Shown: positions 1 to 56,468 of the stretch, one piece after another | Position numbering within the stretch: the first letter of the stretch is position 1 | How the letters are laid out: each line of letters begins with the position of its first letter | Virus record (IMG/VR): IMGVR_UViG_3300008120_000119 | Span: 1 to 56,468 of that record | DNA: 56,468 nucleotides | From: a virus | Direction: 5' to 3' (one strand) | The notes under the pieces: model-generated | Told to the model about the DNA's origin: nothing | The model's database searches: none | What the model saw: only the letters and a program-made list of their open reading frames with translations | Made by a program: the position numbers and the translations under genes

Positions 1-876
1 CCACCACCGCCGCCACCTCCACCCCCAGAAGAAACCGAGGCAGAGAAGGCAGCAAAGGCAGCGGCTGCACGACGGGCTTCGGAACAGCGGCAACGTCGTC
101 AAGCTGCTCTTGGGGGCGGCCTGAGTGCGTTTTTGGCCCCTCGTCCGTCTTCCTCGGCAGAAGATACGTATGGACCATTCAACCCATTAGTAACCGGCGG
201 TCAAACTGCCAAATTTGAGGGCCCCCTACAGGATTTCCTGGAAAAAGTCGAGACCCAGTCATATACTGACGACACACCTTTCATGGCGCCAGAGGGGCAG
301 CAATCCACACCTGAAACGACAGATATGAATGCTCAACCTGCTCCAAGCTACTTTAATTACGGGAAATCCTCGGAAATCGACGACACGTTGAACGTGGCGC
401 GTGGGATCGACTCGCAGATCTCATCGATGTTTAATCCGTTCAGAGCCCCAGGCGTCGGCACGCCGATGTTTACTTTCAAGGAGGGCGGGCTGTCTACTCC
501 CATGTTTAATGAGGGTGGCACCACTCGATACGGCCGGTATGCTGGGGGCGGGCTAAATGTGGTGCATCATTCTGGCAAGCCCCGTATTGATTTCCGCGAA
601 GGCGACGCGGTGACCGGACCTGGAGACGGGCAGTCGGACGATATTCCTGCCATGCTAGCCGACGGTGAATTTGTATTCCCCGCTGACGTGGTGGCCGCTC
701 TTGGGAACGGGTCTACCAAAGCAGGCAGCGACAAGCTTTACGACATGATGCATTCGATCCGCGCACAGGCTAGATCGGCGCATCCCAAGGACTTGCCCCC
801 GCCGGCAAAGTCACCACTGGATTACTTGAAAGACAGCCCCAAGAAGGGTTCTAAAGACAGAAAGGCTAGGAGATAA
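1..876 (+). CDS. C-terminal part of giant internal virion (ejection) protein, 5' end outside the left edge
   Basis: The frame is open from base 1 with no credible start: it begins with nine prolines, then an Ala/Glu/Lys/Arg-rich helix. It probably continues the gene that leaves the right end of the window (52902-56468), because the frames join exactly and both sides are Pro-rich. The C-terminal part has Gly-Gly motifs (FKEGGLS, FNEGG, YAGGGL) and a segment around bases 600-760 (GPGDGQSDDIP, LADGEFV, GNGS) of a type I have seen at the end of many phage internal or tail proteins. The last 35 residues are Lys/Pro-rich. The next gene starts 3 bases after the stop. A role as an ejected or DNA-channel protein is inferred from position after the nozzle gene. 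Confidence 0.8.
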   Translation, partial: PPPPPPPPPEETEAEKAAKAAAARRASEQRQRRQAALGGGLSAFLAPRPSSSAEDTYGPFNPLVTGGQTAKFEGPLQDFLEKVETQSYTDDTPFMAPEGQQSTPETTDMNAQPAPSYFNYGKSSEIDDTLNVARGIDSQISSMFNPFRAPGVGTPMFTFKEGGLSTPMFNEGGTTRYGRYAGGGLNVVHHSGKPRIDFREGDAVTGPGDGQSDDIPAMLADGEFVFPADVVAALGNGSTKAGSDKLYDMMHSIRAQARSAHPKDLPPPAKSPLDYLKDSPKKGSKDRKARR

Positions 877-878
877 CC

Positions 879-1883
879 ATGTCCATAATGCAAGGGGCGC
901 CGTTACCAGATATCACGACGACCAGAACCACCGCGGTTGCTGGTCCAGACTACTACACCGATTACCTGACCGATCTCTCCCAGGCTGGTCAGACTGCCAT
1001 GGGCCGGTCTCCGTCCGAGATGGTGGCCGGTTATGACCCCCTGCAAGATCTTGGGTACGGTCAAGTCGAGGGTGCTGCTGGCGCTTACAAGCCGGGACTG
1101 ACTGCTGCCGGCCAGACGGCCGCGACGGCTGCGGGTGGTATCACGCCTGAGCGCATTACGTCTTTTATGAACCCCTACACGCAGAACGTCGTCGATGAAA
1201 TGGCGCGTCTCTCGCAGCAGAACGTGCAGCGCAATGTGCTGCCAATGCTGAAGGCTGGGTTCGTTGGTGGCGGTGGCCTGGGCAGCCGGCGGTACGCTGG
1301 AGCCCTTGGGCAGTCCATGGCAGACATTCAGGCGGGCCTGACGGGTCAGCAGTACGGCGCCCTCTCAAAAGGTTATAGCGAGGCTCTGAAGGCCGCCATT
1401 GACGAGGGTAGCCTGCTGAATCAAGCAGCTCGCACGCAGGCTGATATCGCCGGTAAAGAGCAAGAGCTCGGGCTGACCGGATCTGGTGCGCTTACTAAGG
1501 CCGGAGCAGAGCGGCAAGCTTACGAGCAGAGCATCCTCGACGCGCCCCTTAAAACGGCCACCACGGCCAACGCTCTGCTGCGTGGGTTCACCATACCGAC
1601 CACGCAAACGGAGACGACGGTGGGTCCGAGAGGCCGTGATTATTACCAGCAATCCGACCTACAAAATGTTCTCGGAATTATTTCTCTGCTTGGTGCGGCT
1701 CGTGGCGGTACGTCTGGCGAGGGTGGAACTGCTCTTGGTACGGGGTTAAAGAGCGTATACGACTGGGTTAAAGATTCGTTTGGTGGAGCGATTCCTGGCG
1801 GCATGAGTGAAGATGCTTTTGACGAAATACTTCGTAACGAAGGTTTCAACCCGGTTGACGACGATTACTACAGTCCTTTCTAA
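879..1883 (+). CDS. Putative internal virion / ejection protein (334 aa)
   Basis: This 334-residue protein is rich in Ala, Gly, Gln and Thr, with a mostly helical middle (about 60-220) and a glycine patch (GGGGLGS near residue 130). It ends in a very acidic, aromatic tail (DDDYYSPF). No catalytic motif is visible. The ATG at 879 follows a GGAGATAACC-type ribosome site overlapping the previous stop. Its place between the giant protein and the 621-residue protein matches the block of ejection proteins that follows the tail nozzle in P22- and T7-like phages. The function is inferred from context and composition only; it could instead be a minor tail protein. Confidence 0.6.
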   Translation: MSIMQGAPLPDITTTRTTAVAGPDYYTDYLTDLSQAGQTAMGRSPSEMVAGYDPLQDLGYGQVEGAAGAYKPGLTAAGQTAATAAGGITPERITSFMNPYTQNVVDEMARLSQQNVQRNVLPMLKAGFVGGGGLGSRRYAGALGQSMADIQAGLTGQQYGALSKGYSEALKAAIDEGSLLNQAARTQADIAGKEQELGLTGSGALTKAGAERQAYEQSILDAPLKTATTANALLRGFTIPTTQTETTVGPRGRDYYQQSDLQNVLGIISLLGAARGGTSGEGGTALGTGLKSVYDWVKDSFGGAIPGGMSEDAFDEILRNEGFNPVDDDYYSPF

Positions 1884-1894
1884 ACGGTTAAATC

Positions 1895-3760
1895 ATGGCT
1901 ACGCAACAATCTAAAGGCGCTTTAGCGGGGTTCTTGCCGGAGGTGTCGCCGGAGGCGGCGGAAGCCAACCGACGCTACATAGAGGCTCAGCGCAAGCTCG
2001 CAGAGACGCTCGACGTCCGCAAGAACAGAACCTTCGATCCAATGTGGCTGGCGGCCGCTAAGGGCTTTCTGGCACCCACTGGAAGCGGTAGCGCTTTTGA
2101 GGCCTTCGGTCGTGTCGCAGAGAACCTTGGTGCCGCTCAAGAGAAAGAGCAGGAGCTAGCCAAGACCATTGCTAGTCAAGAGCTTGAGCTTGCTGGTGCA
2201 GAGCTAGGCAGGGAAAGAATGCGTCAGCTAGATCGTGTTTACGAACAAATGCGTAAGCGCGGTGATGGGGGGCAAACGACTCTTGCTACCGGACCGGCCG
2301 GGGCGCTTCCCGTCGCAGCGGATTCTAAACCTGCTCTGCCGCCGTCTGTCGTTCGCAAGCCTACTGCACCGACTTCTGGTGGTGCGCTCCCCGCTGTTCA
2401 AGCGCAGGCTCAAGGCGCGTTGCCTGACGCCACTAAACACATGTTTGGACCAACAGTTCCTATGGGGCCACCCAACCCCACTTTTGTGACGGGTGATGAA
2501 TACATGATGATTGCCCAGCAACAGGGAAGAGACCCGCTTGAGGCAGTGCAGAAAGCTAATGAACTAGATCGTCAGCGTTTTGAGGTTAAAGATGACGGTG
2601 TTTTTGATAGGCAATTAAATACTTGGTCTCCCTTCTTTAAAGGTCAAGAAAAACATCAATTTGCCTATTCAGGCAGAAGCCTAGACATACCGTCGCAAGA
2701 CGCGTTTGAACTTAATCGCGCTCTGTCAAGGAATGATTGGCCGACGTACTGGCAAATTGCTAAAAAGTACGGCATCAACCCTCCAGAAGGCGCACCTCGC
2801 ACTATTGGAGCTACTGCTGGCGCTCCTGCCGGAGGCGGAGCCGCTGAACCTGCTGGTGCACCCGGTGCTCGTGCATCAACATCAGGCACTCCCGCACAAC
2901 CAGCTTTCCGCACAGAAACTGAGATGGAGGCGGACAGAGCGGCGCTTATTGAATATTCTAAAAACGTTGGAAAGAATGCCGCAGATGCGGAAGCAGCCCT
3001 TCCAAAAGATCGCGACAATGCTGCATTAATGCGGCAGGTTACAAAACGAGCACAAAGATTAATAGATAGGGCTGGCGATGCTATAGGTATTTTTTCCAAT
3101 CCTACATTTGGTGATGCTATAGGCACATTAGTCGCCGAAGGAATTTCACTTGGCCCAACCGCTAGAATTTCAGTTCCTGCGGTTCGCGAAGCAGTCATTA
3201 GGATGGACCGAAATGTAACTCAAGAGCAGCTTAATGCTCGTGTTGCTTTAATGACAGAGCTTGCCAATATTGAATTGCTCTTCCGTCGCGTTTATCTATC
3301 AGGTCAGGGTGCTGTGTCTAACATGGAAGGCGAAGTTGTTGCTCGTCTTGGTGGAACTGTAGAAATGAACGCAGATGTTTTGCGTGACAAGATGAAATTT
3401 GTTCAGGCACGTTCAGATTTTGACTTAGAAAAAATAGAAGCGTGGCGTCAAGTAAAAAACAGAGATCCCAAAGCTAGATATACCGACTGGTTAAATTCTG
3501 ATCAATACAAAGAGATTGCAGATAGGTATGATCAAAAACTTGAAAGGATTGTTGACGAGTCGCCACTTTATGGTAATTCGCCTTCTTCTGCGCCTCAGCC
3601 GCCAGCAACTAAGCCGCCTGTAACTAAGCCCGCTGCCACTCCTACAGCCCCTGCCGGCGCTGCTACTCCGGCCGCTCCCCGCTCCGCTCCTTCTAGCGGA
3701 AGCTTGGCTAACGATATTCAAAAGAAGGCCAATGAGCTTCGCAAAGGGGTGCCGCAATGA
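1895..3760 (+). CDS. Putative internal virion protein with coiled-coil and Pro/Ala linkers (621 aa)
   Basis: The N-terminal 120 residues are charged and helical (coiled-coil-like). Pro/Ala/Gly-rich linkers follow at about 125-185 and 310-335, then a helical domain at 340-540 and a Pro/Ala-rich tail. No signal peptide or enzyme motif is seen. From about base 2580 to 3560 the DNA is noticeably richer in A/T than the flanks. The stop overlaps the next ATG (ATGA at 3757), so the two are probably translationally coupled. Together with the neighbours it forms a likely ejectosome block; the exact role is unknown. Confidence 0.6.
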   Translation: MATQQSKGALAGFLPEVSPEAAEANRRYIEAQRKLAETLDVRKNRTFDPMWLAAAKGFLAPTGSGSAFEAFGRVAENLGAAQEKEQELAKTIASQELELAGAELGRERMRQLDRVYEQMRKRGDGGQTTLATGPAGALPVAADSKPALPPSVVRKPTAPTSGGALPAVQAQAQGALPDATKHMFGPTVPMGPPNPTFVTGDEYMMIAQQQGRDPLEAVQKANELDRQRFEVKDDGVFDRQLNTWSPFFKGQEKHQFAYSGRSLDIPSQDAFELNRALSRNDWPTYWQIAKKYGINPPEGAPRTIGATAGAPAGGGAAEPAGAPGARASTSGTPAQPAFRTETEMEADRAALIEYSKNVGKNAADAEAALPKDRDNAALMRQVTKRAQRLIDRAGDAIGIFSNPTFGDAIGTLVAEGISLGPTARISVPAVREAVIRMDRNVTQEQLNARVALMTELANIELLFRRVYLSGQGAVSNMEGEVVARLGGTVEMNADVLRDKMKFVQARSDFDLEKIEAWRQVKNRDPKARYTDWLNSDQYKEIADRYDQKLERIVDESPLYGNSPSSAPQPPATKPPVTKPAATPTAPAGAATPAAPRSAPSSGSLANDIQKKANELRKGVPQ

Positions 3761-4947
3761 ATATTAACGAGATGACGCCAGAGCAAATTTTTCTGGCAGA
3801 AAATATTATCAAAGAGGCAAGAGCGGCTGGCGTCAATCCGGACTTTGCTTTGAGGCTTCTTTTTCAAGAAAGCCAGTTCTCTCCTGCCGCCATAGGCGAC
3901 AACCCAGAAGAGGTGTTAGAGAATATTCGCGCCTCGATGGGGATGATCAATAATTTGCGTGAATCCCTTGGCAATGATCCCGCGGCAATTGCCGCTGGGT
4001 TCTTTGCTGGTGAAGCTGGTGAACGTTTTACGGAAACGAAAGACATAAACGATTTGCCGCCTGAAGCAATTCTTATAACCTCAGATCTGCTTTCGAGCTT
4101 TGGCGGTAATGTTCCATCGGTCTTTGAATTGCCAGCAGAACTAGCTGACAACCCATTTATGTCGGAATTGCCCGAAGATTTCGGCGATCAGACAATTAGT
4201 CAACCACAGCCGACCATCAAACAAATTCAAGACCAGAAACAAATAGAGAGCGAAACGGACGCTGGCCGAGCTTATGGGGCTGGTGCTGGTGCAATGTTCT
4301 CAGCAGGCAAGGGAGCACTTGATCTTGGTTCTGCTGTTGTCAATAGGCTGAGTGGAGCTGCGAGAGCTCCTACGGGCGGTGGTGCCCTCCCAGGCCCAGG
4401 GCAAGCTCTTACTCCTGGCCAAAAATGGGCGCAGGCTGTTACGGGCGTTGTAAAACCCGGCGCTCAAACCGTTGTTGATGCTGCCTCAGACTATCGTCGA
4501 ATAATGCCCAGCGGGAAAGTCAGCAAACCTTTGGCGCAGAAGTACGGGATTAATGCTCCGTTGGATATTGCTCGCATCGCGGCTCAGAATGCTCCGCAGG
4601 GTGGGTTGCAGTCTGTTACCAACATGTTCCAGCGTATGGCTCAGACGCCGCTAGGTCAGGCGGCTGCCACAGCGGGGCGCGCTACCGCTCGATATGGGAT
4701 ACCTCCCTTAACTGTTGCCGCAGGCGGTGGAGAGCTTTTAGGTGGGATACAGGAAATGAGAAAAGACAATCCTGACCCCGTAGAGTTAGCGCTGCGTGGA
4801 CTAGGAGTTTTGGGCGCGGGAATGTCTTTATTCCCACCAACAATGGCTGTTGGGGTTCCATTGGCGCTTGGCGCTCCGTTATTGCGTGAAAACAGAAAAA
4901 AGGGGCCCGTTTTAGAGCCCCAATCCTTGGGTTTAATGGCGCCTTAA
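3757..4947 (+). CDS. Internal virion protein with lysozyme/transglycosylase-like N-terminus (396 aa)
   Basis: Residues about 10-90 read like a degenerate soluble lytic transglycosylase fold. A helix leads to FQESQFSPAAIG, where the Glu fits the catalytic position, then SMGMIN at the place of the usual G-A-x-G-L-M-Q motif, then AIAAGFFAGEAG at the place of the AYNAG motif. Several consensus residues differ, so activity is uncertain. The rest is an Ala/Gly-rich helical region with hydrophobic stretches near the C-terminus (about 330-375). Many podoviruses carry a peptidoglycan-cutting domain on an ejected protein, which suits its position as the last late gene before the terminator at 4980-5005. 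The family assignment is by eye. Confidence 0.5.
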   Translation: MNINEMTPEQIFLAENIIKEARAAGVNPDFALRLLFQESQFSPAAIGDNPEEVLENIRASMGMINNLRESLGNDPAAIAAGFFAGEAGERFTETKDINDLPPEAILITSDLLSSFGGNVPSVFELPAELADNPFMSELPEDFGDQTISQPQPTIKQIQDQKQIESETDAGRAYGAGAGAMFSAGKGALDLGSAVVNRLSGAARAPTGGGALPGPGQALTPGQKWAQAVTGVVKPGAQTVVDAASDYRRIMPSGKVSKPLAQKYGINAPLDIARIAAQNAPQGGLQSVTNMFQRMAQTPLGQAAATAGRATARYGIPPLTVAAGGGELLGGIQEMRKDNPDPVELALRGLGVLGAGMSLFPPTMAVGVPLALGAPLLRENRKKGPVLEPQSLGLMAP

Positions 4948-4964
4948 CTTCTCCACCGTTGATG

Positions 4965-5135
4965 TCACCAACGGGTTTGCCCCCCTTCGTTGGGGGGGTT
5001 TTTTTCCATGGTCGCTAAAACGAAGGCTTCGATCTTCCGGGCGAACTCCAGCACGTCCACCTCGGCGTAAAGGCCTTTCTCATCGTTATTCTCGCAGTAC
5101 ATAAAGAGCTGCTTGATATCGTCATCACTTAACAT
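4965..5135 (-). CDS. Small acidic hypothetical protein (56 aa), last gene of left operon
   Basis: The chosen start is the ATG at 5135, beginning MLSDDDIKQLF, because GGAGAG lies just upstream on the minus strand; a longer reading from 5186 lacks this. The protein is acidic and helical. It overlaps the upstream gene by 11 bases. Its last dozen codons run through the opposing terminator hairpin, giving NPPNEGGQTRW. No family recognised. Confidence 0.55.
   Translation of the reverse strand: MLSDDDIKQLFMYCENNDEKGLYAEVDVLEFARKIEAFVLATMEKNPPNEGGQTRW
4980..5005 (+). terminator. Intrinsic terminator at end of late operon
   Basis: Six C (4980-4985), loop TTCGTT, at least six G (4992-4997) and then seven T (4999-5005): a textbook Rho-independent terminator for the plus-strand late operon. 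It lies between convergent operons and overlaps the 3' end of the leftward gene ending at 4965. Confidence 0.85.
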
Positions 5136-5331
5136 TTTTTGCTCTCCAATTTTCCCAATGCGCGATTGCCTGCCGAGCGACCGCACGCTGAGCTGCGCCC
5201 TGGTACTTAAACTCGTCTAGGCACTTCTCAATAATTAGGTGCTGGTCGAGAAAGGACTCGTGATAAGCGGCCTCCTCTTCGTCCGTGAAGACCTTCCCGT
5301 CCCTCGTTTCGTATGCAGTGATCTGTTTCAT
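5125..5331 (-). CDS. Hypothetical protein (68 aa)
   Basis: The protein starts MKQITAYETRDGKVFTDEEE, a short beta-hairpin-like opening followed by helices, a pattern frequent in small phage proteins read near nuclease genes. ATG at 5331 overlaps the stop of the upstream nuclease gene (ATGA), which supports the start and operon coupling. No catalytic motif and no membrane segment. Function unknown. Confidence 0.65.
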   Translation of the reverse strand: MKQITAYETRDGKVFTDEEEAAYHESFLDQHLIIEKCLDEFKYQGAAQRAVARQAIAHWENWRAKNVK

Positions 5332-6089
5332 TGGTGATTGTTCTTTGCTTGCCAGAAATTTAACAGATGGTAAAACATCTGCCAGCCCCTACGCAGATCC
5401 TCTGAGCTCCACTCCTTAACGACCACGAGCCCCTGGACCGATCGAGACACAAAGACGTTGGCGCATCGAGCGTTCTGCATCCCCAGGCCAACCCGGTACG
5501 CAGCCAACTGCATCAGGTGCTCGTCGTAGACGTCGACCTTGTCTGGGTCGGCAAACTCTTTGGTCTTGATATCCACCACGACGCTGTCGCAGTGCATGTC
5601 GACCTTGCCACCGAACCCCATCTCATGGGCGAATGACTGCTCACACTTCCAGACCTGGGGGCCGAAAGCCTGATCCACCGCGGAGCGGAATGCCTCGATG
5701 CTCTTGGTATGGTCCGGCCACTTAACCGCGCCACCTTCGTAGTAGTTCTGAATGGCGGCATGGATATCGGTACCGGCGTCCGCGGCCATACGGGACTGCT
5801 CTTTGCTGTCGTTGATGATCCGCTCGAAATACTGCTCTTCCGTCTCGGATGCGATCTTCGGCAGAGTAAGCGCAGCCAGGAGTACCTGCTTCTGCATCCA
5901 CTGCAACAGGGCCGGTTTTGCGGCCGCGTTGATGATGGTGGTCACGCTAGGTACTAGGTTGTGCTTGCGGGCATCGCGGAGCGTGGTGGGCCTATAACCG
6001 CCCTTGGCGGCCTCTATGGTGTACATGGGCTCACCCTCTCGGGTGTACCAGTGCCCCGCTTCAGTAGCGCGGATGGTGATCTCAGCCAT
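5328..6089 (-). CDS. PD-(D/E)XK superfamily nuclease (RecB/Cas4-like exonuclease), 253 aa
   Basis: It is likely a phage recombination/replication exonuclease acting on DNA ends. Visible motifs in order are: SVTTII near residue 50, a helix with GTDIHAAIQ (about 106-114), E150, the GGKVD motif with D164, the D-x-K core DIKTK (D173, K175) and QLAAY (about 194-198), the last typical of RecB-family and Cas4-like nucleases. GAGGTAAACA precedes the ATG at 6089. It sits in the same leftward operon as an SSB-like protein, so the pair may act together in end processing. There are no iron-sulfur cysteine clusters as in true Cas4. Confidence 0.85.
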   Translation of the reverse strand: MAEITIRATEAGHWYTREGEPMYTIEAAKGGYRPTTLRDARKHNLVPSVTTIINAAAKPALLQWMQKQVLLAALTLPKIASETEEQYFERIINDSKEQSRMAADAGTDIHAAIQNYYEGGAVKWPDHTKSIEAFRSAVDQAFGPQVWKCEQSFAHEMGFGGKVDMHCDSVVVDIKTKEFADPDKVDVYDEHLMQLAAYRVGLGMQNARCANVFVSRSVQGLVVVKEWSSEDLRRGWQMFYHLLNFWQAKNNHQ

Positions 6090-6456
6090 TGTTTACCTCG
6101 ATAAGCTTGTCCAGGAAGTGACGGGCCTTCTGAAGGTCTTGCACGCCCTCCTTATCCTTCCACCGGGTCACGTACTTGATGACGTTACCCTCCAGGAACC
6201 CCAGATTATTCTGGACGATGTAGTCCCATGGCTGGATGGCCAAGGTCTTGTAGTGGCTCCCGCCCTCCTGCCGGGTGTTGGCTGCCTGAGCGGTTTCAGG
6301 CCACTTTTCCGCGGGTATGGCATATTGCGCTCGTGCTTTATACACAAGCGCCACGCTCACCTTCAGTTTTTTAGCGACGTCTCCCGCCTTTTCAGTAGTG
6401 CCGTGCTTATCAAAATAGTTTGTGATCTTTGCGATCTTTGAAATTGGTTTTCTCAT
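6082..6456 (-). CDS. DUF3310-type protein with N-terminal HTH-like region (124 aa)
   Basis: The C-terminal half carries the DUF3310 signature: GGSHYK, QPWDYI, FLEGNVIKYVTRW and KARHFLDKLIE. Such proteins are common in phages and sometimes called SaV-like; the biochemical role is unsettled. The first 60 residues look like a helix-turn-helix (GDVAKKLKVSVALVYKARAQ), so a DNA-binding addition is possible. Start ATG 6456 was chosen over 6504 because GTGAGGGAACA lies immediately upstream. Its 3' end overlaps the nuclease gene. Confidence 0.75.
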   Translation of the reverse strand: MRKPISKIAKITNYFDKHGTTEKAGDVAKKLKVSVALVYKARAQYAIPAEKWPETAQAANTRQEGGSHYKTLAIQPWDYIVQNNLGFLEGNVIKYVTRWKDKEGVQDLQKARHFLDKLIEVNNG

Positions 6457-6463
6457 TGTTCCC

Positions 6464-6694
6464 TCACTGTTTATTGGCCCATAGTTCCATGCATGTAGCC
6501 TCAAGATCCAGGCTGGGCGGATTGGTCTTGAGTGAATCTTTCAGTCCCATGCGATAAGCCTCTACAACATTGCGCGGCATCTCTACTGCACTCGGGTCCG
6601 GCCGTGACATCAGCCGGTCATAAGCAAGCACGGTCAACAGCATCATGAGTGAGCCGAACAGCGTGCCCATCCAAAATGGTTCTTTATGCTCCAT
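6464..6694 (-). CDS. Small single-pass membrane protein (76 aa)
   Basis: The start at ATG 6694 (MEHKEPFW) is favoured because GGAGG lies 5 bases upstream; an in-frame ATG four codons earlier would overlap that site. One hydrophobic segment (residues about 9-25, TLFGSLMMLLTVLAY) is followed by a soluble tail. There is no lipobox or cysteine near the N-terminus. Unknown function; a membrane-located host-interaction protein is possible. Confidence 0.6.
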   Translation of the reverse strand: MEHKEPFWMGTLFGSLMMLLTVLAYDRLMSRPDPSAVEMPRNVVEAYRMGLKDSLKTNPPSLDLEATCMELWANKQ

Positions 6695-6708
6695 GAGTGC
6701 CTCCATGA

Positions 6709-7032
6709 TTAAGTGCCTTTCTTCTTGTGGGCGCATGGCCACGCCTGAGCAAAGGCAATAGTCAGTAAAGAGTCAGCAGAAAAATCTCGGATTTCGGGAT
6801 TCCGCTCCAAGTATTTTTTTGCCACGTCAAATACCTGCCCCATCGTTACACCTTGATTGATGCAATGTAGCGCTTTGTTCCCTGTATCCGCAACACCAGC
6901 AACATAGCCCATCGCATAAAGCCGTTTGTAATCTTCCGTGGCGGTTATGCTTGAGTAGAGCTCATTGCCGCTCAGAAACTGGGCCTTTGCGCTTGACGTA
7001 GCTAGCAATAACACAATCAATAATTTTTTCAT
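6709..7032 (-). CDS. Secreted Rap1a/Tai-like immunity-family protein (107 aa)
   Basis: Translation from ATG 7032 begins with a clear Sec signal peptide (MKKLLIVLLLATSSAKA) preceded by GAGGGGATC; the longer reading from 7131 lacks both. The mature part (LSGNELYS, GYVAGVAD, CINQG, DVAKKYLERNPE, AWPC) resembles the Rap1a/Tai family, whose studied members neutralise type VI secretion amidase effectors in the periplasm. Two cysteines could form a disulfide. In a phage it might control lysozyme-type activity or protect the infected cell; this is inference. It overlaps the upstream regulator gene by 71 bases. Confidence 0.65.
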   Translation of the reverse strand: MKKLLIVLLLATSSAKAQFLSGNELYSSITATEDYKRLYAMGYVAGVADTGNKALHCINQGVTMGQVFDVAKKYLERNPEIRDFSADSLLTIAFAQAWPCAHKKKGT

Positions 7033-7231
7033 GATCCCCTCGCATGCACTTGTTGAATGGGTCGTGCCACCGTTCTTTATGGGACGACATAGTTTTATAA
7101 ACAATCGGACGCTTCCCAGGAATGCGTACAATTTTTCGTTCTAGCTCCATGTTCTTAATTCGCCACCGTGCCGCCTTATCAGATATCCGCAGCTCTTCAG
7201 CGAAGTCTTTGATGGTGAAAATCTTCGTCAT
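6962..7231 (-). CDS. Small winged-helix/HTH-like protein (89 aa)
   Basis: The N-terminus (FTIKDFAEELRISDKAARWR) reads as a helix-turn-helix followed by a basic strand (ERKIVRIPGKRPIVYK), typical of a small winged-helix DNA-binding domain. The C-terminal 25 codons overlap the signal peptide region of the next gene, so that part may be poorly constrained. ATG 7231 overlaps the previous stop. Likely a regulator within the left operon; its target is unknown. Confidence 0.6.
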   Translation of the reverse strand: MTKIFTIKDFAEELRISDKAARWRIKNMELERKIVRIPGKRPIVYKTMSSHKERWHDPFNKCMRGDHEKIIDCVIASYVKRKGPVSERQ

Positions 7232-7539
7232 GGACCGTATACCCTGATCAGTCGGCCATGAGCCTGGGGGCGTCTCGTGTTCTGATACCCAACCACGCGC
7301 AGGCCAATGTTTTTGAACACAGCACCCATCAACGCCGGATTGGCCTCCGGAGGCAGAGGCAGGGCCTCGTGGATATCATCGCTGGATACCTCCCCGCTTT
7401 CGCGTGCGATCTTTACTGCTACAGCCCGGGCACGGGCTAACCAGTCTTGATGCTGACTGGAGACCCGCTTGATGCCCTGAGCTTGTAGATCAAGACCGAG
7501 CTGATACCCCTCAGAATGGGATGTCGTCGTCGAGGTCAC
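7228..7539 (-). CDS. Hypothetical protein (103 aa), GTG start
   Basis: GTG at 7539 is preceded by GGGAG at a 6-7 base spacing inside the end of the SSB-like gene, supporting this start. The protein has a helical front (GYQLGLDLQAQGIKRV, WLARARAVAVKIARESG) and a basic C-terminus with NTRRPQAHGRLIRVYG, which resembles the end of a winged helix. It may bind DNA; no defined family recognised. It lies directly downstream of the ssDNA-binding candidate. Confidence 0.6.
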   Translation of the reverse strand: MTSTTTSHSEGYQLGLDLQAQGIKRVSSQHQDWLARARAVAVKIARESGEVSSDDIHEALPLPPEANPALMGAVFKNIGLRVVGYQNTRRPQAHGRLIRVYGP

Positions 7540-8173
7540 TTAGCGCTCCCTTGCCGCTAGCTTTCGCATAGTCGGTCGCTTTCGTCTCTGTCTTGGTACC
7601 GTGGTACATCTGCCATTCTGGTGAAGACTTGATGGTCTCTTGCAGTTTCTCAGACAGGGAATTAAAAACTTCCATGTCCGGATCATCAATGTCGAATTTC
7701 ACCAGCGGGTTGATACCGTCCGGAAGGCCTCGCTCTTTGATGATCTTGGGCACCGGATTGATGTTGGCGATGTTGGTGAACTCCTTGCCATCCTTCCCCA
7801 CATTCTTAGAGACAGTGATCATTGCCCAGTGACCAAGAATGTTTTTTAGGGAGAAGCCTTGCTTTTCTTGCGGAGTGAAATCACGACCACGCCAAGATGC
7901 TAGGTCAGCTCGAAGAGTCGACTTGTCACCAATCGATAGGGTGTATCTCTTGCTGATACTCATCGGCTCTCCCTCAGATGTTTTCAAAGGGTTGCCGTTG
8001 TCGTCCTCACCATGTACCTCGAACTGCACGAGGATTTTGGGTAGGCTCTTGATCTGGCCCTGCCACTCGGTCTTCTGAGTGCCAAGATCAATGATGCGGT
8101 AGCACCGCGCCAAATGCATTCCCGGCGGGATCGGGGTAAAACTTTTGCCGCTATCAGACGCTATAAGACCCAT
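7511..8173 (-). CDS. Phage single-stranded DNA-binding protein, SSB-like (220 aa)
   Basis: It likely coats ssDNA during replication or recombination. The body is beta-rich with positively charged strands, as expected of an OB-fold, and the C-terminus is LSDLDDDIPF. That is the same kind of acidic tip that bacterial SSB uses to recruit host repair proteins. Start ATG 8173 (MGLIASDSGKSF) was chosen because AAGGAAAT lies upstream; the longer ORF start at 8224 adds an unlikely leader. Family members next to phage nucleases are common in environmental podoviruses (general knowledge). The exact family name is not certain. Confidence 0.75.
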   Translation of the reverse strand: MGLIASDSGKSFTPIPPGMHLARCYRIIDLGTQKTEWQGQIKSLPKILVQFEVHGEDDNGNPLKTSEGEPMSISKRYTLSIGDKSTLRADLASWRGRDFTPQEKQGFSLKNILGHWAMITVSKNVGKDGKEFTNIANINPVPKIIKERGLPDGINPLVKFDIDDPDMEVFNSLSEKLQETIKSSPEWQMYHGTKTETKATDYAKASGKGALSDLDDDIPF

Positions 8174-8339
8174 GTTCAATTTCCTTTCGCATTGGTAGTA
8201 AAGGCCGGCGCTTAGCCAAGCCACATTCGGACCAGATGATGTTCCAGTCCTCTTGCGTCGCGATGCCCTTCTCAGCCCGTATAAGCGCTTCCTCGGTCAT
8301 CTGTTGACGCTCCTCCATCAACTGCTGCCATTCACCCAT
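8154..8339 (-). CDS. Small charged helical protein (61 aa), first gene of left operon
   Basis: ATG 8339 (MGEWQQLMEERQQ) has GGAGG 7 bases upstream, a strong ribosome site; the ORF start at 8432 would run through the promoter. The protein is highly charged and helical. It is the first product from the leftward promoter at 8400-8372 and overlaps the SSB-like gene by 20 bases. Function unknown. Confidence 0.65.
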   Translation of the reverse strand: MGEWQQLMEERQQMTEEALIRAEKGIATQEDWNIIWSECGLAKRRPLLPMRKEIEHGSYSV

Positions 8340-8371
8340 GTAGACCTCCTGTCGTGGTTGAGTGCAAGGAG

Positions 8372-8400
8372 ATAGTACCCCACCTATCAAAAAAGTACAA
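8372..8400 (-). promoter_or_regulatory. Leftward early promoter (sigma70-like)
   Basis: On the minus strand TTGTAC (8400-8395), a 17-base spacer and TACTAT (8377-8372) match a sigma70 promoter well. It points into the left operon starting at 8339. The divergent gene at 8454 must use a rightward promoter in the same 114 bases. TAACAT (8419-8424) is a weak -10 candidate whose -35 would overlap this one, so the two promoters may interfere or be regulated by the YdaS/Cro-like protein. Confidence 0.75.
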
Positions 8401-8453
8401 CTTTCATTTAATTTCGTGTAACATTGTTTCACCTTAACTTAAAGGAGGGGTGT

Positions 8454-8660
8454 ATGACGTTGCAGGAGTTTTTTGCGAAGCAGCCGCGGGGTACCAAGGC
8501 GCGGATCGCTAGGGAGTGCGAGATCAGCAAGACATGGCTGAGCCTGATCCTGAGTGGGCGAAAGCCTGCTGGGGCTTGCCTAGCGATCAACCTGGAGGCG
8601 GCGACTAAAGGTGCAGTGACTAAGGCAGAAATTCGACCAGACATATGGGGAAAAGAATGA
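8454..8660 (+). CDS. Cro/YdaS-like HTH regulator (68 aa)
   Basis: A compact helix-turn-helix: TLQEFFAKQPRGTKARIARE, then ISKTWLSLILSGRKPAG (recognition region), ending EIRPDIWGKE. This layout (LRPD-W near the end) is that of the YdaS/Cro family. ATG 8454 has AAAGGAGGGG upstream and is far better than the upstream ATG at 8424. As first gene of the rightward operon and facing the leftward promoter, it is placed like lambda Cro. It probably binds the 8340-8453 control region; operator sites are not evident. Confidence 0.8.
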   Translation: MTLQEFFAKQPRGTKARIARECEISKTWLSLILSGRKPAGACLAINLEAATKGAVTKAEIRPDIWGKE

Positions 8661-8890
8661 AACGTAACTATGGAACCTTGCAGTACGACGACAACGCGGA
8701 AGTTGGCGAGATCAAGATGAAGGTGGAGCTGCCGGCAACGGTGGTCAGCATGGACATCTTGTCTGACTGGATTCAGACCTTGCACGACGAATACTGGCGC
8801 ATCAGCGAAGAGGTCTTCCCAAAGGGCGACCAGAAGGCTTCAGAAGCGTTCAACAAATTAAATTTAAAAGTATGGACGGACCTATCATGA
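8657..8890 (+). CDS. Hypothetical protein (77 aa)
   Basis: ATG 8657 overlaps the stop of the regulator (ATGA) and is preceded by GGGGAAAAGA. The protein is acidic, with a beta-like front (YGTLQYDDNAEVGEIKMKVEL) and a helical tail. No motif recognised; translationally coupled to its neighbours. Confidence 0.6.
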   Translation: MKRNYGTLQYDDNAEVGEIKMKVELPATVVSMDILSDWIQTLHDEYWRISEEVFPKGDQKASEAFNKLNLKVWTDLS

Positions 8891-9054
8891 ACGGATTCTT
8901 AGGGGGAGCGTTTGTGTTCTGGATGTTGGGCTCGTGGCTGACTCACGTCATCACCTGCATCAACCAGAGCGAGTGGTTTTTTCTGATTGCGGGAGCGCTG
9001 TTCTTTCCAATTGCAATCATTCACGGAACCGGTGTCTGGTTCGGGGTGTGGTGA
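8887..9054 (+). CDS. Small two-helix membrane protein (55 aa)
   Basis: Starts at ATG 8887 in an ATGA overlap. Two hydrophobic stretches (FLGGAFVFWMLGSWLTHVI and FFLIAGALFFPIAIIH) separated by a short polar loop predict a membrane hairpin. The size resembles small phage membrane proteins such as early host-modifying peptides, but no family is recognised. Confidence 0.55.
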   Translation: MNGFLGGAFVFWMLGSWLTHVITCINQSEWFFLIAGALFFPIAIIHGTGVWFGVW

Positions 9055-9344
9055 TGACTCCTATCCAGACATGGCAATTTTTAGTCACGACTAAGCTTGA
9101 TCTTAAGGCGTGGATGGTCTTGGAGTTGCTGTCGAAGTGCCAAGAAAAAACCATGATGACGGATCTTGTGAATGAGGCCAGTCGTACGCGACTATCGTCA
9201 CCGGCCACCACGTATAAGTGCATTGCAGCGCTAAGGAAGAGAGGGTTAGCCGCTCAAAAGAAGTACGCCAATCAAGATGAGCGCATCACATACATCAACA
9301 TCACAGAGAAAGGTAGGACTCTTTTAGAGGAGTGGGGGAAATGA
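9054..9344 (+). CDS. MarR-like winged-helix protein (96 aa)
   Basis: From ATG 9054 (TGATG overlap) the sequence has a helical entry, then SSPATTYKCIAALRKRGLAA (recognition helix), then a charged wing (QKKYANQDERITYINITEKG) and a final helix. This is the arrangement of MarR/PadR-type winged helices. It is a probable DNA-binding regulator in the rightward operon; the upstream extension to 8934 in the same frame overlaps another gene and is rejected. Confidence 0.7.
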   Translation: MTPIQTWQFLVTTKLDLKAWMVLELLSKCQEKTMMTDLVNEASRTRLSSPATTYKCIAALRKRGLAAQKKYANQDERITYINITEKGRTLLEEWGK

Positions 9345-9787
9345 GTGACGATCTACAAAAAAAATGGGACAGGTTTTTGGTGGAAGGTTTTTATTTGTTC
9401 CCGCATCACAACTTGATGTATTCAAGTCGTGTTTTTATGCTGAAAAATTCTGTTACGTATGATCAGTTAAAAAGTCTTAAAAGGGTTCCTAAGACTATTC
9501 ATCATGAGCGCGTGACGATCTCTAGATTTGTATGCGCCTTCCTCCCTACGATCGCTAAGGTGCTATGGGAACATACCGCTGATGAGATTGATAAGTTGTC
9601 AGAGGCCGTATCAAAACTCAAGAGCGATGCTAGAGAGACTCCTGTGGACAATGACAAGCGCAGACAAGAAAGAAACGAGATTACTCAATATCAAAATCAA
9701 GATCTTCGAGCCAAACAAAAGAAAATGGCCATGAGCAATTTATATGCAAAACATCGTCGAAGTAATCAATGGGGGGTTACGAAATGA
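9341..9787 (+). CDS. Hypothetical basic protein (148 aa)
   Basis: ATG 9341 follows GGGGGAA and overlaps the previous stop. The N-terminal two thirds are mixed alpha/beta with many aromatic residues. The last 60 residues are very polar and basic (DNDKRRQERNE, LRAKQKKMAMSN), perhaps nucleic-acid-binding. Composition is more A/T-rich than flanking genes. No family recognised. Confidence 0.6.
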   Translation: MSDDLQKKWDRFLVEGFYLFPHHNLMYSSRVFMLKNSVTYDQLKSLKRVPKTIHHERVTISRFVCAFLPTIAKVLWEHTADEIDKLSEAVSKLKSDARETPVDNDKRRQERNEITQYQNQDLRAKQKKMAMSNLYAKHRRSNQWGVTK

Positions 9788-10041
9788 AAGATCTACGCAA
9801 CGCAGCAAAAAAGGCTTTAAACGTTTTAGAAACAACTTGGGGATGCGGAGACGAGGGGACGATTGAGCTTTGGAGTGAAACTAAAAAACAATTACGCCAA
9901 GCGTTGGCCAAACCTCGATGGACCGGGCTCACGATAGAAGAGTACGACGTAATCGCAAATGACAATGAAGTGTTCGATAACGATACGCTGTTGTGTCTTG
10001 TCCGCGACATAGAAAAAATATTGCGGGAGAAAAATAGTTGA
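9784..10041 (+). CDS. Hypothetical acidic protein (85 aa)
   Basis: ATG 9784 overlaps the previous stop and follows GGGGGGTTACGAA. The helical front ALNVLETTW and WSETKKQLRQAL resemble small phage proteins of unknown role; the rest is acidic (EEYDVIANDNEVFDND). Function unknown. Confidence 0.6.
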   Translation: MKDLRNAAKKALNVLETTWGCGDEGTIELWSETKKQLRQALAKPRWTGLTIEEYDVIANDNEVFDNDTLLCLVRDIEKILREKNS

Positions 10042-10214
10042 TCTGTCCTGCGTGCGAATCGAGAACGCAACGATGCCTGGAGACTCGGACCTTCGTAGAC
10101 CCCAACAAGGGCTTTTACTACACCGAGCGCAGGCGTCGCTGCGTTGATTGCGAAACCATTTACAAGACCATAGAAGTCCCACTTGAAACCTGGATGGAGC
10201 AACAACAAAAATGA
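10038..10214 (+). CDS. NrdR-like zinc-ribbon microprotein (58 aa), TTG start
   Basis: The reading starts at TTG 10038 (TTGA overlap, GGGAG upstream). Two Cys pairs, CPAC at residues 3-6 and CVDC at 35-38, flank RTFVDPNKGFYYTERRRR. This closely mirrors the zinc ribbon of NrdR and related Ogr-like proteins, with an Arg-rich strand before the second pair. It is therefore likely a small DNA- or RNA-binding zinc protein, with no ATP-cone domain. Its stop overlaps the next ATG (10211), which supports it as a real gene. Confidence 0.7.
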   Translation: MICPACESRTQRCLETRTFVDPNKGFYYTERRRRCVDCETIYKTIEVPLETWMEQQQK

Positions 10215-10537
10215 CTGACTGGTACAAGTTCAATCACGAGGAATATCGGCATGAAATACGTGGACTGGCTGATGCGGAGGATCTCGCCTACCGCAGACTC
10301 ATCGATCTTTATTACTCCAACGAAGGCCCTTTGCCTGCGGATAAGGCGGTCCTGGAGCGCATTGTTGCGTTGGAGTACGACTGCATTCACCCGGTCCTCA
10401 TCGCCTACTTCCAGCGCACAGAAGCAGGATGGGCGCATGGACGCCTGGATCAAGATCTTGCGAGACGCCAAGCAAAGGCCGCCCAGGCCAGAGCCGCGGG
10501 TAAGCGAGGTGGACGACCGAAATCAGTAGTGGTATAA
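10211..10537 (+). CDS. DUF1376 protein, short form (108 aa)
   Basis: The N-terminal WYKFNHEEYRHEIRGL, AYRRLIDLYYSNEGPLP and the KRGGRPKS ending match the DUF1376 family. These phage proteins are usually encoded where replication initiators such as lambda O would be. It is shorter than usual, ending right after the basic GKRGGRPK segment, so it keeps only the conserved domain. A second, longer DUF1376 gene follows after a structured 139-base gap. Confidence 0.75.
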   Translation: MTDWYKFNHEEYRHEIRGLADAEDLAYRRLIDLYYSNEGPLPADKAVLERIVALEYDCIHPVLIAYFQRTEAGWAHGRLDQDLARRQAKAAQARAAGKRGGRPKSVVV

Positions 10538-10666
10538 AAGACTTCGCGCCGTGAGAAGCGCATTGGAAGTCAGATGGCAGTCTTCATTGGGCTGGTCTAT
10601 CTGACCGTTTTGAACCCGTAAGGGTGCTGGCTTCCCGGAATTCTCACCGGATAGATCAGCACCAAT
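10538..10666 (+). ncRNA. Structured RNA element between the two DUF1376 genes (putative)
   Basis: Three helices can be drawn in this gap. First, 10540-10549 pairs with 10558-10561 plus 10566-10571 (10 base pairs, one 4-base bulge). Second, a long helix has arm 10586-10601 pairing with 10650-10666 (16 pairs, one G-U, one bulged A). Third, inside it ACCC and GGGT close a GTAA tetraloop (10614-10625). The ribosome site GGAG (10667-10670) of the next gene lies directly beside the long helix. The structure is read by eye and the function is unknown; a leader that tunes translation or an origin RNA are both possible. Confidence 0.55.
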
Positions 10667-10676
10667 GGAGATTGTC

Positions 10677-11423
10677 ATGCACTTTTATCAGTTCAACATA
10701 GGCGACTACAGACGAGACGCCTCCCACCTGACCCTGCTGGAGCATGGGGTCTACCGGCAACTGCTCGACACGTACTACCTCGACGAGAAGCCCCTCACCC
10801 AAGACTTGACCGCTCTTATGCGAACGCATTGCATACGCAGTGCGGAAGAACAGCAGGCGCTCAAAAACGTATTGAAAGACTTCTTCGACGACACCCCAGA
10901 GGGGTTTATCCACAGGGGTTGTGACCGCGTAATTGAGGCTTATCGCAAGAAATCCAGGATGGCCAGTGAGTCTGCGAAGGCCAGATGGAGCCAGTCTCAT
11001 GCGAACGCATTGCCAACGGAGAGCGAAAGCAATGCGGACGGCATGCTAACCAATAACCATAAACCAATAACCAATAACCAAGAACCAATAAAAAAACCTA
11101 TGCAACGCGGAACGCGTTTGCCAGCAGACAGCCCTCTCTCCGAGGATTGGATTTTGTTTTGCAGGCAGGAGAGGCCAGATCTGGTCCCTAGCGACGTCTA
11201 TGCGGAGTTCCGTGACTACTGGGTAGCCCAACCCGGTCAGAAGGGCGTGAAGACCGATTGGCCGGCTACCTGGAGGAACTGGGTACGCAGGCAGAAGGCA
11301 AAGCCGCAGCAGAGCGCTTGGCAGCAGAAGGAATCCCGTAAGCAGGACCACTACAACCAAATCTTCGGTGAAAGGAGCGATGATGGACGCACAATTGACG
11401 CCACTCCCCTTAGACTGGGTTAA
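10677..11423 (+). CDS. DUF1376 replication protein with DnaT-like C-terminus (248 aa)
   Basis: Residues 1-100 (FYQFNIGDYRRDASHL, LEHGVYRQLLDTYYL) are a DUF1376 domain. A low-complexity Asn/Pro linker (TNNHKPITNNQEP) follows at about residues 124-140. The C-terminal part (FRDYWVAQPG, DWPATWRNWVRRQKA) resembles the end of primosomal or replication-initiator proteins. ATG 10677 has GGAG at a 6-base spacing; ATG 10665 in the same frame would overlap this site. The linker DNA consists of 7-base repeats, so the replication origin may lie inside the gene, as in lambda O. Likely replication initiator, by context. Confidence 0.75.
   Translation: MHFYQFNIGDYRRDASHLTLLEHGVYRQLLDTYYLDEKPLTQDLTALMRTHCIRSAEEQQALKNVLKDFFDDTPEGFIHRGCDRVIEAYRKKSRMASESAKARWSQSHANALPTESESNADGMLTNNHKPITNNQEPIKKPMQRGTRLPADSPLSEDWILFCRQERPDLVPSDVYAEFRDYWVAQPGQKGVKTDWPATWRNWVRRQKAKPQQSAWQQKESRKQDHYNQIFGERSDDGRTIDATPLRLG
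10818..10832 (+). repeat. 15-bp palindromic motif, copy 1
   Basis: ATGCGAACGCATTGC. It contains the inverted repeat ATGCG-AA-CGCAT and is identical to the copy at 10999. Here it is read as codons for MRTHC. Confidence 0.7.
10999..11013 (+). repeat. 15-bp palindromic motif, copy 2
   Basis: Identical to copy 1 but in a different codon phase (reads HANAL). A partial inverted copy GCAATGCG follows at 11029-11036. It lies 35 bases before the 7-base iterons. Confidence 0.7.
11048..11096 (+). repeat. Six 7-bp iteron-like repeats plus A-tract; candidate replication origin
   Basis: Six consecutive 7-base units (AACCAAT, AACCATA, AACCAAT, AACCAAT, AACCAAG, AACCAAT) occupy 11048-11089 and are followed by seven A. 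The array sits inside the DUF1376 initiator gene, as iterons do in lambda-type O genes. It is far more A/T-rich than its surroundings. The alternative is simply a repetitive Asn-rich protein linker. Confidence 0.55.
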
Positions 11424-11940
11424 GGCTATCTACCGCAGGCTGACCATGCTCTGGGGCGACCAGTTTGTCCGCAAGTGGGATGGCATACCGTTCGATGAGC
11501 TGATGGTCGCGTGGTCCGAGGAGCTGGCTGGGTACACCCCCGAAGAGCTCAAGTGCGGTCTGGCTGGCTGTAAGACCAAGACCTTCCCCGTGAGCTTCTC
11601 TGAGTTCATGGCGCTCTGCCGGCCACCATTGAACCCTGAAGACGGTTTCGCAGAGGCTATGGCTCAGTCGCAGCTCAGACCCATGGGCCGGGATAAGTGG
11701 AGCCACCCAGCGATCTTCTGGACCTACTACGCGCTGTCCTGGGAGTTTAAGAACCTGACGACCAGGGAGCTTGAGAAGCGCTGGGCGCCGGAGTTCAAGC
11801 GCATCATGGCCCAGGGTCAGTGGGAGCCGATACCCGAAGTGAAAACCGAGCTGGTTTCTTACACGCCCGAGCCAGAGGTCCGCAGCACTATCGGCCGTAA
11901 GGGGTTCGACGAGCTGATGAAGCGCTGGAGTGCGACTTGA
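11383..11940 (+). CDS. Lambda P-like replication protein / helicase loader (185 aa)
   Basis: Motifs WVKAIYRRLTMLWGDQF, ELMVAWSEELAGYTPEELK and TFPVSFSEFMALCRPP correspond to phage replication P-type proteins. These load the host replicative helicase at the phage origin. ATG 11383 is preferred since AAAGGAG lies 5 bases upstream; an adjacent ATG (11380) and a GTG (11368) are alternatives. It directly follows the initiator gene, the same order as lambda O-P. Confidence 0.7.
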   Translation: MDAQLTPLPLDWVKAIYRRLTMLWGDQFVRKWDGIPFDELMVAWSEELAGYTPEELKCGLAGCKTKTFPVSFSEFMALCRPPLNPEDGFAEAMAQSQLRPMGRDKWSHPAIFWTYYALSWEFKNLTTRELEKRWAPEFKRIMAQGQWEPIPEVKTELVSYTPEPEVRSTIGRKGFDELMKRWSAT

Positions 11941-12311
11941 ACCACGTTGAGGTCAACCAGCAGGGCTGTAACGTCTTTGGCTGCCCGCTCATGGGTTCTT
12001 TGAGCCCCTGGGTAGGCAGCGGTCCTTACTACTGCCGGCACCACTATGGGCGCGACGCCTCGAAGAACCAGATCATCGTGGAGAAGCTCAAGCATTTTGG
12101 GGATCTGCTCGCCTACCTGGAGCTGACCAAGTCGTGTACCCAAGAATCGATGGCCGCCTATGATCGCGTGGCCAGGGCGATGAACCGTTCGGACCTTGCA
12201 CCCGGCACCGTGACAAACCGCGGCGGTAAGCAGATCAATGAGTGGGTGCAGCCAAGCTACCTGTACTGGCGCGTGCAGTCTGCGATCGGGAGGGAGATCC
12301 GTGAAGCTTAA
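11937..12311 (+). CDS. Hypothetical protein with Cys-rich N-terminus (124 aa), TTG start
   Basis: It starts at TTG 11937 in a TTGA overlap with GGAG upstream. The front (QQGCNVFGCP, YYCRHHYG) has C-x4-C and C-x-H-H, a possible zinc site. The remainder is helical. It lies between the P-like and RusA genes, a place where NinB/NinG-type recombination helpers are often found, but it is not recognisably one of these. Confidence 0.6.
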   Translation: MNHVEVNQQGCNVFGCPLMGSLSPWVGSGPYYCRHHYGRDASKNQIIVEKLKHFGDLLAYLELTKSCTQESMAAYDRVARAMNRSDLAPGTVTNRGGKQINEWVQPSYLYWRVQSAIGREIREA

Positions 12312-12936
12312 TCTAACCTTACCCTGGCCACCGAGCGTCAATCACTACTGGCGGAATTGGCAGGGTCGCACAGTGATCTCCCCAGAGGGTAGAAGGTACC
12401 GTAAGGCAGTCGAAGAAGAGGTGATGATTCTCAGAATGAACAAGAAACTAAACAAGCAACTCAAGGTGACGATCACGGCGTACCGGCCAGACAACCGGCG
12501 GCGAGATCTGGATAACCTACTGAAGGCGGTACTCGATGCCCTTACGCACGCCGGGGTGTATGAGGATGACCATCTGATCTGTGACCTGCGGATCTGCTGG
12601 GGGGCGGGCAACCTTAAAAAACTAGACATCAATATCGAGGAGGTTGAAAGTGACAACGACGGAAGAGAACCGCGACCCGCATCAGGCGATCGACTACATC
12701 ATCAAGCACGCACGCCACTTCGCAAAGGCGAAAGCGCAGAGGGTTTACATCGAGGAGTTCCGGAAGAGCCTGAAGGCGATACTCATGAAGAAGAGCGGCC
12801 AGGACACGGTGGGAGCCCAGGAACGGGAAGCGTACGCCGCGGAGGAGTACAAGGAGCTGCTGGTGGGATTGCGGGAGGCAACCGAAATCGAGGAAAAGCT
12901 CCGCTGGGACTTAATCGCCGCGCAGGCAAGGGTTGA
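12301..12936 (+). CDS. rusA: RusA-like Holliday junction resolvase with out-of-register 3' extension
   Basis: It cuts Holliday junctions during phage recombination. From GTG 12301 (GGGAGGGAGATCC upstream) the protein has PWPPSVNHYW, then RRDLDNLLKAVLDALTHAG and VYEDD. D69, D71, K75 and D90 match the catalytic set of E. coli RusA one residue later. The normal RusA fold ends near residue 117 (base 12651). Here the frame stays open to 12936, adding about 94 Gly/Arg/Pro-rich residues that overlap the next gene and look non-native. A TGA one frame away at 12651-12653 suggests a small indel removed the original stop. Confidence 0.8.
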   Translation: MKLNLTLPWPPSVNHYWRNWQGRTVISPEGRRYRKAVEEEVMILRMNKKLNKQLKVTITAYRPDNRRRDLDNLLKAVLDALTHAGVYEDDHLICDLRICWGAGNLKKLDINIEEVESDNDGREPRPASGDRLHHQARTPLRKGESAEGLHRGVPEEPEGDTHEEERPGHGGSPGTGSVRRGGVQGAAGGIAGGNRNRGKAPLGLNRRAGKG

Positions 12937-12991
12937 AGTCTGGCGCACTGAGCAGGCAAACTATAGGGCAGAGGGTAAAGCAACGATTTGA
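12650..12991 (+). CDS. Hypothetical helical protein (113 aa)
   Basis: GTG 12650 has GAGG upstream and begins TTTEENRDPHQAIDYIIKHA. It is charged and helical throughout (AKAKAQRVYIEEFRKSLKAI, EATEIEEKLRWDLIAAQARV), resembling small phage proteins linked to RusA. Its coding character is better than the overlapping RusA-frame extension. It stops at the base before the tRNA. Confidence 0.65.
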   Translation: MTTTEENRDPHQAIDYIIKHARHFAKAKAQRVYIEEFRKSLKAILMKKSGQDTVGAQEREAYAAEEYKELLVGLREATEIEEKLRWDLIAAQARVEVWRTEQANYRAEGKATI

Positions 12992-13066
12992 CGCGGGGTA
13001 GAGCAGTGGTAGCTCGTCGGGTTCATAGTCCGAAGGTCGTGGGTTCGACTCCCACCCCCGCCACCA
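12992..13066 (+). tRNA. tRNA-fMet(CAU), initiator type
   Basis: A complete 75-base cloverleaf with encoded CCA. The acceptor is CGCGGGG / CCCCGCC, where position 1 (C) and 72 (C) do not pair, as in initiator tRNAs (C1xA72 in E. coli). The D-stem is GAGC/GCTC with A11-U24. The anticodon stem is TCGGG/TCCGA around TTCATAG, anticodon CAU. The T-arm is GTGGG-TTCGACT-CCCAC. Overall it closely follows E. coli tRNA-fMet. The G29-G30-G31 strand is present, with one G-U in place of the third G-C. Confidence 0.9.
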
Positions 13067-13202
13067 ACACCGTCCAGCCGGAGGTGACGGGGCCTAGACA
13101 TCCGAACAACACCGGCAGCAGGGGCCACCATCCGGCCAAAGGGGGTCGGTTTACTCCAGGTGGTGACCCTGCACCCGTGTACCAATTCGGCGATTTAGTA
13201 CA

Positions 13203-13508
13203 TTGACCAACGAAGAGAAGAAGCACCTATCCCGCGTGGCCGACTTAGGCTGCGCTGTCTGCCGGCGGATGGGCTACCCAGGCACCCCAGCAGAGATCCA
13301 CCACAAAAGGGCAGGAACGGGGGCTGGGAGGCGCTCCAGCCACTGGGAGGCTATCCCACTATGCCCAGAGCACCATAGAGGCAACACGGGGCTCCACGGC
13401 CTCGGAACGAAGGGGTTCCCTAAGCACTGGGGGTTCGATGAAGACGACCTCCTAACAGATACCAGGGCATTGTTAAGCGATCTTTATCCTGGCCAACGCA
13501 TCAGTTAA
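13203..13508 (+). CDS. Ref-like HNH nuclease (101 aa)
   Basis: Cys pair CAVC, then AEIHHKRAGTGAG, IPLCPEHHRGNTGLHG and FPKHWG are the landmarks of the phage P1 Ref type (RecA-dependent nuclease / HNH) family. The HH and HH motifs supply catalytic and metal-binding residues. The only reasonable start is TTG 13203 (MTNEEKKHLSRVADLG); the ribosome site is weak. P1 Ref cuts DNA bound by RecA filaments, so a recombination or host-DNA attack role is plausible. It is last in the replication cluster. Confidence 0.75.
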   Translation: MTNEEKKHLSRVADLGCAVCRRMGYPGTPAEIHHKRAGTGAGRRSSHWEAIPLCPEHHRGNTGLHGLGTKGFPKHWGFDEDDLLTDTRALLSDLYPGQRIS

Positions 13509-13560
13509 AAAAGTCTGATGAAAAAAGTGGTCTTTTTTGCAAAAAAACAGGGCTACCCCC

Positions 13561-13612
13561 TTGCATATCGTTTAACTAAGACTTACACTTTCATCACGGT
13601 CAATTAAGACCG
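13561..13612 (+). promoter_or_regulatory. Strong promoter with 5' hairpin (copy 1)
   Basis: TTGCAT (13561-13566), 17 bases, TACACT (13584-13589): a good sigma70 promoter. Near the expected transcription start a hairpin CGGTC-AATTAA-GACCG (13597-13612) begins the message. The promoter at 14541 has the same plan, including the spacer text ATCGTTTAA, with a compensated stem. Confidence 0.8.
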
Positions 13613-13638
13613 GAACCAATCAAAGCGAGGGAAACGCA

Positions 13639-13941
13639 ATGAAAACTGAAACCGCAAACCTGATCACCGCCGCCCGTATCGACGAACTGGGTGCCCTGCT
13701 CAAGCAGATCAAAGAGCTCACCGACAAGGCCGACGCCATCAAGGATGACATCAAGGACTACGCCAATCTGTCCGGTGATCGCCGCTTCGAGGGCGACGCC
13801 TACGAGGCGCTCTACATTGAGTCCAACGTCTCGACGGTCAACTGGAAGAAGATCGCTGAGGAGCTCAAGATCCCGGCCGAGATCATCGCCAAGCACACCA
13901 AGACCGCGGCTCGTTTTAGCCTGAACGTCGACGCCAAGTAA
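13639..13941 (+). CDS. Hypothetical small early protein (100 aa)
   Basis: Helical front (AARIDELGALLKQIKELTDKAD) then a beta part with ALYIESNVSTVNWKKIAEEL. This pattern occurs in a common uncharacterised phage family. GAGGGAAACGCA precedes ATG 13639. It is the first gene from the promoter at 13561, hence probably strongly expressed early. Gam-like nuclease inhibitor has been considered but the length is too short for a claim. Confidence 0.65.
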   Translation: MKTETANLITAARIDELGALLKQIKELTDKADAIKDDIKDYANLSGDRRFEGDAYEALYIESNVSTVNWKKIAEELKIPAEIIAKHTKTAARFSLNVDAK

Positions 13942-13948
13942 ACCATAC

Positions 13949-13977
13949 GGGAGCCTCCGGGCTCCCTATTTAGGGAG
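13949..13977 (+). promoter_or_regulatory. Two mutually exclusive hairpins at ribosome site (copy 1)
   Basis: H1: GGGAGCC (13949-13955) and GGCTCCC (13960-13966) around TCCG, a UNCG loop. H2: CTCCC (13962-13966) and GGGAG (13973-13977) around TATTTA. H2 would hide the ribosome site of the gene at 13984, while H1 would free it. A 22-base identical block recurs at 14293-14314. Confidence 0.65.
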
Positions 13978-13983
13978 AAAAGA

Positions 13984-14274
13984 ATGTCTTTCCAACAAGC
14001 ACTCAAAGATTTCTCAGCAGTCGAATACCTGACCTACTTCGACCCGCCGGAGCACACAACGATCGGCGACCTCTGCTATCTCTGCCTGCACGAGCTGGAC
14101 CTGCACGCCGAGGGCGAGTATTGGCACCCGCTGAAGGAGCGCAGGGCGCTGCTGAAGTTCTGCCAGAAGTGGGGCCCGAAGACCGCGGACGGCATGGATT
14201 ACGCCAAGGAGGCCCAGATTCAGTTCGACCTGGGCAAAGACAAGAAGAAGGATGAGGCGTACACCCACGGCTAA
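13984..14274 (+). CDS. Hypothetical protein (96 aa)
   Basis: A 96-residue protein with Cys-containing segment (LCYLCLHELDLH) and a charged Lys-rich end (DLGKDKKKDEAY). GGGAG lies 6 bases before ATG 13984 and is part of a possible RNA switch. It is not a recognised family; a zinc site from CxxC plus nearby His is possible. Confidence 0.6.
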   Translation: MSFQQALKDFSAVEYLTYFDPPEHTTIGDLCYLCLHELDLHAEGEYWHPLKERRALLKFCQKWGPKTADGMDYAKEAQIQFDLGKDKKKDEAYTHG

Positions 14275-14277
14275 CAC

Positions 14278-14310
14278 GGGAGGGGGCCTTCGGGCTCCCT
14301 ATTTAGGGAG
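14278..14310 (+). promoter_or_regulatory. Two mutually exclusive hairpins at ribosome site (copy 2)
   Basis: H1 contains GCC-TTCG-GGC (14286-14295), extended by GGGA (14278-14281) with TCCC (14296-14299). H2 pairs CTCCC (14295-14299) with GGGAG (14306-14310) around TATTTA. The ATG of the next gene is 14316. Same design as 13949-13977 with a different H1. Confidence 0.65.
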
Positions 14311-14315
14311 AAATC

Positions 14316-14519
14316 ATGATTCAAGATATGACTGCATTGAAAGGGACTGCGCCATGTGCGAAATGTGGCGCCACGCTTTGGAACGACCATGGTTGGGTGC
14401 TAGACGATGGGTCAATCGTTTGCCGGCGCGAAGACAAGTGTTTTAGTCGCGTGGTGGCCACAAAACTCGCCAAAGAAAAAGCGGCTGGGATTCTTCCGCC
14501 CTGGCGGAAAGCGGTTTAG
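14316..14519 (+). CDS. Small zinc-ribbon-like protein (67 aa)
   Basis: Cysteines at APCAKCGATLW and IVCRREDKCFSR form a C-x2-C ... C-x5-C pattern, suggesting a zinc ribbon. The C-terminus is Lys-rich and helical. The start ATG 14316 follows GGGAGAAATC. It could bind nucleic acid or a host protein such as RNA polymerase, but nothing specific shows this. Confidence 0.65.
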   Translation: MIQDMTALKGTAPCAKCGATLWNDHGWVLDDGSIVCRREDKCFSRVVATKLAKEKAAGILPPWRKAV

Positions 14520-14540
14520 GGTTTCCCCTAGTGCCCTGAG

Positions 14541-14594
14541 TTGCACAATCGTTTAATTCGGAGTTACACTATCGTCACAGTCAAATTCAGACTG
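14541..14594 (+). promoter_or_regulatory. Strong promoter with 5' hairpin (copy 2)
   Basis: TTGCAC (14541-14546), 18 bases, TACACT (14565-14570). The spacer shares ATCGTTTAA with the promoter at 13561. The transcript would begin with hairpin CAGTC-AAATTCA-GACTG (14578-14594). Its second stem pair is A-T where copy 1 has G-C, so base pairing is conserved although sequence is not. Confidence 0.8.
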
Positions 14595-14618
14595 CAACGC
14601 ACGAGGGAGATTTAAACC

Positions 14619-14906
14619 ATGAACATCATCGAAAACCTGATTGCCCGCATCGAGGACTACCGCACTACCAACAAGAACCCCTGCAAGAACTACGGCACGC
14701 AAGCCGCCGCCGAGAAGGCCACCGCCGCCGCCGCCGCTAAGGCTGGCACCTACTTTGACCGCAGTGGCGCACCAGCCCGCTACGTGGTGTTTTTCGACCA
14801 AGCCTGGGGCCGCTGGGTTGGCGCCCTGGACTACACCGAGCTCTTGGGTCGCAAGACCTCCCAGGGCGGTTACCTGGGCGCCGTGATTGGCTTTTACACC
14901 TACTAA
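14619..14906 (+). CDS. Hypothetical Ala-rich protein (95 aa)
   Basis: N-terminal helix (NIIENLIARIEDYRTTN), an Ala/Lys-rich helix (residues about 29-42), then an aromatic beta-rich part (ARYVVFFDQAWGRWVGALDY, GGYLGAVIGFYTY). First gene behind the promoter at 14541, with GAGGGAGATTTAAACC before ATG 14619. Unknown; likely an abundant early protein. Confidence 0.6.
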   Translation: MNIIENLIARIEDYRTTNKNPCKNYGTQAAAEKATAAAAAKAGTYFDRSGAPARYVVFFDQAWGRWVGALDYTELLGRKTSQGGYLGAVIGFYTY

Positions 14907-14912
14907 CTAACG

Positions 14913-14928
14913 GGGGGCTCCGGCCCCC
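14913..14928 (+). other. UNCG-loop intercistronic hairpin
   Basis: GGGGGC (14913-14918), TCCG loop, GCCCCC (14923-14928). Very stable, with no T-tract, so it is more likely an mRNA-stabilising or processing hairpin than a terminator. The third UNCG hairpin in this operon. Confidence 0.6.
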
Positions 14929-14948
14929 ACTAACGAGGGAGAACTACC

Positions 14949-15146
14949 ATGAATTTCAAAGACAAAGCAGCAGTACAGCAGCACGTGCAGGAAATGATCG
15001 GTCGCAGCGTTGACCCCGATGTTGTCGAATGGGTCTGCTCGTTTGCAACCTACGCGTACAGCCAGGGAGACGCCGACGGGTACCGTCAGTGCTGGGAAGG
15101 AGTCCAGAAGACGTTTGACGCCCTCTCCAATAAGGAGGCAGCATGA
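14949..15146 (+). CDS. Hypothetical protein (65 aa)
   Basis: Small helical protein (DKAAVQQHVQEMIGRSVDPD, FATYAYSQGDADGYRQCWEG). GAGGGAGAACTACC precedes ATG 14949. Its stop overlaps the next start. No family recognised. Confidence 0.6.
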   Translation: MNFKDKAAVQQHVQEMIGRSVDPDVVEWVCSFATYAYSQGDADGYRQCWEGVQKTFDALSNKEAA

Positions 15147-15409
15147 CACACACTCCAGGCCCCTGGATGCACATCCCTGCCGGCCGCTCCGGGTACGCAA
15201 TCTGTGCTCCGGCTACCGGTTCGGTCGTCACCACCGCGGATGAAGACGGTCGTTATGGGGTCATCGACTCCGAGCAGGACGCCCTTCTTATCGCCGCGGC
15301 GCCCGAGATGCTGGAGGCCCTCAAGGCCGCCCTGCCGTGGATAGACTCCGTCGTGGTTGCCGGTAAGGTTCGGGACGCCATCGCAAACGCCACCGGGAGG
15401 GGACAATGA
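15143..15409 (+). CDS. Hypothetical protein of the HTPGPW phage family (88 aa)
   Basis: Begins MTHTPGPWMHIPAGRSGYAI and has the segment EQDALLIAAAPEMLEALKAA. Both features are typical of a very widespread uncharacterised phage protein family. ATG 15143 overlaps the upstream stop and follows AAGGAGGCAGC. The function is not known; it is usually found in early small-gene clusters like this one. Confidence 0.75.
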   Translation: MTHTPGPWMHIPAGRSGYAICAPATGSVVTTADEDGRYGVIDSEQDALLIAAAPEMLEALKAALPWIDSVVVAGKVRDAIANATGRGQ

Positions 15410-15609
15410 GCGGAACCCCCCAGGAGCTGGTTGAGATCACCAACAAAGTGGGGGAGGTTATCGATGGCCACAACAGCGGCCTGATTGCCGTCTCCCTTTG
15501 CACAGTGCTGACCATGGTCGTCAAAGAATCCGGTATACCGCCCGGACACGTAATCGAGATGCTGGCCATAATGATAGGAGAGGGAGAGGATGAGACGACG
15601 CAGCACTAA
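15406..15609 (+). CDS. Hypothetical protein (67 aa)
   Basis: ATG 15406 overlaps the stop of the previous gene and follows GGGAGGGGACA. One moderately hydrophobic helix (GLIAVSLCTVLTMVVKESG) could be buried or membrane-associated. The C-terminus is acidic. Unknown. Confidence 0.6.
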   Translation: MSGTPQELVEITNKVGEVIDGHNSGLIAVSLCTVLTMVVKESGIPPGHVIEMLAIMIGEGEDETTQH

Positions 15610-15790
15610 GGTATCGCTCTCTGACACTGACATTCACGTCATATCCAGAGCGATCTGGCACTACTACCGCGATCTTGAATCAGCGAACATGCCAGTGGCT
15701 GCGGGGCAGGTCTTAGAGGCCGGAGATCGATTCTTAAACGAGGTCTACGTGAAGGAGGGAAAGAATGAGACCGTACATCAAGGCAGGTGA
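15590..15790 (+). CDS. Hypothetical protein (66 aa)
   Basis: ATG 15590 after GGAGAGGGAGAGG; overlaps the previous gene by 20 bases. Helical (DTDIHVISRAIWHYYRDLES, AAGQVLEAGDRFLNEVYV) with basic ends. No recognised domain. Confidence 0.6.
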   Translation: MRRRSTKVSLSDTDIHVISRAIWHYYRDLESANMPVAAGQVLEAGDRFLNEVYVKEGKNETVHQGR

Positions 15791-15920
15791 CCTAATCACC
15801 AGAGAAGAGTGGATACAGATGCGACTTCGCGGTAAAATGAGGCGTGACGAGCCACCTGCATTAGTGGTGGCCGCGCTGGTAGCGGGGATCGTGTTTGTCG
15901 TGGGAATGATGTCGCTGTAA
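15765..15920 (+). CDS. Small single-pass membrane protein (51 aa)
   Basis: Starts at ATG 15765, 6 bases after GGAGGGA, overlapping the previous gene. A polar basic front (MRPYIKAGDLITREEW, RLRGKMRRDE) is followed by one membrane helix at the C-terminus (ALVVAALVAGIVFVVGMMSL). The positive-inside rule predicts a cytoplasmic N-terminus. Unknown role; a membrane-anchored host-interaction peptide is possible. Confidence 0.6.
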   Translation: MRPYIKAGDLITREEWIQMRLRGKMRRDEPPALVVAALVAGIVFVVGMMSL

Positions 15921-15921
15921 A

Positions 15922-15946
15922 AACCGTTTCGATATTCGACACGGTT
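15922..15946 (+). other. Intercistronic hairpin
   Basis: AACCGT (15922-15927) pairs with ACGGTT (15941-15946), and inside them TCGA (15929-15932) pairs with TCGA (15936-15939) around TAT. No T-tract follows, so termination is unlikely; it may protect or process the message between two small genes. Confidence 0.5.
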
Positions 15947-15965
15947 AATTCAAATGGGAGAAACC

Positions 15966-16118
15966 ATGATCAAGAAAGCCTTGGCCCTAATTGGCGGACT
16001 GGCCGTCGCCACCAGCGTGTACGCAGCCTGTAGCACCTCGACCGTGACCTACAACGGCCGGATGGTAACGTGCACCACCTGCTGCTACGGCGGCAACTGC
16101 ACGACCAACTGCTTCTAA
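15966..16118 (+). CDS. Tiny secreted cysteine-rich protein (50 aa)
   Basis: ATG 15966 with GGGAGAAACC upstream. Residues 1-20 (MIKKALALIGGLAVATSVYA) are a clear signal peptide with a V-x-A cleavage site. The 30-residue mature part holds six cysteines (positions 22, 36, 39, 40, 45, 49), so two or three disulfides are likely after export to the periplasm. It is the last gene before the structured region upstream of terS. The role is unknown; possibilities are an envelope-targeted inhibitor, superinfection exclusion or toxin-like peptide. Confidence 0.65.
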   Translation: MIKKALALIGGLAVATSVYAACSTSTVTYNGRMVTCTTCCYGGNCTTNCF

Positions 16119-16122
16119 AGAC

Positions 16123-16247
16123 TTCCCCCGGGCCCGGTGAGAGCCGGTTGTTTCGATGACAATGCCCCGGGGGGCCATCAGCCTAGACATTGAGCCAACT
16201 CCCATGCCGGTCGACCTCCCTCGCTGCCGGCGGTTCAGTGTCTAGCC
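16123..16247 (+). ncRNA. Two-domain structured element upstream of terS (RNA or packaging site, putative)
   Basis: Domain A (16125-16173): CCCCCGGG (16125-16132) with CCCGGGGG (16166-16173) encloses two small hairpins, CCGG (16134-16137) with CCGG (16144-16147) and TTGT (16148-16151) with ACAA (16159-16162), forming a three-way junction. Domain B: arm 16181-16196 pairs with 16232-16247 over 16 positions (13 Watson-Crick, two G-U, one mismatch), and inside it GCCGG (16206-16210) pairs with CCGGC (16227-16231). No coding frame is convincing here. It may be a leader RNA for the late operon or a pac/cos-type site beside terS. Confidence 0.55.
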
Positions 16248-16305
16248 TAATGGCGCACAAGCAGTTAAACTCAGGCCACCTCAACTTTTCGGATTGATTA
16301 AGGCC

Positions 16306-16824
16306 ATGCCTGAAAAACGAAAGAAGCCCGCGCCCGCAGTGATGGGCCGGCCAACAGACTACTCCCAAGACCTAGCAGACGAGATATGCGATCGCATTGC
16401 GTCCGGACAGCCATTGGTCCGCATATGCAAAGACGAGCACATGCCACATGTCACGACCGTTTACCGTTGGTTAAACAAGAGAGCAGACTTTTGCGACATG
16501 TACGCGAAGGCCAAAGACTCGGCAGCCGATACCCTGGCAGAAGAGATTCAGGACATCGCCGACTCGATTCCGATGGAGACCACCGATAAGGAAGGGAACA
16601 CGCGCTTCGACCCGGCTTACATCAACTGGATGCGCCTCCGGGTGGACGCCCGCAAGTGGACGGCAGCCAAGTTGAAGCCGCGGAAGTACGGTGACCGCCT
16701 GACCCACGCAGGAGACGCTGAGAACCCGATTAAGAGTGAGACGACCATCCAGGCGTCTGAGCTGTTCGCCAGCATCCTGCAAAACATGGAATTGAAGAAG
16801 CAGCAATCAGCAAACGAAAGGTGA
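16306..16824 (+). CDS. terS: Terminase small subunit (172 aa)
   Basis: It recognises the packaging site and recruits the large subunit. The N-terminus is Lys/Pro-rich, followed by GRPTDYSQDLADEICDRI and a helix-turn-helix ending HVTTVYRWLNKRADF, then an oligomerising helical part and LKPRKYGDRLTH, typical of this small terminase family. ATG 16306 follows TTAAGGCC; a TTG at 16294 in frame is less likely. It is followed after 7 bases by a MazG-like gene and then TerL. The codons at 16386-16400 carry a third copy of the palindromic 15-mer. Confidence 0.85.
   Translation: MPEKRKKPAPAVMGRPTDYSQDLADEICDRIASGQPLVRICKDEHMPHVTTVYRWLNKRADFCDMYAKAKDSAADTLAEEIQDIADSIPMETTDKEGNTRFDPAYINWMRLRVDARKWTAAKLKPRKYGDRLTHAGDAENPIKSETTIQASELFASILQNMELKKQQSANER
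16386..16400 (+). repeat. 15-bp palindromic motif, copy 3
   Basis: ATGCGATCGCATTGC, one base different from copies at 10818 and 10999, and here a perfect 12-base palindrome (ATGCGATCGCAT) plus TGC. It falls in the third possible codon phase. Confidence 0.6.
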
Positions 16825-16831
16825 GGGAGAC

Positions 16832-17128
16832 ATGGATAGATTCACGCAGATCCGCGCATGGGCGGAGGCCCGCAATTTGGTCGACGGGTCAAACCCGCAG
16901 GCGCAGTTTGTGAAGCTCGCAGAAGAGATTGGGGAGCTCGCCGCGGCAATCGCCAGGAAGAACCACGACGGGGTCGTAGACTCGATTGGAGACGCTGTGG
17001 TAGTCCTGACCATCCTGGCAGCTCAGCATCGGGTGCCGATCGAATCCTGCATAAATGTGGCCTGGGAGCAGATCAAGAACCGCAAGGGCCGCATGGTCGA
17101 CGGCGTCTTCGTTAAAGATGCAGAGTAA
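16832..17128 (+). CDS. MazG-like nucleotide pyrophosphohydrolase (98 aa)
   Basis: Residues LAEEIGELAAAI supply the EExxE motif and DSIGDAVVVL the second acidic motif (D in place of the usual E). These bind magnesium in all-alpha NTP pyrophosphohydrolases of the MazG/dUTPase-like superfamily. The length fits the single-domain phage type. Such enzymes cleave (d)NTPs or (p)ppGpp-like alarmones and are common in aquatic phages. GTGAGGGAGAC precedes ATG 16832. Its TAATG junction couples it to the large terminase gene. Confidence 0.75.
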   Translation: MDRFTQIRAWAEARNLVDGSNPQAQFVKLAEEIGELAAAIARKNHDGVVDSIGDAVVVLTILAAQHRVPIESCINVAWEQIKNRKGRMVDGVFVKDAE

Positions 17129-18549
17129 TGGCCGATGAGGTCGCAGCACTCCTCGCTGACCCTGACGTTCAGGCACAGTTCTCCCTTCTCAAGCCGGAGG
17201 AGCAAGTCGCGTGGGCTTGGCGAGCTCAATGGCTGGCAAAGGCTCATGCTCACCAAGTGGTCCCTATTGGGGACTGGTGGTCGATCTGGCTCATGCTGGC
17301 GGGCCGCGGCGCCGGTAAGACACGAACGGCAGCCGAGCAGGTTGGCTGGTGGGCCTGGACTGAGCCCGGTACCCGCTGGCTTGTCGGGGCACCGACGTCG
17401 TCTGATGTTCGCGCTACCTGCTTCGAGGGCGACTCGGGTCTTCTGTCTGTTATTCCTACCGCACTGATCGCCGACTACAACCGGGCCTTCCACGAGCTTA
17501 AGCTCACCAACGGCTCGATGATTAAGGGTATTCCCGCATCCGAGCCTGAGCGCTTCCGGGGGCCGCAGTTCCATGGGGCATGGCTCGACGAGCTGGCCGC
17601 CTGGGACTATCTGCAAGAGGCCTGGGACCAGATCATGTTCGGCGTCCGCCTGGGCAAGAAGACCCGTATCGTGGCCACCACGACCCCCAAGCCCAAAGAT
17701 TTGATCATCGAGCTCGTGGGCCGGGACGGTGACGACGTGGTCGTGACGACGGCCAGCACCTACGCCAACATCGACAACCTAGCCCCAAGCTTCCAGAAGC
17801 AGATCCTCCAGTACGAGGGGACCAAGCTCGGGCGCCAGGAGATCTACGCCGAGATCATCGATCCTGAAGAGGGCGGCATTGTGCAGCGCGACATGTTCAA
17901 GCTCTGGCCGGACGGGAAGGAGTTCCCCAAGTTCGAGTACATCGTCCAGAGCTACGACTGCGCGTACACCGAGAAGACCATGAACGACCCGACCGCCTGC
18001 ACGGTCTGGGGGGTCTTCAAGCCCTTAGACGGGCCTATGAGCGTCATGCTGATAGACGCATGGCAGGACCGCCTACAGTACCCCGACCTGCGGCCCAAGG
18101 TGATTGAGGAGTACGAGACGGTCTTCGGCGAGGGCAAGGGCAAAAAGCGGGTGGACCTGATCCTGGTAGAGGACAAGAGCGCAGGTATCAGCCTGATACA
18201 GGACTTGCAGCGGGCCCACCTGCCGGTCAGAGCGTACAACCCCGGGCGGGCAGACAAGGTGCAGCGCTTAAACATCGTGGCCAACATCATCGCCCGCGGC
18301 CGTGTCTGGATACCGGAGAGCAGCAAGCGCAAGGGCTACGTGCGTGACTGGGCCGAGGGGTTTGTGAGTCAGATCTGTTCGTTTCCTGAGACGACCCACG
18401 ACGACTATGTAGACGCCTGCACCCAGGCGCTGCGGTTCCTGCGGGACTCGGGCTGGCTGGAGATTGACCCGCCGCCCCAAGATGACTGGGACGAGGAGGA
18501 CTTCGTTGACAGCGGTCAGCCTAGACGGACAAACCCTTACGCCGTATGA
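17128..18549 (+). CDS. terL: Terminase large subunit (473 aa)
   Basis: The packaging motor ATPase and nuclease. Walker A AGRGAGKT lies at residues 58-65 and Walker B WLDE at 152-155, followed by the coupling segment TTTPKP (185-190). The nuclease half shows D277 (SYDCAY), E348-D349 (VEDKSAG) and D425-D426 (DDYVDA). The length is normal for a T4 gp17-type terminase. It starts at ATG 17128, overlapping the MazG-like stop. The acidic tail (DDWDEEDFVD) may contact the portal. It is followed by a 2124-residue protein rather than directly by the portal. Confidence 0.95.
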   Translation: MADEVAALLADPDVQAQFSLLKPEEQVAWAWRAQWLAKAHAHQVVPIGDWWSIWLMLAGRGAGKTRTAAEQVGWWAWTEPGTRWLVGAPTSSDVRATCFEGDSGLLSVIPTALIADYNRAFHELKLTNGSMIKGIPASEPERFRGPQFHGAWLDELAAWDYLQEAWDQIMFGVRLGKKTRIVATTTPKPKDLIIELVGRDGDDVVVTTASTYANIDNLAPSFQKQILQYEGTKLGRQEIYAEIIDPEEGGIVQRDMFKLWPDGKEFPKFEYIVQSYDCAYTEKTMNDPTACTVWGVFKPLDGPMSVMLIDAWQDRLQYPDLRPKVIEEYETVFGEGKGKKRVDLILVEDKSAGISLIQDLQRAHLPVRAYNPGRADKVQRLNIVANIIARGRVWIPESSKRKGYVRDWAEGFVSQICSFPETTHDDYVDACTQALRFLRDSGWLEIDPPPQDDWDEEDFVDSGQPRRTNPYAV

Positions 18550-18579
18550 TGGGCGCATTCAATTTCTGGCGGACGCGCT

Positions 18580-21500
18580 ATGACTGAAGATGATATCCGG
18601 CTGGCCATGGAGCTGTTCGGCGGTAAAGGCTATAAAGACCCGCTCAACAAATACAACAGATCGCGGGAAATTCCGCCCGCACCGACCGGGAGGCGGTCAG
18701 CACTTGATGCCGCTAGGTTCCCAAAGGTGGGCAGGGGCACAGAAGTCTACGGGATTGAGGACGAGCTTCAAGAGTCGGAGCGCAAGAGCCGCGAAGCCAC
18801 CATCGCAGGCCTTGACCCGTTAGAACAATTGCAGGCAATCGGCGAAGGCGGTAGGGCCGTTGGACAGGGGCTCGTAGCAGGAGTCTTGCAGCCGTTCGCT
18901 CAGGTCATGGGCGTCCCCGCCGATAAATTCTTTAACGCGGCTATTGACTTTCCAGAAACCGAAGGTGGCAAAGCGTACGCACGCAAGGGCGCAGACGCAG
19001 CGCTAGGCTTCTTCGATGCAATGTCAGAGAGCCCGCTGGGCCCGGTGCTCAGCAAGATCCCCATGAGCCCATACAGCCCCGCCTCAGCTCAGGCAATCGA
19101 TACGGGACTCATGGCCGCCGGCAAGGGGCTGAAGCTCGCAGGTCAGCAGGCTAAGCAGGCTGGCAGGCAGACCCTGGAGGCCGGCAAGGATCTGGCTCAG
19201 GCAGCTCGGGCAGAGTTCGCTACCCCGCCGACGGGCGCGGTGCAGCTCCAGACCCAGCAGGCCACACGCAACCCGCTAGGCATGTACTCCCAGGCCGAGC
19301 AGGTAGCGCTCAATCTTGCTCAGGAGAAGGGCACGGGCAATCAGTTCCTGGCCCAGATCAGCAAGGCGCCAGGAGTCAAGCCCGCGGAGCTGGAGTGGAC
19401 GGGCCTCGCAGACTTCTTGAAGAGTAAGGGCGACAAGCCGGTCACTAAGGCAGAGATCCAGCAGCACCTTGACGCCAACCGCGTGCAGGTGCAAGAGGTG
19501 CAGTTAAGCGGCACGGTTCCGTACAACAGGGTCAGAACAGTCGAAGATCAAATCCCCGAGGGGTTTCATTACGAAGAGGTGCTCGATCGTGACGGTGAGC
19601 CGACCGGCATGATGAGAATCTACGACTCGGACGGTGATCTTGTTTCTGAATCCAGCGACCCAGAGCAACTGATGCGTCGCGCTGGGTTGAAGTATGAAGA
19701 AACCGAACCCGACGCAAAGTACGGTGAGTGGCAACTACCCGGCGGTTATAACTATCGAGAGGTGTTGCTGACGTTGCCGCAAAAAGTAGAAAAAGGTTTT
19801 ACGACACCGAATGGTGCGTTTTTTTCAGAGGCAGATTTAGAAAATCCAGTAGTACGGTCAACGGCGGAAAAAATAGGCTTGTCACCGGCCTTTAGAAATG
19901 TTGGCACTGTTTATGAATCTCCCCACTTCGATCAGCCCAACGTTCTGGCCCATATGCGCCTGAACGACCGCCTTGATGCTGATGGCAATAGGGTTCTATT
20001 TGTTGAAGAGATTCAGTCCGACTGGGGGCAGCAGGGTAGGGAGAAGGGGTTTGCAATTAAAGAAACGCCTTGGGATGACCCCGAATATAAAGCCGCTAGA
20101 GCAAGGTCCACTGAGTTACTTAATGAGTACAACAGGAACAACGATGACCTCATTCGTCAAAATGAAATAAGACCGCTTTTGGATGAGGCTAGAAGGCTTG
20201 AACACTCTTTTTTGGGTAAACGCGGCGCACCTCCCGCCCCCTTCGTACAGAACACAGAAGACTGGGTCAACCTATCTCTAAAGCGCCTGATCACCGACGC
20301 AGTCAATAACGGTTATAAGAAGGTCGCATTCATCAATGGTGATCAGTCTGCTGCACGGTATGACTTGAGTAAACATGTTGATGAGCTCTATTACATGCCC
20401 AAGTCCAACACCCTTGTTGCTACAAAGAATGGCCAGGAGGCGTTTAATCAAAGAGTGCCAGCCGACAAATTGGCTGACTACATTGGCAAAGATGCGGCCG
20501 AGAAATTATTGGTTGCTCCAGGTCCAGGCCCCCAGAATCTTTCTGGCTCTTCCATTCGGAAACTGTCCGGCGTAGACCTCAAGGTCGGCGGCGAGGGCAT
20601 GAAGAAGTTCTACGACCAGATCGTGCCGGCCACCGCAAATAAACTCCTGAAGAAACTGGGCGGCGGGAAACTGGAGCCCCTAAAGATCGGCGACAACGAG
20701 CAACTAGGATTCACCATCACGCCGGAGATGGTCGAGCTGGTGAAGAAGCAAGGCCTGCCGATGTTCGCTGGTGGTGGCGCAATCACTATGGCCAAGGGCG
20801 GAGAGGCTGAGCTAGATAACTACGCTTTGGCCGAGGCGGAGATGCAACAAGAGATAGAAGATGCTTTGGCCTACGAAAAACTTAACAGACTCCTGCGGGA
20901 GACCGAAGCTAAGTTGCGAGAGGGCTTGATCACCCCAGAAGAAGCGGTGCCCTTGATGGGTGGATTAAACGCTTATGAGATCGCTCGATTGTATGGGCTG
21001 CCAACAGATGATTATGTTCGGCCACAATTATCTTCAGACAATCCCGAGCAACATTACGATCTCATGCTCAGCCCAGAAAAATTGTCTCACATGGCTAGGC
21101 GTCATCGGGATTACGATCGCCGGATGAAGCAACATGAATACGGCCCCGATTCAGAAGAGGTGGAGGTTAACCTTGCCATTGGGGGCGGCGCGTTCAAGGG
21201 AATGAAGCAAGGCCTTCAGAGGGCGGCAAAAGGCCCCGGAAAGACAGAAGACCCAGCTAAGAAAGCATCGAAGGCGCAGCGCCGTGAAGTGCGCGTGCAG
21301 AAGAACCTGGAAGCGTACATGGGCTCAAAAGAGAAGCCCAAGACCTATTACCACGCCACCCAGGCCCCGGAAGACTTCGAGGCGTTCGACCTTGAGAAGC
21401 GCCCGACTAAGAGGTCAGCCGCGGCCGTGTTTGTCACGCCCAGCACCAACTGGGCAAACGACTGGGCCGTAGATGAGCTGGCCGACATGGACCTGCTGGA

Positions 21501-24500
21501 GAAGGTGGATACGCCCAAGCCGCGGATCATGCCTGTCATTACACGGGCGAAGAACACGTTCGATTACGACGATCTTGGCCATGTCACGCAGGTGATGAAT
21601 CAAGCAGATCTGCCGCCGGGGCTTGACCGCCAACACATTGCAGACCAGATCTCTATCGGCAACTGGAATTTCATCGAAGACCGCAACATTCAGAAGGCCA
21701 TCAAAGATCTGGGCTTTGACAGCTTCTTCGTCAAAGAGAAGGGCGTGAAGAACATGGGTATCTTCAACCCGGGAGACGTGAAGGCGCTGTTTAATCGCGG
21801 GTCATACGATCCCACGACCGCAGACATCTCGAAGGCAGACGGCGGGAGGATCAGCGCCGACGATATCCGACAAAAATTAAAGAACGCCTTTAACTTTGCA
21901 GGCGGTGGCGGTGTGGGGCTCCGGGGCGCTATGCGTGGTCTTGAGGCCGTGCAGTCTGGGGCGGACAAGGCCAAGCCCGCGGTCAGCCGCATCGATATGA
22001 GCTACAAGGACGTCACCAAGCGCGTTCCTGAGCTCACAGAGGCCGCCAAGAAGGTCGAGGCTGGTGAGATGAACGCCGAGGAGTACGCGGGCCTTGTGGG
22101 CGAGGTAAAGCCCGTGGAGCCCTATGCATTCGTTCCGCAGCCGGCCAGCGCAGAAGACGCCATGCGTGCGCTGACTGAGAACAAGCGCCCGATGTTTGGT
22201 AAGACCGGAGAGCTCAAGCCTGGGGAGCGCGCAGACCTGCGCCTCGATATCCCTGCCTATAAAGACCATGGGGTCTGGATCAACTCGATCCACCGTGCGA
22301 GTGGCCCGACAGTCTATGGTTCGGTCTCTTCGGTGAAGAATGCCACCATGATTGGTGCGCCTGAAAAGGCTCTGAAGGTCGCGACCGGCCAGACGCCGAA
22401 GTCTCCATTTGCGGTGATCCGCGGCGAGTGGAACCCGGTCAGCGAAGAGGAGGCGGTGGCCAAGGCGCAGCTCTACATGCAGAGCCCCGAGTGGGTGCAG
22501 GTGGGTTACGACCCCGAGCGCGCTGGATACTTCTACGATCGCAAGACACGCAAGCCCGTGACCGCGGCCGAGGAGGTGCTACAGATCGGCCCGCTCGTAC
22601 TGGCCAAGAAGCCGAAGTTCTCGGACGTGAAAGATCAGAAGTTCGCAGAAGGTGGCGCCACGTCGAACACCCTCCTGGAGCGCCTGCGGAGGTACAAAGT
22701 CGGCGGGGCAGTCTCGGGGGCCCAGAAAGGTCTGAAAGCCGTCTCGAAGTCAACGAAATCCGCTAAGCCCGCCAAGGCAACAGAGCCAGCCAAGACTGAG
22801 TCCGTCATTGAGGACTGGCAGTGGCGACCCAACGAGCAGGTCACCGCCGAGGTGGGGCTCAAAGAGGTGCCCGACTACATCCAGGGCGGATATGGCGAGT
22901 TCATGAAGGGCCAGCAGAAGCGAGCCCAGGCAGGCCAGATGGGCGTGCGCGACCTCATCAAGGCCTACACCATCACCCGGTCTAGCGTGAACCGCTCCGG
23001 TTTGCCACGAGACACGGCCACTAAGACGGGAATGAAGATCCCTCAGACAGATGGTCTTGTCCGCCCCGAGGGCGCCTTTGCCGAGTGGCTGGGGTCCAAG
23101 CAGGGGCAGAACTATCTGAAGGCAGCAGACCGCGGCGAGATCGACGAGAAGGCGATTGCCGACTTGCAGACGAAGTTTGCCCCCTTCGGTATGGCATCGG
23201 TCCTGGCAGACGACATGCGCTGGGCGGTGAAGAATGCGCCCACTCTAGCGTCGAACCTGTCGCAGACCATCATCGGTGACCCGCAGACATATCGGTCGGT
23301 CTCCCAGCAGCTCCAGGGCATCGGTCCGGCTAAATCAGGGTTCCTCGGGTCACTCGTTGGCCGCGGCGACTTCCCCACGCTCGATGCCCGTCAGCTTCGG
23401 TTGCACACGGGGGCAGGCGGTGCAGAGGCCTCGAAGTTCATGCGGCGCCGCGGTGGCTTGGGCGGTGAGCAGGCAGTCGGCCGGCTGGCTGGTCGCCAGG
23501 AAGAGATGGGCCTGGATATCGACCCGTCACTCAATCCCTTCTATCAGCACCTGACGCACCACGCCGTGTGGGACAAGGTGGCCGACGAGCAGACCACGCA
23601 CGACGATCTTGTGCGGGCCATGATGGGTTACAAGGACGGCGGTGAGGTAAAGCTCTCCAGAGGGGGCGGAGACCTCTTGGGGCGCATGGAAAAGGGCCTA
23701 AGAGCGGCGCAAAAGGGCACCGAGAAGAAAGCTAAGAAGGATAAGCCGCCACCGAAATTTGAACCGGCCCCGGCTATTCCCAAAGAGCAGATTCGGAGCA
23801 TGGCTGAGCGTATCGCGCAGCAGACAACCGGCGAGTTTGTCCGCCAGAACCCGAAGACCACTCAGAACCCGGAAGGGCTCTCAAAGGTTCAGTTCGAGCG
23901 GACGAAGGCCGTCAAGCCGAACATCAAGTACAACGTCCCCCAAAAGGATGCGCCGGTCGTTGATATCGAAAAGTACAAGGATTACCTGCTTGTAGGTGTT
24001 CCTGGAGACATCACACCTGGAGGCGTCATTCGTACTGACCCCGTTGATTTAAAGCCACGCGCCACGCAAGAGTTACTTGGCATCGATGACGTAGAGTTTG
24101 AGACGCCGGTAGGAATGTATGGTGGCAGCCGTTACGGGCAAGAAAGTGTGTTCCCCGAAGGGCTCGAAGCTTTCTGGGCCTCTGGTTTGAGTCCTGCACG
24201 TGCGCTGCAAAACTCAATAACCAGATTTTCTGAAGCGGAGGGCGGCCGTCCGGTTCTGGGCATGTTCTCTAAGATGAGTCGGCCGGCTTCTTCATTCTCT
24301 GGTCACTTAATGGAGGGTTTGCTGGAGTACCAGCACCCAGAGAGACTGCCTAAAGCGAAGATACGAGAGCTTAATGAAATTGTGCGACGTGGCACGCCAA
24401 GCAAACAATTCCCAAACTTTGTAGGGTTTGAAGATCCGGAAAAGATGCGGGTGCAAGCAATGCAGGACGGTAAGTTGAGGACGCACATAAACAACGTATT

Positions 24501-24954
24501 GACAATGTCTACGTTGAATAAGCAGCTAGGCCTGGACCCCAAAAAAGGATTGCGATCTGGGCTAGATGTCTCGGCGGCAATGACAATCCCTGAGCTTTCA
24601 GGGCTTGAGGTGGGGGCTAGTGGATATTCGTTAGGTCGCATGGTTCCTGGCGCTGATTTAAGGTTAAGCGCTCACCCAACGTACTCGCAAGACATTTCCG
24701 GTGAATTTCTGGGACGTACGCCTTATCACATTCCGTATGAGCTAGCGTACCCCCGGACTGCACATTTTGTGCGCGAAAACATTCCCCGTGGAGAGCTGTT
24801 TAACACCATGAAGGGCACGGGCATGAAAGAGCAGATCGACCAGCAATATATTGATCAGATCAAGCTCTACCAGCAGTACATGAAAGAATTGACGGGTCGC
24901 AAGAAGGGTGGGCTCGCCACAATCAAAAAAGCGAAGGTGAAAAATGGCAACTGA
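18580..24954 (+). CDS. Giant polyvalent protein with several LPD-type domains, ART-like and HhH-like modules (2124 aa)
   Basis: Modules by eye are as follows. An N-terminal helical region (1-270). A large polyvalent-protein domain (about 290-730) with FVEEIQSDWGQ near 473. An ADP-ribosyltransferase-like module (about 920-1070) with YYHATQAPEDF and GFDSFFVKEKG. A module with RLDIPAYKDHGVWI and QIGPLVLAKKPK (1220-1340). A helix-hairpin-helix-like module (1400-1670) with GIGPAKSGFLGSL and FPTLDARQLRLH. A C-terminal LPD-like module (1725-2100). Gly-Gly/Lys-rich linkers separate them. Known polyvalent proteins are packaged and delivered to the host, which suits a gene beside the portal. It overlaps the portal start by 11 bases. 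Confidence 0.75.
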   Translation: MTEDDIRLAMELFGGKGYKDPLNKYNRSREIPPAPTGRRSALDAARFPKVGRGTEVYGIEDELQESERKSREATIAGLDPLEQLQAIGEGGRAVGQGLVAGVLQPFAQVMGVPADKFFNAAIDFPETEGGKAYARKGADAALGFFDAMSESPLGPVLSKIPMSPYSPASAQAIDTGLMAAGKGLKLAGQQAKQAGRQTLEAGKDLAQAARAEFATPPTGAVQLQTQQATRNPLGMYSQAEQVALNLAQEKGTGNQFLAQISKAPGVKPAELEWTGLADFLKSKGDKPVTKAEIQQHLDANRVQVQEVQLSGTVPYNRVRTVEDQIPEGFHYEEVLDRDGEPTGMMRIYDSDGDLVSESSDPEQLMRRAGLKYEETEPDAKYGEWQLPGGYNYREVLLTLPQKVEKGFTTPNGAFFSEADLENPVVRSTAEKIGLSPAFRNVGTVYESPHFDQPNVLAHMRLNDRLDADGNRVLFVEEIQSDWGQQGREKGFAIKETPWDDPEYKAARARSTELLNEYNRNNDDLIRQNEIRPLLDEARRLEHSFLGKRGAPPAPFVQNTEDWVNLSLKRLITDAVNNGYKKVAFINGDQSAARYDLSKHVDELYYMPKSNTLVATKNGQEAFNQRVPADKLADYIGKDAAEKLLVAPGPGPQNLSGSSIRKLSGVDLKVGGEGMKKFYDQIVPATANKLLKKLGGGKLEPLKIGDNEQLGFTITPEMVELVKKQGLPMFAGGGAITMAKGGEAELDNYALAEAEMQQEIEDALAYEKLNRLLRETEAKLREGLITPEEAVPLMGGLNAYEIARLYGLPTDDYVRPQLSSDNPEQHYDLMLSPEKLSHMARRHRDYDRRMKQHEYGPDSEEVEVNLAIGGGAFKGMKQGLQRAAKGPGKTEDPAKKASKAQRREVRVQKNLEAYMGSKEKPKTYYHATQAPEDFEAFDLEKRPTKRSAAAVFVTPSTNWANDWAVDELADMDLLEKVDTPKPRIMPVITRAKNTFDYDDLGHVTQVMNQADLPPGLDRQHIADQISIGNWNFIEDRNIQKAIKDLGFDSFFVKEKGVKNMGIFNPGDVKALFNRGSYDPTTADISKADGGRISADDIRQKLKNAFNFAGGGGVGLRGAMRGLEAVQSGADKAKPAVSRIDMSYKDVTKRVPELTEAAKKVEAGEMNAEEYAGLVGEVKPVEPYAFVPQPASAEDAMRALTENKRPMFGKTGELKPGERADLRLDIPAYKDHGVWINSIHRASGPTVYGSVSSVKNATMIGAPEKALKVATGQTPKSPFAVIRGEWNPVSEEEAVAKAQLYMQSPEWVQVGYDPERAGYFYDRKTRKPVTAAEEVLQIGPLVLAKKPKFSDVKDQKFAEGGATSNTLLERLRRYKVGGAVSGAQKGLKAVSKSTKSAKPAKATEPAKTESVIEDWQWRPNEQVTAEVGLKEVPDYIQGGYGEFMKGQQKRAQAGQMGVRDLIKAYTITRSSVNRSGLPRDTATKTGMKIPQTDGLVRPEGAFAEWLGSKQGQNYLKAADRGEIDEKAIADLQTKFAPFGMASVLADDMRWAVKNAPTLASNLSQTIIGDPQTYRSVSQQLQGIGPAKSGFLGSLVGRGDFPTLDARQLRLHTGAGGAEASKFMRRRGGLGGEQAVGRLAGRQEEMGLDIDPSLNPFYQHLTHHAVWDKVADEQTTHDDLVRAMMGYKDGGEVKLSRGGGDLLGRMEKGLRAAQKGTEKKAKKDKPPPKFEPAPAIPKEQIRSMAERIAQQTTGEFVRQNPKTTQNPEGLSKVQFERTKAVKPNIKYNVPQKDAPVVDIEKYKDYLLVGVPGDITPGGVIRTDPVDLKPRATQELLGIDDVEFETPVGMYGGSRYGQESVFPEGLEAFWASGLSPARALQNSITRFSEAEGGRPVLGMFSKMSRPASSFSGHLMEGLLEYQHPERLPKAKIRELNEIVRRGTPSKQFPNFVGFEDPEKMRVQAMQDGKLRTHINNVLTMSTLNKQLGLDPKKGLRSGLDVSAAMTIPELSGLEVGASGYSLGRMVPGADLRLSAHPTYSQDISGEFLGRTPYHIPYELAYPRTAHFVRENIPRGELFNTMKGTGMKEQIDQQYIDQIKLYQQYMKELTGRKKGGLATIKKAKVKNGN

Positions 24955-27496
24955 ATTCCCGATTGATCAAGAAGCCGACCGCTTCATTCCTGGAATCCCT
25001 GGGCAGCAGCCCGAAGAGGAGGAAGAGGGCGCCGAGCTTGAGCTAGTTCTCGACGATTCCGAGCTCGAAGAGCTGCCAGACGGCTCTGTGGTGGTCAAAA
25101 TGGACACCCAGGGGCCCATGGAGAACGAAGATTTCTACCAAAACCTCGCAGATTCTGACGTTCTGGACTCCTACGACCTGTCCGTGATGGCCATGAAGTA
25201 CATCGAGCTGGCCGAAAAGGACAAAAAAGCCCGTGAGCAGCGCGATAAGCAGTACGAAGAGGGCATCCGCCGCACCGGACTGGGCAACGACGCACCTGGG
25301 GGCGCGAATTTCAACGGCGCCAGCAAGGTCGTACACCCCGTAATGGCCGAAGCCTGCGTCGATTTCGCTGCCCGCGCCATTAAAGAGCTGTTTCCGCCCG
25401 ATGGTCCGACCAAAACGAAGATCCTGGGCGACGTCACAGAAGACAAAGTGCAGATCGCCGAGCGCAAACGCGACTGGTTTAACTGGCAGATCACCGAGCA
25501 GATCGAAGAATTTCGCGATGAAGAGGAGCAGATGCTCACGCAACTGCCTCTTGGGGGCTCCCAGTTCCTGAAGTTCTGGTACGACGAGCAGAAGCGCCGG
25601 CCGTGTATGCAATTCCTGCCGATCGACAACATTTTGCTGCCCTATTCCAGCGGAAACTTCTACACCTCGCCCCGCGTGACTGAGGTCGACGACATTTCCG
25701 AGTACGAATACAAGCGTCGGATCTCTTCTGGCCTGTATCGGGACATCTCTTACATCCGCGCCAGCATGGACCCGGAGCAGACCGGTCCTCAAAAGGCCAC
25801 CGACAAGGTCGAAGGCAAGTCTCAGAACGATAACGAAGACGGCACGCGCCGCATGTACCACATCTATACGTGGCTAGAGCTCGAAGATGACAAGTACAGC
25901 AAGGGTGAGCTCGCTCCCTACATTTTGATGATCGATGAGATGGAGAACGAGATCGTCGGTCTGTACCGGAACTGGGAAGAGGGCGACCAAACGATGACCA
26001 AGCTCGACTGGATCGTCGAGTACAAGTTCATTCCCTGGCGTGGCGCTTACGCTGTTGGCCTGCCGCACCTGATTGGCGGGCTGTCTGCTGCACTGACGGG
26101 TGCGCTGCGGGCGCTTCTGGACTCCGCGCACATCAATAACGCAGCCACCATGCTGAAACTTAAGGGGGCGAAGGTCTCCGGCCAGTCCCAGCAGGTTGAA
26201 GTCACCCAGGTGGCGGAGATTGAGGCGGCCCCAGGCGTGGATGACATCCGCAAAGTGGCGATGCCCATGCCATTTAACCCGCCCAGCCCGGTGCTTTTTC
26301 AGCTCTTAGGCTGGCTCACGACGTCCGCTAAGGGGGTAGTGACCACCGCGGAAGAAAAGATCGCTGACGTCAATTCTCAGACCCCTGTGGGCACGACTCA
26401 GGCCCTCATTGAGCAGGGCGCAGCAGTTTTCTCGTCCATTCACGCCCGATTGCACGAGTCGCAGGCCCGCGTACTGAAGATTCTGTCGCGAATCAACCGC
26501 TGGTACCTCGATGACATGCGTCGCACCGAGGTGGTGGAGGACCTGGAGGTTAAGCGTGAGGATTTCGCCCGGGTAACGGACGTGATTCCGGTCTCAGACC
26601 CGCATATCTTCTCGGAAACGCAGCGGATGGCCCAAACCCAGGCGGTTATGGCCATGATGAAAGAGAATCCGGACCTATTCAACCGCAAGGCGGTGGTCAC
26701 GCGGTTCTTAAAGCAGATCAAGGTGCCGAACATCAACGAATTGATGCCGGATACGCCCGCCCCCACCAAGATGGACGCTGCCAACGAGAACGTGGCCATG
26801 GCGATCGGGCAGGCTGCCTATGCTTACCCCGAGCAGGACCATCTGGCACACATTCAGGCGCACCTGGACTTCGCTAAGAGCCCGATCTTCGGTGGCAACC
26901 CCATCATTGCGCCTGCATACCTGCCCAAGGCGGCCGAGCACATCAAGCAGCACATGGTCCTGTGGTATCTGAACCGCATGACTGGGTACGCCCAGAAAGC
27001 TTTAGACGCAAAGCTTGGCGATTACGACCTGTTAAGCGACCCCAAAGACGTGGACAAGATCTTCGCCCTGGCCTCGCAGCACGTCGAGATCGACGCCGAC
27101 GAGACTCTGAAGGGCGTGATGCCTGTCGTCATGAAGATGGTCCAGCAGGCGCAGCAGTTCAAGCCGAAACCTCCAATGACTCCCGAGACGCAGGTTCTCT
27201 TGCAGACCTCGATGGCAGAGACGCAGCGCCGTCAGGCCCGCGACGAGGCAGAAATGCAGCTCAAGTCTCAAGAGATGGAGATGGACACGCAGCTGGCGTT
27301 GAAGAAGCAGGCCGACGACATGCAGCTCGCCATGGAAGAGTTGCAATTGAAGCTGGCCATTGCTACCGGCGACCAGGAAACAAAAGAACGCATCGAAACC
27401 GCACGTCTAACACGGGATGCGGCCCGTCTGTCTTTGGATAAGGAAAAGACCGTGTTGGACATCAACCTTAAAGGAGGCCCAAATGGCTACCAGTGA
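24944..27496 (+). CDS. Portal protein, podovirus type (850 aa)
   Basis: It would form the dodecameric DNA gate at the capsid vertex. It has an acidic N-terminus, then GANFNGASKVVHPVMAEA, a core with PIDNILLPY, and the later segment ADVNSQTPVGTTQALIEQG, and it ends in a long charged coiled-coil (about 755-840). The size (about 850) and layout fit the large portals of P22-like and related environmental podoviruses. A barrel-forming C-terminal helix is typical of these. It starts at ATG 24944 inside the end of the polyvalent gene, suggesting coupled translation. Confidence 0.85.
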   Translation: MATEFPIDQEADRFIPGIPGQQPEEEEEGAELELVLDDSELEELPDGSVVVKMDTQGPMENEDFYQNLADSDVLDSYDLSVMAMKYIELAEKDKKAREQRDKQYEEGIRRTGLGNDAPGGANFNGASKVVHPVMAEACVDFAARAIKELFPPDGPTKTKILGDVTEDKVQIAERKRDWFNWQITEQIEEFRDEEEQMLTQLPLGGSQFLKFWYDEQKRRPCMQFLPIDNILLPYSSGNFYTSPRVTEVDDISEYEYKRRISSGLYRDISYIRASMDPEQTGPQKATDKVEGKSQNDNEDGTRRMYHIYTWLELEDDKYSKGELAPYILMIDEMENEIVGLYRNWEEGDQTMTKLDWIVEYKFIPWRGAYAVGLPHLIGGLSAALTGALRALLDSAHINNAATMLKLKGAKVSGQSQQVEVTQVAEIEAAPGVDDIRKVAMPMPFNPPSPVLFQLLGWLTTSAKGVVTTAEEKIADVNSQTPVGTTQALIEQGAAVFSSIHARLHESQARVLKILSRINRWYLDDMRRTEVVEDLEVKREDFARVTDVIPVSDPHIFSETQRMAQTQAVMAMMKENPDLFNRKAVVTRFLKQIKVPNINELMPDTPAPTKMDAANENVAMAIGQAAYAYPEQDHLAHIQAHLDFAKSPIFGGNPIIAPAYLPKAAEHIKQHMVLWYLNRMTGYAQKALDAKLGDYDLLSDPKDVDKIFALASQHVEIDADETLKGVMPVVMKMVQQAQQFKPKPPMTPETQVLLQTSMAETQRRQARDEAEMQLKSQEMEMDTQLALKKQADDMQLAMEELQLKLAIATGDQETKERIETARLTRDAARLSLDKEKTVLDINLKGGPNGYQ

Positions 27497-27638
27497 TCAA
27501 GAGCAAAAGAGCGTACTCGTCAACCAGCACAAGCGGATTGCGATGGGCGCACCTATCAACGGCCAGTCCATGCAGGGCAAGGGCGAGCCACAACAAAACA
27601 AGGGAGGAGCCTTATCGCAGGTAAAAACTAAAAAGTGA
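27483..27638 (+). CDS. Small Gln/Lys-rich hypothetical protein (51 aa)
   Basis: ATG 27483 with GGAGG 5 bases upstream, overlapping the portal stop. Polar, with Gln, Gly and Lys (MQGKGEPQQNKGGALSQ), probably unstructured. Coupled by GTGA to the next gene. It may be a head-assembly accessory; no family recognised. Confidence 0.55.
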   Translation: MATSDQEQKSVLVNQHKRIAMGAPINGQSMQGKGEPQQNKGGALSQVKTKK

Positions 27639-27826
27639 GAAGTAGAACCCTAGGTGACTTAATTGGCGCTTTGAAGGCCTCGCAGAGTGAAATAGCTCTG
27701 TCCCTGGCTCGTGGCAACGTGACGACCTGGGAGGCGTATCAAAGGCTGGTGGGGAAGCATGATGGGCTGGAAGAAGCCCTGACAATACTTAATAACCTTC
27801 TAAAGGAAGACAATGAAAATGAGTGA
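27635..27826 (+). CDS. Small hypothetical protein (63 aa), GTG start
   Basis: GTG 27635 overlaps the previous stop. Helical (LGDLIGALKASQSEIALSLA, EAYQRLVGKHDGLEEALTIL) with an acidic tail. It resembles small proteins found between portal and scaffold in related phages; role unknown. Confidence 0.55.
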   Translation: MRSRTLGDLIGALKASQSEIALSLARGNVTTWEAYQRLVGKHDGLEEALTILNNLLKEDNENE

Positions 27827-28250
27827 ACCGGTAGCTTCTAACGAAGCTGAGTTGGCTTGGGCATTTCCGAGCGTAGAACCCGGAGCAAAACCATTAGGTG
27901 GACGTATTCTGGTGCAATTGCGCCGGACGAAGAAGAAGACCACGAGTGCCGGGATTTTGTTGGTTGAAGAAACCAAAGAAACCGAGAAGTGGAACAACAT
28001 GGTCGCCAAAGTCATTGAGATCGGACCCCTGGCATTCCGCCATCGGGACACGATGCAGGCTTGGCCCGAAGGATCTTGGTGCGAGCCGGGTGATTACATC
28101 CGCGTGCCCAAGTGGGGCGGCGACCGCTGGGAAGTCAAAGTACCGGGTGATGATGACCTGGAAGACCCAGCACTGTTCATGATTCTCAACGATCACGAGG
28201 TCATCGCAAAGGTGACGGGTGATCCCCTGGCAATGAGGGCCTTCATATGA
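27813..28250 (+). CDS. GroES-like co-chaperonin (145 aa)
   Basis: The core matches GroES/Cpn10: PLGGRILVQLRR as first strand, then a mobile-loop-like segment TSAGILLVEE (residues 44-53) with the hydrophobic tripeptide ILL that in GroES touches GroEL. WNNMVAKVIEIGPL, EPGDYIRVPKWGG and LFMILNDHEVIAKV follow. It is longer than E. coli GroES (97) by an N-terminal arm and a central insertion (FRHRDTMQAW). T4 gp31 is the classic phage analogue needed to fold capsid protein; here the gene sits just before scaffold and capsid. ATG 27819 is an alternative start. Confidence 0.75.
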   Translation: MKMSEPVASNEAELAWAFPSVEPGAKPLGGRILVQLRRTKKKTTSAGILLVEETKETEKWNNMVAKVIEIGPLAFRHRDTMQAWPEGSWCEPGDYIRVPKWGGDRWEVKVPGDDDLEDPALFMILNDHEVIAKVTGDPLAMRAFI

Positions 28251-29206
28251 GCGAAGAAAACAAAGACGAGAAGATCTCCGTTACCGAGGAGAAAGACGGT
28301 TCGGTCGTGGTCGAGCTGCCCGACAGCATTCCGTCGCCTGAAAACGACGACCAGGATGCTCCCGACGCAGACGATTCCAAAGCAGAGGCTGCACAGGACG
28401 ACGACGACGCCGACCAACCCGATGACACCGACGCGGTACGCGAAGCCCGCAGAGCTCGCCGCAAGGCCAAGAAAGAGCACATGAAGCGGGTGCGGGAGGA
28501 GAAGGACCAGAACTACCTTCTGCTTCAGCGGCAGAACCAAGAGCTCATGGAGCGCCTTGCGAACCTGGAGCGCAAGAACGTGTCCGCGGAGCTTGCACGG
28601 TTCGATGCGGCCATTTCCGAAGAAGAGCGCCGGGTTATGTTCGCCCAGCGCAAGATGCAAGAGGCAACCGACGCATCTGATGGCCAAGCTTTCATCAAGG
28701 CTCAAGAGGCTTGGTATGAGTCCCGCAAGCGCCTGGAATCCATGAAGGCGATCAAGCAGCGTGCAAATGAAAGCGCCGCCCAGCAAACCGGTGCGGTTAA
28801 TCCCAGGCTGCAAAAATATGCATCTGAATGGATGTCACGCAATACTTGGTACGACACAGATTTAAAAGATACCGACAGTCGTATTGCGAAGGTAATCGAT
28901 GAGCAATTAAGCGAAGAAGGTTGGAATCCCGAGACGAAAGATTATTGGGATGAATTTGACAAACGCTTGCAAAATCGGTTACCGCATCTATACAATGATT
29001 CCGATGACGAACAACCAAGGAGGCGTCCCCGTAGCGTAGTGACCGGTTCCGGTCGAGAAGCAACACCATCCCGCGGCGGAAACGTTTTCACCATCTCTCC
29101 GGAGCAGGTGAGGGCGATTAAAGAAGCCGGTATGTGGGATAACCCGGAACAAAGAAATCGCATGATTAAACGGTATGCACTCGAAGCTAAAAAATATAGG
29201 GGATAA
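28247..29206 (+). CDS. Scaffold-like capsid assembly protein (319 aa)
   Basis: Very acidic N-terminus (residues 20-65, many Asp), then a long coiled-coil (about 68-185) with basic start (RRARRKAKKEHMKRVREEK), and a C-terminal region with TISPEQVRAIKEAGMWDN and a basic end. Highly charged helical proteins just upstream of the capsid gene are usually scaffolds that guide procapsid assembly. ATG 28247 overlaps the co-chaperonin stop. Assignment by position and composition. Confidence 0.7.
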   Translation: MSEENKDEKISVTEEKDGSVVVELPDSIPSPENDDQDAPDADDSKAEAAQDDDDADQPDDTDAVREARRARRKAKKEHMKRVREEKDQNYLLLQRQNQELMERLANLERKNVSAELARFDAAISEEERRVMFAQRKMQEATDASDGQAFIKAQEAWYESRKRLESMKAIKQRANESAAQQTGAVNPRLQKYASEWMSRNTWYDTDLKDTDSRIAKVIDEQLSEEGWNPETKDYWDEFDKRLQNRLPHLYNDSDDEQPRRRPRSVVTGSGREATPSRGGNVFTISPEQVRAIKEAGMWDNPEQRNRMIKRYALEAKKYRG

Positions 29207-29211
29207 AAACC

Positions 29212-29754
29212 ATGGATTCACGTCTTAAAAAATCACTTTCCGCCGGTGGACGCGAAACTCGTGCTAGCGAGGACGCTGAAAGAAAACCCCCGGAGGAAAA
29301 GTTCATGTCAGCGCAGGAACGTCGCAAGGCGTGGAGCGATGAGTGGACACAAAGCGCACTGCCAAAGACCCCCGAGATTCCCGGGTGGCACCTTTGCTGG
29401 TTATCGACCACCAACAGTTACGACAGCATCGACAAGAGGATGCGTCTCGGTTACGTGCCCGTGAAAGCGGATGAGTTAACTGGGTTCGACACCTATCGCG
29501 TCAAGTCTGGCGAGAACATCGGTTTTATTGCGTGTAATGAGATGGTTCTGTACAAGATTCCTATGGACCTTTACCAGGACGTCATGCTGCAAATGCATCA
29601 TGAAAAGCCCATGGAAGAGGCCGATAAGATCCGCGTGCAAGCAGAGAACCTTCAGGGTATGCGCGATAGCTCAGGCAAGTCCCTGGGGCAGGTTGAAGGC
29701 GAAGGCTTTGGCGATTTAGACCGAGATGTTAAAACTCCCGTATTTATCGGGTAA
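29212..29754 (+). CDS. Hypothetical head-region protein (180 aa)
   Basis: A basic polar N-terminus, then a compact domain (residues 60-130) with PGWHLCWLSTTNSYDSIDKR and YRVKSGENIGFIACNEMVLY. Found between scaffold and capsid genes in related phages as far as I recall; function not established. It starts 5 bases after the scaffold stop. Confidence 0.6.
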   Translation: MDSRLKKSLSAGGRETRASEDAERKPPEEKFMSAQERRKAWSDEWTQSALPKTPEIPGWHLCWLSTTNSYDSIDKRMRLGYVPVKADELTGFDTYRVKSGENIGFIACNEMVLYKIPMDLYQDVMLQMHHEKPMEEADKIRVQAENLQGMRDSSGKSLGQVEGEGFGDLDRDVKTPVFIG

Positions 29755-29775
29755 TTTAATTTAAGGAGAATTGCT

Positions 29776-30375
29776 ATGTCCGCGACTAGCGCTCCGTTCG
29801 GCCTGCGTCCCGCTTTCCACCCCTCCGGTTTGGATCGCGCTCAGGCGTTGGCTAACGGTATTCAAGCAGTATCAACGGTCGGCAACGTATCTGCCGGTTA
29901 TGCCACCACCATTCTCAAGGGTCAGCCCGTGAAGATGGATACTGGCGGCTATATTGTGGTTGCTGGTACAGGCGACCCGTTCCTTGGTGCCTTTGCAGGC
30001 GTCGAGTGGACCGATGCTACCGGCCGTCGCCGCGTGTCGAACTACTGGCCCGCAAACGAGTCGTTCCAGGTCGGTTCTGTAGTGGCTTACTTCTACAGCG
30101 ACCCCGCCATTGTGTATGAGATTCAGGCTGCTGGTTCCCTGGCTCAGACCTCGATCGGCGACGAGTTCGATATCACCAACTCAACCGCTGGCTCCACCAC
30201 GACTGGTTTGTCGCAGGCTACCCTTGGTACCTCGGCTGCCGGTGCTGGCAGCGCCAAGCAAATGCGTGTTGTAGATCTGGCGCCCTATCCCGACAACGCT
30301 TGGGGTGACAGCTTTACGATCGTCCGTGCAACCATTAGCGAACACCAGTACGCAGGTACTGTGAACGCAATCTAA
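29776..30375 (+). CDS. Minor head / capsid decoration-like protein (199 aa)
   Basis: Begins MSATSAPFGLRPAFHPSG and is beta-rich with Gly, Thr and Ser, ending ATISEHQYAGTVNAI. Proteins starting with this APFGLRP-type motif sit just before the major capsid protein in many environmental podoviruses and are usually called head decoration or structural proteins. AAGGAGAATTGCT precedes ATG 29776; strong expression is expected. Confidence 0.65.
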   Translation: MSATSAPFGLRPAFHPSGLDRAQALANGIQAVSTVGNVSAGYATTILKGQPVKMDTGGYIVVAGTGDPFLGAFAGVEWTDATGRRRVSNYWPANESFQVGSVVAYFYSDPAIVYEIQAAGSLAQTSIGDEFDITNSTAGSTTTGLSQATLGTSAAGAGSAKQMRVVDLAPYPDNAWGDSFTIVRATISEHQYAGTVNAI

Positions 30376-30389
30376 GGAGGGCATAGAAC

Positions 30390-31304
30390 ATGGCCGCCCC
30401 GATGCGTAGTACCGACTTTCGGTCGATTGTTGAGCCAATCCTCAACGAGTGTTTTGACGGAGTCTATGATCAGCGTACCGATGAATGGTCACGGGTTTTC
30501 CGTGAGCAGCAAGGTATCCCCCGTAACTACCACGAAGAGCCCGTCCTGTATGGATTCGGCGCTGCGCCCCAACTGCCTGATGGTACCCCCGTGTCCTATC
30601 AGCAGGGTGGCGTACTCTTCCTGAAGCGCTATGTGTACAACGTGTATGGCCTTGCCTTCGCGCTGACCAAAGTGCTCGTGGAAGACGGCGACCACATCCG
30701 TATTGGTCAGGTTTATGCCCGTCACTTGGCTCAGTCCCTGATTGAGACCAAAGAGACCCTTTCGGCGAACGTTCTCAACCGTGCGTTTAACTCTGCCTAT
30801 CCTGGCGGTGACGGCGTGCAGTTGAACTCCAACGCTCACCCGATCGTGAACGGCACCTTCAGCAACCTGCTGACGACCGCCGCTGTGCTGTCGCAGACCT
30901 CACTTGAGCAGATGCTTATTCAGATCCGCCAAGCAGTGGACAACAACGGCAAGAAGATCCGTCTGGTTCCCCGCCAACTGGTGGTGGCCCCGGGCAACGT
31001 CTTCCAGGCTGAGGTTCTCCTGAAGTCTGTTCTGCGCTCCGGTACCGCCGACAACGACATCAACCCGATCAAGTCCATTGGACTGCTGTCGGAGGGTGCC
31101 GCTGTTCTGTCGCGTCTCACCAGTGCTACGGCATGGTGGGTGCAGACCGACGCGCCGGAAGGTATGAAGCTCATGATGCGTCGTGCTCTTGAGAAGACCA
31201 TGGAAGGTGATTTTGAGACCGATTCCATGCGTTACAAGGCCACGGAGCGTTATGACGTTGGCTTCACCGACCCGCGTGCGATGTACGGTACGCCTGGAGT
31301 CTAA
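30390..31304 (+). CDS. Major capsid protein (304 aa)
   Basis: Order and composition fit an HK97-fold shell protein. It has an N-terminal helix (STDFRSIVEPILNECFDGVY), an E-loop-like strand region (GGVLFLKRYVYNVYGLAFAL), a spine helix with LAQSLIETKETLSANVLNRA, the LVVAPGNVFQAEVLL segment and a C-terminal FETDSMRYKATERYDVGF. Its length of 304 is usual for Mu-type/environmental podovirus capsid proteins. AAGGAGG lies before ATG 30390. It is followed by a terminator-like hairpin, consistent with high separate expression. Confidence 0.85.
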   Translation: MAAPMRSTDFRSIVEPILNECFDGVYDQRTDEWSRVFREQQGIPRNYHEEPVLYGFGAAPQLPDGTPVSYQQGGVLFLKRYVYNVYGLAFALTKVLVEDGDHIRIGQVYARHLAQSLIETKETLSANVLNRAFNSAYPGGDGVQLNSNAHPIVNGTFSNLLTTAAVLSQTSLEQMLIQIRQAVDNNGKKIRLVPRQLVVAPGNVFQAEVLLKSVLRSGTADNDINPIKSIGLLSEGAAVLSRLTSATAWWVQTDAPEGMKLMMRRALEKTMEGDFETDSMRYKATERYDVGFTDPRAMYGTPGV

Positions 31305-31312
31305 GCAATACC

Positions 31313-31341
31313 CCTCCCGCTGGGCGACTGGCGGGAGGTTT
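31313..31341 (+). terminator. Hairpin terminator after capsid gene
   Basis: CCTCCCGC (31313-31320), ten-base loop, GCGGGAGG (31331-31338) and three T. The short T-run suggests partial termination, lowering expression of downstream genes relative to capsid. Confidence 0.65.
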
Positions 31342-31358
31342 CATCTGGGATCGTTTTA

Positions 31359-31401
31359 GCCCGTCAGACTGCCCCAGCAGACGATGCACAGACGGACGGG
31401 C
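31359..31401 (+). other. Second hairpin downstream of capsid gene
   Basis: GCCCGTC (31359-31365) pairs with GACGGGC (31395-31401) around a 29-base loop, 25 bases before the next ATG. It may be an RNA-processing or protective element; no promoter is obvious here. Confidence 0.4.
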
Positions 31402-31426
31402 GACACTTGTGCATAAGGAGAGTTAA

Positions 31427-31864
31427 ATGGCTCGCACCACTTTCTCGGGTCCAGTTTATTCAAACAACGGATTCGGTACCCCGCTTCAATACATTACTGC
31501 CGCTAACACGTCCCCCATCGCTATCGATCCGGGCGCAACGGTAATCATTCTTTCTGCCGCTGATGGTGGCCCTGCTGCTCCGGTAGTGCTCCAGTTTCCG
31601 CAAGTGCAGACCATCGACGGACAACCCTTCAACATCCTGAACGCTGACCCCCGCTATGTGGGCATCCGCGGTGCCGTGCTGAACTACGGTGGCGTGGTGC
31701 ATACCCTTGCCGGGTTCGGTCCCAGCTCTGGTAACTACCAGCCTGTGAACCAGTCCAACACGGGCGTGGATATTGCCGCTGGCACCCTGGTGCAGTGGGC
31801 AGGCAACGGCAACCCCACTGCTGCTTGGGCTGCTGCTGAAGCAACGCTCTGCGCTGCCGCCTAA
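31427..31864 (+). CDS. Putative structural protein, beta-rich (145 aa)
   Basis: Gly/Ala/Thr-rich with alternating hydrophobic strands (TVIILSAADGGPAAPVVLQF, VHTLAGFGPSSGNYQPV) and an Ala-rich end. AAGGAGAGTTAA precedes ATG 31427. Its place after the major capsid protein and its composition suggest a head decoration or fibre-like protein. No family recognised. Confidence 0.6.
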   Translation: MARTTFSGPVYSNNGFGTPLQYITAANTSPIAIDPGATVIILSAADGGPAAPVVLQFPQVQTIDGQPFNILNADPRYVGIRGAVLNYGGVVHTLAGFGPSSGNYQPVNQSNTGVDIAAGTLVQWAGNGNPTAAWAAAEATLCAAA

Positions 31865-31891
31865 CTCAACTAATTAAACAAGGAGTTCCAC

Positions 31892-33028
31892 ATGGGACAG
31901 TTTAAGCCGATGGTCAAGATGATGACCACAGAGCCCACCGTTGAGTTGAAGCTCAAAAAGGGCGGGAAAGTAGAGAAGAAGATGCAGATGGGTGGCGACC
32001 CAGCCATGGCTCCGGCCGCTGGTTCTATGCCTGCTCGTGGCGGCATGGCGCCCTCACGCGCACCGATGAAGCCTGGGCTCTTTGCCCGTCGTCGCGCTAT
32101 GCGTGGTATGGGCGCTGGTCCTGCGGGCCCCCTTGGCCGCGGTTCCGACATGATGGAAAACATGGAAGCTCGTCGCGCTATGGCCCCGGCTCCCGCCATG
32201 AAGAAGGGTGGCGAGACCAAGGCTGAGCACGCTGCCGAGATGAAGAAGATGGCTGAGACCTCGAAGAAGCTCAAGGAGCACGCCGACAAGCCCGCTAGCA
32301 AGGCTCACAAGGGCCTGAAGACTGGCGGAGTGGTGATGGGCCAAGGCGGCTATAAAGAGGGCGGCATCATCAAGACGATGACCAACAAGACGACCGACAT
32401 GCACACTGCTCATCGTGACACCGATCAGGGTCCGACGGGCGGCGTGAAGCTTGGTAATGGCGGCGGTTACAAGAAGGGTGGCGCAGCGAAGAAGGACTGC
32501 TACGCGACCGGTGGCGTCGTTATGGGCCAGGGTGGGTACAAAGAAGGCGGTGATGTAAAAAAGCAAAAAGCTACGGGAAAAAATGCTAGCGGCGCTCCCG
32601 TAGCTATGCCTCAAGGCCGCAAACCTGCCCCCAAGGCTGTTGCCATCAACGAGCTGTCCGGCACCTATAAAAAGGGTGGCCCGGTCATGACTCCCGCTCA
32701 GAAGCGCTTGGACAACATTTTCCAGAAGGAGAATGCTCCTGCGATGAAGGCGGCCAAGAAGATGAGCAACGAGAAGTACGGTCGCAAAATGGCAAAGGGC
32801 GGAGACGTAAAACGACGCTCATTGACTGACAAATTTCGCGAAGAATCAGGCTTTGGCGATGAAATGAAAGATCTTGTTCAACGCCTTACCCCGCAGCAAG
32901 CAAAACGCGAAAAAGAGTCTAGCGACAGGTACATGAGTGATGGAGCCGTCACTGAGACTGAAAGGTCCGTAACGGTGGTGCCAGGGAAGAAGCACGGCGG
33001 TAAAATGGCCCGAGGCGGCTCTTGCTAA
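31892..33028 (+). CDS. Gly/Lys/Met-rich repeat protein (378 aa)
   Basis: A highly basic, low-complexity protein. The block GGVVMGQGGYKEGG occurs twice (near bases 32323 and 32509) with different codons, and related KKGG/AKGG motifs recur (MKKGGETKAE, YKKGGAAKKD, MAKGGDVKRR). The C-terminus is HGGKMARGGSC. No enzyme motif. Such basic Gly-rich proteins are encoded among head genes of environmental phages and could bind DNA inside the capsid; this is inference. Confidence 0.6.
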   Translation: MGQFKPMVKMMTTEPTVELKLKKGGKVEKKMQMGGDPAMAPAAGSMPARGGMAPSRAPMKPGLFARRRAMRGMGAGPAGPLGRGSDMMENMEARRAMAPAPAMKKGGETKAEHAAEMKKMAETSKKLKEHADKPASKAHKGLKTGGVVMGQGGYKEGGIIKTMTNKTTDMHTAHRDTDQGPTGGVKLGNGGGYKKGGAAKKDCYATGGVVMGQGGYKEGGDVKKQKATGKNASGAPVAMPQGRKPAPKAVAINELSGTYKKGGPVMTPAQKRLDNIFQKENAPAMKAAKKMSNEKYGRKMAKGGDVKRRSLTDKFREESGFGDEMKDLVQRLTPQQAKREKESSDRYMSDGAVTETERSVTVVPGKKHGGKMARGGSC

Positions 33029-33035
33029 ATAAGGT

Positions 33036-33057
33036 GGGGGCTTAGGCCCCCGCTTTT
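33036..33057 (+). terminator. Weak terminator hairpin
   Basis: GGGGGC (33036-33041), TTAG, GCCCCC (33046-33051), then GC and four T. A compact hairpin between two late genes; probably partial termination or mRNA protection. Confidence 0.5.
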
Positions 33058-33069
33058 CTGGAGGACTTT

Positions 33070-33855
33070 ATGTCAACGACGATTTCTTCGATTACCCGGC
33101 AAGGCGCCTTTGAGCCGTTTGAGCTTCAGGTCTCTCGTGGGCAGATTCAAGGGCACAAGTCACTTTTTGTGTTCGGCAACAACGCTGATATCAATGGATC
33201 TGTAGAGACGATCTGGAGTCAGGGCGGGGTATACGCTTATCCAGCAGCCGCTATAGCCATGAAGGTGTCTAGTTCTAGCGCTGATGATGACGCGGCTGGC
33301 ACTGGCGCCCGCACGGTTGTAGTTAGTGGCTTGGATCAGAATTACAACGAGGCAAGCGAGACTGTAACGCTTGATGGCCAGACTGAAGTTCTGACCACCA
33401 CGACCTTTATTCGCATATTTGCTGTTTATGTGGCGACCGCGGGATCTGGTGGAACTGCGGCCGGAACTATTTATGTGGGCACCGGAACGGTGACTGCTGG
33501 TGTTCCTGCAACGATTTATGCCGTTATTCCTTTGGGCGAGAACCGCACTCAGTCTTGTATTTGGACAGTTCCAGCCGGCTATACCTTGTACGTTACGGGC
33601 GGCACATTCTCGGCGGCTTCAAACAATGCTGCTCAGTATGTGCTGGGCAAGTTTGTAATTCGCCCCTTTGGTGGTGTATTCCAAAACACAGCAGACATTA
33701 CGGTCAACTCTAATGTCTTCAGGTATGACTGGGAAGTGGCACTTCCGATTCCAGAAAAGACAGACATTGAGGCTCGTGGTATCGCGCTTTCCGGCTCCAA
33801 CTTCTATGTGACTGCCGCGTTTGAAGGCATCTACATTAAGAACAGCGGAGAGTAA
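33070..33855 (+). CDS. Virion structural protein, beta-rich (261 aa)
   Basis: Begins with ISSITRQGAFEPFELQVSRG and continues as Thr/Gly-rich strands, with SETVTLDGQTEVLTTTTFIR and IWTVPAGYTLYVTGGTFSAA. This pattern is common in structural proteins of marine and freshwater podoviruses found near head genes. No membrane segment or enzyme motif. GGAGGACTTT precedes ATG 33070. Probably a head decoration or neck protein. Confidence 0.6.
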   Translation: MSTTISSITRQGAFEPFELQVSRGQIQGHKSLFVFGNNADINGSVETIWSQGGVYAYPAAAIAMKVSSSSADDDAAGTGARTVVVSGLDQNYNEASETVTLDGQTEVLTTTTFIRIFAVYVATAGSGGTAAGTIYVGTGTVTAGVPATIYAVIPLGENRTQSCIWTVPAGYTLYVTGGTFSAASNNAAQYVLGKFVIRPFGGVFQNTADITVNSNVFRYDWEVALPIPEKTDIEARGIALSGSNFYVTAAFEGIYIKNSGE

Positions 33856-33857
33856 CA

Positions 33858-34262
33858 ATGCCAGCCAAAAGCCAAGCTCAGTTTCGCCTGATGAAGGCAG
33901 CCGAAAACAATCCCAAGTTCGCTAAGAAGGTGGGTATTAAACCGGGCGTGGCTAAGGAGTACACTGAGGCTAATGTTGGCAAGAAGTCGTATGCAGAACT
34001 GCCGAAGAAAATGAAGGATGGTGGCCCCTCGCTTGCAATTGGACGCGGTGAAAAACTGCCGGCAGAGCGAGGCGCTGGACTAACGGCCAAGGGCCGGGAA
34101 AAGTACAACCGAGAGACAGGTTCCAATCTCAAGGCTCCACAACCCGAGGGGGGTAAGCGGCGCGATTCGTTCTGCGCCCGGATGGGTCCAGTCGCTGAAA
34201 AAAGCGAGAAAGGAAGTAGAGCGAGGGCTTCGATGAAGCGCTGGAACTGTCCGGGATGGTGA
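33858..34262 (+). CDS. Basic protein of DUF6321/DUF3008-like type (134 aa)
   Basis: The front (AKSQAQFRLMKAAENNPKFA) looks like the DUF3008-type start. The back (LTAKGREKYNRETGSNLKAP, GKRRDSFCARMGPV, ARASMKRWNCPGW) looks like the DUF6321-type module seen in phage and giant virus proteins. Cys and Trp at the end and many Lys/Arg suggest nucleic-acid or metal binding. ATG 33858 follows within 2 bases of the previous stop. Family assignment from memory, moderate certainty. Confidence 0.6.
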   Translation: MPAKSQAQFRLMKAAENNPKFAKKVGIKPGVAKEYTEANVGKKSYAELPKKMKDGGPSLAIGRGEKLPAERGAGLTAKGREKYNRETGSNLKAPQPEGGKRRDSFCARMGPVAEKSEKGSRARASMKRWNCPGW

Positions 34263-34263
34263 T

Positions 34264-35325
34264 ATGGCCTACTCTGGAACCGTTGGAACGACCGTAATCG
34301 ATGTCCAAACGCTGATTGATCATGGCGCCCGCAGATCGGGGAAGCTTGCCGAGGAGCTGACCTCGGAGCAGGTGCTGTCTGCACGGCAGTCTTTGTTCTT
34401 CCTGCTGTCGAACCTGATCAACATCGGGATTCAATACTGGGCTATCAACAAGGTCGTGATTGGCCTTCAGCCGGACAAGGCGGTCTATGAGCTGCCTCTG
34501 GGGGCTAACGACGCCCTGAACGTCCTGTATCGCACCATGAACCGCCCCTCTGGCAGCTATGGCACGAGCGCAGGCGGCAATGTGGCCAACGCATTCGACA
34601 GCAACACCGACACGATCTGCACGCAGACCTCGCCAAACGGCAACCTGTCTGTCAACTTTGGTACCAATAACGCAGTCTACGTGGGCTCAATCGGCGTCCT
34701 GCCGGGTACTACGGGTAGTTTTAATGTCGTCTTCGAATATTCCAACGACAACATCACCTGGAGCCCGCTGTATGCGCCTGGACCCACTGCTTGGGTCGAT
34801 GATCAGTGGCTTTGGTACGATCTGAACACGAGCACGACAGCTCAGTTCTACCGGATGAGAGAAACCGGAGGGAATACTTTGTCCGTTCGGGAGCTGTACT
34901 TCGGGAATAACAGCAATGAAATCCCGATGGCGCGCCTAAACCGCGACGATTACACCAATCTCCCGAACAAAAACTTCACCGCGAACCAGCCATATCAATT
35001 TTGGTTTGATCGGACGATCCCCAGGCCTGCTTTGTACCTCTGGCCGGTGCCTTCTGACCCGTTTGTGCAGATGACCGTCTGGTATTCCCGGCAGATCATG
35101 GACGTCGGCCAGCTTTATGGCGAGCTTGAGATCCCTCAGCGCTGGTTTTTGGCCATTCAGTCGATGCTAGCTCACCAAATGAGCCTAGAGCTGCCTGGAG
35201 TGCCCCTTGATCGCGTGACTTACCTCGAAAGACAGGCCGATAAGTACCTCTTGCAGGCCGAAATGGAAGAGCGCGACCGCGGCCCAATCTACCTTGCACC
35301 TGGAATCCAGGTCTACACGAGGTAG
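34264..35325 (+). CDS. P22 gp4-like neck/adaptor protein with discoidin-like insertion (353 aa)
   Basis: N-terminal (VQTLIDHGARRSGKLAEELT, SEQVLSARQSLFFLLSNLIN) and C-terminal parts (IPQRWFLAIQSMLAHQMSLE, YLLQAEMEERDRGP) match the helical adaptor that binds beneath the portal. Between them residues about 95-225 form a beta-rich domain with AFDSNTDTICT, FEYSNDNITWSPL and LSVRELYFGN. This resembles a discoidin (F5/8 type C) carbohydrate-binding fold. Such a domain on the neck would be surface-exposed and could touch host glycans. Likely a structural protein closing the packaged head. Confidence 0.7.
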   Translation: MAYSGTVGTTVIDVQTLIDHGARRSGKLAEELTSEQVLSARQSLFFLLSNLINIGIQYWAINKVVIGLQPDKAVYELPLGANDALNVLYRTMNRPSGSYGTSAGGNVANAFDSNTDTICTQTSPNGNLSVNFGTNNAVYVGSIGVLPGTTGSFNVVFEYSNDNITWSPLYAPGPTAWVDDQWLWYDLNTSTTAQFYRMRETGGNTLSVRELYFGNNSNEIPMARLNRDDYTNLPNKNFTANQPYQFWFDRTIPRPALYLWPVPSDPFVQMTVWYSRQIMDVGQLYGELEIPQRWFLAIQSMLAHQMSLELPGVPLDRVTYLERQADKYLLQAEMEERDRGPIYLAPGIQVYTR

Positions 35326-35327
35326 AA

Positions 35328-35663
35328 ATGGCTCTTTTTCTCGACACCCGCGGCTATTCCGACATTGCGATCGCTATATGCGACCGCTGCCGGATGAAGC
35401 GACCGCACGCGGTGATGAGATCAGACCCCAATTTCCCCGGTTTGCAGGTTTGCGACCAGGGCTGCGCGGATCAATTTGACCCGTACCGCCTGCCAGCCAG
35501 GAAAACCGAGAAGATTACGATCAGATTCCCCCGTCCGGACGCTGACATCGCGGTAGACGACAACAACCTGATCACCACTGGAGACAATGAGTTTGTGATC
35601 TCCACCCAGCAAAATGATGATGATCCCAGCAACAACGGGAACTTAACCGGCATAGAGGTGTAG
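35328..35663 (+). CDS. Small zinc-site-containing structural protein (111 aa)
   Basis: The front has CDRCRMKRPHAV and VCDQGC, four Cys in a zinc-ribbon-like layout. The back is Asp/Asn-rich (DNNLITTGDNEFVISTQQND). It starts 2 bases after the adaptor gene. Small proteins of this type accompany gp4-like adaptors in related phages; it may bridge neck and tail. Confidence 0.6.
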   Translation: MALFLDTRGYSDIAIAICDRCRMKRPHAVMRSDPNFPGLQVCDQGCADQFDPYRLPARKTEKITIRFPRPDADIAVDDNNLITTGDNEFVISTQQNDDDPSNNGNLTGIEV

Positions 35664-35664
35664 C

Positions 35665-38600
35665 GTGGCCAATGTAACGATTACCCAACTACCTGCGGCA
35701 GGTCCGATCACCGGTACAGAGTCGGTGCCCATAGTCCAGAACGGGCAGACGGTACAGACGACCACGGGGGCCATTGCAGCCTCACCTAGTCAAAACCAGA
35801 CCTTCTTGACGCTCAATAACGAGCCCAGCCTACCCAATAGCCGGTATCTGTCGACCGGTACGGGCCTGGGGCTTAATGACGGTGGCGCGCAGTCTGACCT
35901 TGAAATTATCCTCAATGGCGCCTCCGGCAGCCTCGAAGCGGCCGGCAATGGCGTGATTGTGAAGACCGGTAGCACTACGGTGGCCGCCAGAACCATCAGC
36001 ACGTCCGGGGCGGGCCTCACGGTCTCCAACGGTAATGGCGTATCAGGCAACCCCACGATCGCCTTAGACGGCCTCCCAGCAAGCTTAGCGAACATCTCTG
36101 GCACGGGCATTCTGGGCGTGGTCGGCGGGTCTTCCATCACGTCGATGGTGATCACTGGAACATCCAATCAGATCACGGTCGCGAACGGTGCTGGCCCCGG
36201 CAATCCGACGATTTCCATCACGACGGACCCGATCATTCCTGGCACGGGTGCTATGACGGTGCCGAAGGGCACAACAGCTCAGCGGCCGGGTGGCGTAGAT
36301 GGGATGCTGCGTTTTAACACAGATACAGACGCCTTTGAGATCTACGACAGTGGCGGCTGGAGTGCACTGCCTGCTGGAGCGATTACGCTCATCAATACCG
36401 GCACCGGCCTGACTGGTGGCCCGATCACCACGAGCGGCACGATCTCGATGGCCAACACGACCGTGGCGGCAAACAGCTACGGTGCGGCCGATTCTGTCTC
36501 AACCTTCACGGTGAACGCCCAGGGTCAATTGACTGCGGCGGCCACTGTGCCCATCGCTATCAATGCGAACCAGATCACCACGGGTACGGTCATAACCTCG
36601 CAGGGCGGCACTGGACTGACGACCTATACCGCAGGCGACTTGGTCTACTACGCAACCGGCACAGCCCTTTCTAAGCTGGGCATCGGTGGCTCGACCTTCA
36701 TGCTCACCTCCAGCGGCACGGCGCCGCAGTGGACAGATCCCGCGCTGATTACGGTAGGAAATGCGACTACCGCAACGACTGCCACTACAGCAGTCACCGC
36801 GACAAACATTGCCGGGGGTGGGGCAGGTCAGCTTCCATACAACACTAATGTCGGAGTCACTGCATTCTTGCCGCGTGACGTTCAGGGCTACATTCTTGTT
36901 GAAGGGCTCGTCAACCCGCAGTGGGAAAACCCAGCCAACATCACGGTCGGAAACGCTACGAACGCCGCTTCTGCGACCACAGCAACTAATATTGCTGGTG
37001 GTGCTGCTGGTCAACTCGTCTACAACGCTGGTGCGTCCAATACGACGTTCCTGCCACTAGGAACTTCTACGTTCCTGCTTCGTGCTGGAGCCTCCGCCCC
37101 CGAGTACGTCGATCCTTCTTCGGTAACGGTTGGTACGGCAACCCTGGCAACTTCTGCGACCAATGTTGCGGGCGGAGCGCTTGGTCAGCTCGTATACAAC
37201 ACCGGGGCGTCTACCAGTACGTTTTTGCCACTCGGCGCCCTTGGTCACTTCTTGTTGGCTGGAGCATCCGCGCCGGAATATGTTGACCCGTCCACGCTGT
37301 CCGTTGGTAACGCGACTACGGCAACCTCCGCTGTTTCATCTGCTAACCTGGATGGTGGCGCAGCAGGTTCTATTCCCTACCAGACTGCGCTGGGCGTTAC
37401 GGCGATGCTTGCGACTGGATCGGGGGTGCTTGTGGGAGGCACGACGCCTTCTTACAGCACCGCCCCCACACTGACCGGCACGAATTTCTCAAGCATCCCG
37501 AATGCGGCTCTTGATAACAGCTCGTTGACCATTGGAACGACTGCTATATCGCTTGGGAACTCTTCGCTCACTCTTGGCGGCCTTACCTCCGTTGCGGTTA
37601 CTCAAGACCCGACGTCGAACCTGGAATTGGCCACTAAGCAATACGTCGATGGACTCGTCGTCTCGGCAATTCACTTTCACCAACCGGTGCGGGTAGAGTC
37701 CCCGGTCCCGCTGACTGCCACCTACAACAACGGCGTCTCTGGTGTTGGTGCAACGCTTACCAATGCCGGAGCGCAAGCGGCTCTGGTTATTGATGGTGTC
37801 ACACTTAGCGTCAATGACCGGGTGCTGATTTACACGCAGACAAATGCCACAGAAAACGGCATTTATGTAGTGAGCAATATCGGTTCGGGCTCGACCAACT
37901 GGGTTCTGACACGCTCGTCGGATGCTGATACCTACGGTCTAGCAAGCGCTCAGACACTTGGCCTGGGGTCCACTGTCTTTGTTCAACAGGGCGCAACAGG
38001 GGCGGGCGAGACCTACACCTGCACGACCTCTGGAACGATCACGTTCGGCACTACAAACATCGTATTCGCGCAGATTTCCTCTGCTCAGGTCTACAGCGCT
38101 GGTACAGGGCTAACGCTTATCGGTACGCAGTTCAGCCTGACTTCCCCCGTAGTTACCAGCCTGGGTGGAACGGGTCTAACCTCCTATACGACAGGAGATC
38201 TGCTTTATTACGCGACTGGTTCGTCATTCAGTACGCTCCCGATCGGCACCTCGACCTACCTGCTTACCTCTTCCGGTACCGCTCCTCAGTGGTCCGACCC
38301 ATCAGGAGTGACGGTAGGAACGGCTACCAACGCGACCAACGCCAACACGGCGACAAACGTTGCGAATGGCTCTGCTGGTGGGATCGTTTACAACACCGCG
38401 AATAGCGTCACTACATTCCTGGCGCTCGGCTCGACAAACCACATTCTCACGGCGGGGGCAACCGCTCCTCAGTACACGGACCCGGCAACTATCACTGTTG
38501 GAAACGCTACGACCGCAGGCTCTGCTACGACAGCAGGATCAGCTACCACGGCCACCAACGTAGCAGGCGGCGCTGCAAACCAGATCGTTTACAACACCGC

Positions 38601-39687
38601 GTCGTCGACCACGAGCTTTATCTCCGCGCCTTCCGCTCCTGGTGAATACCTCGGCTGGAACGGCTCCACGTTTGTGTGGAGTTCGGTCTCTGCGACCTCT
38701 GCGACGAACTTGTCAGGCGGCACTGCGGGTGCTCTTCCGTACCAGACGGGTGTCGGTGCGACAGGGTTCCTGAACCTTGGAACGACCACTTTCTTGCTGC
38801 GGGCTGGTGCGTCTGCGCCAGAATATGTTGATCCTTCTTCTGTAACGGTTGGCAGCGCGACAAATGCGACAAACGCATCAAACGCTACCAACATTACTGT
38901 CACTGATAACACGCTATCTGCGTCGACTTATTACCCGGTCGTTTCGTTAAACACCACCGGAAGTAACGCGCCAACAACGTCGTCTACAAAACTATCGTTT
39001 GTTCCGAGTACGGGGGTTCTGTCAGCCACAGGGTTCTCTGGTGCGCTAAACGGTACGGTAGGTGCAACGACACCTGCTGATGGTACGTTTACTACGCTGA
39101 CTGCTACTGGAGTAACAGAGTTAGGCGGTGATTCTACGAATCCTTCTTTAAAAGTAAACGATGTTGCAGGGGTTACCAGATGGTTAGAAGTAGAAGGTTC
39201 GGTATTAGGCAACCCTAGAATTTTTTCATGGAGTACAGGAAGTGCGACTGGAATGGTATTTACTACCAGGGGTGCTTCAAATTTTAGTTTTACAACAAAT
39301 ACATCATCAACAAACGAACAATTCCGCGTAGCCCACACCGCCTCTGCGGTGAACTTTGTACAGGTGACGGGGGCGGCTACTGGTGTTCAGCCAATTATAT
39401 CTTCCCAAGGTAGTGATGCAAATATTGGAATGACGATTCGCTCAAAAGGAACTTTTGCTTGTGAATTTCAAAGTTCTGCCGGAACGGTTTTATTTCAGGC
39501 ATTACCAGTAGCATCTTCTGTAAATTTTTGTCGTGTTGCTCCTGCGGTGGCTGGATCTGCTCCTGTTTTATCTTCACAAGGCTCCGACACCAACATAGAC
39601 CTAGCACTAACACCCAAAGGAACAGGAAGGGTCACCACAGCCGCCGCAATAGTTGCTACTGGTGGTATTTCTGGTGGTACGTTTTAA
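35665..39687 (+). CDS. Tail fibre with tandem repeats of about 58 residues (1340 aa)
   Basis: GTG start at 35665, 1 base after the previous stop. N-terminal module (VTITQLPAAGPITGTESVPI) likely attaches to the virion. The centre has tandem repeats containing AGQLVYNTG, TFLPLG, LRAGASAPEYVDPSSVTVG and TNVAGG. A globular part near residues 670-810 (FHQPVRVESPVPLTATYNNG, ENGIYVVSNIGSGSTNWVLT) interrupts them. The end has GTVGATTPADGTFTTLTATG and finishes with GGISGGTF. From base 39120 the DNA is much richer in A/T, suggesting a swapped tip. Host recognition is the expected role. Confidence 0.75.
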   Translation: MANVTITQLPAAGPITGTESVPIVQNGQTVQTTTGAIAASPSQNQTFLTLNNEPSLPNSRYLSTGTGLGLNDGGAQSDLEIILNGASGSLEAAGNGVIVKTGSTTVAARTISTSGAGLTVSNGNGVSGNPTIALDGLPASLANISGTGILGVVGGSSITSMVITGTSNQITVANGAGPGNPTISITTDPIIPGTGAMTVPKGTTAQRPGGVDGMLRFNTDTDAFEIYDSGGWSALPAGAITLINTGTGLTGGPITTSGTISMANTTVAANSYGAADSVSTFTVNAQGQLTAAATVPIAINANQITTGTVITSQGGTGLTTYTAGDLVYYATGTALSKLGIGGSTFMLTSSGTAPQWTDPALITVGNATTATTATTAVTATNIAGGGAGQLPYNTNVGVTAFLPRDVQGYILVEGLVNPQWENPANITVGNATNAASATTATNIAGGAAGQLVYNAGASNTTFLPLGTSTFLLRAGASAPEYVDPSSVTVGTATLATSATNVAGGALGQLVYNTGASTSTFLPLGALGHFLLAGASAPEYVDPSTLSVGNATTATSAVSSANLDGGAAGSIPYQTALGVTAMLATGSGVLVGGTTPSYSTAPTLTGTNFSSIPNAALDNSSLTIGTTAISLGNSSLTLGGLTSVAVTQDPTSNLELATKQYVDGLVVSAIHFHQPVRVESPVPLTATYNNGVSGVGATLTNAGAQAALVIDGVTLSVNDRVLIYTQTNATENGIYVVSNIGSGSTNWVLTRSSDADTYGLASAQTLGLGSTVFVQQGATGAGETYTCTTSGTITFGTTNIVFAQISSAQVYSAGTGLTLIGTQFSLTSPVVTSLGGTGLTSYTTGDLLYYATGSSFSTLPIGTSTYLLTSSGTAPQWSDPSGVTVGTATNATNANTATNVANGSAGGIVYNTANSVTTFLALGSTNHILTAGATAPQYTDPATITVGNATTAGSATTAGSATTATNVAGGAANQIVYNTASSTTSFISAPSAPGEYLGWNGSTFVWSSVSATSATNLSGGTAGALPYQTGVGATGFLNLGTTTFLLRAGASAPEYVDPSSVTVGSATNATNASNATNITVTDNTLSASTYYPVVSLNTTGSNAPTTSSTKLSFVPSTGVLSATGFSGALNGTVGATTPADGTFTTLTATGVTELGGDSTNPSLKVNDVAGVTRWLEVEGSVLGNPRIFSWSTGSATGMVFTTRGASNFSFTTNTSSTNEQFRVAHTASAVNFVQVTGAATGVQPIISSQGSDANIGMTIRSKGTFACEFQSSAGTVLFQALPVASSVNFCRVAPAVAGSAPVLSSQGSDTNIDLALTPKGTGRVTTAAAIVATGGISGGTF

Positions 39688-39702
39688 CTAAAGGAAATTT
39701 TC

Positions 39703-39972
39703 ATGGCACTCTCAAAATCAATCGACACCGACTTTGGACTTCCTGCTACCTACTGGAACATTGGAGCGGTCGCTGAAGACTTCAAAGGCAAAGGCACAGA
39801 AGTGACCTTTTATGGCTACGCCTCCAAAGAGGCACGAGACGCTGGTAAACAGCCTCTGTCTGCTGGTAAGGTTCAGATTGCGGGTGATGATTACGTGGCC
39901 GGTGCAGATCGCGCACAACTGTATGCCATCATTAAGCGGCGTCCGGAGTTCGAGGGTGCCGGAGATTGCTGA
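39703..39972 (+). CDS. Hypothetical protein after tail fibre (89 aa)
   Basis: Begins MALSKSIDTDFGLPATYWNI and continues as mixed strands and a helix (YASKEARDAGKQPLSAGKVQ). AAAGGAAATTTTC precedes ATG 39703. Proteins with this opening occur next to fibre genes in environmental phages; structural or fibre-associated role inferred. Confidence 0.55.
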   Translation: MALSKSIDTDFGLPATYWNIGAVAEDFKGKGTEVTFYGYASKEARDAGKQPLSAGKVQIAGDDYVAGADRAQLYAIIKRRPEFEGAGDC

Positions 39973-39974
39973 AC

Positions 39975-40028
39975 ATGACCTCAACACTTTTCAGTATCCA
40001 ATTTAGCATTTTCGGAGGTACCTTCTAA
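39975..40028 (+). CDS. 17-residue ORF ending GGTF (possible fibre-gene remnant)
   Basis: ATG 39975 to TAA 40026-40028 encodes MTSTLFSIQFSIFGGTF. The ending GGTF is shared with the proteins stopping at 39687 and 50009, so this may be the relic of a fibre C-terminus. It overlaps the next ATG (TAATG). A functional peptide is possible but unsupported. Confidence 0.3.
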   Translation: MTSTLFSIQFSIFGGTF

Positions 40029-41106
40029 TGGCACAGACCGGCTTCACCCCAATCATTACCTATCACTCCACGACGCCCTCGGCCGTCCCGCTGGCGGGCG
40101 ATTTGGCCCCAGGTGAGCTGGCTCCGGCGTAGTCACGCTTCTAGCGCAGGCTGGGTCTGGTACCGGTACGGTGACCTCGGTCAGCGGCACTGGGACGGTC
40201 AACGGACTGACCCTGACGGGCACCGTGACGACCTCTGGCAGCTTGACCCTGGGGGGCACGCTCTCGAACGTGAGCCTCACCACAGCGGTTACAGGCACCT
40301 TACCGGTCGCAAACGGTGGTACGGGCGGGGCTACGCAGGCGGCCGCTCGAACAGGTCTGGGCGCAACCACGATCGGCTCAAACCTATTCACCCTGGCAAA
40401 CCCAGGCGCAATCACCTTCCCGCGGTTCAACGCTGATAACACCGTCTCCTCACTTGATGCAGCGTCCTTCCGCACGGCAATTGGTGCGGGCACAGGTGGA
40501 GGCACGGTCACCTCTGTGGGCGGTACTGGCACGGTCAACGGCCTCACCCTTACCGGCACGGTTACGTCGTCTGGGAACCTCACGCTTGGCGGCACGCTGT
40601 CTGGAGTGAGTCTCACGACCGCCGTAACAGGCATTCTGCCGGCGGCCAACGGCGGTACCAACAACGCCTTCTTCCAGGTCAGTGGTCCGACAAGTTCCGT
40701 CAAAACTTACACATTCGCTGATGCGAACATGACGATCGTCGGTACGACCGACACGCAGACCCTGACCAACAAGCGATTCACCCCCAGGATTCAGACGGTC
40801 TCCAGCTCGGCCACAATCACCCCTACGGGCGACACAGCGGATCAATATACTGTTACCGCCCTGGCAACTGCCGCGACGATTGCAGCCCCTTCTGGAACCC
40901 CTACGGACGGTCAGAAGCTTGTGATTCGGATCAAGGATAACGGTACGGCTCGGGCGCTGACCTGGACCACAACCTCTGGCGCATATCGAGCTGTTGGCGT
41001 TACGCTTCCCACGACTACAGTCATATCAAAAGTGGTCTATATCGGGTGTATTTACAACTCTCAGGACACGTTCTGGGACGTAATTGCAGTCGCACAACAA
41101 CCATAA
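40028..41106 (+). pseudogene. Frame-shifted tail fibre gene
   Basis: ATG 40028 (MAQTGFTPIITYHS) gives a virion-attachment-like leader ending GDLAPGELAPA at a TAG (40130-40132). One frame away, from base 40129, the sequence continues as VVTLLAQAGSGTG and then fibre repeats to 41106 (TLTGTVTTSG, LPVANGGTGG, TLTNKRFTPRIQTV). Intact relatives normally have a short stretch between GELA and VTLLA, so an internal deletion probably removed it and shifted the frame. There is no slippery heptamer at the junction. A separate product from GTG 40171 would lack a ribosome site. A sequencing error cannot be excluded. Confidence 0.65.
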
Positions 41107-41116
41107 GGAGAAGAAG

Positions 41117-41365
41117 ATGGAAGGCATGGTTCAGATCCCCTTTACCTACACTGACGGGCAGTTTAATTATTCAGACGCGCTATGGTTGCCTGCGGATCAC
41201 TCTTTCACGGAAGAGCAGATTGAGGCGATGAAGAAGGAGCGCTTTGATAACTGGGTGGCAATCATTACCAATCCGCCCCCCGGTCCATCTAATGAAGAGC
41301 TTGAAGCCAGTGGTGTTCATATACCAACTCAGCAAGAGTTAGTGGTGCCGCCTGCTGAAGAATAA
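41117..41365 (+). CDS. Hypothetical fibre-region protein (82 aa)
   Basis: ATG 41117 is preceded by AAGGAGAAGAAG; upstream ATG 41084 lies inside the previous gene. Sequence: MEGMVQIPFTYTDGQFNYSD, then FTEEQIEAMKKERFDNWVAI and a Pro/Glu-rich tail. It recalls small proteins paired with fibre genes, possibly assembly chaperones. No firm family. Confidence 0.55.
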   Translation: MEGMVQIPFTYTDGQFNYSDALWLPADHSFTEEQIEAMKKERFDNWVAIITNPPPGPSNEELEASGVHIPTQQELVVPPAEE

Positions 41366-41379
41366 AAAAGGATTGAGTC

Positions 41380-44300
41380 ATGGCCGATAGATATTGGGTC
41401 GGTGGTACCGGCACTTGGAACACCACAAACACCACTAACTGGTCCGCTACAAACGGCGGAGGCGGTGGCGCATCTGTTCCCACGGCCGCGGATAACGTTT
41501 TTTTTACGTCGTCTTCTGGTGGCGGTACTTGCACAAACAGTGGAACAAACAACTGCTTGTCACTCAACATGACCGGCTATACCGGCACTTTTGCTGGCTC
41601 CGGAATAATCAATATCAGTGGAAATTTGACCCTTTCTGCAAGCGGATCGCTTACTTATATTGGTTCGTTTGATATGGCCGGATCTGCGGTTACCAGCACT
41701 GTAAATACAAACGGCAAAACCATCCCTGGAAACCTTAGAAGCAATAAAACAAACAACGTAGTCCGAATGGATTCGGCCGCTACGGTTAGCGGTCAGGTAT
41801 CTATCAATTCCGCTGGATTCAATCTTAATGGCTTTACCGTGACAACCCCTTACTTTAATTATCAAGGTAATAGTCTTACATGGGGTTCACCAGCTGGGAA
41901 AGTAGTTTGCTCAAGATCTACAACAGGGTTAACACTTGGTGTTGGCGGCACGAATATTGCCGCTGGCGGAAGACTTGAGGTTCTTAGCCCGCCCGCAGGA
42001 ATCACTGCTCAAGTTGGCGGCCAAGCACCAACGAACGTAAATATTGGAGATCACGCCGACCTTTATTTAATTAATTCTGGAACGGGCACCATAGATGTCA
42101 CAAATGCATTTAACATTTTAGAAGTAGGGGCTGGATCATACTCAGTAACAAATGCTCCATATATTCGCAGATCAATGACAGTTGATCCAGGGTATACCGG
42201 AACATTTTCGGCCAGTATTATTTTGGAGGCGATTGATACCCTTGGAACGGACCTCAATCCAAATGGGAAAACATTTGGTGGTGATTTTACTGTTCTTACA
42301 AGACCAATTACATCGCTTGGGTTAGCGCCCATTCGGGTCAATCAAAGCGCAACATTTACTGGAACGTCACAAGGATTCAGGTATTTTGGTGGGACTTTTT
42401 CCATCACAAACAACTCAACGCTTACTGTTAATAATTTTTCTGTAGATCCACGGCCAACAGCAAACAACAGTAGCATCAATTTTCCGGGTACGTCAAAAAT
42501 AAGATGCACTGGAACAACCGGAAACGTTGTTAATGTTGTGTTTGCTTATTATGTTCGCTGCACTGCTATTCTTAACAATAATCCAATAGAAGTGGTCGCG
42601 CCACCATCTGGCAACACAATTAACGTACGTGTTAATCAGGGTGAAGATGGGACCACCGGAAGAACAAAGTGCTTTGGCATAAGAATAGTGGCCGGAGGTA
42701 CAGGGACAGTGTCATTTTCACATCCTGAAATTTCAAGCGGCCCAATCAATTTAAAAGATTTAATTGCAGAAAACGGCGCATATACATTAACTCTCTCTGG
42801 TGTTTCTGAATTTTATATTTCTAGAAATTTGACGTATGGTGGCACGCTTATAGCTAACCTTGTTACTTCATATTGGTTCAATTCTAATAATGCAACAGTT
42901 CAGGAAGTAAATCTTAATGGTGCAGGCGGTTTTACCATGTATTTGGTGAACAATGTCAACGGACCAGTGCGATTAACAAGTAATGCCGGTAGCGCCGGAC
43001 AAGGAACTCATTTACCAAATCAAATAGGTCAGTTATATTTTGGCAACCCCAATATAGGTGCAGGCGCTGGGTGGATAGAGCTGCAATCATTTAGTTTGAT
43101 GGTTCGTACCGGATTGCAGTCTGTTGCCGGTGCAAATGACACAAATATCAATTTCGGAACTGGAAAAATTATTTGTTATTCCGAAAGTACTAATGCTGTT
43201 TCATTTGGTTGGTATAATGACGCTACTTCTGGAACAATATCTGGATCAAGAAATGTAGAGTTGCTGCCGTTTGGAAATTTGGCAGACAACTACACTAGAA
43301 ATCTTGTTATAAATAGTGTTCCTGTAGCGGGTAAAGAGATAAATGTTCGTTGCGTCAATACTGGAAGCACTGGGCGTGTTCTTGTTTCCTTGATTCAGGG
43401 TACTCTAACCCTTGAAAGTGGTGTGTACACCTATGGTATAGGTAGCAGCTCAACAGAAATGTATGGGAATATTAACCTGTTGGGTTCCATACTTTTTGAT
43501 GCGTCTTTCTTTTTTAACGCTCCCTCTGCCGCATTTACTAGCACTATTACATCCAACGGTAATACTTTTAATACTACGTTTTCGTTAAATGGCTCTGGCC
43601 ACACGACCGTGCTGGCAGACGCCATGATCTGCCGGACTATTAACCATATTCAGGGAACATTAAACTTAAATAACAGAAGTCTTACGATTACTACCAGTTT
43701 TAGTACATCGGGTACATCAGCTCGTACTTTAGCGTTTGGTACAGGATCAATAACCATAAATCAAAATGCTTCATTTACCAATGCTACTAGTACAAACCTG
43801 ACAATGACTGGTACCTCCCGACAAATATTTGCTACGGTCGGGGCTTCTGGATGCACAATCACAACTGATTCAAGTCTTGCATCAACTAATGCAATAGACA
43901 TCACAACTTTGGTTGTTGGTTCGGGAGGTACGGTCACCACCGGGGGAGTTGTCAGAAATTTAACGCTTAACGGCGGAACATATACATTTACTCGTGACGC
44001 GGACTACTACATTTATGGCGATTTGACTATGAATGGAGCGGTTACCACGTTCTCTGGCGGCACATCATCTCTTCGTTTTCAAGCGGCATCTGGTACCCAA
44101 ATAATTAGTACCAACGGCAATACTTTTGGTGGCACCGGTACGGTTGTGATGAATACGTCCGGTGTAACCTATCAATTAAACAGTAATAGCACCTTTGCAT
44201 CTGGCTTGTCATTTAGCAATGGCACGTTAAACCTCAATAATTTTAGACTTCAGGTTTCGTCGTTTGACGCACCGTCCGGAACAGTAAATTTCCAATCGTC

Positions 44301-45945
44301 TGGAGCTATCCGCTTAACTGGTAGTGGAGTGGTTTGGAACACTAGCAGTGGAGGTGGGGTAATTGCATCGGGAACGAACAGATTTGTTGAGCCAAATTTA
44401 AATAGCAATCAAACATTGACGTTTGGAACATTGATAGAAGCCAATACCTTTGACGTCAACGTTCCGACAACCGCATCTAACAATACTTTGACCATTTCTA
44501 CCGGCAATAGTGTTAGAAGTTTGACGTTTGCCAATGTGGCTTATACGGTAGCAAACACCGCTCTGAATATTTACGGCAATTTGACGGTCCTGGGAACAAC
44601 GCCCGTATTTACGGCTGGTTCAAATACGTGGACATTTTTAGCAAGCTCCGGCACGCAGACAATTACATCCGGCGGAGAGACTTTTGACTTCCCAATGACA
44701 TGTAATGTCACCGGTACGCTTGCCCTGGGAGACAACGTTACGATTGGCTCTTCCCGCTCGTTTACGCATACCGCCGGGACCGTTAGCCTCGGGACTAGAA
44801 CGTTGTCTACGGGTTTTTATACAACCAGCAACAGCAATGCGAGAACTATTAGCTTCGGAACGGGTGGACAGATTTCTTTGACTGGTACGGGAACCGTTTG
44901 GAACTCTACAACCAGTACGAACCTGACTTCTACCGGCACAACCAAAACGATTGCCCCGCAGCTTCCAGCGGCACAGACATTAAACTTTGGTGCTCTTTCT
45001 GAGGCGAATGCTTTTGATATCAGCGTGCCGGCTACTGCGGGTAACTTCACGCTCTCAACAACTACGAACGACGGTGTCCGTAATCTCACGTTTGCAAACG
45101 CTACTTATACCGTCAGCTTTAGCCCAATTACAGTGTATGGAAGCTTCACTGTTGCTGGAACGTCTCCGACTTTTACAAGTACGGCCAGCACAGTAACGTT
45201 TGCCGCTACATCTGGATCGCACTCAATTACTACTAATGGAGAAGTGCTCGATTTCCCGATAACAATTGCGGCCCCTGGAGCTACCTACACGGCCGGTAGT
45301 GCGTTGACCATGGGGAGTACCCGAAATTTTCAACTCAGCTCCGGAACGTTTAACACGGGAAACTTCAGCATATCTACCGGCACCTTTTCCTCGCCCCCGT
45401 CTGCTACCAGAGTTTTGACTCTTGGAAGCTCAACGTGGACCATTCTGGGAGCGGGAGCAAATGCGTGGGACGTTACTACCGCGACTGGTCTGACGTTGAA
45501 TCGCGGAACGTCAAAAATTTCCATGAGTTCCGCATCCAGCAAAACATTTATTGGCGGCGGTCTAACATATGGAATTCTTGAACAAGCTGGAGCTGGAACG
45601 CTAGTGATTACCGGCAGCAATACGTTTGCGGATCTTCAGCGTTCTGTTGCAAGCATCAATACTATTTCAATGCCGGGTGGCGTCACAACTTTTTTTGAAA
45701 ACTTTACATTGACTGGAGTTTCTGCTGCCGCTAGAACAACATTAAATACTGTTTCCGGCATCAGTACCATTTCCAGATCTAGCGGCACGGTCAGCGTTGA
45801 TTTTTTACAAATTTCAAACTCGACTGCAACTGGCGGTGCTGCGTGGTACGCGGGAACGGGATCTCAGAACGTCGCAAATAATACGGGCTGGATTTTCACC
45901 GCTCCCCCGCAGGCAAGCGGCAACATGCTGATGGTGTTCATGTAA
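41380..45945 (+). CDS. Very large beta-rich adhesin / receptor-binding protein (1521 aa)
   Basis: Opens with DRYWVGGTGTWNTTNTTNWS and PTAADNVFFTS, a start I associate with phage surface proteins, followed by about 1450 residues rich in Thr, Asn, Ser and Gly. Short beta-strand repeats such as SLTFANVAYTV, LNIYGNLTV and TFLASSGTQTI suggest a beta-helix or beta-solenoid. The end has YAGTGSQNVANNTGWIF. DNA from about 42060 to 44000 is clearly A/T-richer than the rest of the genome, in line with exchange of host-range modules. Likely binds or modifies cell-surface glycans; no catalytic motif is evident. Confidence 0.65.
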   Translation: MADRYWVGGTGTWNTTNTTNWSATNGGGGGASVPTAADNVFFTSSSGGGTCTNSGTNNCLSLNMTGYTGTFAGSGIINISGNLTLSASGSLTYIGSFDMAGSAVTSTVNTNGKTIPGNLRSNKTNNVVRMDSAATVSGQVSINSAGFNLNGFTVTTPYFNYQGNSLTWGSPAGKVVCSRSTTGLTLGVGGTNIAAGGRLEVLSPPAGITAQVGGQAPTNVNIGDHADLYLINSGTGTIDVTNAFNILEVGAGSYSVTNAPYIRRSMTVDPGYTGTFSASIILEAIDTLGTDLNPNGKTFGGDFTVLTRPITSLGLAPIRVNQSATFTGTSQGFRYFGGTFSITNNSTLTVNNFSVDPRPTANNSSINFPGTSKIRCTGTTGNVVNVVFAYYVRCTAILNNNPIEVVAPPSGNTINVRVNQGEDGTTGRTKCFGIRIVAGGTGTVSFSHPEISSGPINLKDLIAENGAYTLTLSGVSEFYISRNLTYGGTLIANLVTSYWFNSNNATVQEVNLNGAGGFTMYLVNNVNGPVRLTSNAGSAGQGTHLPNQIGQLYFGNPNIGAGAGWIELQSFSLMVRTGLQSVAGANDTNINFGTGKIICYSESTNAVSFGWYNDATSGTISGSRNVELLPFGNLADNYTRNLVINSVPVAGKEINVRCVNTGSTGRVLVSLIQGTLTLESGVYTYGIGSSSTEMYGNINLLGSILFDASFFFNAPSAAFTSTITSNGNTFNTTFSLNGSGHTTVLADAMICRTINHIQGTLNLNNRSLTITTSFSTSGTSARTLAFGTGSITINQNASFTNATSTNLTMTGTSRQIFATVGASGCTITTDSSLASTNAIDITTLVVGSGGTVTTGGVVRNLTLNGGTYTFTRDADYYIYGDLTMNGAVTTFSGGTSSLRFQAASGTQIISTNGNTFGGTGTVVMNTSGVTYQLNSNSTFASGLSFSNGTLNLNNFRLQVSSFDAPSGTVNFQSSGAIRLTGSGVVWNTSSGGGVIASGTNRFVEPNLNSNQTLTFGTLIEANTFDVNVPTTASNNTLTISTGNSVRSLTFANVAYTVANTALNIYGNLTVLGTTPVFTAGSNTWTFLASSGTQTITSGGETFDFPMTCNVTGTLALGDNVTIGSSRSFTHTAGTVSLGTRTLSTGFYTTSNSNARTISFGTGGQISLTGTGTVWNSTTSTNLTSTGTTKTIAPQLPAAQTLNFGALSEANAFDISVPATAGNFTLSTTTNDGVRNLTFANATYTVSFSPITVYGSFTVAGTSPTFTSTASTVTFAATSGSHSITTNGEVLDFPITIAAPGATYTAGSALTMGSTRNFQLSSGTFNTGNFSISTGTFSSPPSATRVLTLGSSTWTILGAGANAWDVTTATGLTLNRGTSKISMSSASSKTFIGGGLTYGILEQAGAGTLVITGSNTFADLQRSVASINTISMPGGVTTFFENFTLTGVSAAARTTLNTVSGISTISRSSGTVSVDFLQISNSTATGGAAWYAGTGSQNVANNTGWIFTAPPQASGNMLMVFM

Positions 45946-45947
45946 GT

Positions 45948-46415
45948 ATGCTTCTTGAGCTCGCCGCTGCTAATGCGGCCTTTGCAGTTATTAAAGAGGC
46001 CATCAATAACAGCGGGGAGATCATCCAGGCTGGCAAGGCGGTATTTGAGTATTTTGATAACAAGGCAAAGATTCAAGAGAAGGTAATAGCAACACCGGAT
46101 CACAAGCGCAACGACCTAGAAGAATTCTTTGCGCTGGAGCAGTTAAAGAAGCAAGAGCAGGAACTGCGAGAGATGTTTATTTACCAGGGTAGACCTGGGC
46201 TGTGGGATGACTGGCAGTCGTTTCAGGTGAAGGCAAGACAGCGCAGGGAAGCAGAGGCCAGGGAACAATTGAAGCGTGAGCATGAAAAGAAGGCTCGTCG
46301 TGCAAGGCTGATGGAACAGATCCTCTTGGGGTTCTGGCTTTTTGTATCTGGTTCGATATTTGTGGGGTTGATGATTGGTGCGCTCTGGCTATACATGCTA
46401 AAGGACCGAGGATGA
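45948..46415 (+). CDS. Coiled-coil protein with C-terminal membrane helix (155 aa)
   Basis: An N-terminal helical region (ELAAANAAFAVIKEAINNSG), then a long charged coiled-coil with WDDWQSFQVKARQRREAEAR, and one strong membrane helix at about 128-150. It starts 2 bases after the adhesin stop and overlaps the next gene by ATGA. Proteins of this type precede the holin in many environmental podoviruses; a spanin-like or lysis-regulating function is possible but not shown. Confidence 0.6.
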   Translation: MLLELAAANAAFAVIKEAINNSGEIIQAGKAVFEYFDNKAKIQEKVIATPDHKRNDLEEFFALEQLKKQEQELREMFIYQGRPGLWDDWQSFQVKARQRREAEAREQLKREHEKKARRARLMEQILLGFWLFVSGSIFVGLMIGALWLYMLKDRG

Positions 46416-46645
46416 AATACACCGCAGAAGAAATTCAAACGATGGTCTGGGCCGCTGTAGTTATCGGCGTGCTGTCGTTGCTGGTTATCTCTACTCTTGG
46501 CATCATCTTGAGTGTTTTGTTTGTCGATCATGACCTGACGCAGATGGCCCCCATAGACCAGAAGTTTCTTGAGATTCTGAAAGAGATCATGCTCGTGGCG
46601 ATCGGTGTAATTTCTGGCGTTGCCAGTACGAAGATAGGAAAGTAA
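46412..46645 (+). CDS. Small two-pass membrane protein, lysis region (77 aa)
   Basis: Two membrane segments (MVWAAVVIGVLSLLVISTLG plus following residues, and EIMLVAIGVISGVAST) with a short acidic loop between them. Size and place right before the 3-TM holin suggest an antiholin or auxiliary holin. ATG 46412 overlaps the previous stop. Confidence 0.55.
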   Translation: MKYTAEEIQTMVWAAVVIGVLSLLVISTLGIILSVLFVDHDLTQMAPIDQKFLEILKEIMLVAIGVISGVASTKIGK

Positions 46646-47047
46646 ATGCCACATCCCCTTGCTGCTTTGCTGTCGATCGGTGAGAAAGTCATCGACAGAG
46701 TATTGCCAAGCCCGGAGGCTAAGGCTCAGGCAATGCTTGAGCTGAAGAAGCTTGAGAAAGACGGCAGGCTCGACGAGCTCCAGGCCGATATGAATGAGCA
46801 GGACAACCTCACGGAGCGGGCTAAGGCTGACATGGCCTCCGACTCCTGGCTGTCGAAGAACATCCGCCCCATGACCCTGATCTTCATTCTCGTGGTCTAC
46901 ACCGTGTTTGCCATGATGTCTGCCTACGGGTACAACGCCAACGAGTCCTACGTCACCCTGCTGGGCCAGTGGGGCATGTTGATCATGAGTTTCTACTTTG
47001 GCGGCCGGACTCTTGAGAAGATCCTGGCCATGAAGGGGCAGAAATGA
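46646..47047 (+). CDS. Holin of the 3-TM / GTA type (133 aa)
   Basis: It has a helical charged front (AKAQAMLELKKLEKDGRLDE), then SDSWLSKNIRPMTLIFILVV, a second hydrophobic segment and GQWGMLIMSFYFGGRTLEKI. This is the typical order of the holin family also used by gene transfer agents (GTA_holin_3TM-like). It would open the inner membrane at the end of infection for the M15 endolysin encoded next. The genes overlap by ATGA. Confidence 0.75.
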   Translation: MPHPLAALLSIGEKVIDRVLPSPEAKAQAMLELKKLEKDGRLDELQADMNEQDNLTERAKADMASDSWLSKNIRPMTLIFILVVYTVFAMMSAYGYNANESYVTLLGQWGMLIMSFYFGGRTLEKILAMKGQK

Positions 47048-47511
47048 CTCAACTAACCAAGAACTTCAGTCTGGCCGAGATGGTGAAGTCGGAGACGGCT
47101 TTGCGTAGAGGCATGGACAACACCCCTGGGGAGACCGAGATTGGCAACCTTAGAGTTCTATGTGAAAGAGTGCTCCAGCCCGTCCGGGACCATTTTGCTA
47201 AGGGCGTTAAGGTCAACTCCGGATACCGGGCACCCGAGGTCAATGCCGCAGTGGGAGGGTCAAAGACCAGTGATCACTGTCGGGGGCAGGCTGCCGACAT
47301 TGAAATTCCAGGCGTGGCTAATGCAGAACTAGCGCAATGGATCGCGGACAACCTGGAATATACCCAGCTCATTCTTGAGTTTTATACCCCAGGCGTGCCT
47401 GATAGCGGCTGGGTGCATGTATCGTATGACCCCAAAGATTTGAAGAAGCAAAATCTGACAGCAACACGCAAAGACGGCAAGACCGTATACCTCCCAGGAC
47501 TCGTAGCGTAA
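47044..47511 (+). CDS. Endolysin, M15 family L,D/D,D-peptidase (155 aa)
   Basis: Cuts peptidoglycan peptide bonds to release progeny. Motifs: NSGYRAPEVNAAVGG, then SDHCRGQAADIE with zinc ligands H78 and D85, and WVHVSYDP with zinc ligand H125. E112 fits the catalytic base. Single domain, no cell-wall anchor and no signal peptide, so it needs the holin. Begins at ATG 47044 overlapping the holin stop. Length matches Peptidase_M15_3-type phage lysins. Confidence 0.85.
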   Translation: MTQLTKNFSLAEMVKSETALRRGMDNTPGETEIGNLRVLCERVLQPVRDHFAKGVKVNSGYRAPEVNAAVGGSKTSDHCRGQAADIEIPGVANAELAQWIADNLEYTQLILEFYTPGVPDSGWVHVSYDPKDLKKQNLTATRKDGKTVYLPGLVA

Positions 47512-47522
47512 AGGAGCGCAAA

Positions 47523-47744
47523 GTGGATTCCCAGGTTCTCATCAACGTTGGATTTGGTCTTGCAGGCGTCTTTGGCGGCTGGATTCTTAATTCCATTTCC
47601 AGATCAATCATCAAAATTGAGGATCGGTTATCTGAACTGCCCCTTATGTACGTCACGCGTGATGATTACCGCAGCGACATTACCGAGATCAAACAGATGC
47701 TCGGCAAGATATTTGACAAGCTGGACACCAAGGTTGACAAATGA
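47523..47744 (+). CDS. Small membrane-anchored coiled-coil protein (73 aa), GTG start
   Basis: GTG 47523 with AAGGAG upstream. N-terminal membrane helix (INVGFGLAGVFGGWILNSI) followed by a coiled-coil (ITEIKQMLGKIFDKLDTKVD). Resembles the inner-membrane part of two-component lysis systems or XhlA-type accessory proteins. It directly follows the endolysin, so outer-membrane disruption (i-spanin-like) is possible; no partner o-spanin was found. Confidence 0.5.
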   Translation: MDSQVLINVGFGLAGVFGGWILNSISRSIIKIEDRLSELPLMYVTRDDYRSDITEIKQMLGKIFDKLDTKVDK

Positions 47745-48133
47745 GCTCCGCCACCAAGACCCAGCCCGAGAAATGGGAGCGCATTAAGGCGCAGGTGAAA
47801 GCTTCTGGGAAAGGCGGTTCACCGGGTCAATGGTCTGCCAGGAAGGCTCAGCTTGCCACCCAGAAGTACAAAGCCTCTGGCGGGGGTTACAAAGGCCCCA
47901 AAAAGGCGGATAATTCGCTCTCAAAGTGGACGAAGGAGGACTGGGGAACCAAGTCTGGAAAACCGTCCACGCAGGGCCCTAAAGCGACTGGCGAACGTTA
48001 TTTGCCAAAAGCGGCACGAGAGAAGCTCACCCCTTCTGAATACGCGGCAACCACCCGAGCCAAGCGTGAAGGAACAAAGGCCGGGAAGCAATTCGTACCC
48101 CAGCCCGAATCGATCAAGAAAAAGGTGTGGTGA
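47741..48133 (+). CDS. Basic protein of DUF5872 type (130 aa)
   Basis: The module SLSKWTKEDWGTKSGKPS, GERYLPKAAREKLTPSEYAA and KQFVPQP is characteristic of DUF5872, seen in phages and giant viruses. An N-terminal part (GGSPGQWSARKAQLATQKYK) is a separate basic domain. Function unknown; Trp/Lys richness suggests DNA contact or capsid packaging. ATG 47741 overlaps the previous stop. Confidence 0.7.
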   Translation: MSSATKTQPEKWERIKAQVKASGKGGSPGQWSARKAQLATQKYKASGGGYKGPKKADNSLSKWTKEDWGTKSGKPSTQGPKATGERYLPKAAREKLTPSEYAATTRAKREGTKAGKQFVPQPESIKKKVW

Positions 48134-48771
48134 TGACCGTTGCCGCCGTAATGACCTATGACAGCTTGGTAGACGATCTTTCTACCTACCTGGAGCGGAC
48201 CGATCAGGCCACGCTCGATAAGATTCCCACCTTCATTATGCTGGCTGAGCAGGTCATCGCGACCGAGCTCAAGTTTCTTGGCAACCTGACGGTGGCCACC
48301 TCTCAGATGGTCCCCGGCCAAGCAACGATCGACAAGCCCGCTCGGTGGCGCAAAACCGTTTCGCTTAATGTGACGGTGGCCGGTAGCCGGCAGCCCGTGC
48401 TGTTGCGGAAGTACGAGTACCTTCGGGAGTTCTGGCCAAATCCGACAGAAACCGACACGCCGAAGTTTTATTGCGACTACGACTACACGCACTGGCTCGT
48501 GGCGCCTACGCCTGATATCGCTTACAACTACGAGGTTCTGTACTACGAGCGGGCACAGCCCCTGGACTCGTCGAATCAGAGCAACTGGTTTACCCAGTAC
48601 GCGCCCCAGGCAATGCTGTACGGATCTCTTTTGCAGGCCATGCCGTTCTTGAAGAACGACGAGCGCATTCCCATGTGGCAGGCCCAATATCAACAGGTCA
48701 TCACCACCTTGCAGGCCGAAGACATCACTCGGGTGGCTGACCGTCAGAGCATAGTAAGGGATGCATCATGA
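48133..48771 (+). CDS. Head-tail adaptor (SU10/gp6-like) protein (212 aa)
   Basis: Helical front (MTYDSLVDDLSTYLERTDQA, IPTFIMLAEQVIATELKFLG), beta middle (KYEYLREFWPNPTETDTPKF, YEVLYYERAQPLDSS) and helical end (AQYQQVITTLQAEDITRVAD). This is the order of podovirus adaptor/tail-tube-like proteins that sit between portal and nozzle. ATG 48133 (TGATG) preferred over GTG 48127. Its gene lies with the nozzle gene rather than with the gp4-like adaptor. Confidence 0.65.
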   Translation: MTVAAVMTYDSLVDDLSTYLERTDQATLDKIPTFIMLAEQVIATELKFLGNLTVATSQMVPGQATIDKPARWRKTVSLNVTVAGSRQPVLLRKYEYLREFWPNPTETDTPKFYCDYDYTHWLVAPTPDIAYNYEVLYYERAQPLDSSNQSNWFTQYAPQAMLYGSLLQAMPFLKNDERIPMWQAQYQQVITTLQAEDITRVADRQSIVRDAS

Positions 48772-50009
48772 GCTTTATCAGCCCATTCACCGGCAACGTC
48801 ATTCAACCGACCGACGTCAGCTACCGCACCGTCACTCTAGCGGCCAATACCACCCTGGAGTGGCCGATCAATGGCAACGCCACGGATAACGTCGCGGCCA
48901 GGATCATGAACGTCACCGCCTCGTCTGGCGGCCTGACCCTGCGGGTACCGCCTGCGAACCAAGCTTCGGTTGGCGAAGATCTTCTTATCCGTAACGTGGG
49001 TGCTAACACCTTCACCCTGGCGGACTACGACGGCAATACGCTCGTCTCTATGACCGCGGGGCTGGCTCGGTACATCTACATCACAGCAAACACCACCACG
49101 GCCGGCACATGGTCCGTATTAGCCTTTGGTGCCGGGGCTTCTGCGATTGATTCCTCAAGCCTCGCAGGCAACGGTCTGAAGGCCATCGGCGCCACGCTGA
49201 ACTCAGCAATTAATGTGACTACCTTCGCGTCGAACTACACCGCGCTAGATACTGACCGAGCTGAGAACTACGTCTGGACCGGCGGGGCGGGAACCCTGAC
49301 GCTTTCTTCCTCTGCCACGCTGGGCAATGACTGGTTCATTGTGGTCCGAAATGGCGGTACCGGCACGCTCACGATTGCAACCACTGGCGGCGATCTAATC
49401 AACGGATCGTCGACTGTTGCTTTGCAACCGGCAGATAGCTGCTTCGTTACATGTTCGGGAGCTGCCTTCTACACGGTAGGCTTGGGCAAGTCGACGCAGT
49501 TCAACTTCACGCAATTAACCAAGGCGGTTACGACCGGGTCATACATTCTGACCGCGTCTGAGGCCTCCAACGTCATTCAGAAGTACACCGGCACGCTGTC
49601 GGGAAACGTAACTATTCAGCTCCCCCCGACGATTCAGGTCTACTACATTACCAATCAGACTGACGGCACGGGCTCTGGGTACACGATTACCTTTACCACG
49701 GGCATCGCAGGCACCAACACTGCCGTCGTGCCCCCCGGTGAGCAGGTTATCCTGCTGTGCGATTCCGCCAACCTATTCAATGCCTCGACGATTGCCGCGG
49801 GCGCTGTGACCCTTTCCCTGCCTAACGGTACGGTTTCCTCTCCCCCCTTAAACTTTGCGGCCGAAACCACCACCGGCATGTACCGACCAGGAAGCGGCCA
49901 GATTGGCTGGACTGTCTTGGGGAGCCTACGGATGCTGCTCAATGCTTCCGGTCTAGGTATCACCGGATCTGGCACCTTCTCGGGTGGCATTAGCGGCGGG
50001 ACGTTCTAA
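48768..50009 (+). CDS. Tail structural protein ending GGISGGTF (413 aa)
   Basis: Opens with FISPFTGNVIQPTDVSYRTV and is beta-rich throughout (SSGGLTLRVPPANQASVGED, LRVPPANQAS region like virion beta-sandwich proteins). It ends in GSGTFSGGISGGTF, the same last eight residues as the 1340-residue fibre but with different codons. ATG overlaps the adaptor stop, and its own stop overlaps the nozzle start. Probably a tail hub or short fibre. Confidence 0.6.
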   Translation: MSFISPFTGNVIQPTDVSYRTVTLAANTTLEWPINGNATDNVAARIMNVTASSGGLTLRVPPANQASVGEDLLIRNVGANTFTLADYDGNTLVSMTAGLARYIYITANTTTAGTWSVLAFGAGASAIDSSSLAGNGLKAIGATLNSAINVTTFASNYTALDTDRAENYVWTGGAGTLTLSSSATLGNDWFIVVRNGGTGTLTIATTGGDLINGSSTVALQPADSCFVTCSGAAFYTVGLGKSTQFNFTQLTKAVTTGSYILTASEASNVIQKYTGTLSGNVTIQLPPTIQVYYITNQTDGTGSGYTITFTTGIAGTNTAVVPPGEQVILLCDSANLFNASTIAAGAVTLSLPNGTVSSPPLNFAAETTTGMYRPGSGQIGWTVLGSLRMLLNASGLGITGSGTFSGGISGGTF

Positions 50010-52234
50010 TGACCGAAAAGGTCTTTTCGATCGACACCCTACCTGGGGTGCAGCGGGACGGTACGGTCCTAGATCGTCAGTATTACACCGACGGTCGGTG
50101 GGTTCGTTTCCAACGCGGCCGCCCCCGCAAAATTGGCGGATTCCGGGTCATCTCTGACCAGATGCAGGGTCCGTCCCGCGGGATATGGGTCAACCCCTCA
50201 GACAACTTCAACTCGGTCTTTAGTGGGTACAACAATGGCCTGCAAGTCTTAACGATTGACGATAACGGGGTCGGATCGGGCATCACAGACTTCACCCTGT
50301 CTGATTTCACCCCCTCGGACCTCAACTTGTGGCAATTCGACGGGTTTTATGACGTTGCCGGGTCTGGGGTCCAGAGCCTGATTGCTCACCCAGGCCAAAA
50401 TCTGGCGGCCATCGACGCCACCGCCGACACTCCGGTATTGATTGGCAGCATCACTGGCAACACAATGAGCCAGATTGGGGTTTTTACCGATACGATCACA
50501 GCCACCGGCACCGCTACGGTCACTGTCGCAGTGGTTAATCCACTAATCGGAGTAGGCCAGACGGTCACAGGTTCGGGTATACCCGCAGGAACCGAGGTCA
50601 TTTCGGTCAATGGCACCTCGATTGGGCTGAATAACGCGGTCCCAGCCGGCACGATCTCCGCCACCTTTGACAATAACGTGCAGGTTTCTGGCGGCGTAGT
50701 CGTTCTGCACCCCTACATCTTTGTTTATGGCAACAACGGCCTGATTCGGAACTGCTCTGCCGGTAATGCTCAAGACTGGGTCTCGGCAGACGCCAACGAA
50801 AACAACGTGGCGAGCGGCAAGATCGTCAAGGGCCTGCCGGTTCGAGGTGGCTCTAACAGCCCTTCAGGCCTCTTCTGGAGCCTTGATAGCCTGATCCGTG
50901 TGTCCTACGCTCCGCAGTCCCTGGGAATCGCAGGAACGGCCGATTACGCAGCTCCAACCTTCTGGCGGTACGACATCATCTCCAGCCAGAGCTCGATCAT
51001 GTCGTCGCAGTCGGTCATCGAGTACGACGGTATCTACTACTGGTGCGGTGTAGACCGGTTCCTGCTCTATAACGGAACGGTCAAAGAGATTCCGAACTCG
51101 ATGAACCAGAACTACTTCTTTGACAACCTGAACTACACCCAGCGGCAGAAGGTCTGGGCTACAAAAGTTCCCCGGTTTGGCGAGATCTGGTGGTTCTACC
51201 CCCGCGGCGACTCCACCGAGTGCAATGACGCGATCATTTACAACGTCCGAGAGAATGTCTGGTACGACGCTGGGCTGGCCGCAGGCTCTCGCAGGACCGC
51301 CGGTTACTTTTCCCAGGTCTTTGCCTACCCAGTCGAGGCTGCATGGCCAGGAACCGTATCTGAGGTCATCGACAGCGGCACATACAGCCTGACCTCTGGT
51401 TCTCCGTTCCTGTATTCGGACACGTACAACGACTTGGTAGCCGTCAATCAGCTCGTAGTGGCCTCGGCTCTGCCTGCTAATACCCTGATTCAGGACATCA
51501 CGTCGAGCAACATTAAGACGCTGACGAACCTCGTTGGTGGGTCTCTGTACGTCGACAACACCTACAACAACGTGCCCCTTACCGGAGGGTCTGGATTCGG
51601 TGCGAAGGCCACCATCACCGTTACTGGTGGCGCTGTGGTCAGTGTGGTCGTGACTGACGTCGGAGCTGGTTATCAGATCGGTGACGTGCTGAGCGCATCT
51701 AACACCAACCTTGGCGGTGCAGGCTCCGGATTCTCAATTGACGTGAGCGCGATCTACGCCCAGACCATTCAATTGACCCAGAATGCCCTAGCCACAATTA
51801 CCGAGACCGTCACCTTCAGAACACGCCCGAATCTGATCAAGGTCTACCAGCACGAGATTGGTACGGATGAGATCGATGGCCAGAACGTGAACGCCATTCA
51901 GTCCTACTTCGAGACCAGCGATCTTGGTCTGGTGACCGGTGGGCCGTCGCAGCCTTCTATGGAAGGTCTGAATCGATGGCTGCGCCTGGAGCGGGTGGAA
52001 CCTGACTTCATCATGACCGGCAACATGAACCTATACGTTACAGGCCGCCCGTATGCTCAGGTCGAAGACAAGACTTCAGATCCTTATGTCTTCGCGCCGA
52101 ACACCAACAAGATCGACATGAAAGAGCAGCGGCGAGAGCTTCGGCTGAAGTTTGAGTCGAACGAGGCCGGTGGCAATTATCAAATGGGCCGCGTGCTGTT
52201 GAGCGCAACCTACGGTGACGTCAGGGGCTACTAA
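50009..52234 (+). CDS. Tail nozzle / P22 gp10-like hub protein (741 aa)
   Basis: Contains LPGVQRDGTVLDRQYYTDGR, WVRFQRGRPRKIGGFR, then VIEYDGIYYWCGVDRFLLYN, EIPNSMNQNYFFDNLNYTQR and AKVPRFGEIWWFYP-like text. These are hallmarks of P22 gp10 / T7 gp12-like nozzle proteins with a beta-propeller body. Two inserted beta domains appear (about 150-240 and 450-590), one Gly/Thr-rich with GAGYQIGDVLS. The protein would form the end of the short tail through which DNA leaves. Length 741 agrees with larger members. Confidence 0.75.
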   Translation: MTEKVFSIDTLPGVQRDGTVLDRQYYTDGRWVRFQRGRPRKIGGFRVISDQMQGPSRGIWVNPSDNFNSVFSGYNNGLQVLTIDDNGVGSGITDFTLSDFTPSDLNLWQFDGFYDVAGSGVQSLIAHPGQNLAAIDATADTPVLIGSITGNTMSQIGVFTDTITATGTATVTVAVVNPLIGVGQTVTGSGIPAGTEVISVNGTSIGLNNAVPAGTISATFDNNVQVSGGVVVLHPYIFVYGNNGLIRNCSAGNAQDWVSADANENNVASGKIVKGLPVRGGSNSPSGLFWSLDSLIRVSYAPQSLGIAGTADYAAPTFWRYDIISSQSSIMSSQSVIEYDGIYYWCGVDRFLLYNGTVKEIPNSMNQNYFFDNLNYTQRQKVWATKVPRFGEIWWFYPRGDSTECNDAIIYNVRENVWYDAGLAAGSRRTAGYFSQVFAYPVEAAWPGTVSEVIDSGTYSLTSGSPFLYSDTYNDLVAVNQLVVASALPANTLIQDITSSNIKTLTNLVGGSLYVDNTYNNVPLTGGSGFGAKATITVTGGAVVSVVVTDVGAGYQIGDVLSASNTNLGGAGSGFSIDVSAIYAQTIQLTQNALATITETVTFRTRPNLIKVYQHEIGTDEIDGQNVNAIQSYFETSDLGLVTGGPSQPSMEGLNRWLRLERVEPDFIMTGNMNLYVTGRPYAQVEDKTSDPYVFAPNTNKIDMKEQRRELRLKFESNEAGGNYQMGRVLLSATYGDVRGY

Positions 52235-52500
52235 TGTCTACCGTATCGCCTCCACTCGTATACGATCCAAGATTCCATACGTTCGAGTCTTGGGCTTCGC
52301 TTATGTGCGAGCAGTACGCTTCTAACCAGCTTGCTATTCCTACGCCCCAGACGGACTGGAAAGAGTGGGGAGACGGACTAAAAGCAATCGACGTCTTCGT
52401 CAACGAAGCAATACCGAACACAGAAAATTTTGATAACTGGTTTGACTGGGCATCAGCCCTTCTGGCCGCGATCAACCCGACGGTGATACCAAATGGCTGA
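52234..52500 (+). CDS. Small hypothetical tail-region protein (88 aa)
   Basis: ATG 52234 overlaps the nozzle stop. Aromatic-rich (FESWASLMCEQYASNQL, DNWFDWASALLAAINP). The segment ending LAAINPTVIP suggests a short structural plug or adaptor. It occurs between the nozzle and ejection protein genes; unknown function. Confidence 0.55.
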   Translation: MSTVSPPLVYDPRFHTFESWASLMCEQYASNQLAIPTPQTDWKEWGDGLKAIDVFVNEAIPNTENFDNWFDWASALLAAINPTVIPNG

Positions 52501-52900
52501 AGTCTCTGAAAACGAGTTGCAAGAAGTTCTGGATATCGTAACGGCGTTCTATAAAAAGCACGTCAAAAGCGACGAAGAGGTCAACGTTCTCTTGCAAAAG
52601 CTTAGCTCTATGGTGCAAGACCAGGGGACGAAGCTCGTGCATTTTGGGGGAACCGTGTTCTTGACCATGGTGCGTGACAAGGGCTTGATTGAGTTTCACC
52701 CCATGTATGCCGAATACGATCAAGATTCTCTCGCAAGAGAACTAGATCAATTTGTTGACTACGCAAAAAGCATAGGCGTCAAAACAATCTTCACTTATAC
52801 CAAGCCCAAAGACGAGTACGAAGACGTCATACAGGCTGCATCTCCCATGTTCGATATGTTTGAAAAAGATGGCAAGCGCATCTTTATAGTGGGGGTGTGA
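52493..52900 (+). CDS. Hypothetical protein, possibly GNAT-like fold (135 aa)
   Basis: Alternating helices and strands: LQEVLDIVTAFYKKHVKS, LVHFGGTVFLTMVRDKGLIE, then ELDQFVDYAKSIGVKTIFTY and GKRIFIVGV. This alpha/beta order is loosely like phage-encoded acetyltransferase-type proteins near tail genes, but the acetyl-CoA loop is not evident. ATG 52493 overlaps the previous gene by 8 bases. Confidence 0.5.
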   Translation: MAEVSENELQEVLDIVTAFYKKHVKSDEEVNVLLQKLSSMVQDQGTKLVHFGGTVFLTMVRDKGLIEFHPMYAEYDQDSLARELDQFVDYAKSIGVKTIFTYTKPKDEYEDVIQAASPMFDMFEKDGKRIFIVGV

Positions 52901-52901
52901 C

Positions 52902-55900
52902 ATGGGTTGGAACCCGAAACGAGATCTACAAAAAGCCTGGAGAGGCGTAGAAAAGACAGTCTCCAAGGCTGTACCCAAAGAGATCAAAGAAAACCCAGCC
53001 ATTCTTTTGGTGGCTGCGGCAGTTTTTGCTCCCCACCTGATCCCACAAATTGGTCAATACACAGCATCTGCTGTTGGTCTTGGTGCTGTAAGCCCTGCTG
53101 TTGCTGCCGGTATTGGAGCTGGGGTCGTATCAGGAACGATGACCGCCATTCAAGGTGGTGACGTTGGTGATGTTCTTAGAAGCGCGGTTATTAGCGGCGT
53201 CGCTGCTGGTGCTGGAACTGCCGCTGGCAGTTATGTCGGCACTGAAGTTGGATTTGCTGTTGATGCCTCTATGCCTGGGTTCGGAGTCACGGCAGGTAAT
53301 ATAGCCGAACGAGTAGTAAGCGGCGCTGTACGCAGTTCTCTTCAGACTGGCCTGCAAACCGGAGATTGGGCTCAGGGGTTGAAGACTGGCGCAATCATGG
53401 GTGCTGCCGCGTCTTTGCCGGACATTTTTAATCAATCTGCCGCGTTTCGAGATCTTCCAAACTTTGCCAAAAACATAGTCGCGCAATCGACGATTGCATC
53501 TGTAACAGGCGGAGACCCTGCGGAAGCAGCAATCACAGCGACAATGCAGGGTGCGCTGAAACAAGGCGCAGAGGTTTTCTCTCGCATGTTCAAGGCAGAC
53601 CCGAACGGCGATATTGCAAAGTTTGCCAAAGAGAATCCAGAGGCTGCGTCATTAATGATGACGAGCATGGGCTCTGCCATAAGCGCAACGCTAACGGGCA
53701 AAGATGTCAGTGACGCGGTGATGGATAACGCGGTCAAATTTGCTACTGACAAGATGCGCCAGGGAATACGCACCGGCGTAATCCAGAACAGCATTCAAAA
53801 AGCTCAGCAGAACTACGCCGAAGTAGAAGACCTGACCGCGGAAATAAGCTCAAGGAATGCAAAGCTTGAAGAGCGTGTGAAGGACTTTAATAAAAGCATT
53901 CCCTACTATGACAGGGTTTTTGACAGAGAGGCTAAGTCTGTTCAGCAAGCTTTAGATGTTGTTAAACAAGACTATCAAGCTTATAAGTCGGCCGAGCAGG
54001 CATACTTGAATGGTGGGTCTCCTTGGACATACGATGAATTTGGTAATTTAGTTAGTACCGGCGTTTCTCTTGAGCAGGTCAATGCTGCTGCAAATAAAGT
54101 AAATGAAAGCTATAAAGTTTTTCAAAACAGGCAGGACAATTTTGACGTTGTCAATAGAAGCATTTCTGAACAGGTAGCCAGTCTAGAACAAGAAAAAGCC
54201 GACATCGCTAAGCTGTACGACGGCGCTCAAGCAAAAATTGACAATGTCTCAATAAACTCTTTTCTCTTTACCAAGTATTCTGATGAGCTAAAAGACGACA
54301 TTCTTGCAAACGCTGAGGCGCTGACAGATCCCAACAAGTACGCGCTTTATCAAGAGAAGCAAAGCAAGCTTGGTCTTGCATACGATGAGTACCTTAAGAG
54401 CTTGCCGCCTGATAGCGTAAGCAACAAGGTCTATCCGAACACGGTCACGCCGAACTTTAAGATCGACAGTGACTACAACGTCATCGATCGCAAGAGCAAT
54501 CAGGTTATTGGTAGGCTGCCTGCTGATCAGCGAGCTATTGAAACCGCTCAGATAAGCAGAGACTCAAAAACCGGAAACATTCAAATTACATCCGGTGCGA
54601 AGGCTAGTAAAGACGATGACTATGCTTATGTAGACCCGGTTACTGGAAAGCCAAAAATAAGAGTGACTACGTCTGCTCCAAGCGATGCGGGCACACTCAT
54701 ATTGAAGCAATCGTCCTTGAATGGCGTTGATTTTGTTTTGGAACCAATTGTTGTGACTGCCACCAGAGAAGGTGCAGAAACGCTTAGCGCATTGCAAACT
54801 GAAGACCCAATGGCTTGGTACTACGCTGTTGCCAACATGCCAGAAAAGCAGCGCGACAGGTTTATACCTCCAGAGGTAAGCAGAACAGTATCAGATACCT
54901 GGAAAAATATTAAAGAAGGCGTTCCTCAATCTGTTAAAAACGCTATCGTTAATGTTGTCAGTGCTGCCAAGCCAGAAGCAACAACGCTAGAAGCGCTTTC
55001 CGCGATGGCGTATGTCGGCAAAAACTTTGCGGATGTTTTTGGCGCAAACAATGTTATCTCCCAGAATTTTGACAAGGCTAATGTTTACATTCAGGGCATG
55101 CTTAGTGCAGCAGCTAAAAATGACAAAGACGAAGCAAATCGCATCATGGACGCGGCGAAGAACGCTGGCGTGCTTGATCAGACCATTGCTGCTTTTGAGG
55201 CGTTAAGAGCTTATCCCGCTGCAATATTCCAGGGTGTCGGTAGCATCATGGGGTCAGCAATTTTATTGGCGCCAGCGTTAGCGTTGAGTACAACAGCTGC
55301 GCAAGCTCAAATTGCGACGTATGGCCTTGGTGGCATCCAGGGCGCGGGTATTGCCAAGGGCACTCTATACGACGAGACAAAAAAAGCTCTCACAGCGGCG
55401 AATGAAAAGTACAAACTAGGTTTAAGTTCCGGAGAAATTGAGCTGCGCGCTCAAGAGGCTCAGGCATATAACGGAAAAAATTTAGATCTGATCTTTGCAA
55501 ACATGGCTGCCGGTTCTTTGGCTGGCGGTAAGGGCGCGGAGCAGATCTTCACTAAACAGATTGCAGCAGACATTGCACAGGGAGTAGCTCAAAAATCAGC
55601 CGCTAATCAATTTGTAGCTGGTGGCCTTGATATGGCTCGGGCGGGGATTAATGAGGGCATCTGGGAATACGCGCAGGGTGCAACTGAGCGTGGTACGGCC
55701 AACATCAATCTACAGCGGCAAGGTTTTGACATTCCGACCATGCAAGGTGTGCATGGGGCTGGTACTTATGAGGCTTTGATAGGCGTTCCGAGTGCTATTG
55801 GCATAGGTGGAGTAGGTATAGGGTCATCGCCACCACCGCCACCTGGAAGCGGAGGCATTACAGGAATAGGGCCATTTCCGCCATCGGGATCTGGCAGCTC

Positions 55901-56468
55901 AACTCTTGATGGCGCACCGTCATCACGGCCACCAACGTTGGCTCCATACCTTTTGGCTCCTACAGAAAGAGCCACGCTCGACGTGCAGGCTAATCAGGTG
56001 GCCGCTCTTAATGATGCATATCGGCAGACGGTTGCACCGCTAGAAAACAAGTCATCTGACATCGTCAAGCAATATGAAGCAGCAGAACAGTCAGGAAACA
56101 CCGCCGCGCTTGGCGACCTTTCGATGGAGTGGGCCCGAGCACAAAGAGCGATTAATAGCGCTCAGGCTCAGGCAGAACAGCAGGTGCAGAACATTCTTGC
56201 GCCTGCCCCAGCTACTGCTCCGCAGGTAGACCCGTTTGCTGTGGAGTACGACAAGCTTTCATTTGATCAGCAATTCCGCGCAGAACAGGGACTTGCTAGC
56301 CTGGGCATTGCCGATCCGACTAAAGGAGAGGTGGCGCAGTTCGCATTAGAGGGCCCGACCGCCTTTATTGGTCAGCCCCGTCGCACTACTGCAACGGCTG
56401 CTCCGGCTCCGGCCCCAGCTCCGGCTCCCGCACCTGCACCAGCTCCTGCACCTGCGCCAACTCCCGCA
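52902..56468 (+). CDS. Giant internal virion (ejection) protein, N-terminal 1189 residues; runs off the right edge
   Basis: ATG 52902, 1 base after the previous stop. The N-terminus has a hydrophobic Ala/Gly-rich region (about 30-130: AILLVAAAVFAPHLIPQ, VAAGIGAGVVSGTM). Coiled-coil segments follow (300-450), then a second hydrophobic zone near 765-825 (AILLAPALALSTTAAQ), Pro/Gly stretches and a final Ala-Pro repeat. The frame is still open at base 56468 and joins base 1 in phase, giving about 1480 residues in total. Membrane-active segments and position after the nozzle suggest an ejectosome protein comparable in role to T7 gp16 or P22 gp16/gp20. No transglycosylase motif was seen here. Confidence 0.75.
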   Translation, partial: MGWNPKRDLQKAWRGVEKTVSKAVPKEIKENPAILLVAAAVFAPHLIPQIGQYTASAVGLGAVSPAVAAGIGAGVVSGTMTAIQGGDVGDVLRSAVISGVAAGAGTAAGSYVGTEVGFAVDASMPGFGVTAGNIAERVVSGAVRSSLQTGLQTGDWAQGLKTGAIMGAAASLPDIFNQSAAFRDLPNFAKNIVAQSTIASVTGGDPAEAAITATMQGALKQGAEVFSRMFKADPNGDIAKFAKENPEAASLMMTSMGSAISATLTGKDVSDAVMDNAVKFATDKMRQGIRTGVIQNSIQKAQQNYAEVEDLTAEISSRNAKLEERVKDFNKSIPYYDRVFDREAKSVQQALDVVKQDYQAYKSAEQAYLNGGSPWTYDEFGNLVSTGVSLEQVNAAANKVNESYKVFQNRQDNFDVVNRSISEQVASLEQEKADIAKLYDGAQAKIDNVSINSFLFTKYSDELKDDILANAEALTDPNKYALYQEKQSKLGLAYDEYLKSLPPDSVSNKVYPNTVTPNFKIDSDYNVIDRKSNQVIGRLPADQRAIETAQISRDSKTGNIQITSGAKASKDDDYAYVDPVTGKPKIRVTTSAPSDAGTLILKQSSLNGVDFVLEPIVVTATREGAETLSALQTEDPMAWYYAVANMPEKQRDRFIPPEVSRTVSDTWKNIKEGVPQSVKNAIVNVVSAAKPEATTLEALSAMAYVGKNFADVFGANNVISQNFDKANVYIQGMLSAAAKNDKDEANRIMDAAKNAGVLDQTIAAFEALRAYPAAIFQGVGSIMGSAILLAPALALSTTAAQAQIATYGLGGIQGAGIAKGTLYDETKKALTAANEKYKLGLSSGEIELRAQEAQAYNGKNLDLIFANMAAGSLAGGKGAEQIFTKQIAADIAQGVAQKSAANQFVAGGLDMARAGINEGIWEYAQGATERGTANINLQRQGFDIPTMQGVHGAGTYEALIGVPSAIGIGGVGIGSSPPPPPGSGGITGIGPFPPSGSGSSTLDGAPSSRPPTLAPYLLAPTERATLDVQANQVAALNDAYRQTVAPLENKSSDIVKQYEAAEQSGNTAALGDLSMEWARAQRAINSAQAQAEQQVQNILAPAPATAPQVDPFAVEYDKLSFDQQFRAEQGLASLGIADPTKGEVAQFALEGPTAFIGQPRRTTATAAPAPAPAPAPAPAPAPAPAPTPA

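What the first reader, a model, noticed from the sequence alone, without database searches (positions are those of the whole stretch)
18580..24954. 2124-residue multi-domain polyvalent protein between terminase and portal
The protein strings together several large polyvalent-protein modules, an ADP-ribosyltransferase-like module and a helix-hairpin-helix-like module. Polyvalent proteins are thought to be injected with the DNA to disable host defences. Its position between TerL and portal is where some phages carry MuF-type or other co-packaged proteins. This is the best candidate in the window for an undescribed host-modifying system.
Basis: partly seen in the sequence, partly recalled or inferred. 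Interest (0 to 1): 0.65.

Follow-up and report, generated by a model that had tools for sequence, protein, structure and literature searches.

The report
Shuffled phage effector with shared tags
A phage gene wedged between the DNA-packaging motor and the portal encodes a giant string of separately folding modules (one ADP-ribosyltransferase-like, one with the fold of a DNA-repair glycosylase), probably carried in the particle into the host cell; close relatives reshuffle the modules freely but keep the same short peptide at most joints, which points to a plug-in system for loading proteins into phages.

Summary
The 2124-aa ORF is real and lies between TerL and portal. It matches no Pfam family itself, LPD families included. 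Relatives resolve it into modules M1-M6. M3 is ART-PolyVal-like: Pfam matches three of eight relatives, best 6.8e-16. M5 is helix-hairpin-helix: the best 20 PDB matches of its model are all HhH-GPD DNA glycosylases, led by OGG2-type 8-oxoguanine glycosylases; the catalytic Asp is in register, the Lys is not. M1 is weakly GNAT-like. M4 and M6 are widespread but uncharacterised. In 17 phages with 87-95% identical capsid proteins the slot holds 12 module line-ups. Joints carry a short motif, [YFM]xxGGx[V/A]: 13 per 1000 aa at module C-ends against 0.37 inside modules. The motif recurs in a basic protein encoded after the capsid gene and in a third late protein. About a quarter of these proteins end in GG-plus-tail tags almost absent from 16,430 other ORF ends. 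I read this as a virion-delivered polyvalent effector whose interchangeable modules carry a shared loading or docking peptide. Packaging, injection and activity are inferred. No description of the motif, tags or glycosylase module was found in the library searched. New variant of a known kind.

The parts
18580..24954 (+). whole polyvalent ORF, 2124 aa
18580..19179 (+). N-terminal 200 aa, Gly/Ala-rich and amphipathic-looking, conserved only in the closest relatives; possible entry or packaging region
   Evidence: the role is inference
19192..20784 (+). M1 module (PGGxNYRE...EExQSDW...GGEGMKxFYD); AF2 mean pLDDT 84.8; weak GNAT-like fold
20761..20808 (+). GG joint MFAGGGAITMAKGG between M1 and M2
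20797..21189 (+). M2 segment, conserved only in very close relatives
21172..21192 (+). weaker GG site LAIGGGA (Leu in the first position)
21352..21849 (+). M3, ART-PolyVal-like module (YYHAT...VFVT...GFDS...NPGDVKA...KADGG)
21895..21915 (+). GG joint FAGGGGV between M3 and M4
21997..22677 (+). M4 module (LRLDIPAY...QIGPLVL), uncharacterised; at least 591 related stretches in IMG/VR
22642..22713 (+). GG joint pair FAEGGAT...YKVGGAV between M4 and M5
22837..23646 (+). M5, HhH-GPD glycosylase-like module; HhH at residues 1580-1590 (GIGPAKSGFLG), Asp1602 in TLDARQ, Lys1585
23383..23385 (+). codon of Asp1602, in register with the HhH-GPD catalytic Asp (20 residues after the hairpin Gly, as in E. 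coli Nth)
23629..23670 (+). GG joint pair YKDGGEVKLSRGGG between M5 and M6
23782..24891 (+). M6 module (GGSRYG...FWAS...HPTY...PGEFLG), uncharacterised
24892..24951 (+). C-terminal GG tail (GRKKGGLATIKKAKVKNGN); not one of the three tag patterns scored
31892..33028 (+). basic 378-aa 'KKGG' protein after the capsid gene, with 11 copies of [YFM]xxGG (0.94 expected from shuffles); orthologues in 17 phages
133..876 (+). C-terminal part of a third late protein with the same motif (FKEGG, FNEGG, YAGGG) and a tape-measure-like C-terminus
17128..18549 (+). TerL, upstream border of the slot
24944..27496 (+). portal, downstream border of the slot; start overlaps the ORF's stop

Best explanation
The ORF is a polyvalent effector protein loaded into the phage head and delivered with the DNA. 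It is a string of separately folding modules, at least two of which have enzyme folds: an ART-PolyVal-type ADP-ribosyltransferase (M3, acting on host proteins or nucleic acid) and an HhH-GPD glycosylase-like domain (M5, acting on or binding bases in DNA). The TerL-portal slot is a cassette in which modules are gained, lost and reordered while head genes stay nearly constant. The joints carry a short linear motif, [YFM]-x-x-G-G-x-[V/A], and the proteins often end in GG-containing tails. The same motif recurs in the basic KKGG protein and in a late tape-measure-like protein. I propose that it is the loading or docking tag: it lets any module, in any order, be held by a common partner in the prohead, and leaves flexible joints that help the chain unfold through the tail and refold. 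Shown by computation: modules, permutation, motif placement, tags, co-occurrence, folds. Inferred: packaging, docking, injection, activities.
For: Slot and context: TerL - polyvalent gene(s) - portal - (GroES-like) - scaffold-like - capsid - KKGG order in 17 phages with 87-95% capsid identity and 12 module line-ups, plus the window as a 13th. ART: Pfam ART-PolyVal in 3 of 8 relatives, best 6.8e-16. HhH: OGG2 glycosylases 3n0u and 3knt at prob 1.00, TMt 0.60-0.67; catalytic Asp invariant in 31 sequences and in register. Motif: 13.06 per 1000 aa at module C-ends against 0.37 in cores; 160 of 233 module C-ends carry it nearby against 18.4% for random positions. Strict motif: 54 observed against 0.52 expected in polyvalent proteins, 38 against 0.32 in KKGG orthologues. 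Ordinary codon use and 413 of 452 DNA 15-mers distinct, so the selection looks protein-level. C-terminal tags: 26/18/5 polyvalent ORFs against 0/1/0 of 16,430 others. KKGG occurs with motif-bearing polyvalent genes (15/1/3/14, Fisher 1.3e-5). Precedents: polyvalent proteins (PMC5512222); P1 DarB loaded by a short peptide (PMC9024508).
Against: No virion proteomics. No module was shown to be active. M5: Lys at +3 instead of +2, no C-terminal OGG2 Lys at the expected place, no sequence-profile support, and Foldseek E-values only 7e-3 at best. M3: Tyr replaced by Phe. M1: GNAT matches at E >= 0.12 only. Tags A-C cover only about a quarter of polyvalent ORFs, and the window's own tail is a variant that none of them scores. 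Co-occurrence and tag counts are not corrected for phage kinship. Related giant proteins without joint motifs exist (e.g. L107, L137, L146), so the motif is not needed for every such protein.
Confidence: 0.58

Rival explanations
1. The GG joints are only flexible spacers or preferred recombination joints; modules are injected together and the motif has no partner.
For: GG is a common hinge; modules do swap at these joints.
Against: Conserved aromatic/Met at -3, Ala/Lys at -2 and Val at +3; the same strict motif in KKGG orthologues, which are not multi-module; C-terminal tags with nothing behind them to space; ordinary codon use and diverse DNA argue against a DNA-level recombination site.
Confidence: 0.25
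2. The GG motifs are protease processing sites: the chain is a polyprotein cut into single effectors during head maturation, as P1 DdrB and giant-phage head proteins are processed.
For: Position exactly between modules; processing precedents in PMC5512222 (P1 DdrB) and PMC10052503 (SPN3US, abstract).
Against: No head-protease-like gene among the late genes scanned; the one peptidase found is M15 next to the holin, an endolysin candidate. Conserved residues lie downstream of GG at true C-termini, which cleavage after GG would remove.
Confidence: 0.2
3. It is an internal ejection or structural protein (pilot/channel) that has decayed enzyme folds, rather than an effector.
For: Late-gene position; amphipathic-looking N-terminus; M3 and M5 active-site deviations.
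Against: Free module permutation and loss under nearly constant head genes do not suit an essential channel; invariant Asp and other residues in M5.
Confidence: 0.12

Closest known systems
Polyvalent proteins of phages and conjugative elements (Iyer et al. 2017, PMC5512222)
   Same: Very large multi-domain late protein, ART-PolyVal-type domain, phage with a portal-terminase system, unrelated activities in one chain.
   Different: M1, M4, M5 and M6 match no Pfam family, the catalogued polyvalent domains included. A glycosylase module is not mentioned there (0 occurrences of 'glycosylase'), and neither 'linker' nor 'glycine' occurs in its text.
P1 DarB / Dar proteins (PMC9024508)
   Same: Giant packaged protein listed just before the portal gene in the P1 ORF order; loaded by a short peptide (N-terminal 30 aa suffice).
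   Different: P1 has an N-terminal signal with no consensus found among Dar proteins; here a repeated internal motif and GG C-terminal tags are shared by several proteins. Domain content was not compared.
OGG2 8-oxoguanine DNA glycosylases (Tm1821 3n0u, MjaOgg 3knt)
   Same: Overall HhH-GPD fold in the model, HhH hairpin, catalytic Asp in register.
   Different: Catalytic-Lys position is Ala with a Lys one residue later, no C-terminal Lys at the expected place; embedded in a 2124-aa phage protein; no sequence similarity detectable.
phrog_7348 'endolysin' (2564-aa profile)
   Same: Matches residues 222-635 (M1) at 2.2e-18.
   Different: The match lies deep in the profile of another giant phage protein; the name does not describe this module.

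Membership tests
Phage polyvalent protein | two or more domains of unrelated type in one chain | tested here: met
   Modules occur in separate and permuted contexts; ART in relatives, HhH-GPD fold
Phage polyvalent protein | contains a catalogued polyvalent domain | tested here: met
   ART-PolyVal on 3 of 8 M3 relatives, best 6.8e-16; the window protein itself matches none
Phage polyvalent protein | encoded with virion genes of a portal-terminase phage | tested here: met
   TerL and portal on either side
Phage polyvalent protein | packaged and injected | not testable with these tools
   needs virion proteomics and a translocation assay
ART-PolyVal / Tox-ART-HYD2 | H in strand 1, Y in strand 2, D in strand 5 | tested here: inconclusive
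   His in YYHAT and Asp in GFDS kept; strand-2 position is Phe in the window (F 32, Y 28, W 13 across the family); strand assignment by analogy, M3 was not folded
HhH-GPD DNA glycosylase | fold | tested here: met
   the best 20 PDB matches are HhH-GPD enzymes; prob 1.00 for 3n0u and 3knt
HhH-GPD DNA glycosylase | HhH hairpin plus Gly/Pro-rich loop and catalytic Asp | tested here: met
   GIG...PTLDARQ, Asp 20 residues after the hairpin Gly as in Nth
OGG2 8-oxoG glycosylase/lyase | catalytic Lys at hairpin +2 | tested here: not met
   Ala at +2, invariant Lys at +3
OGG2 8-oxoG glycosylase/lyase | C-terminal Lys that senses 8-oxoG | tested here: not met
   no Lys nine residues after the invariant Trp; module continues into a linker
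GNAT acetyltransferase (M1) | GNAT fold | tested here: inconclusive
   GNATs fill the top Foldseek ranks but at E >= 0.12, prob <= 0.47
MuF protein | MuF domain | tested here: not met
   no such family in Pfam at E <= 1 or PHROGs at E <= 0.5

The most novel reading that the evidence does not exclude
The GG motif plus C-terminal GG tags form a general cargo-loading code in this phage group: a short peptide recognised by a common prohead partner (KKGG protein or its ligand), so that any enzyme module fused to it is packaged and injected. This would make the TerL-portal slot a natural exchange port for effectors, among them a virion-borne HhH-GPD DNA glycosylase.
Probability: 0.33. Interest if true: 0.82.

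Novelty: new variant of a known kind. Interest (0 to 1): 0.62.

Why it matters
How giant effector proteins are chosen for loading into phage heads is mostly unknown outside T4 and P1. A repeated, sequence-defined motif shared by unrelated proteins of one phage gives a directly testable loading code. Phages that share a nearly identical capsid protein yet differ in effector content offer a natural series for asking what each module does to host range and defence. A DNA-glycosylase-fold module in a probably injected protein would add a new kind of activity to the early arms race on DNA.

Tried and rejected
Pfam and PHROGs on the whole protein gave no usable domain names; the PHROG 'endolysin' label was set aside because the match lies in M1. 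Sequence-profile searches of M5 and M3 against PDB and hhalign of M5 against cellular HhH-GPD proteins were not significant, although the best local pairing put the two hairpins in register. hhalign used only five template sequences, so it is a weak test. A multi-module alignment with bare fragments (A7) misplaced M5 and A9 misplaced half of M1; both were dropped for A10 and A11. PF00730 had no match in three relatives' phage records, two of which (G001, G004) carry M5; PF22175 had none in four MAG genomes, whose PF00730 matches were taken only as templates for the comparison. Literature searches for the motif strings and for glycosylases in polyvalent proteins found nothing relevant (papers in 112 were not read through). 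A DNA-level origin of the motif was rejected on codon use. The genome scan gave only four small MAG contigs, so no host is assigned.
Full report
Observation. The ORF 18580-24954 (+) is open for 2124 residues. TerL (17128-18549) and portal (24944-27496) flank it, and its stop overlaps the portal start by 11 nt. The window is an IMG/VR virus record of 56,468 bases. Its close relatives occupy the same slot.

Modules. Neither Pfam nor PHROGs names domains in the protein itself, apart from a phrog_7348 match in M1 whose 'endolysin' label does not fit. Iterated profiles built from relatives give M1 (205-735), M2 (740-870, close relatives only), M3 (925-1090), M4 (1140-1366), M5 (1420-1689) and M6 (1735-2104). 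In genome contigs M5 turned up in only four small MAG contigs, so it looks mainly viral.

M3. Three of eight relatives match Pfam ART-PolyVal, best E 6.8e-16. The His (YYHAT) and an Asp in GFDS (Asp in 83 of 92 family rows) are kept. The position described as Tyr in strand 2 (PMC5512222) is Phe in the window and Phe, Tyr or Trp across the family. Activity of the window's copy is therefore uncertain.

M5. The AF2 model of residues 1145-2110 has mean pLDDT 80.9; the M5 part is all-helical. Its PDB matches are led by OGG2-type 8-oxoguanine glycosylases: 3n0u at E 6.9e-3, prob 1.00, TMt 0.60; 3knt TMt 0.67. The best 20 matches are all HhH-GPD glycosylases; rank 21 is the first unrelated chain. In 31 sequences the motif GI(G/A)xAKSGF...PT(L/F)DARQ is conserved and Asp183 of the module (protein residue 1602) is invariant. 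In E. coli Nth the hairpin GVG is followed by Lys at +2 and Asp at +20 (sequence); MjaOgg has the same 18-residue Lys-Asp spacing (K129, D147; PMC5069365). M5 has Asp at +20, but Ala at +2 and an invariant Lys at +3. The OGG2 C-terminal Lys is not found at the expected distance. Profile comparison is not significant. The fold assignment is good; a bifunctional 8-oxoG enzyme is not supported, and a monofunctional glycosylase or a base-binding domain fits better.

M1, M4, M6. M1 models well (pLDDT 84.8). GNATs dominate its PDB list, but at E >= 0.12. M4 is the likely target of phrog_586, of unknown function, which matches 18 of the 42 A10 rows. The M4-M5-M6 model matches many proteins of uncultured phages in BFVD, some annotated with ART-PolyVal, lysozyme, PcfJ-like or zeta-toxin domains, as expected of polyvalent proteins.

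Permutation. Across loci the module order differs: M5-M4-M6-M1, M6-M3-M4-M5, M4-M1-M6, M3-M1-M5, M5-M6 and others. Twenty IMG/VR records hold a capsid protein related to the window's. In 17 of them (capsid identity 87-95%) the slot was read, in one or two ORFs, with 12 distinct line-ups; the window is a 13th. Detection of a missing module depends on the profile thresholds, so some line-ups may be incomplete.

Joint motif. In 152 non-redundant ORFs, [YFM]xxGG occurs at 13.06 per 1000 aa around module C-ends, 0.37 inside modules and 1.79 in other linkers. Of 233 module C-ends 160 carry it within -30 to +60 residues, against 18.4% for random positions. By module: M5 26/26, M6 32/36, M4 41/46, M1 41/68, M3 20/57; M3 usually ends in KAxGG, which the pattern does not count. 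Consensus at joints: [Y/M/F]-[A/K]-[K/D/E]-G-G-x-V. Codon use is ordinary and 413 of 452 DNA 15-mers differ.

Sharing. The protein at 31892-33028, encoded after the capsid gene, has 11 copies (0.94 expected from shuffles). In 17 orthologues the strict motif is found 38 times against 0.32 expected; in polyvalent proteins 54 against 0.52; in the other assigned late proteins almost never. The late protein ending at 133-876 and four of its relatives also carry it. In records of at least 45 kb, KKGG orthologues go with motif-bearing polyvalent genes (15 both, 1 KKGG only, 3 motif only, 14 neither; Fisher 1.3e-5). The 'KKGG only' record is one whose polyvalent ORF was missing from that table; one search shows it does carry such ORFs. 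One 'neither' record (L155) had no ORF captured either. Phage kinship is not corrected for.

C-terminal tags. Three tail types were seen: A, GG...[DE]xMxxE[LM]; B, GG...ER[KPM]L at the very end; C, GGL[TSA]..M.R. Among 16,633 distinct ORF ends they occur in 26, 18 and 5 of 203 module-bearing ORFs and in 0, 1 and 0 of 16,430 others. They follow different last modules. The patterns were written after looking at the ends, so these counts describe rather than test. The window's own tail (KKGGLATIKK...) resembles C but does not match it.

Mechanism. Best supported: a virion-delivered polyvalent effector whose modules share a loading or docking peptide. Modules, permutation, motif placement and sharing are computed; packaging, partner binding, injection and enzyme action are inferred. 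Cleavage after GG is less likely because conserved residues lie beyond GG at true C-termini and no head protease was identified among the proteins scanned; a mere spacer does not explain the motif in KKGG.

Known and new. Polyvalent proteins (PMC5512222) and head loading of a giant protein by a short peptide (P1 DarB, PMC9024508) are known. New here, as far as the searchable library shows, are the joint motif shared by several late proteins, the GG tails, and an HhH-GPD-fold module in a polyvalent protein. Most subscription papers and all bioRxiv preprints were outside the library.

Noticed in passing
53001-56468 and 1-876: One long frame is open to the right end (at least 1156 aa, ending in a PAPAPA run) and another is open from the left end (PPPPPPPPPEETE...) into the ORF called at 133. 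The record is probably broken inside one proline-rich gene of a circularly permuted genome.
   Followed up: partly
27813-28250: GroES-like co-chaperonin gene between portal and scaffold-like gene, at this position in many relatives (phrog_3188, 6.9e-9).
   Followed up: partly
31892-33028 and orthologues: Most KKGG orthologues end in or very near a cysteine (KKRGGSC, KKAYGGAC, KKGNC); some hold tandem KYATGGVVQ repeats.
   Followed up: no
L008:2723-3160: A relative carries an extra ART module inserted between the N-terminal region and M1.
   Followed up: no
18580-19179: Gly/Ala-rich N-terminus resembles the N-termini of some other polyvalent ORFs in the slot (e.g. MPNPRAQ...GRGAVRGALAEGL); possibly membrane-active.
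   Followed up: no
30390-31304: Capsid protein is Mu gpT/Phage_capsid_4-like and 87-95% identical in phages whose polyvalent genes differ strongly.
   Followed up: partly
L021:2697-9917: Dolichospermum phage Dfl-JY45 has two M1 and several ART-like modules in one 2407-aa protein, without the joint motif doublets.
   Followed up: no
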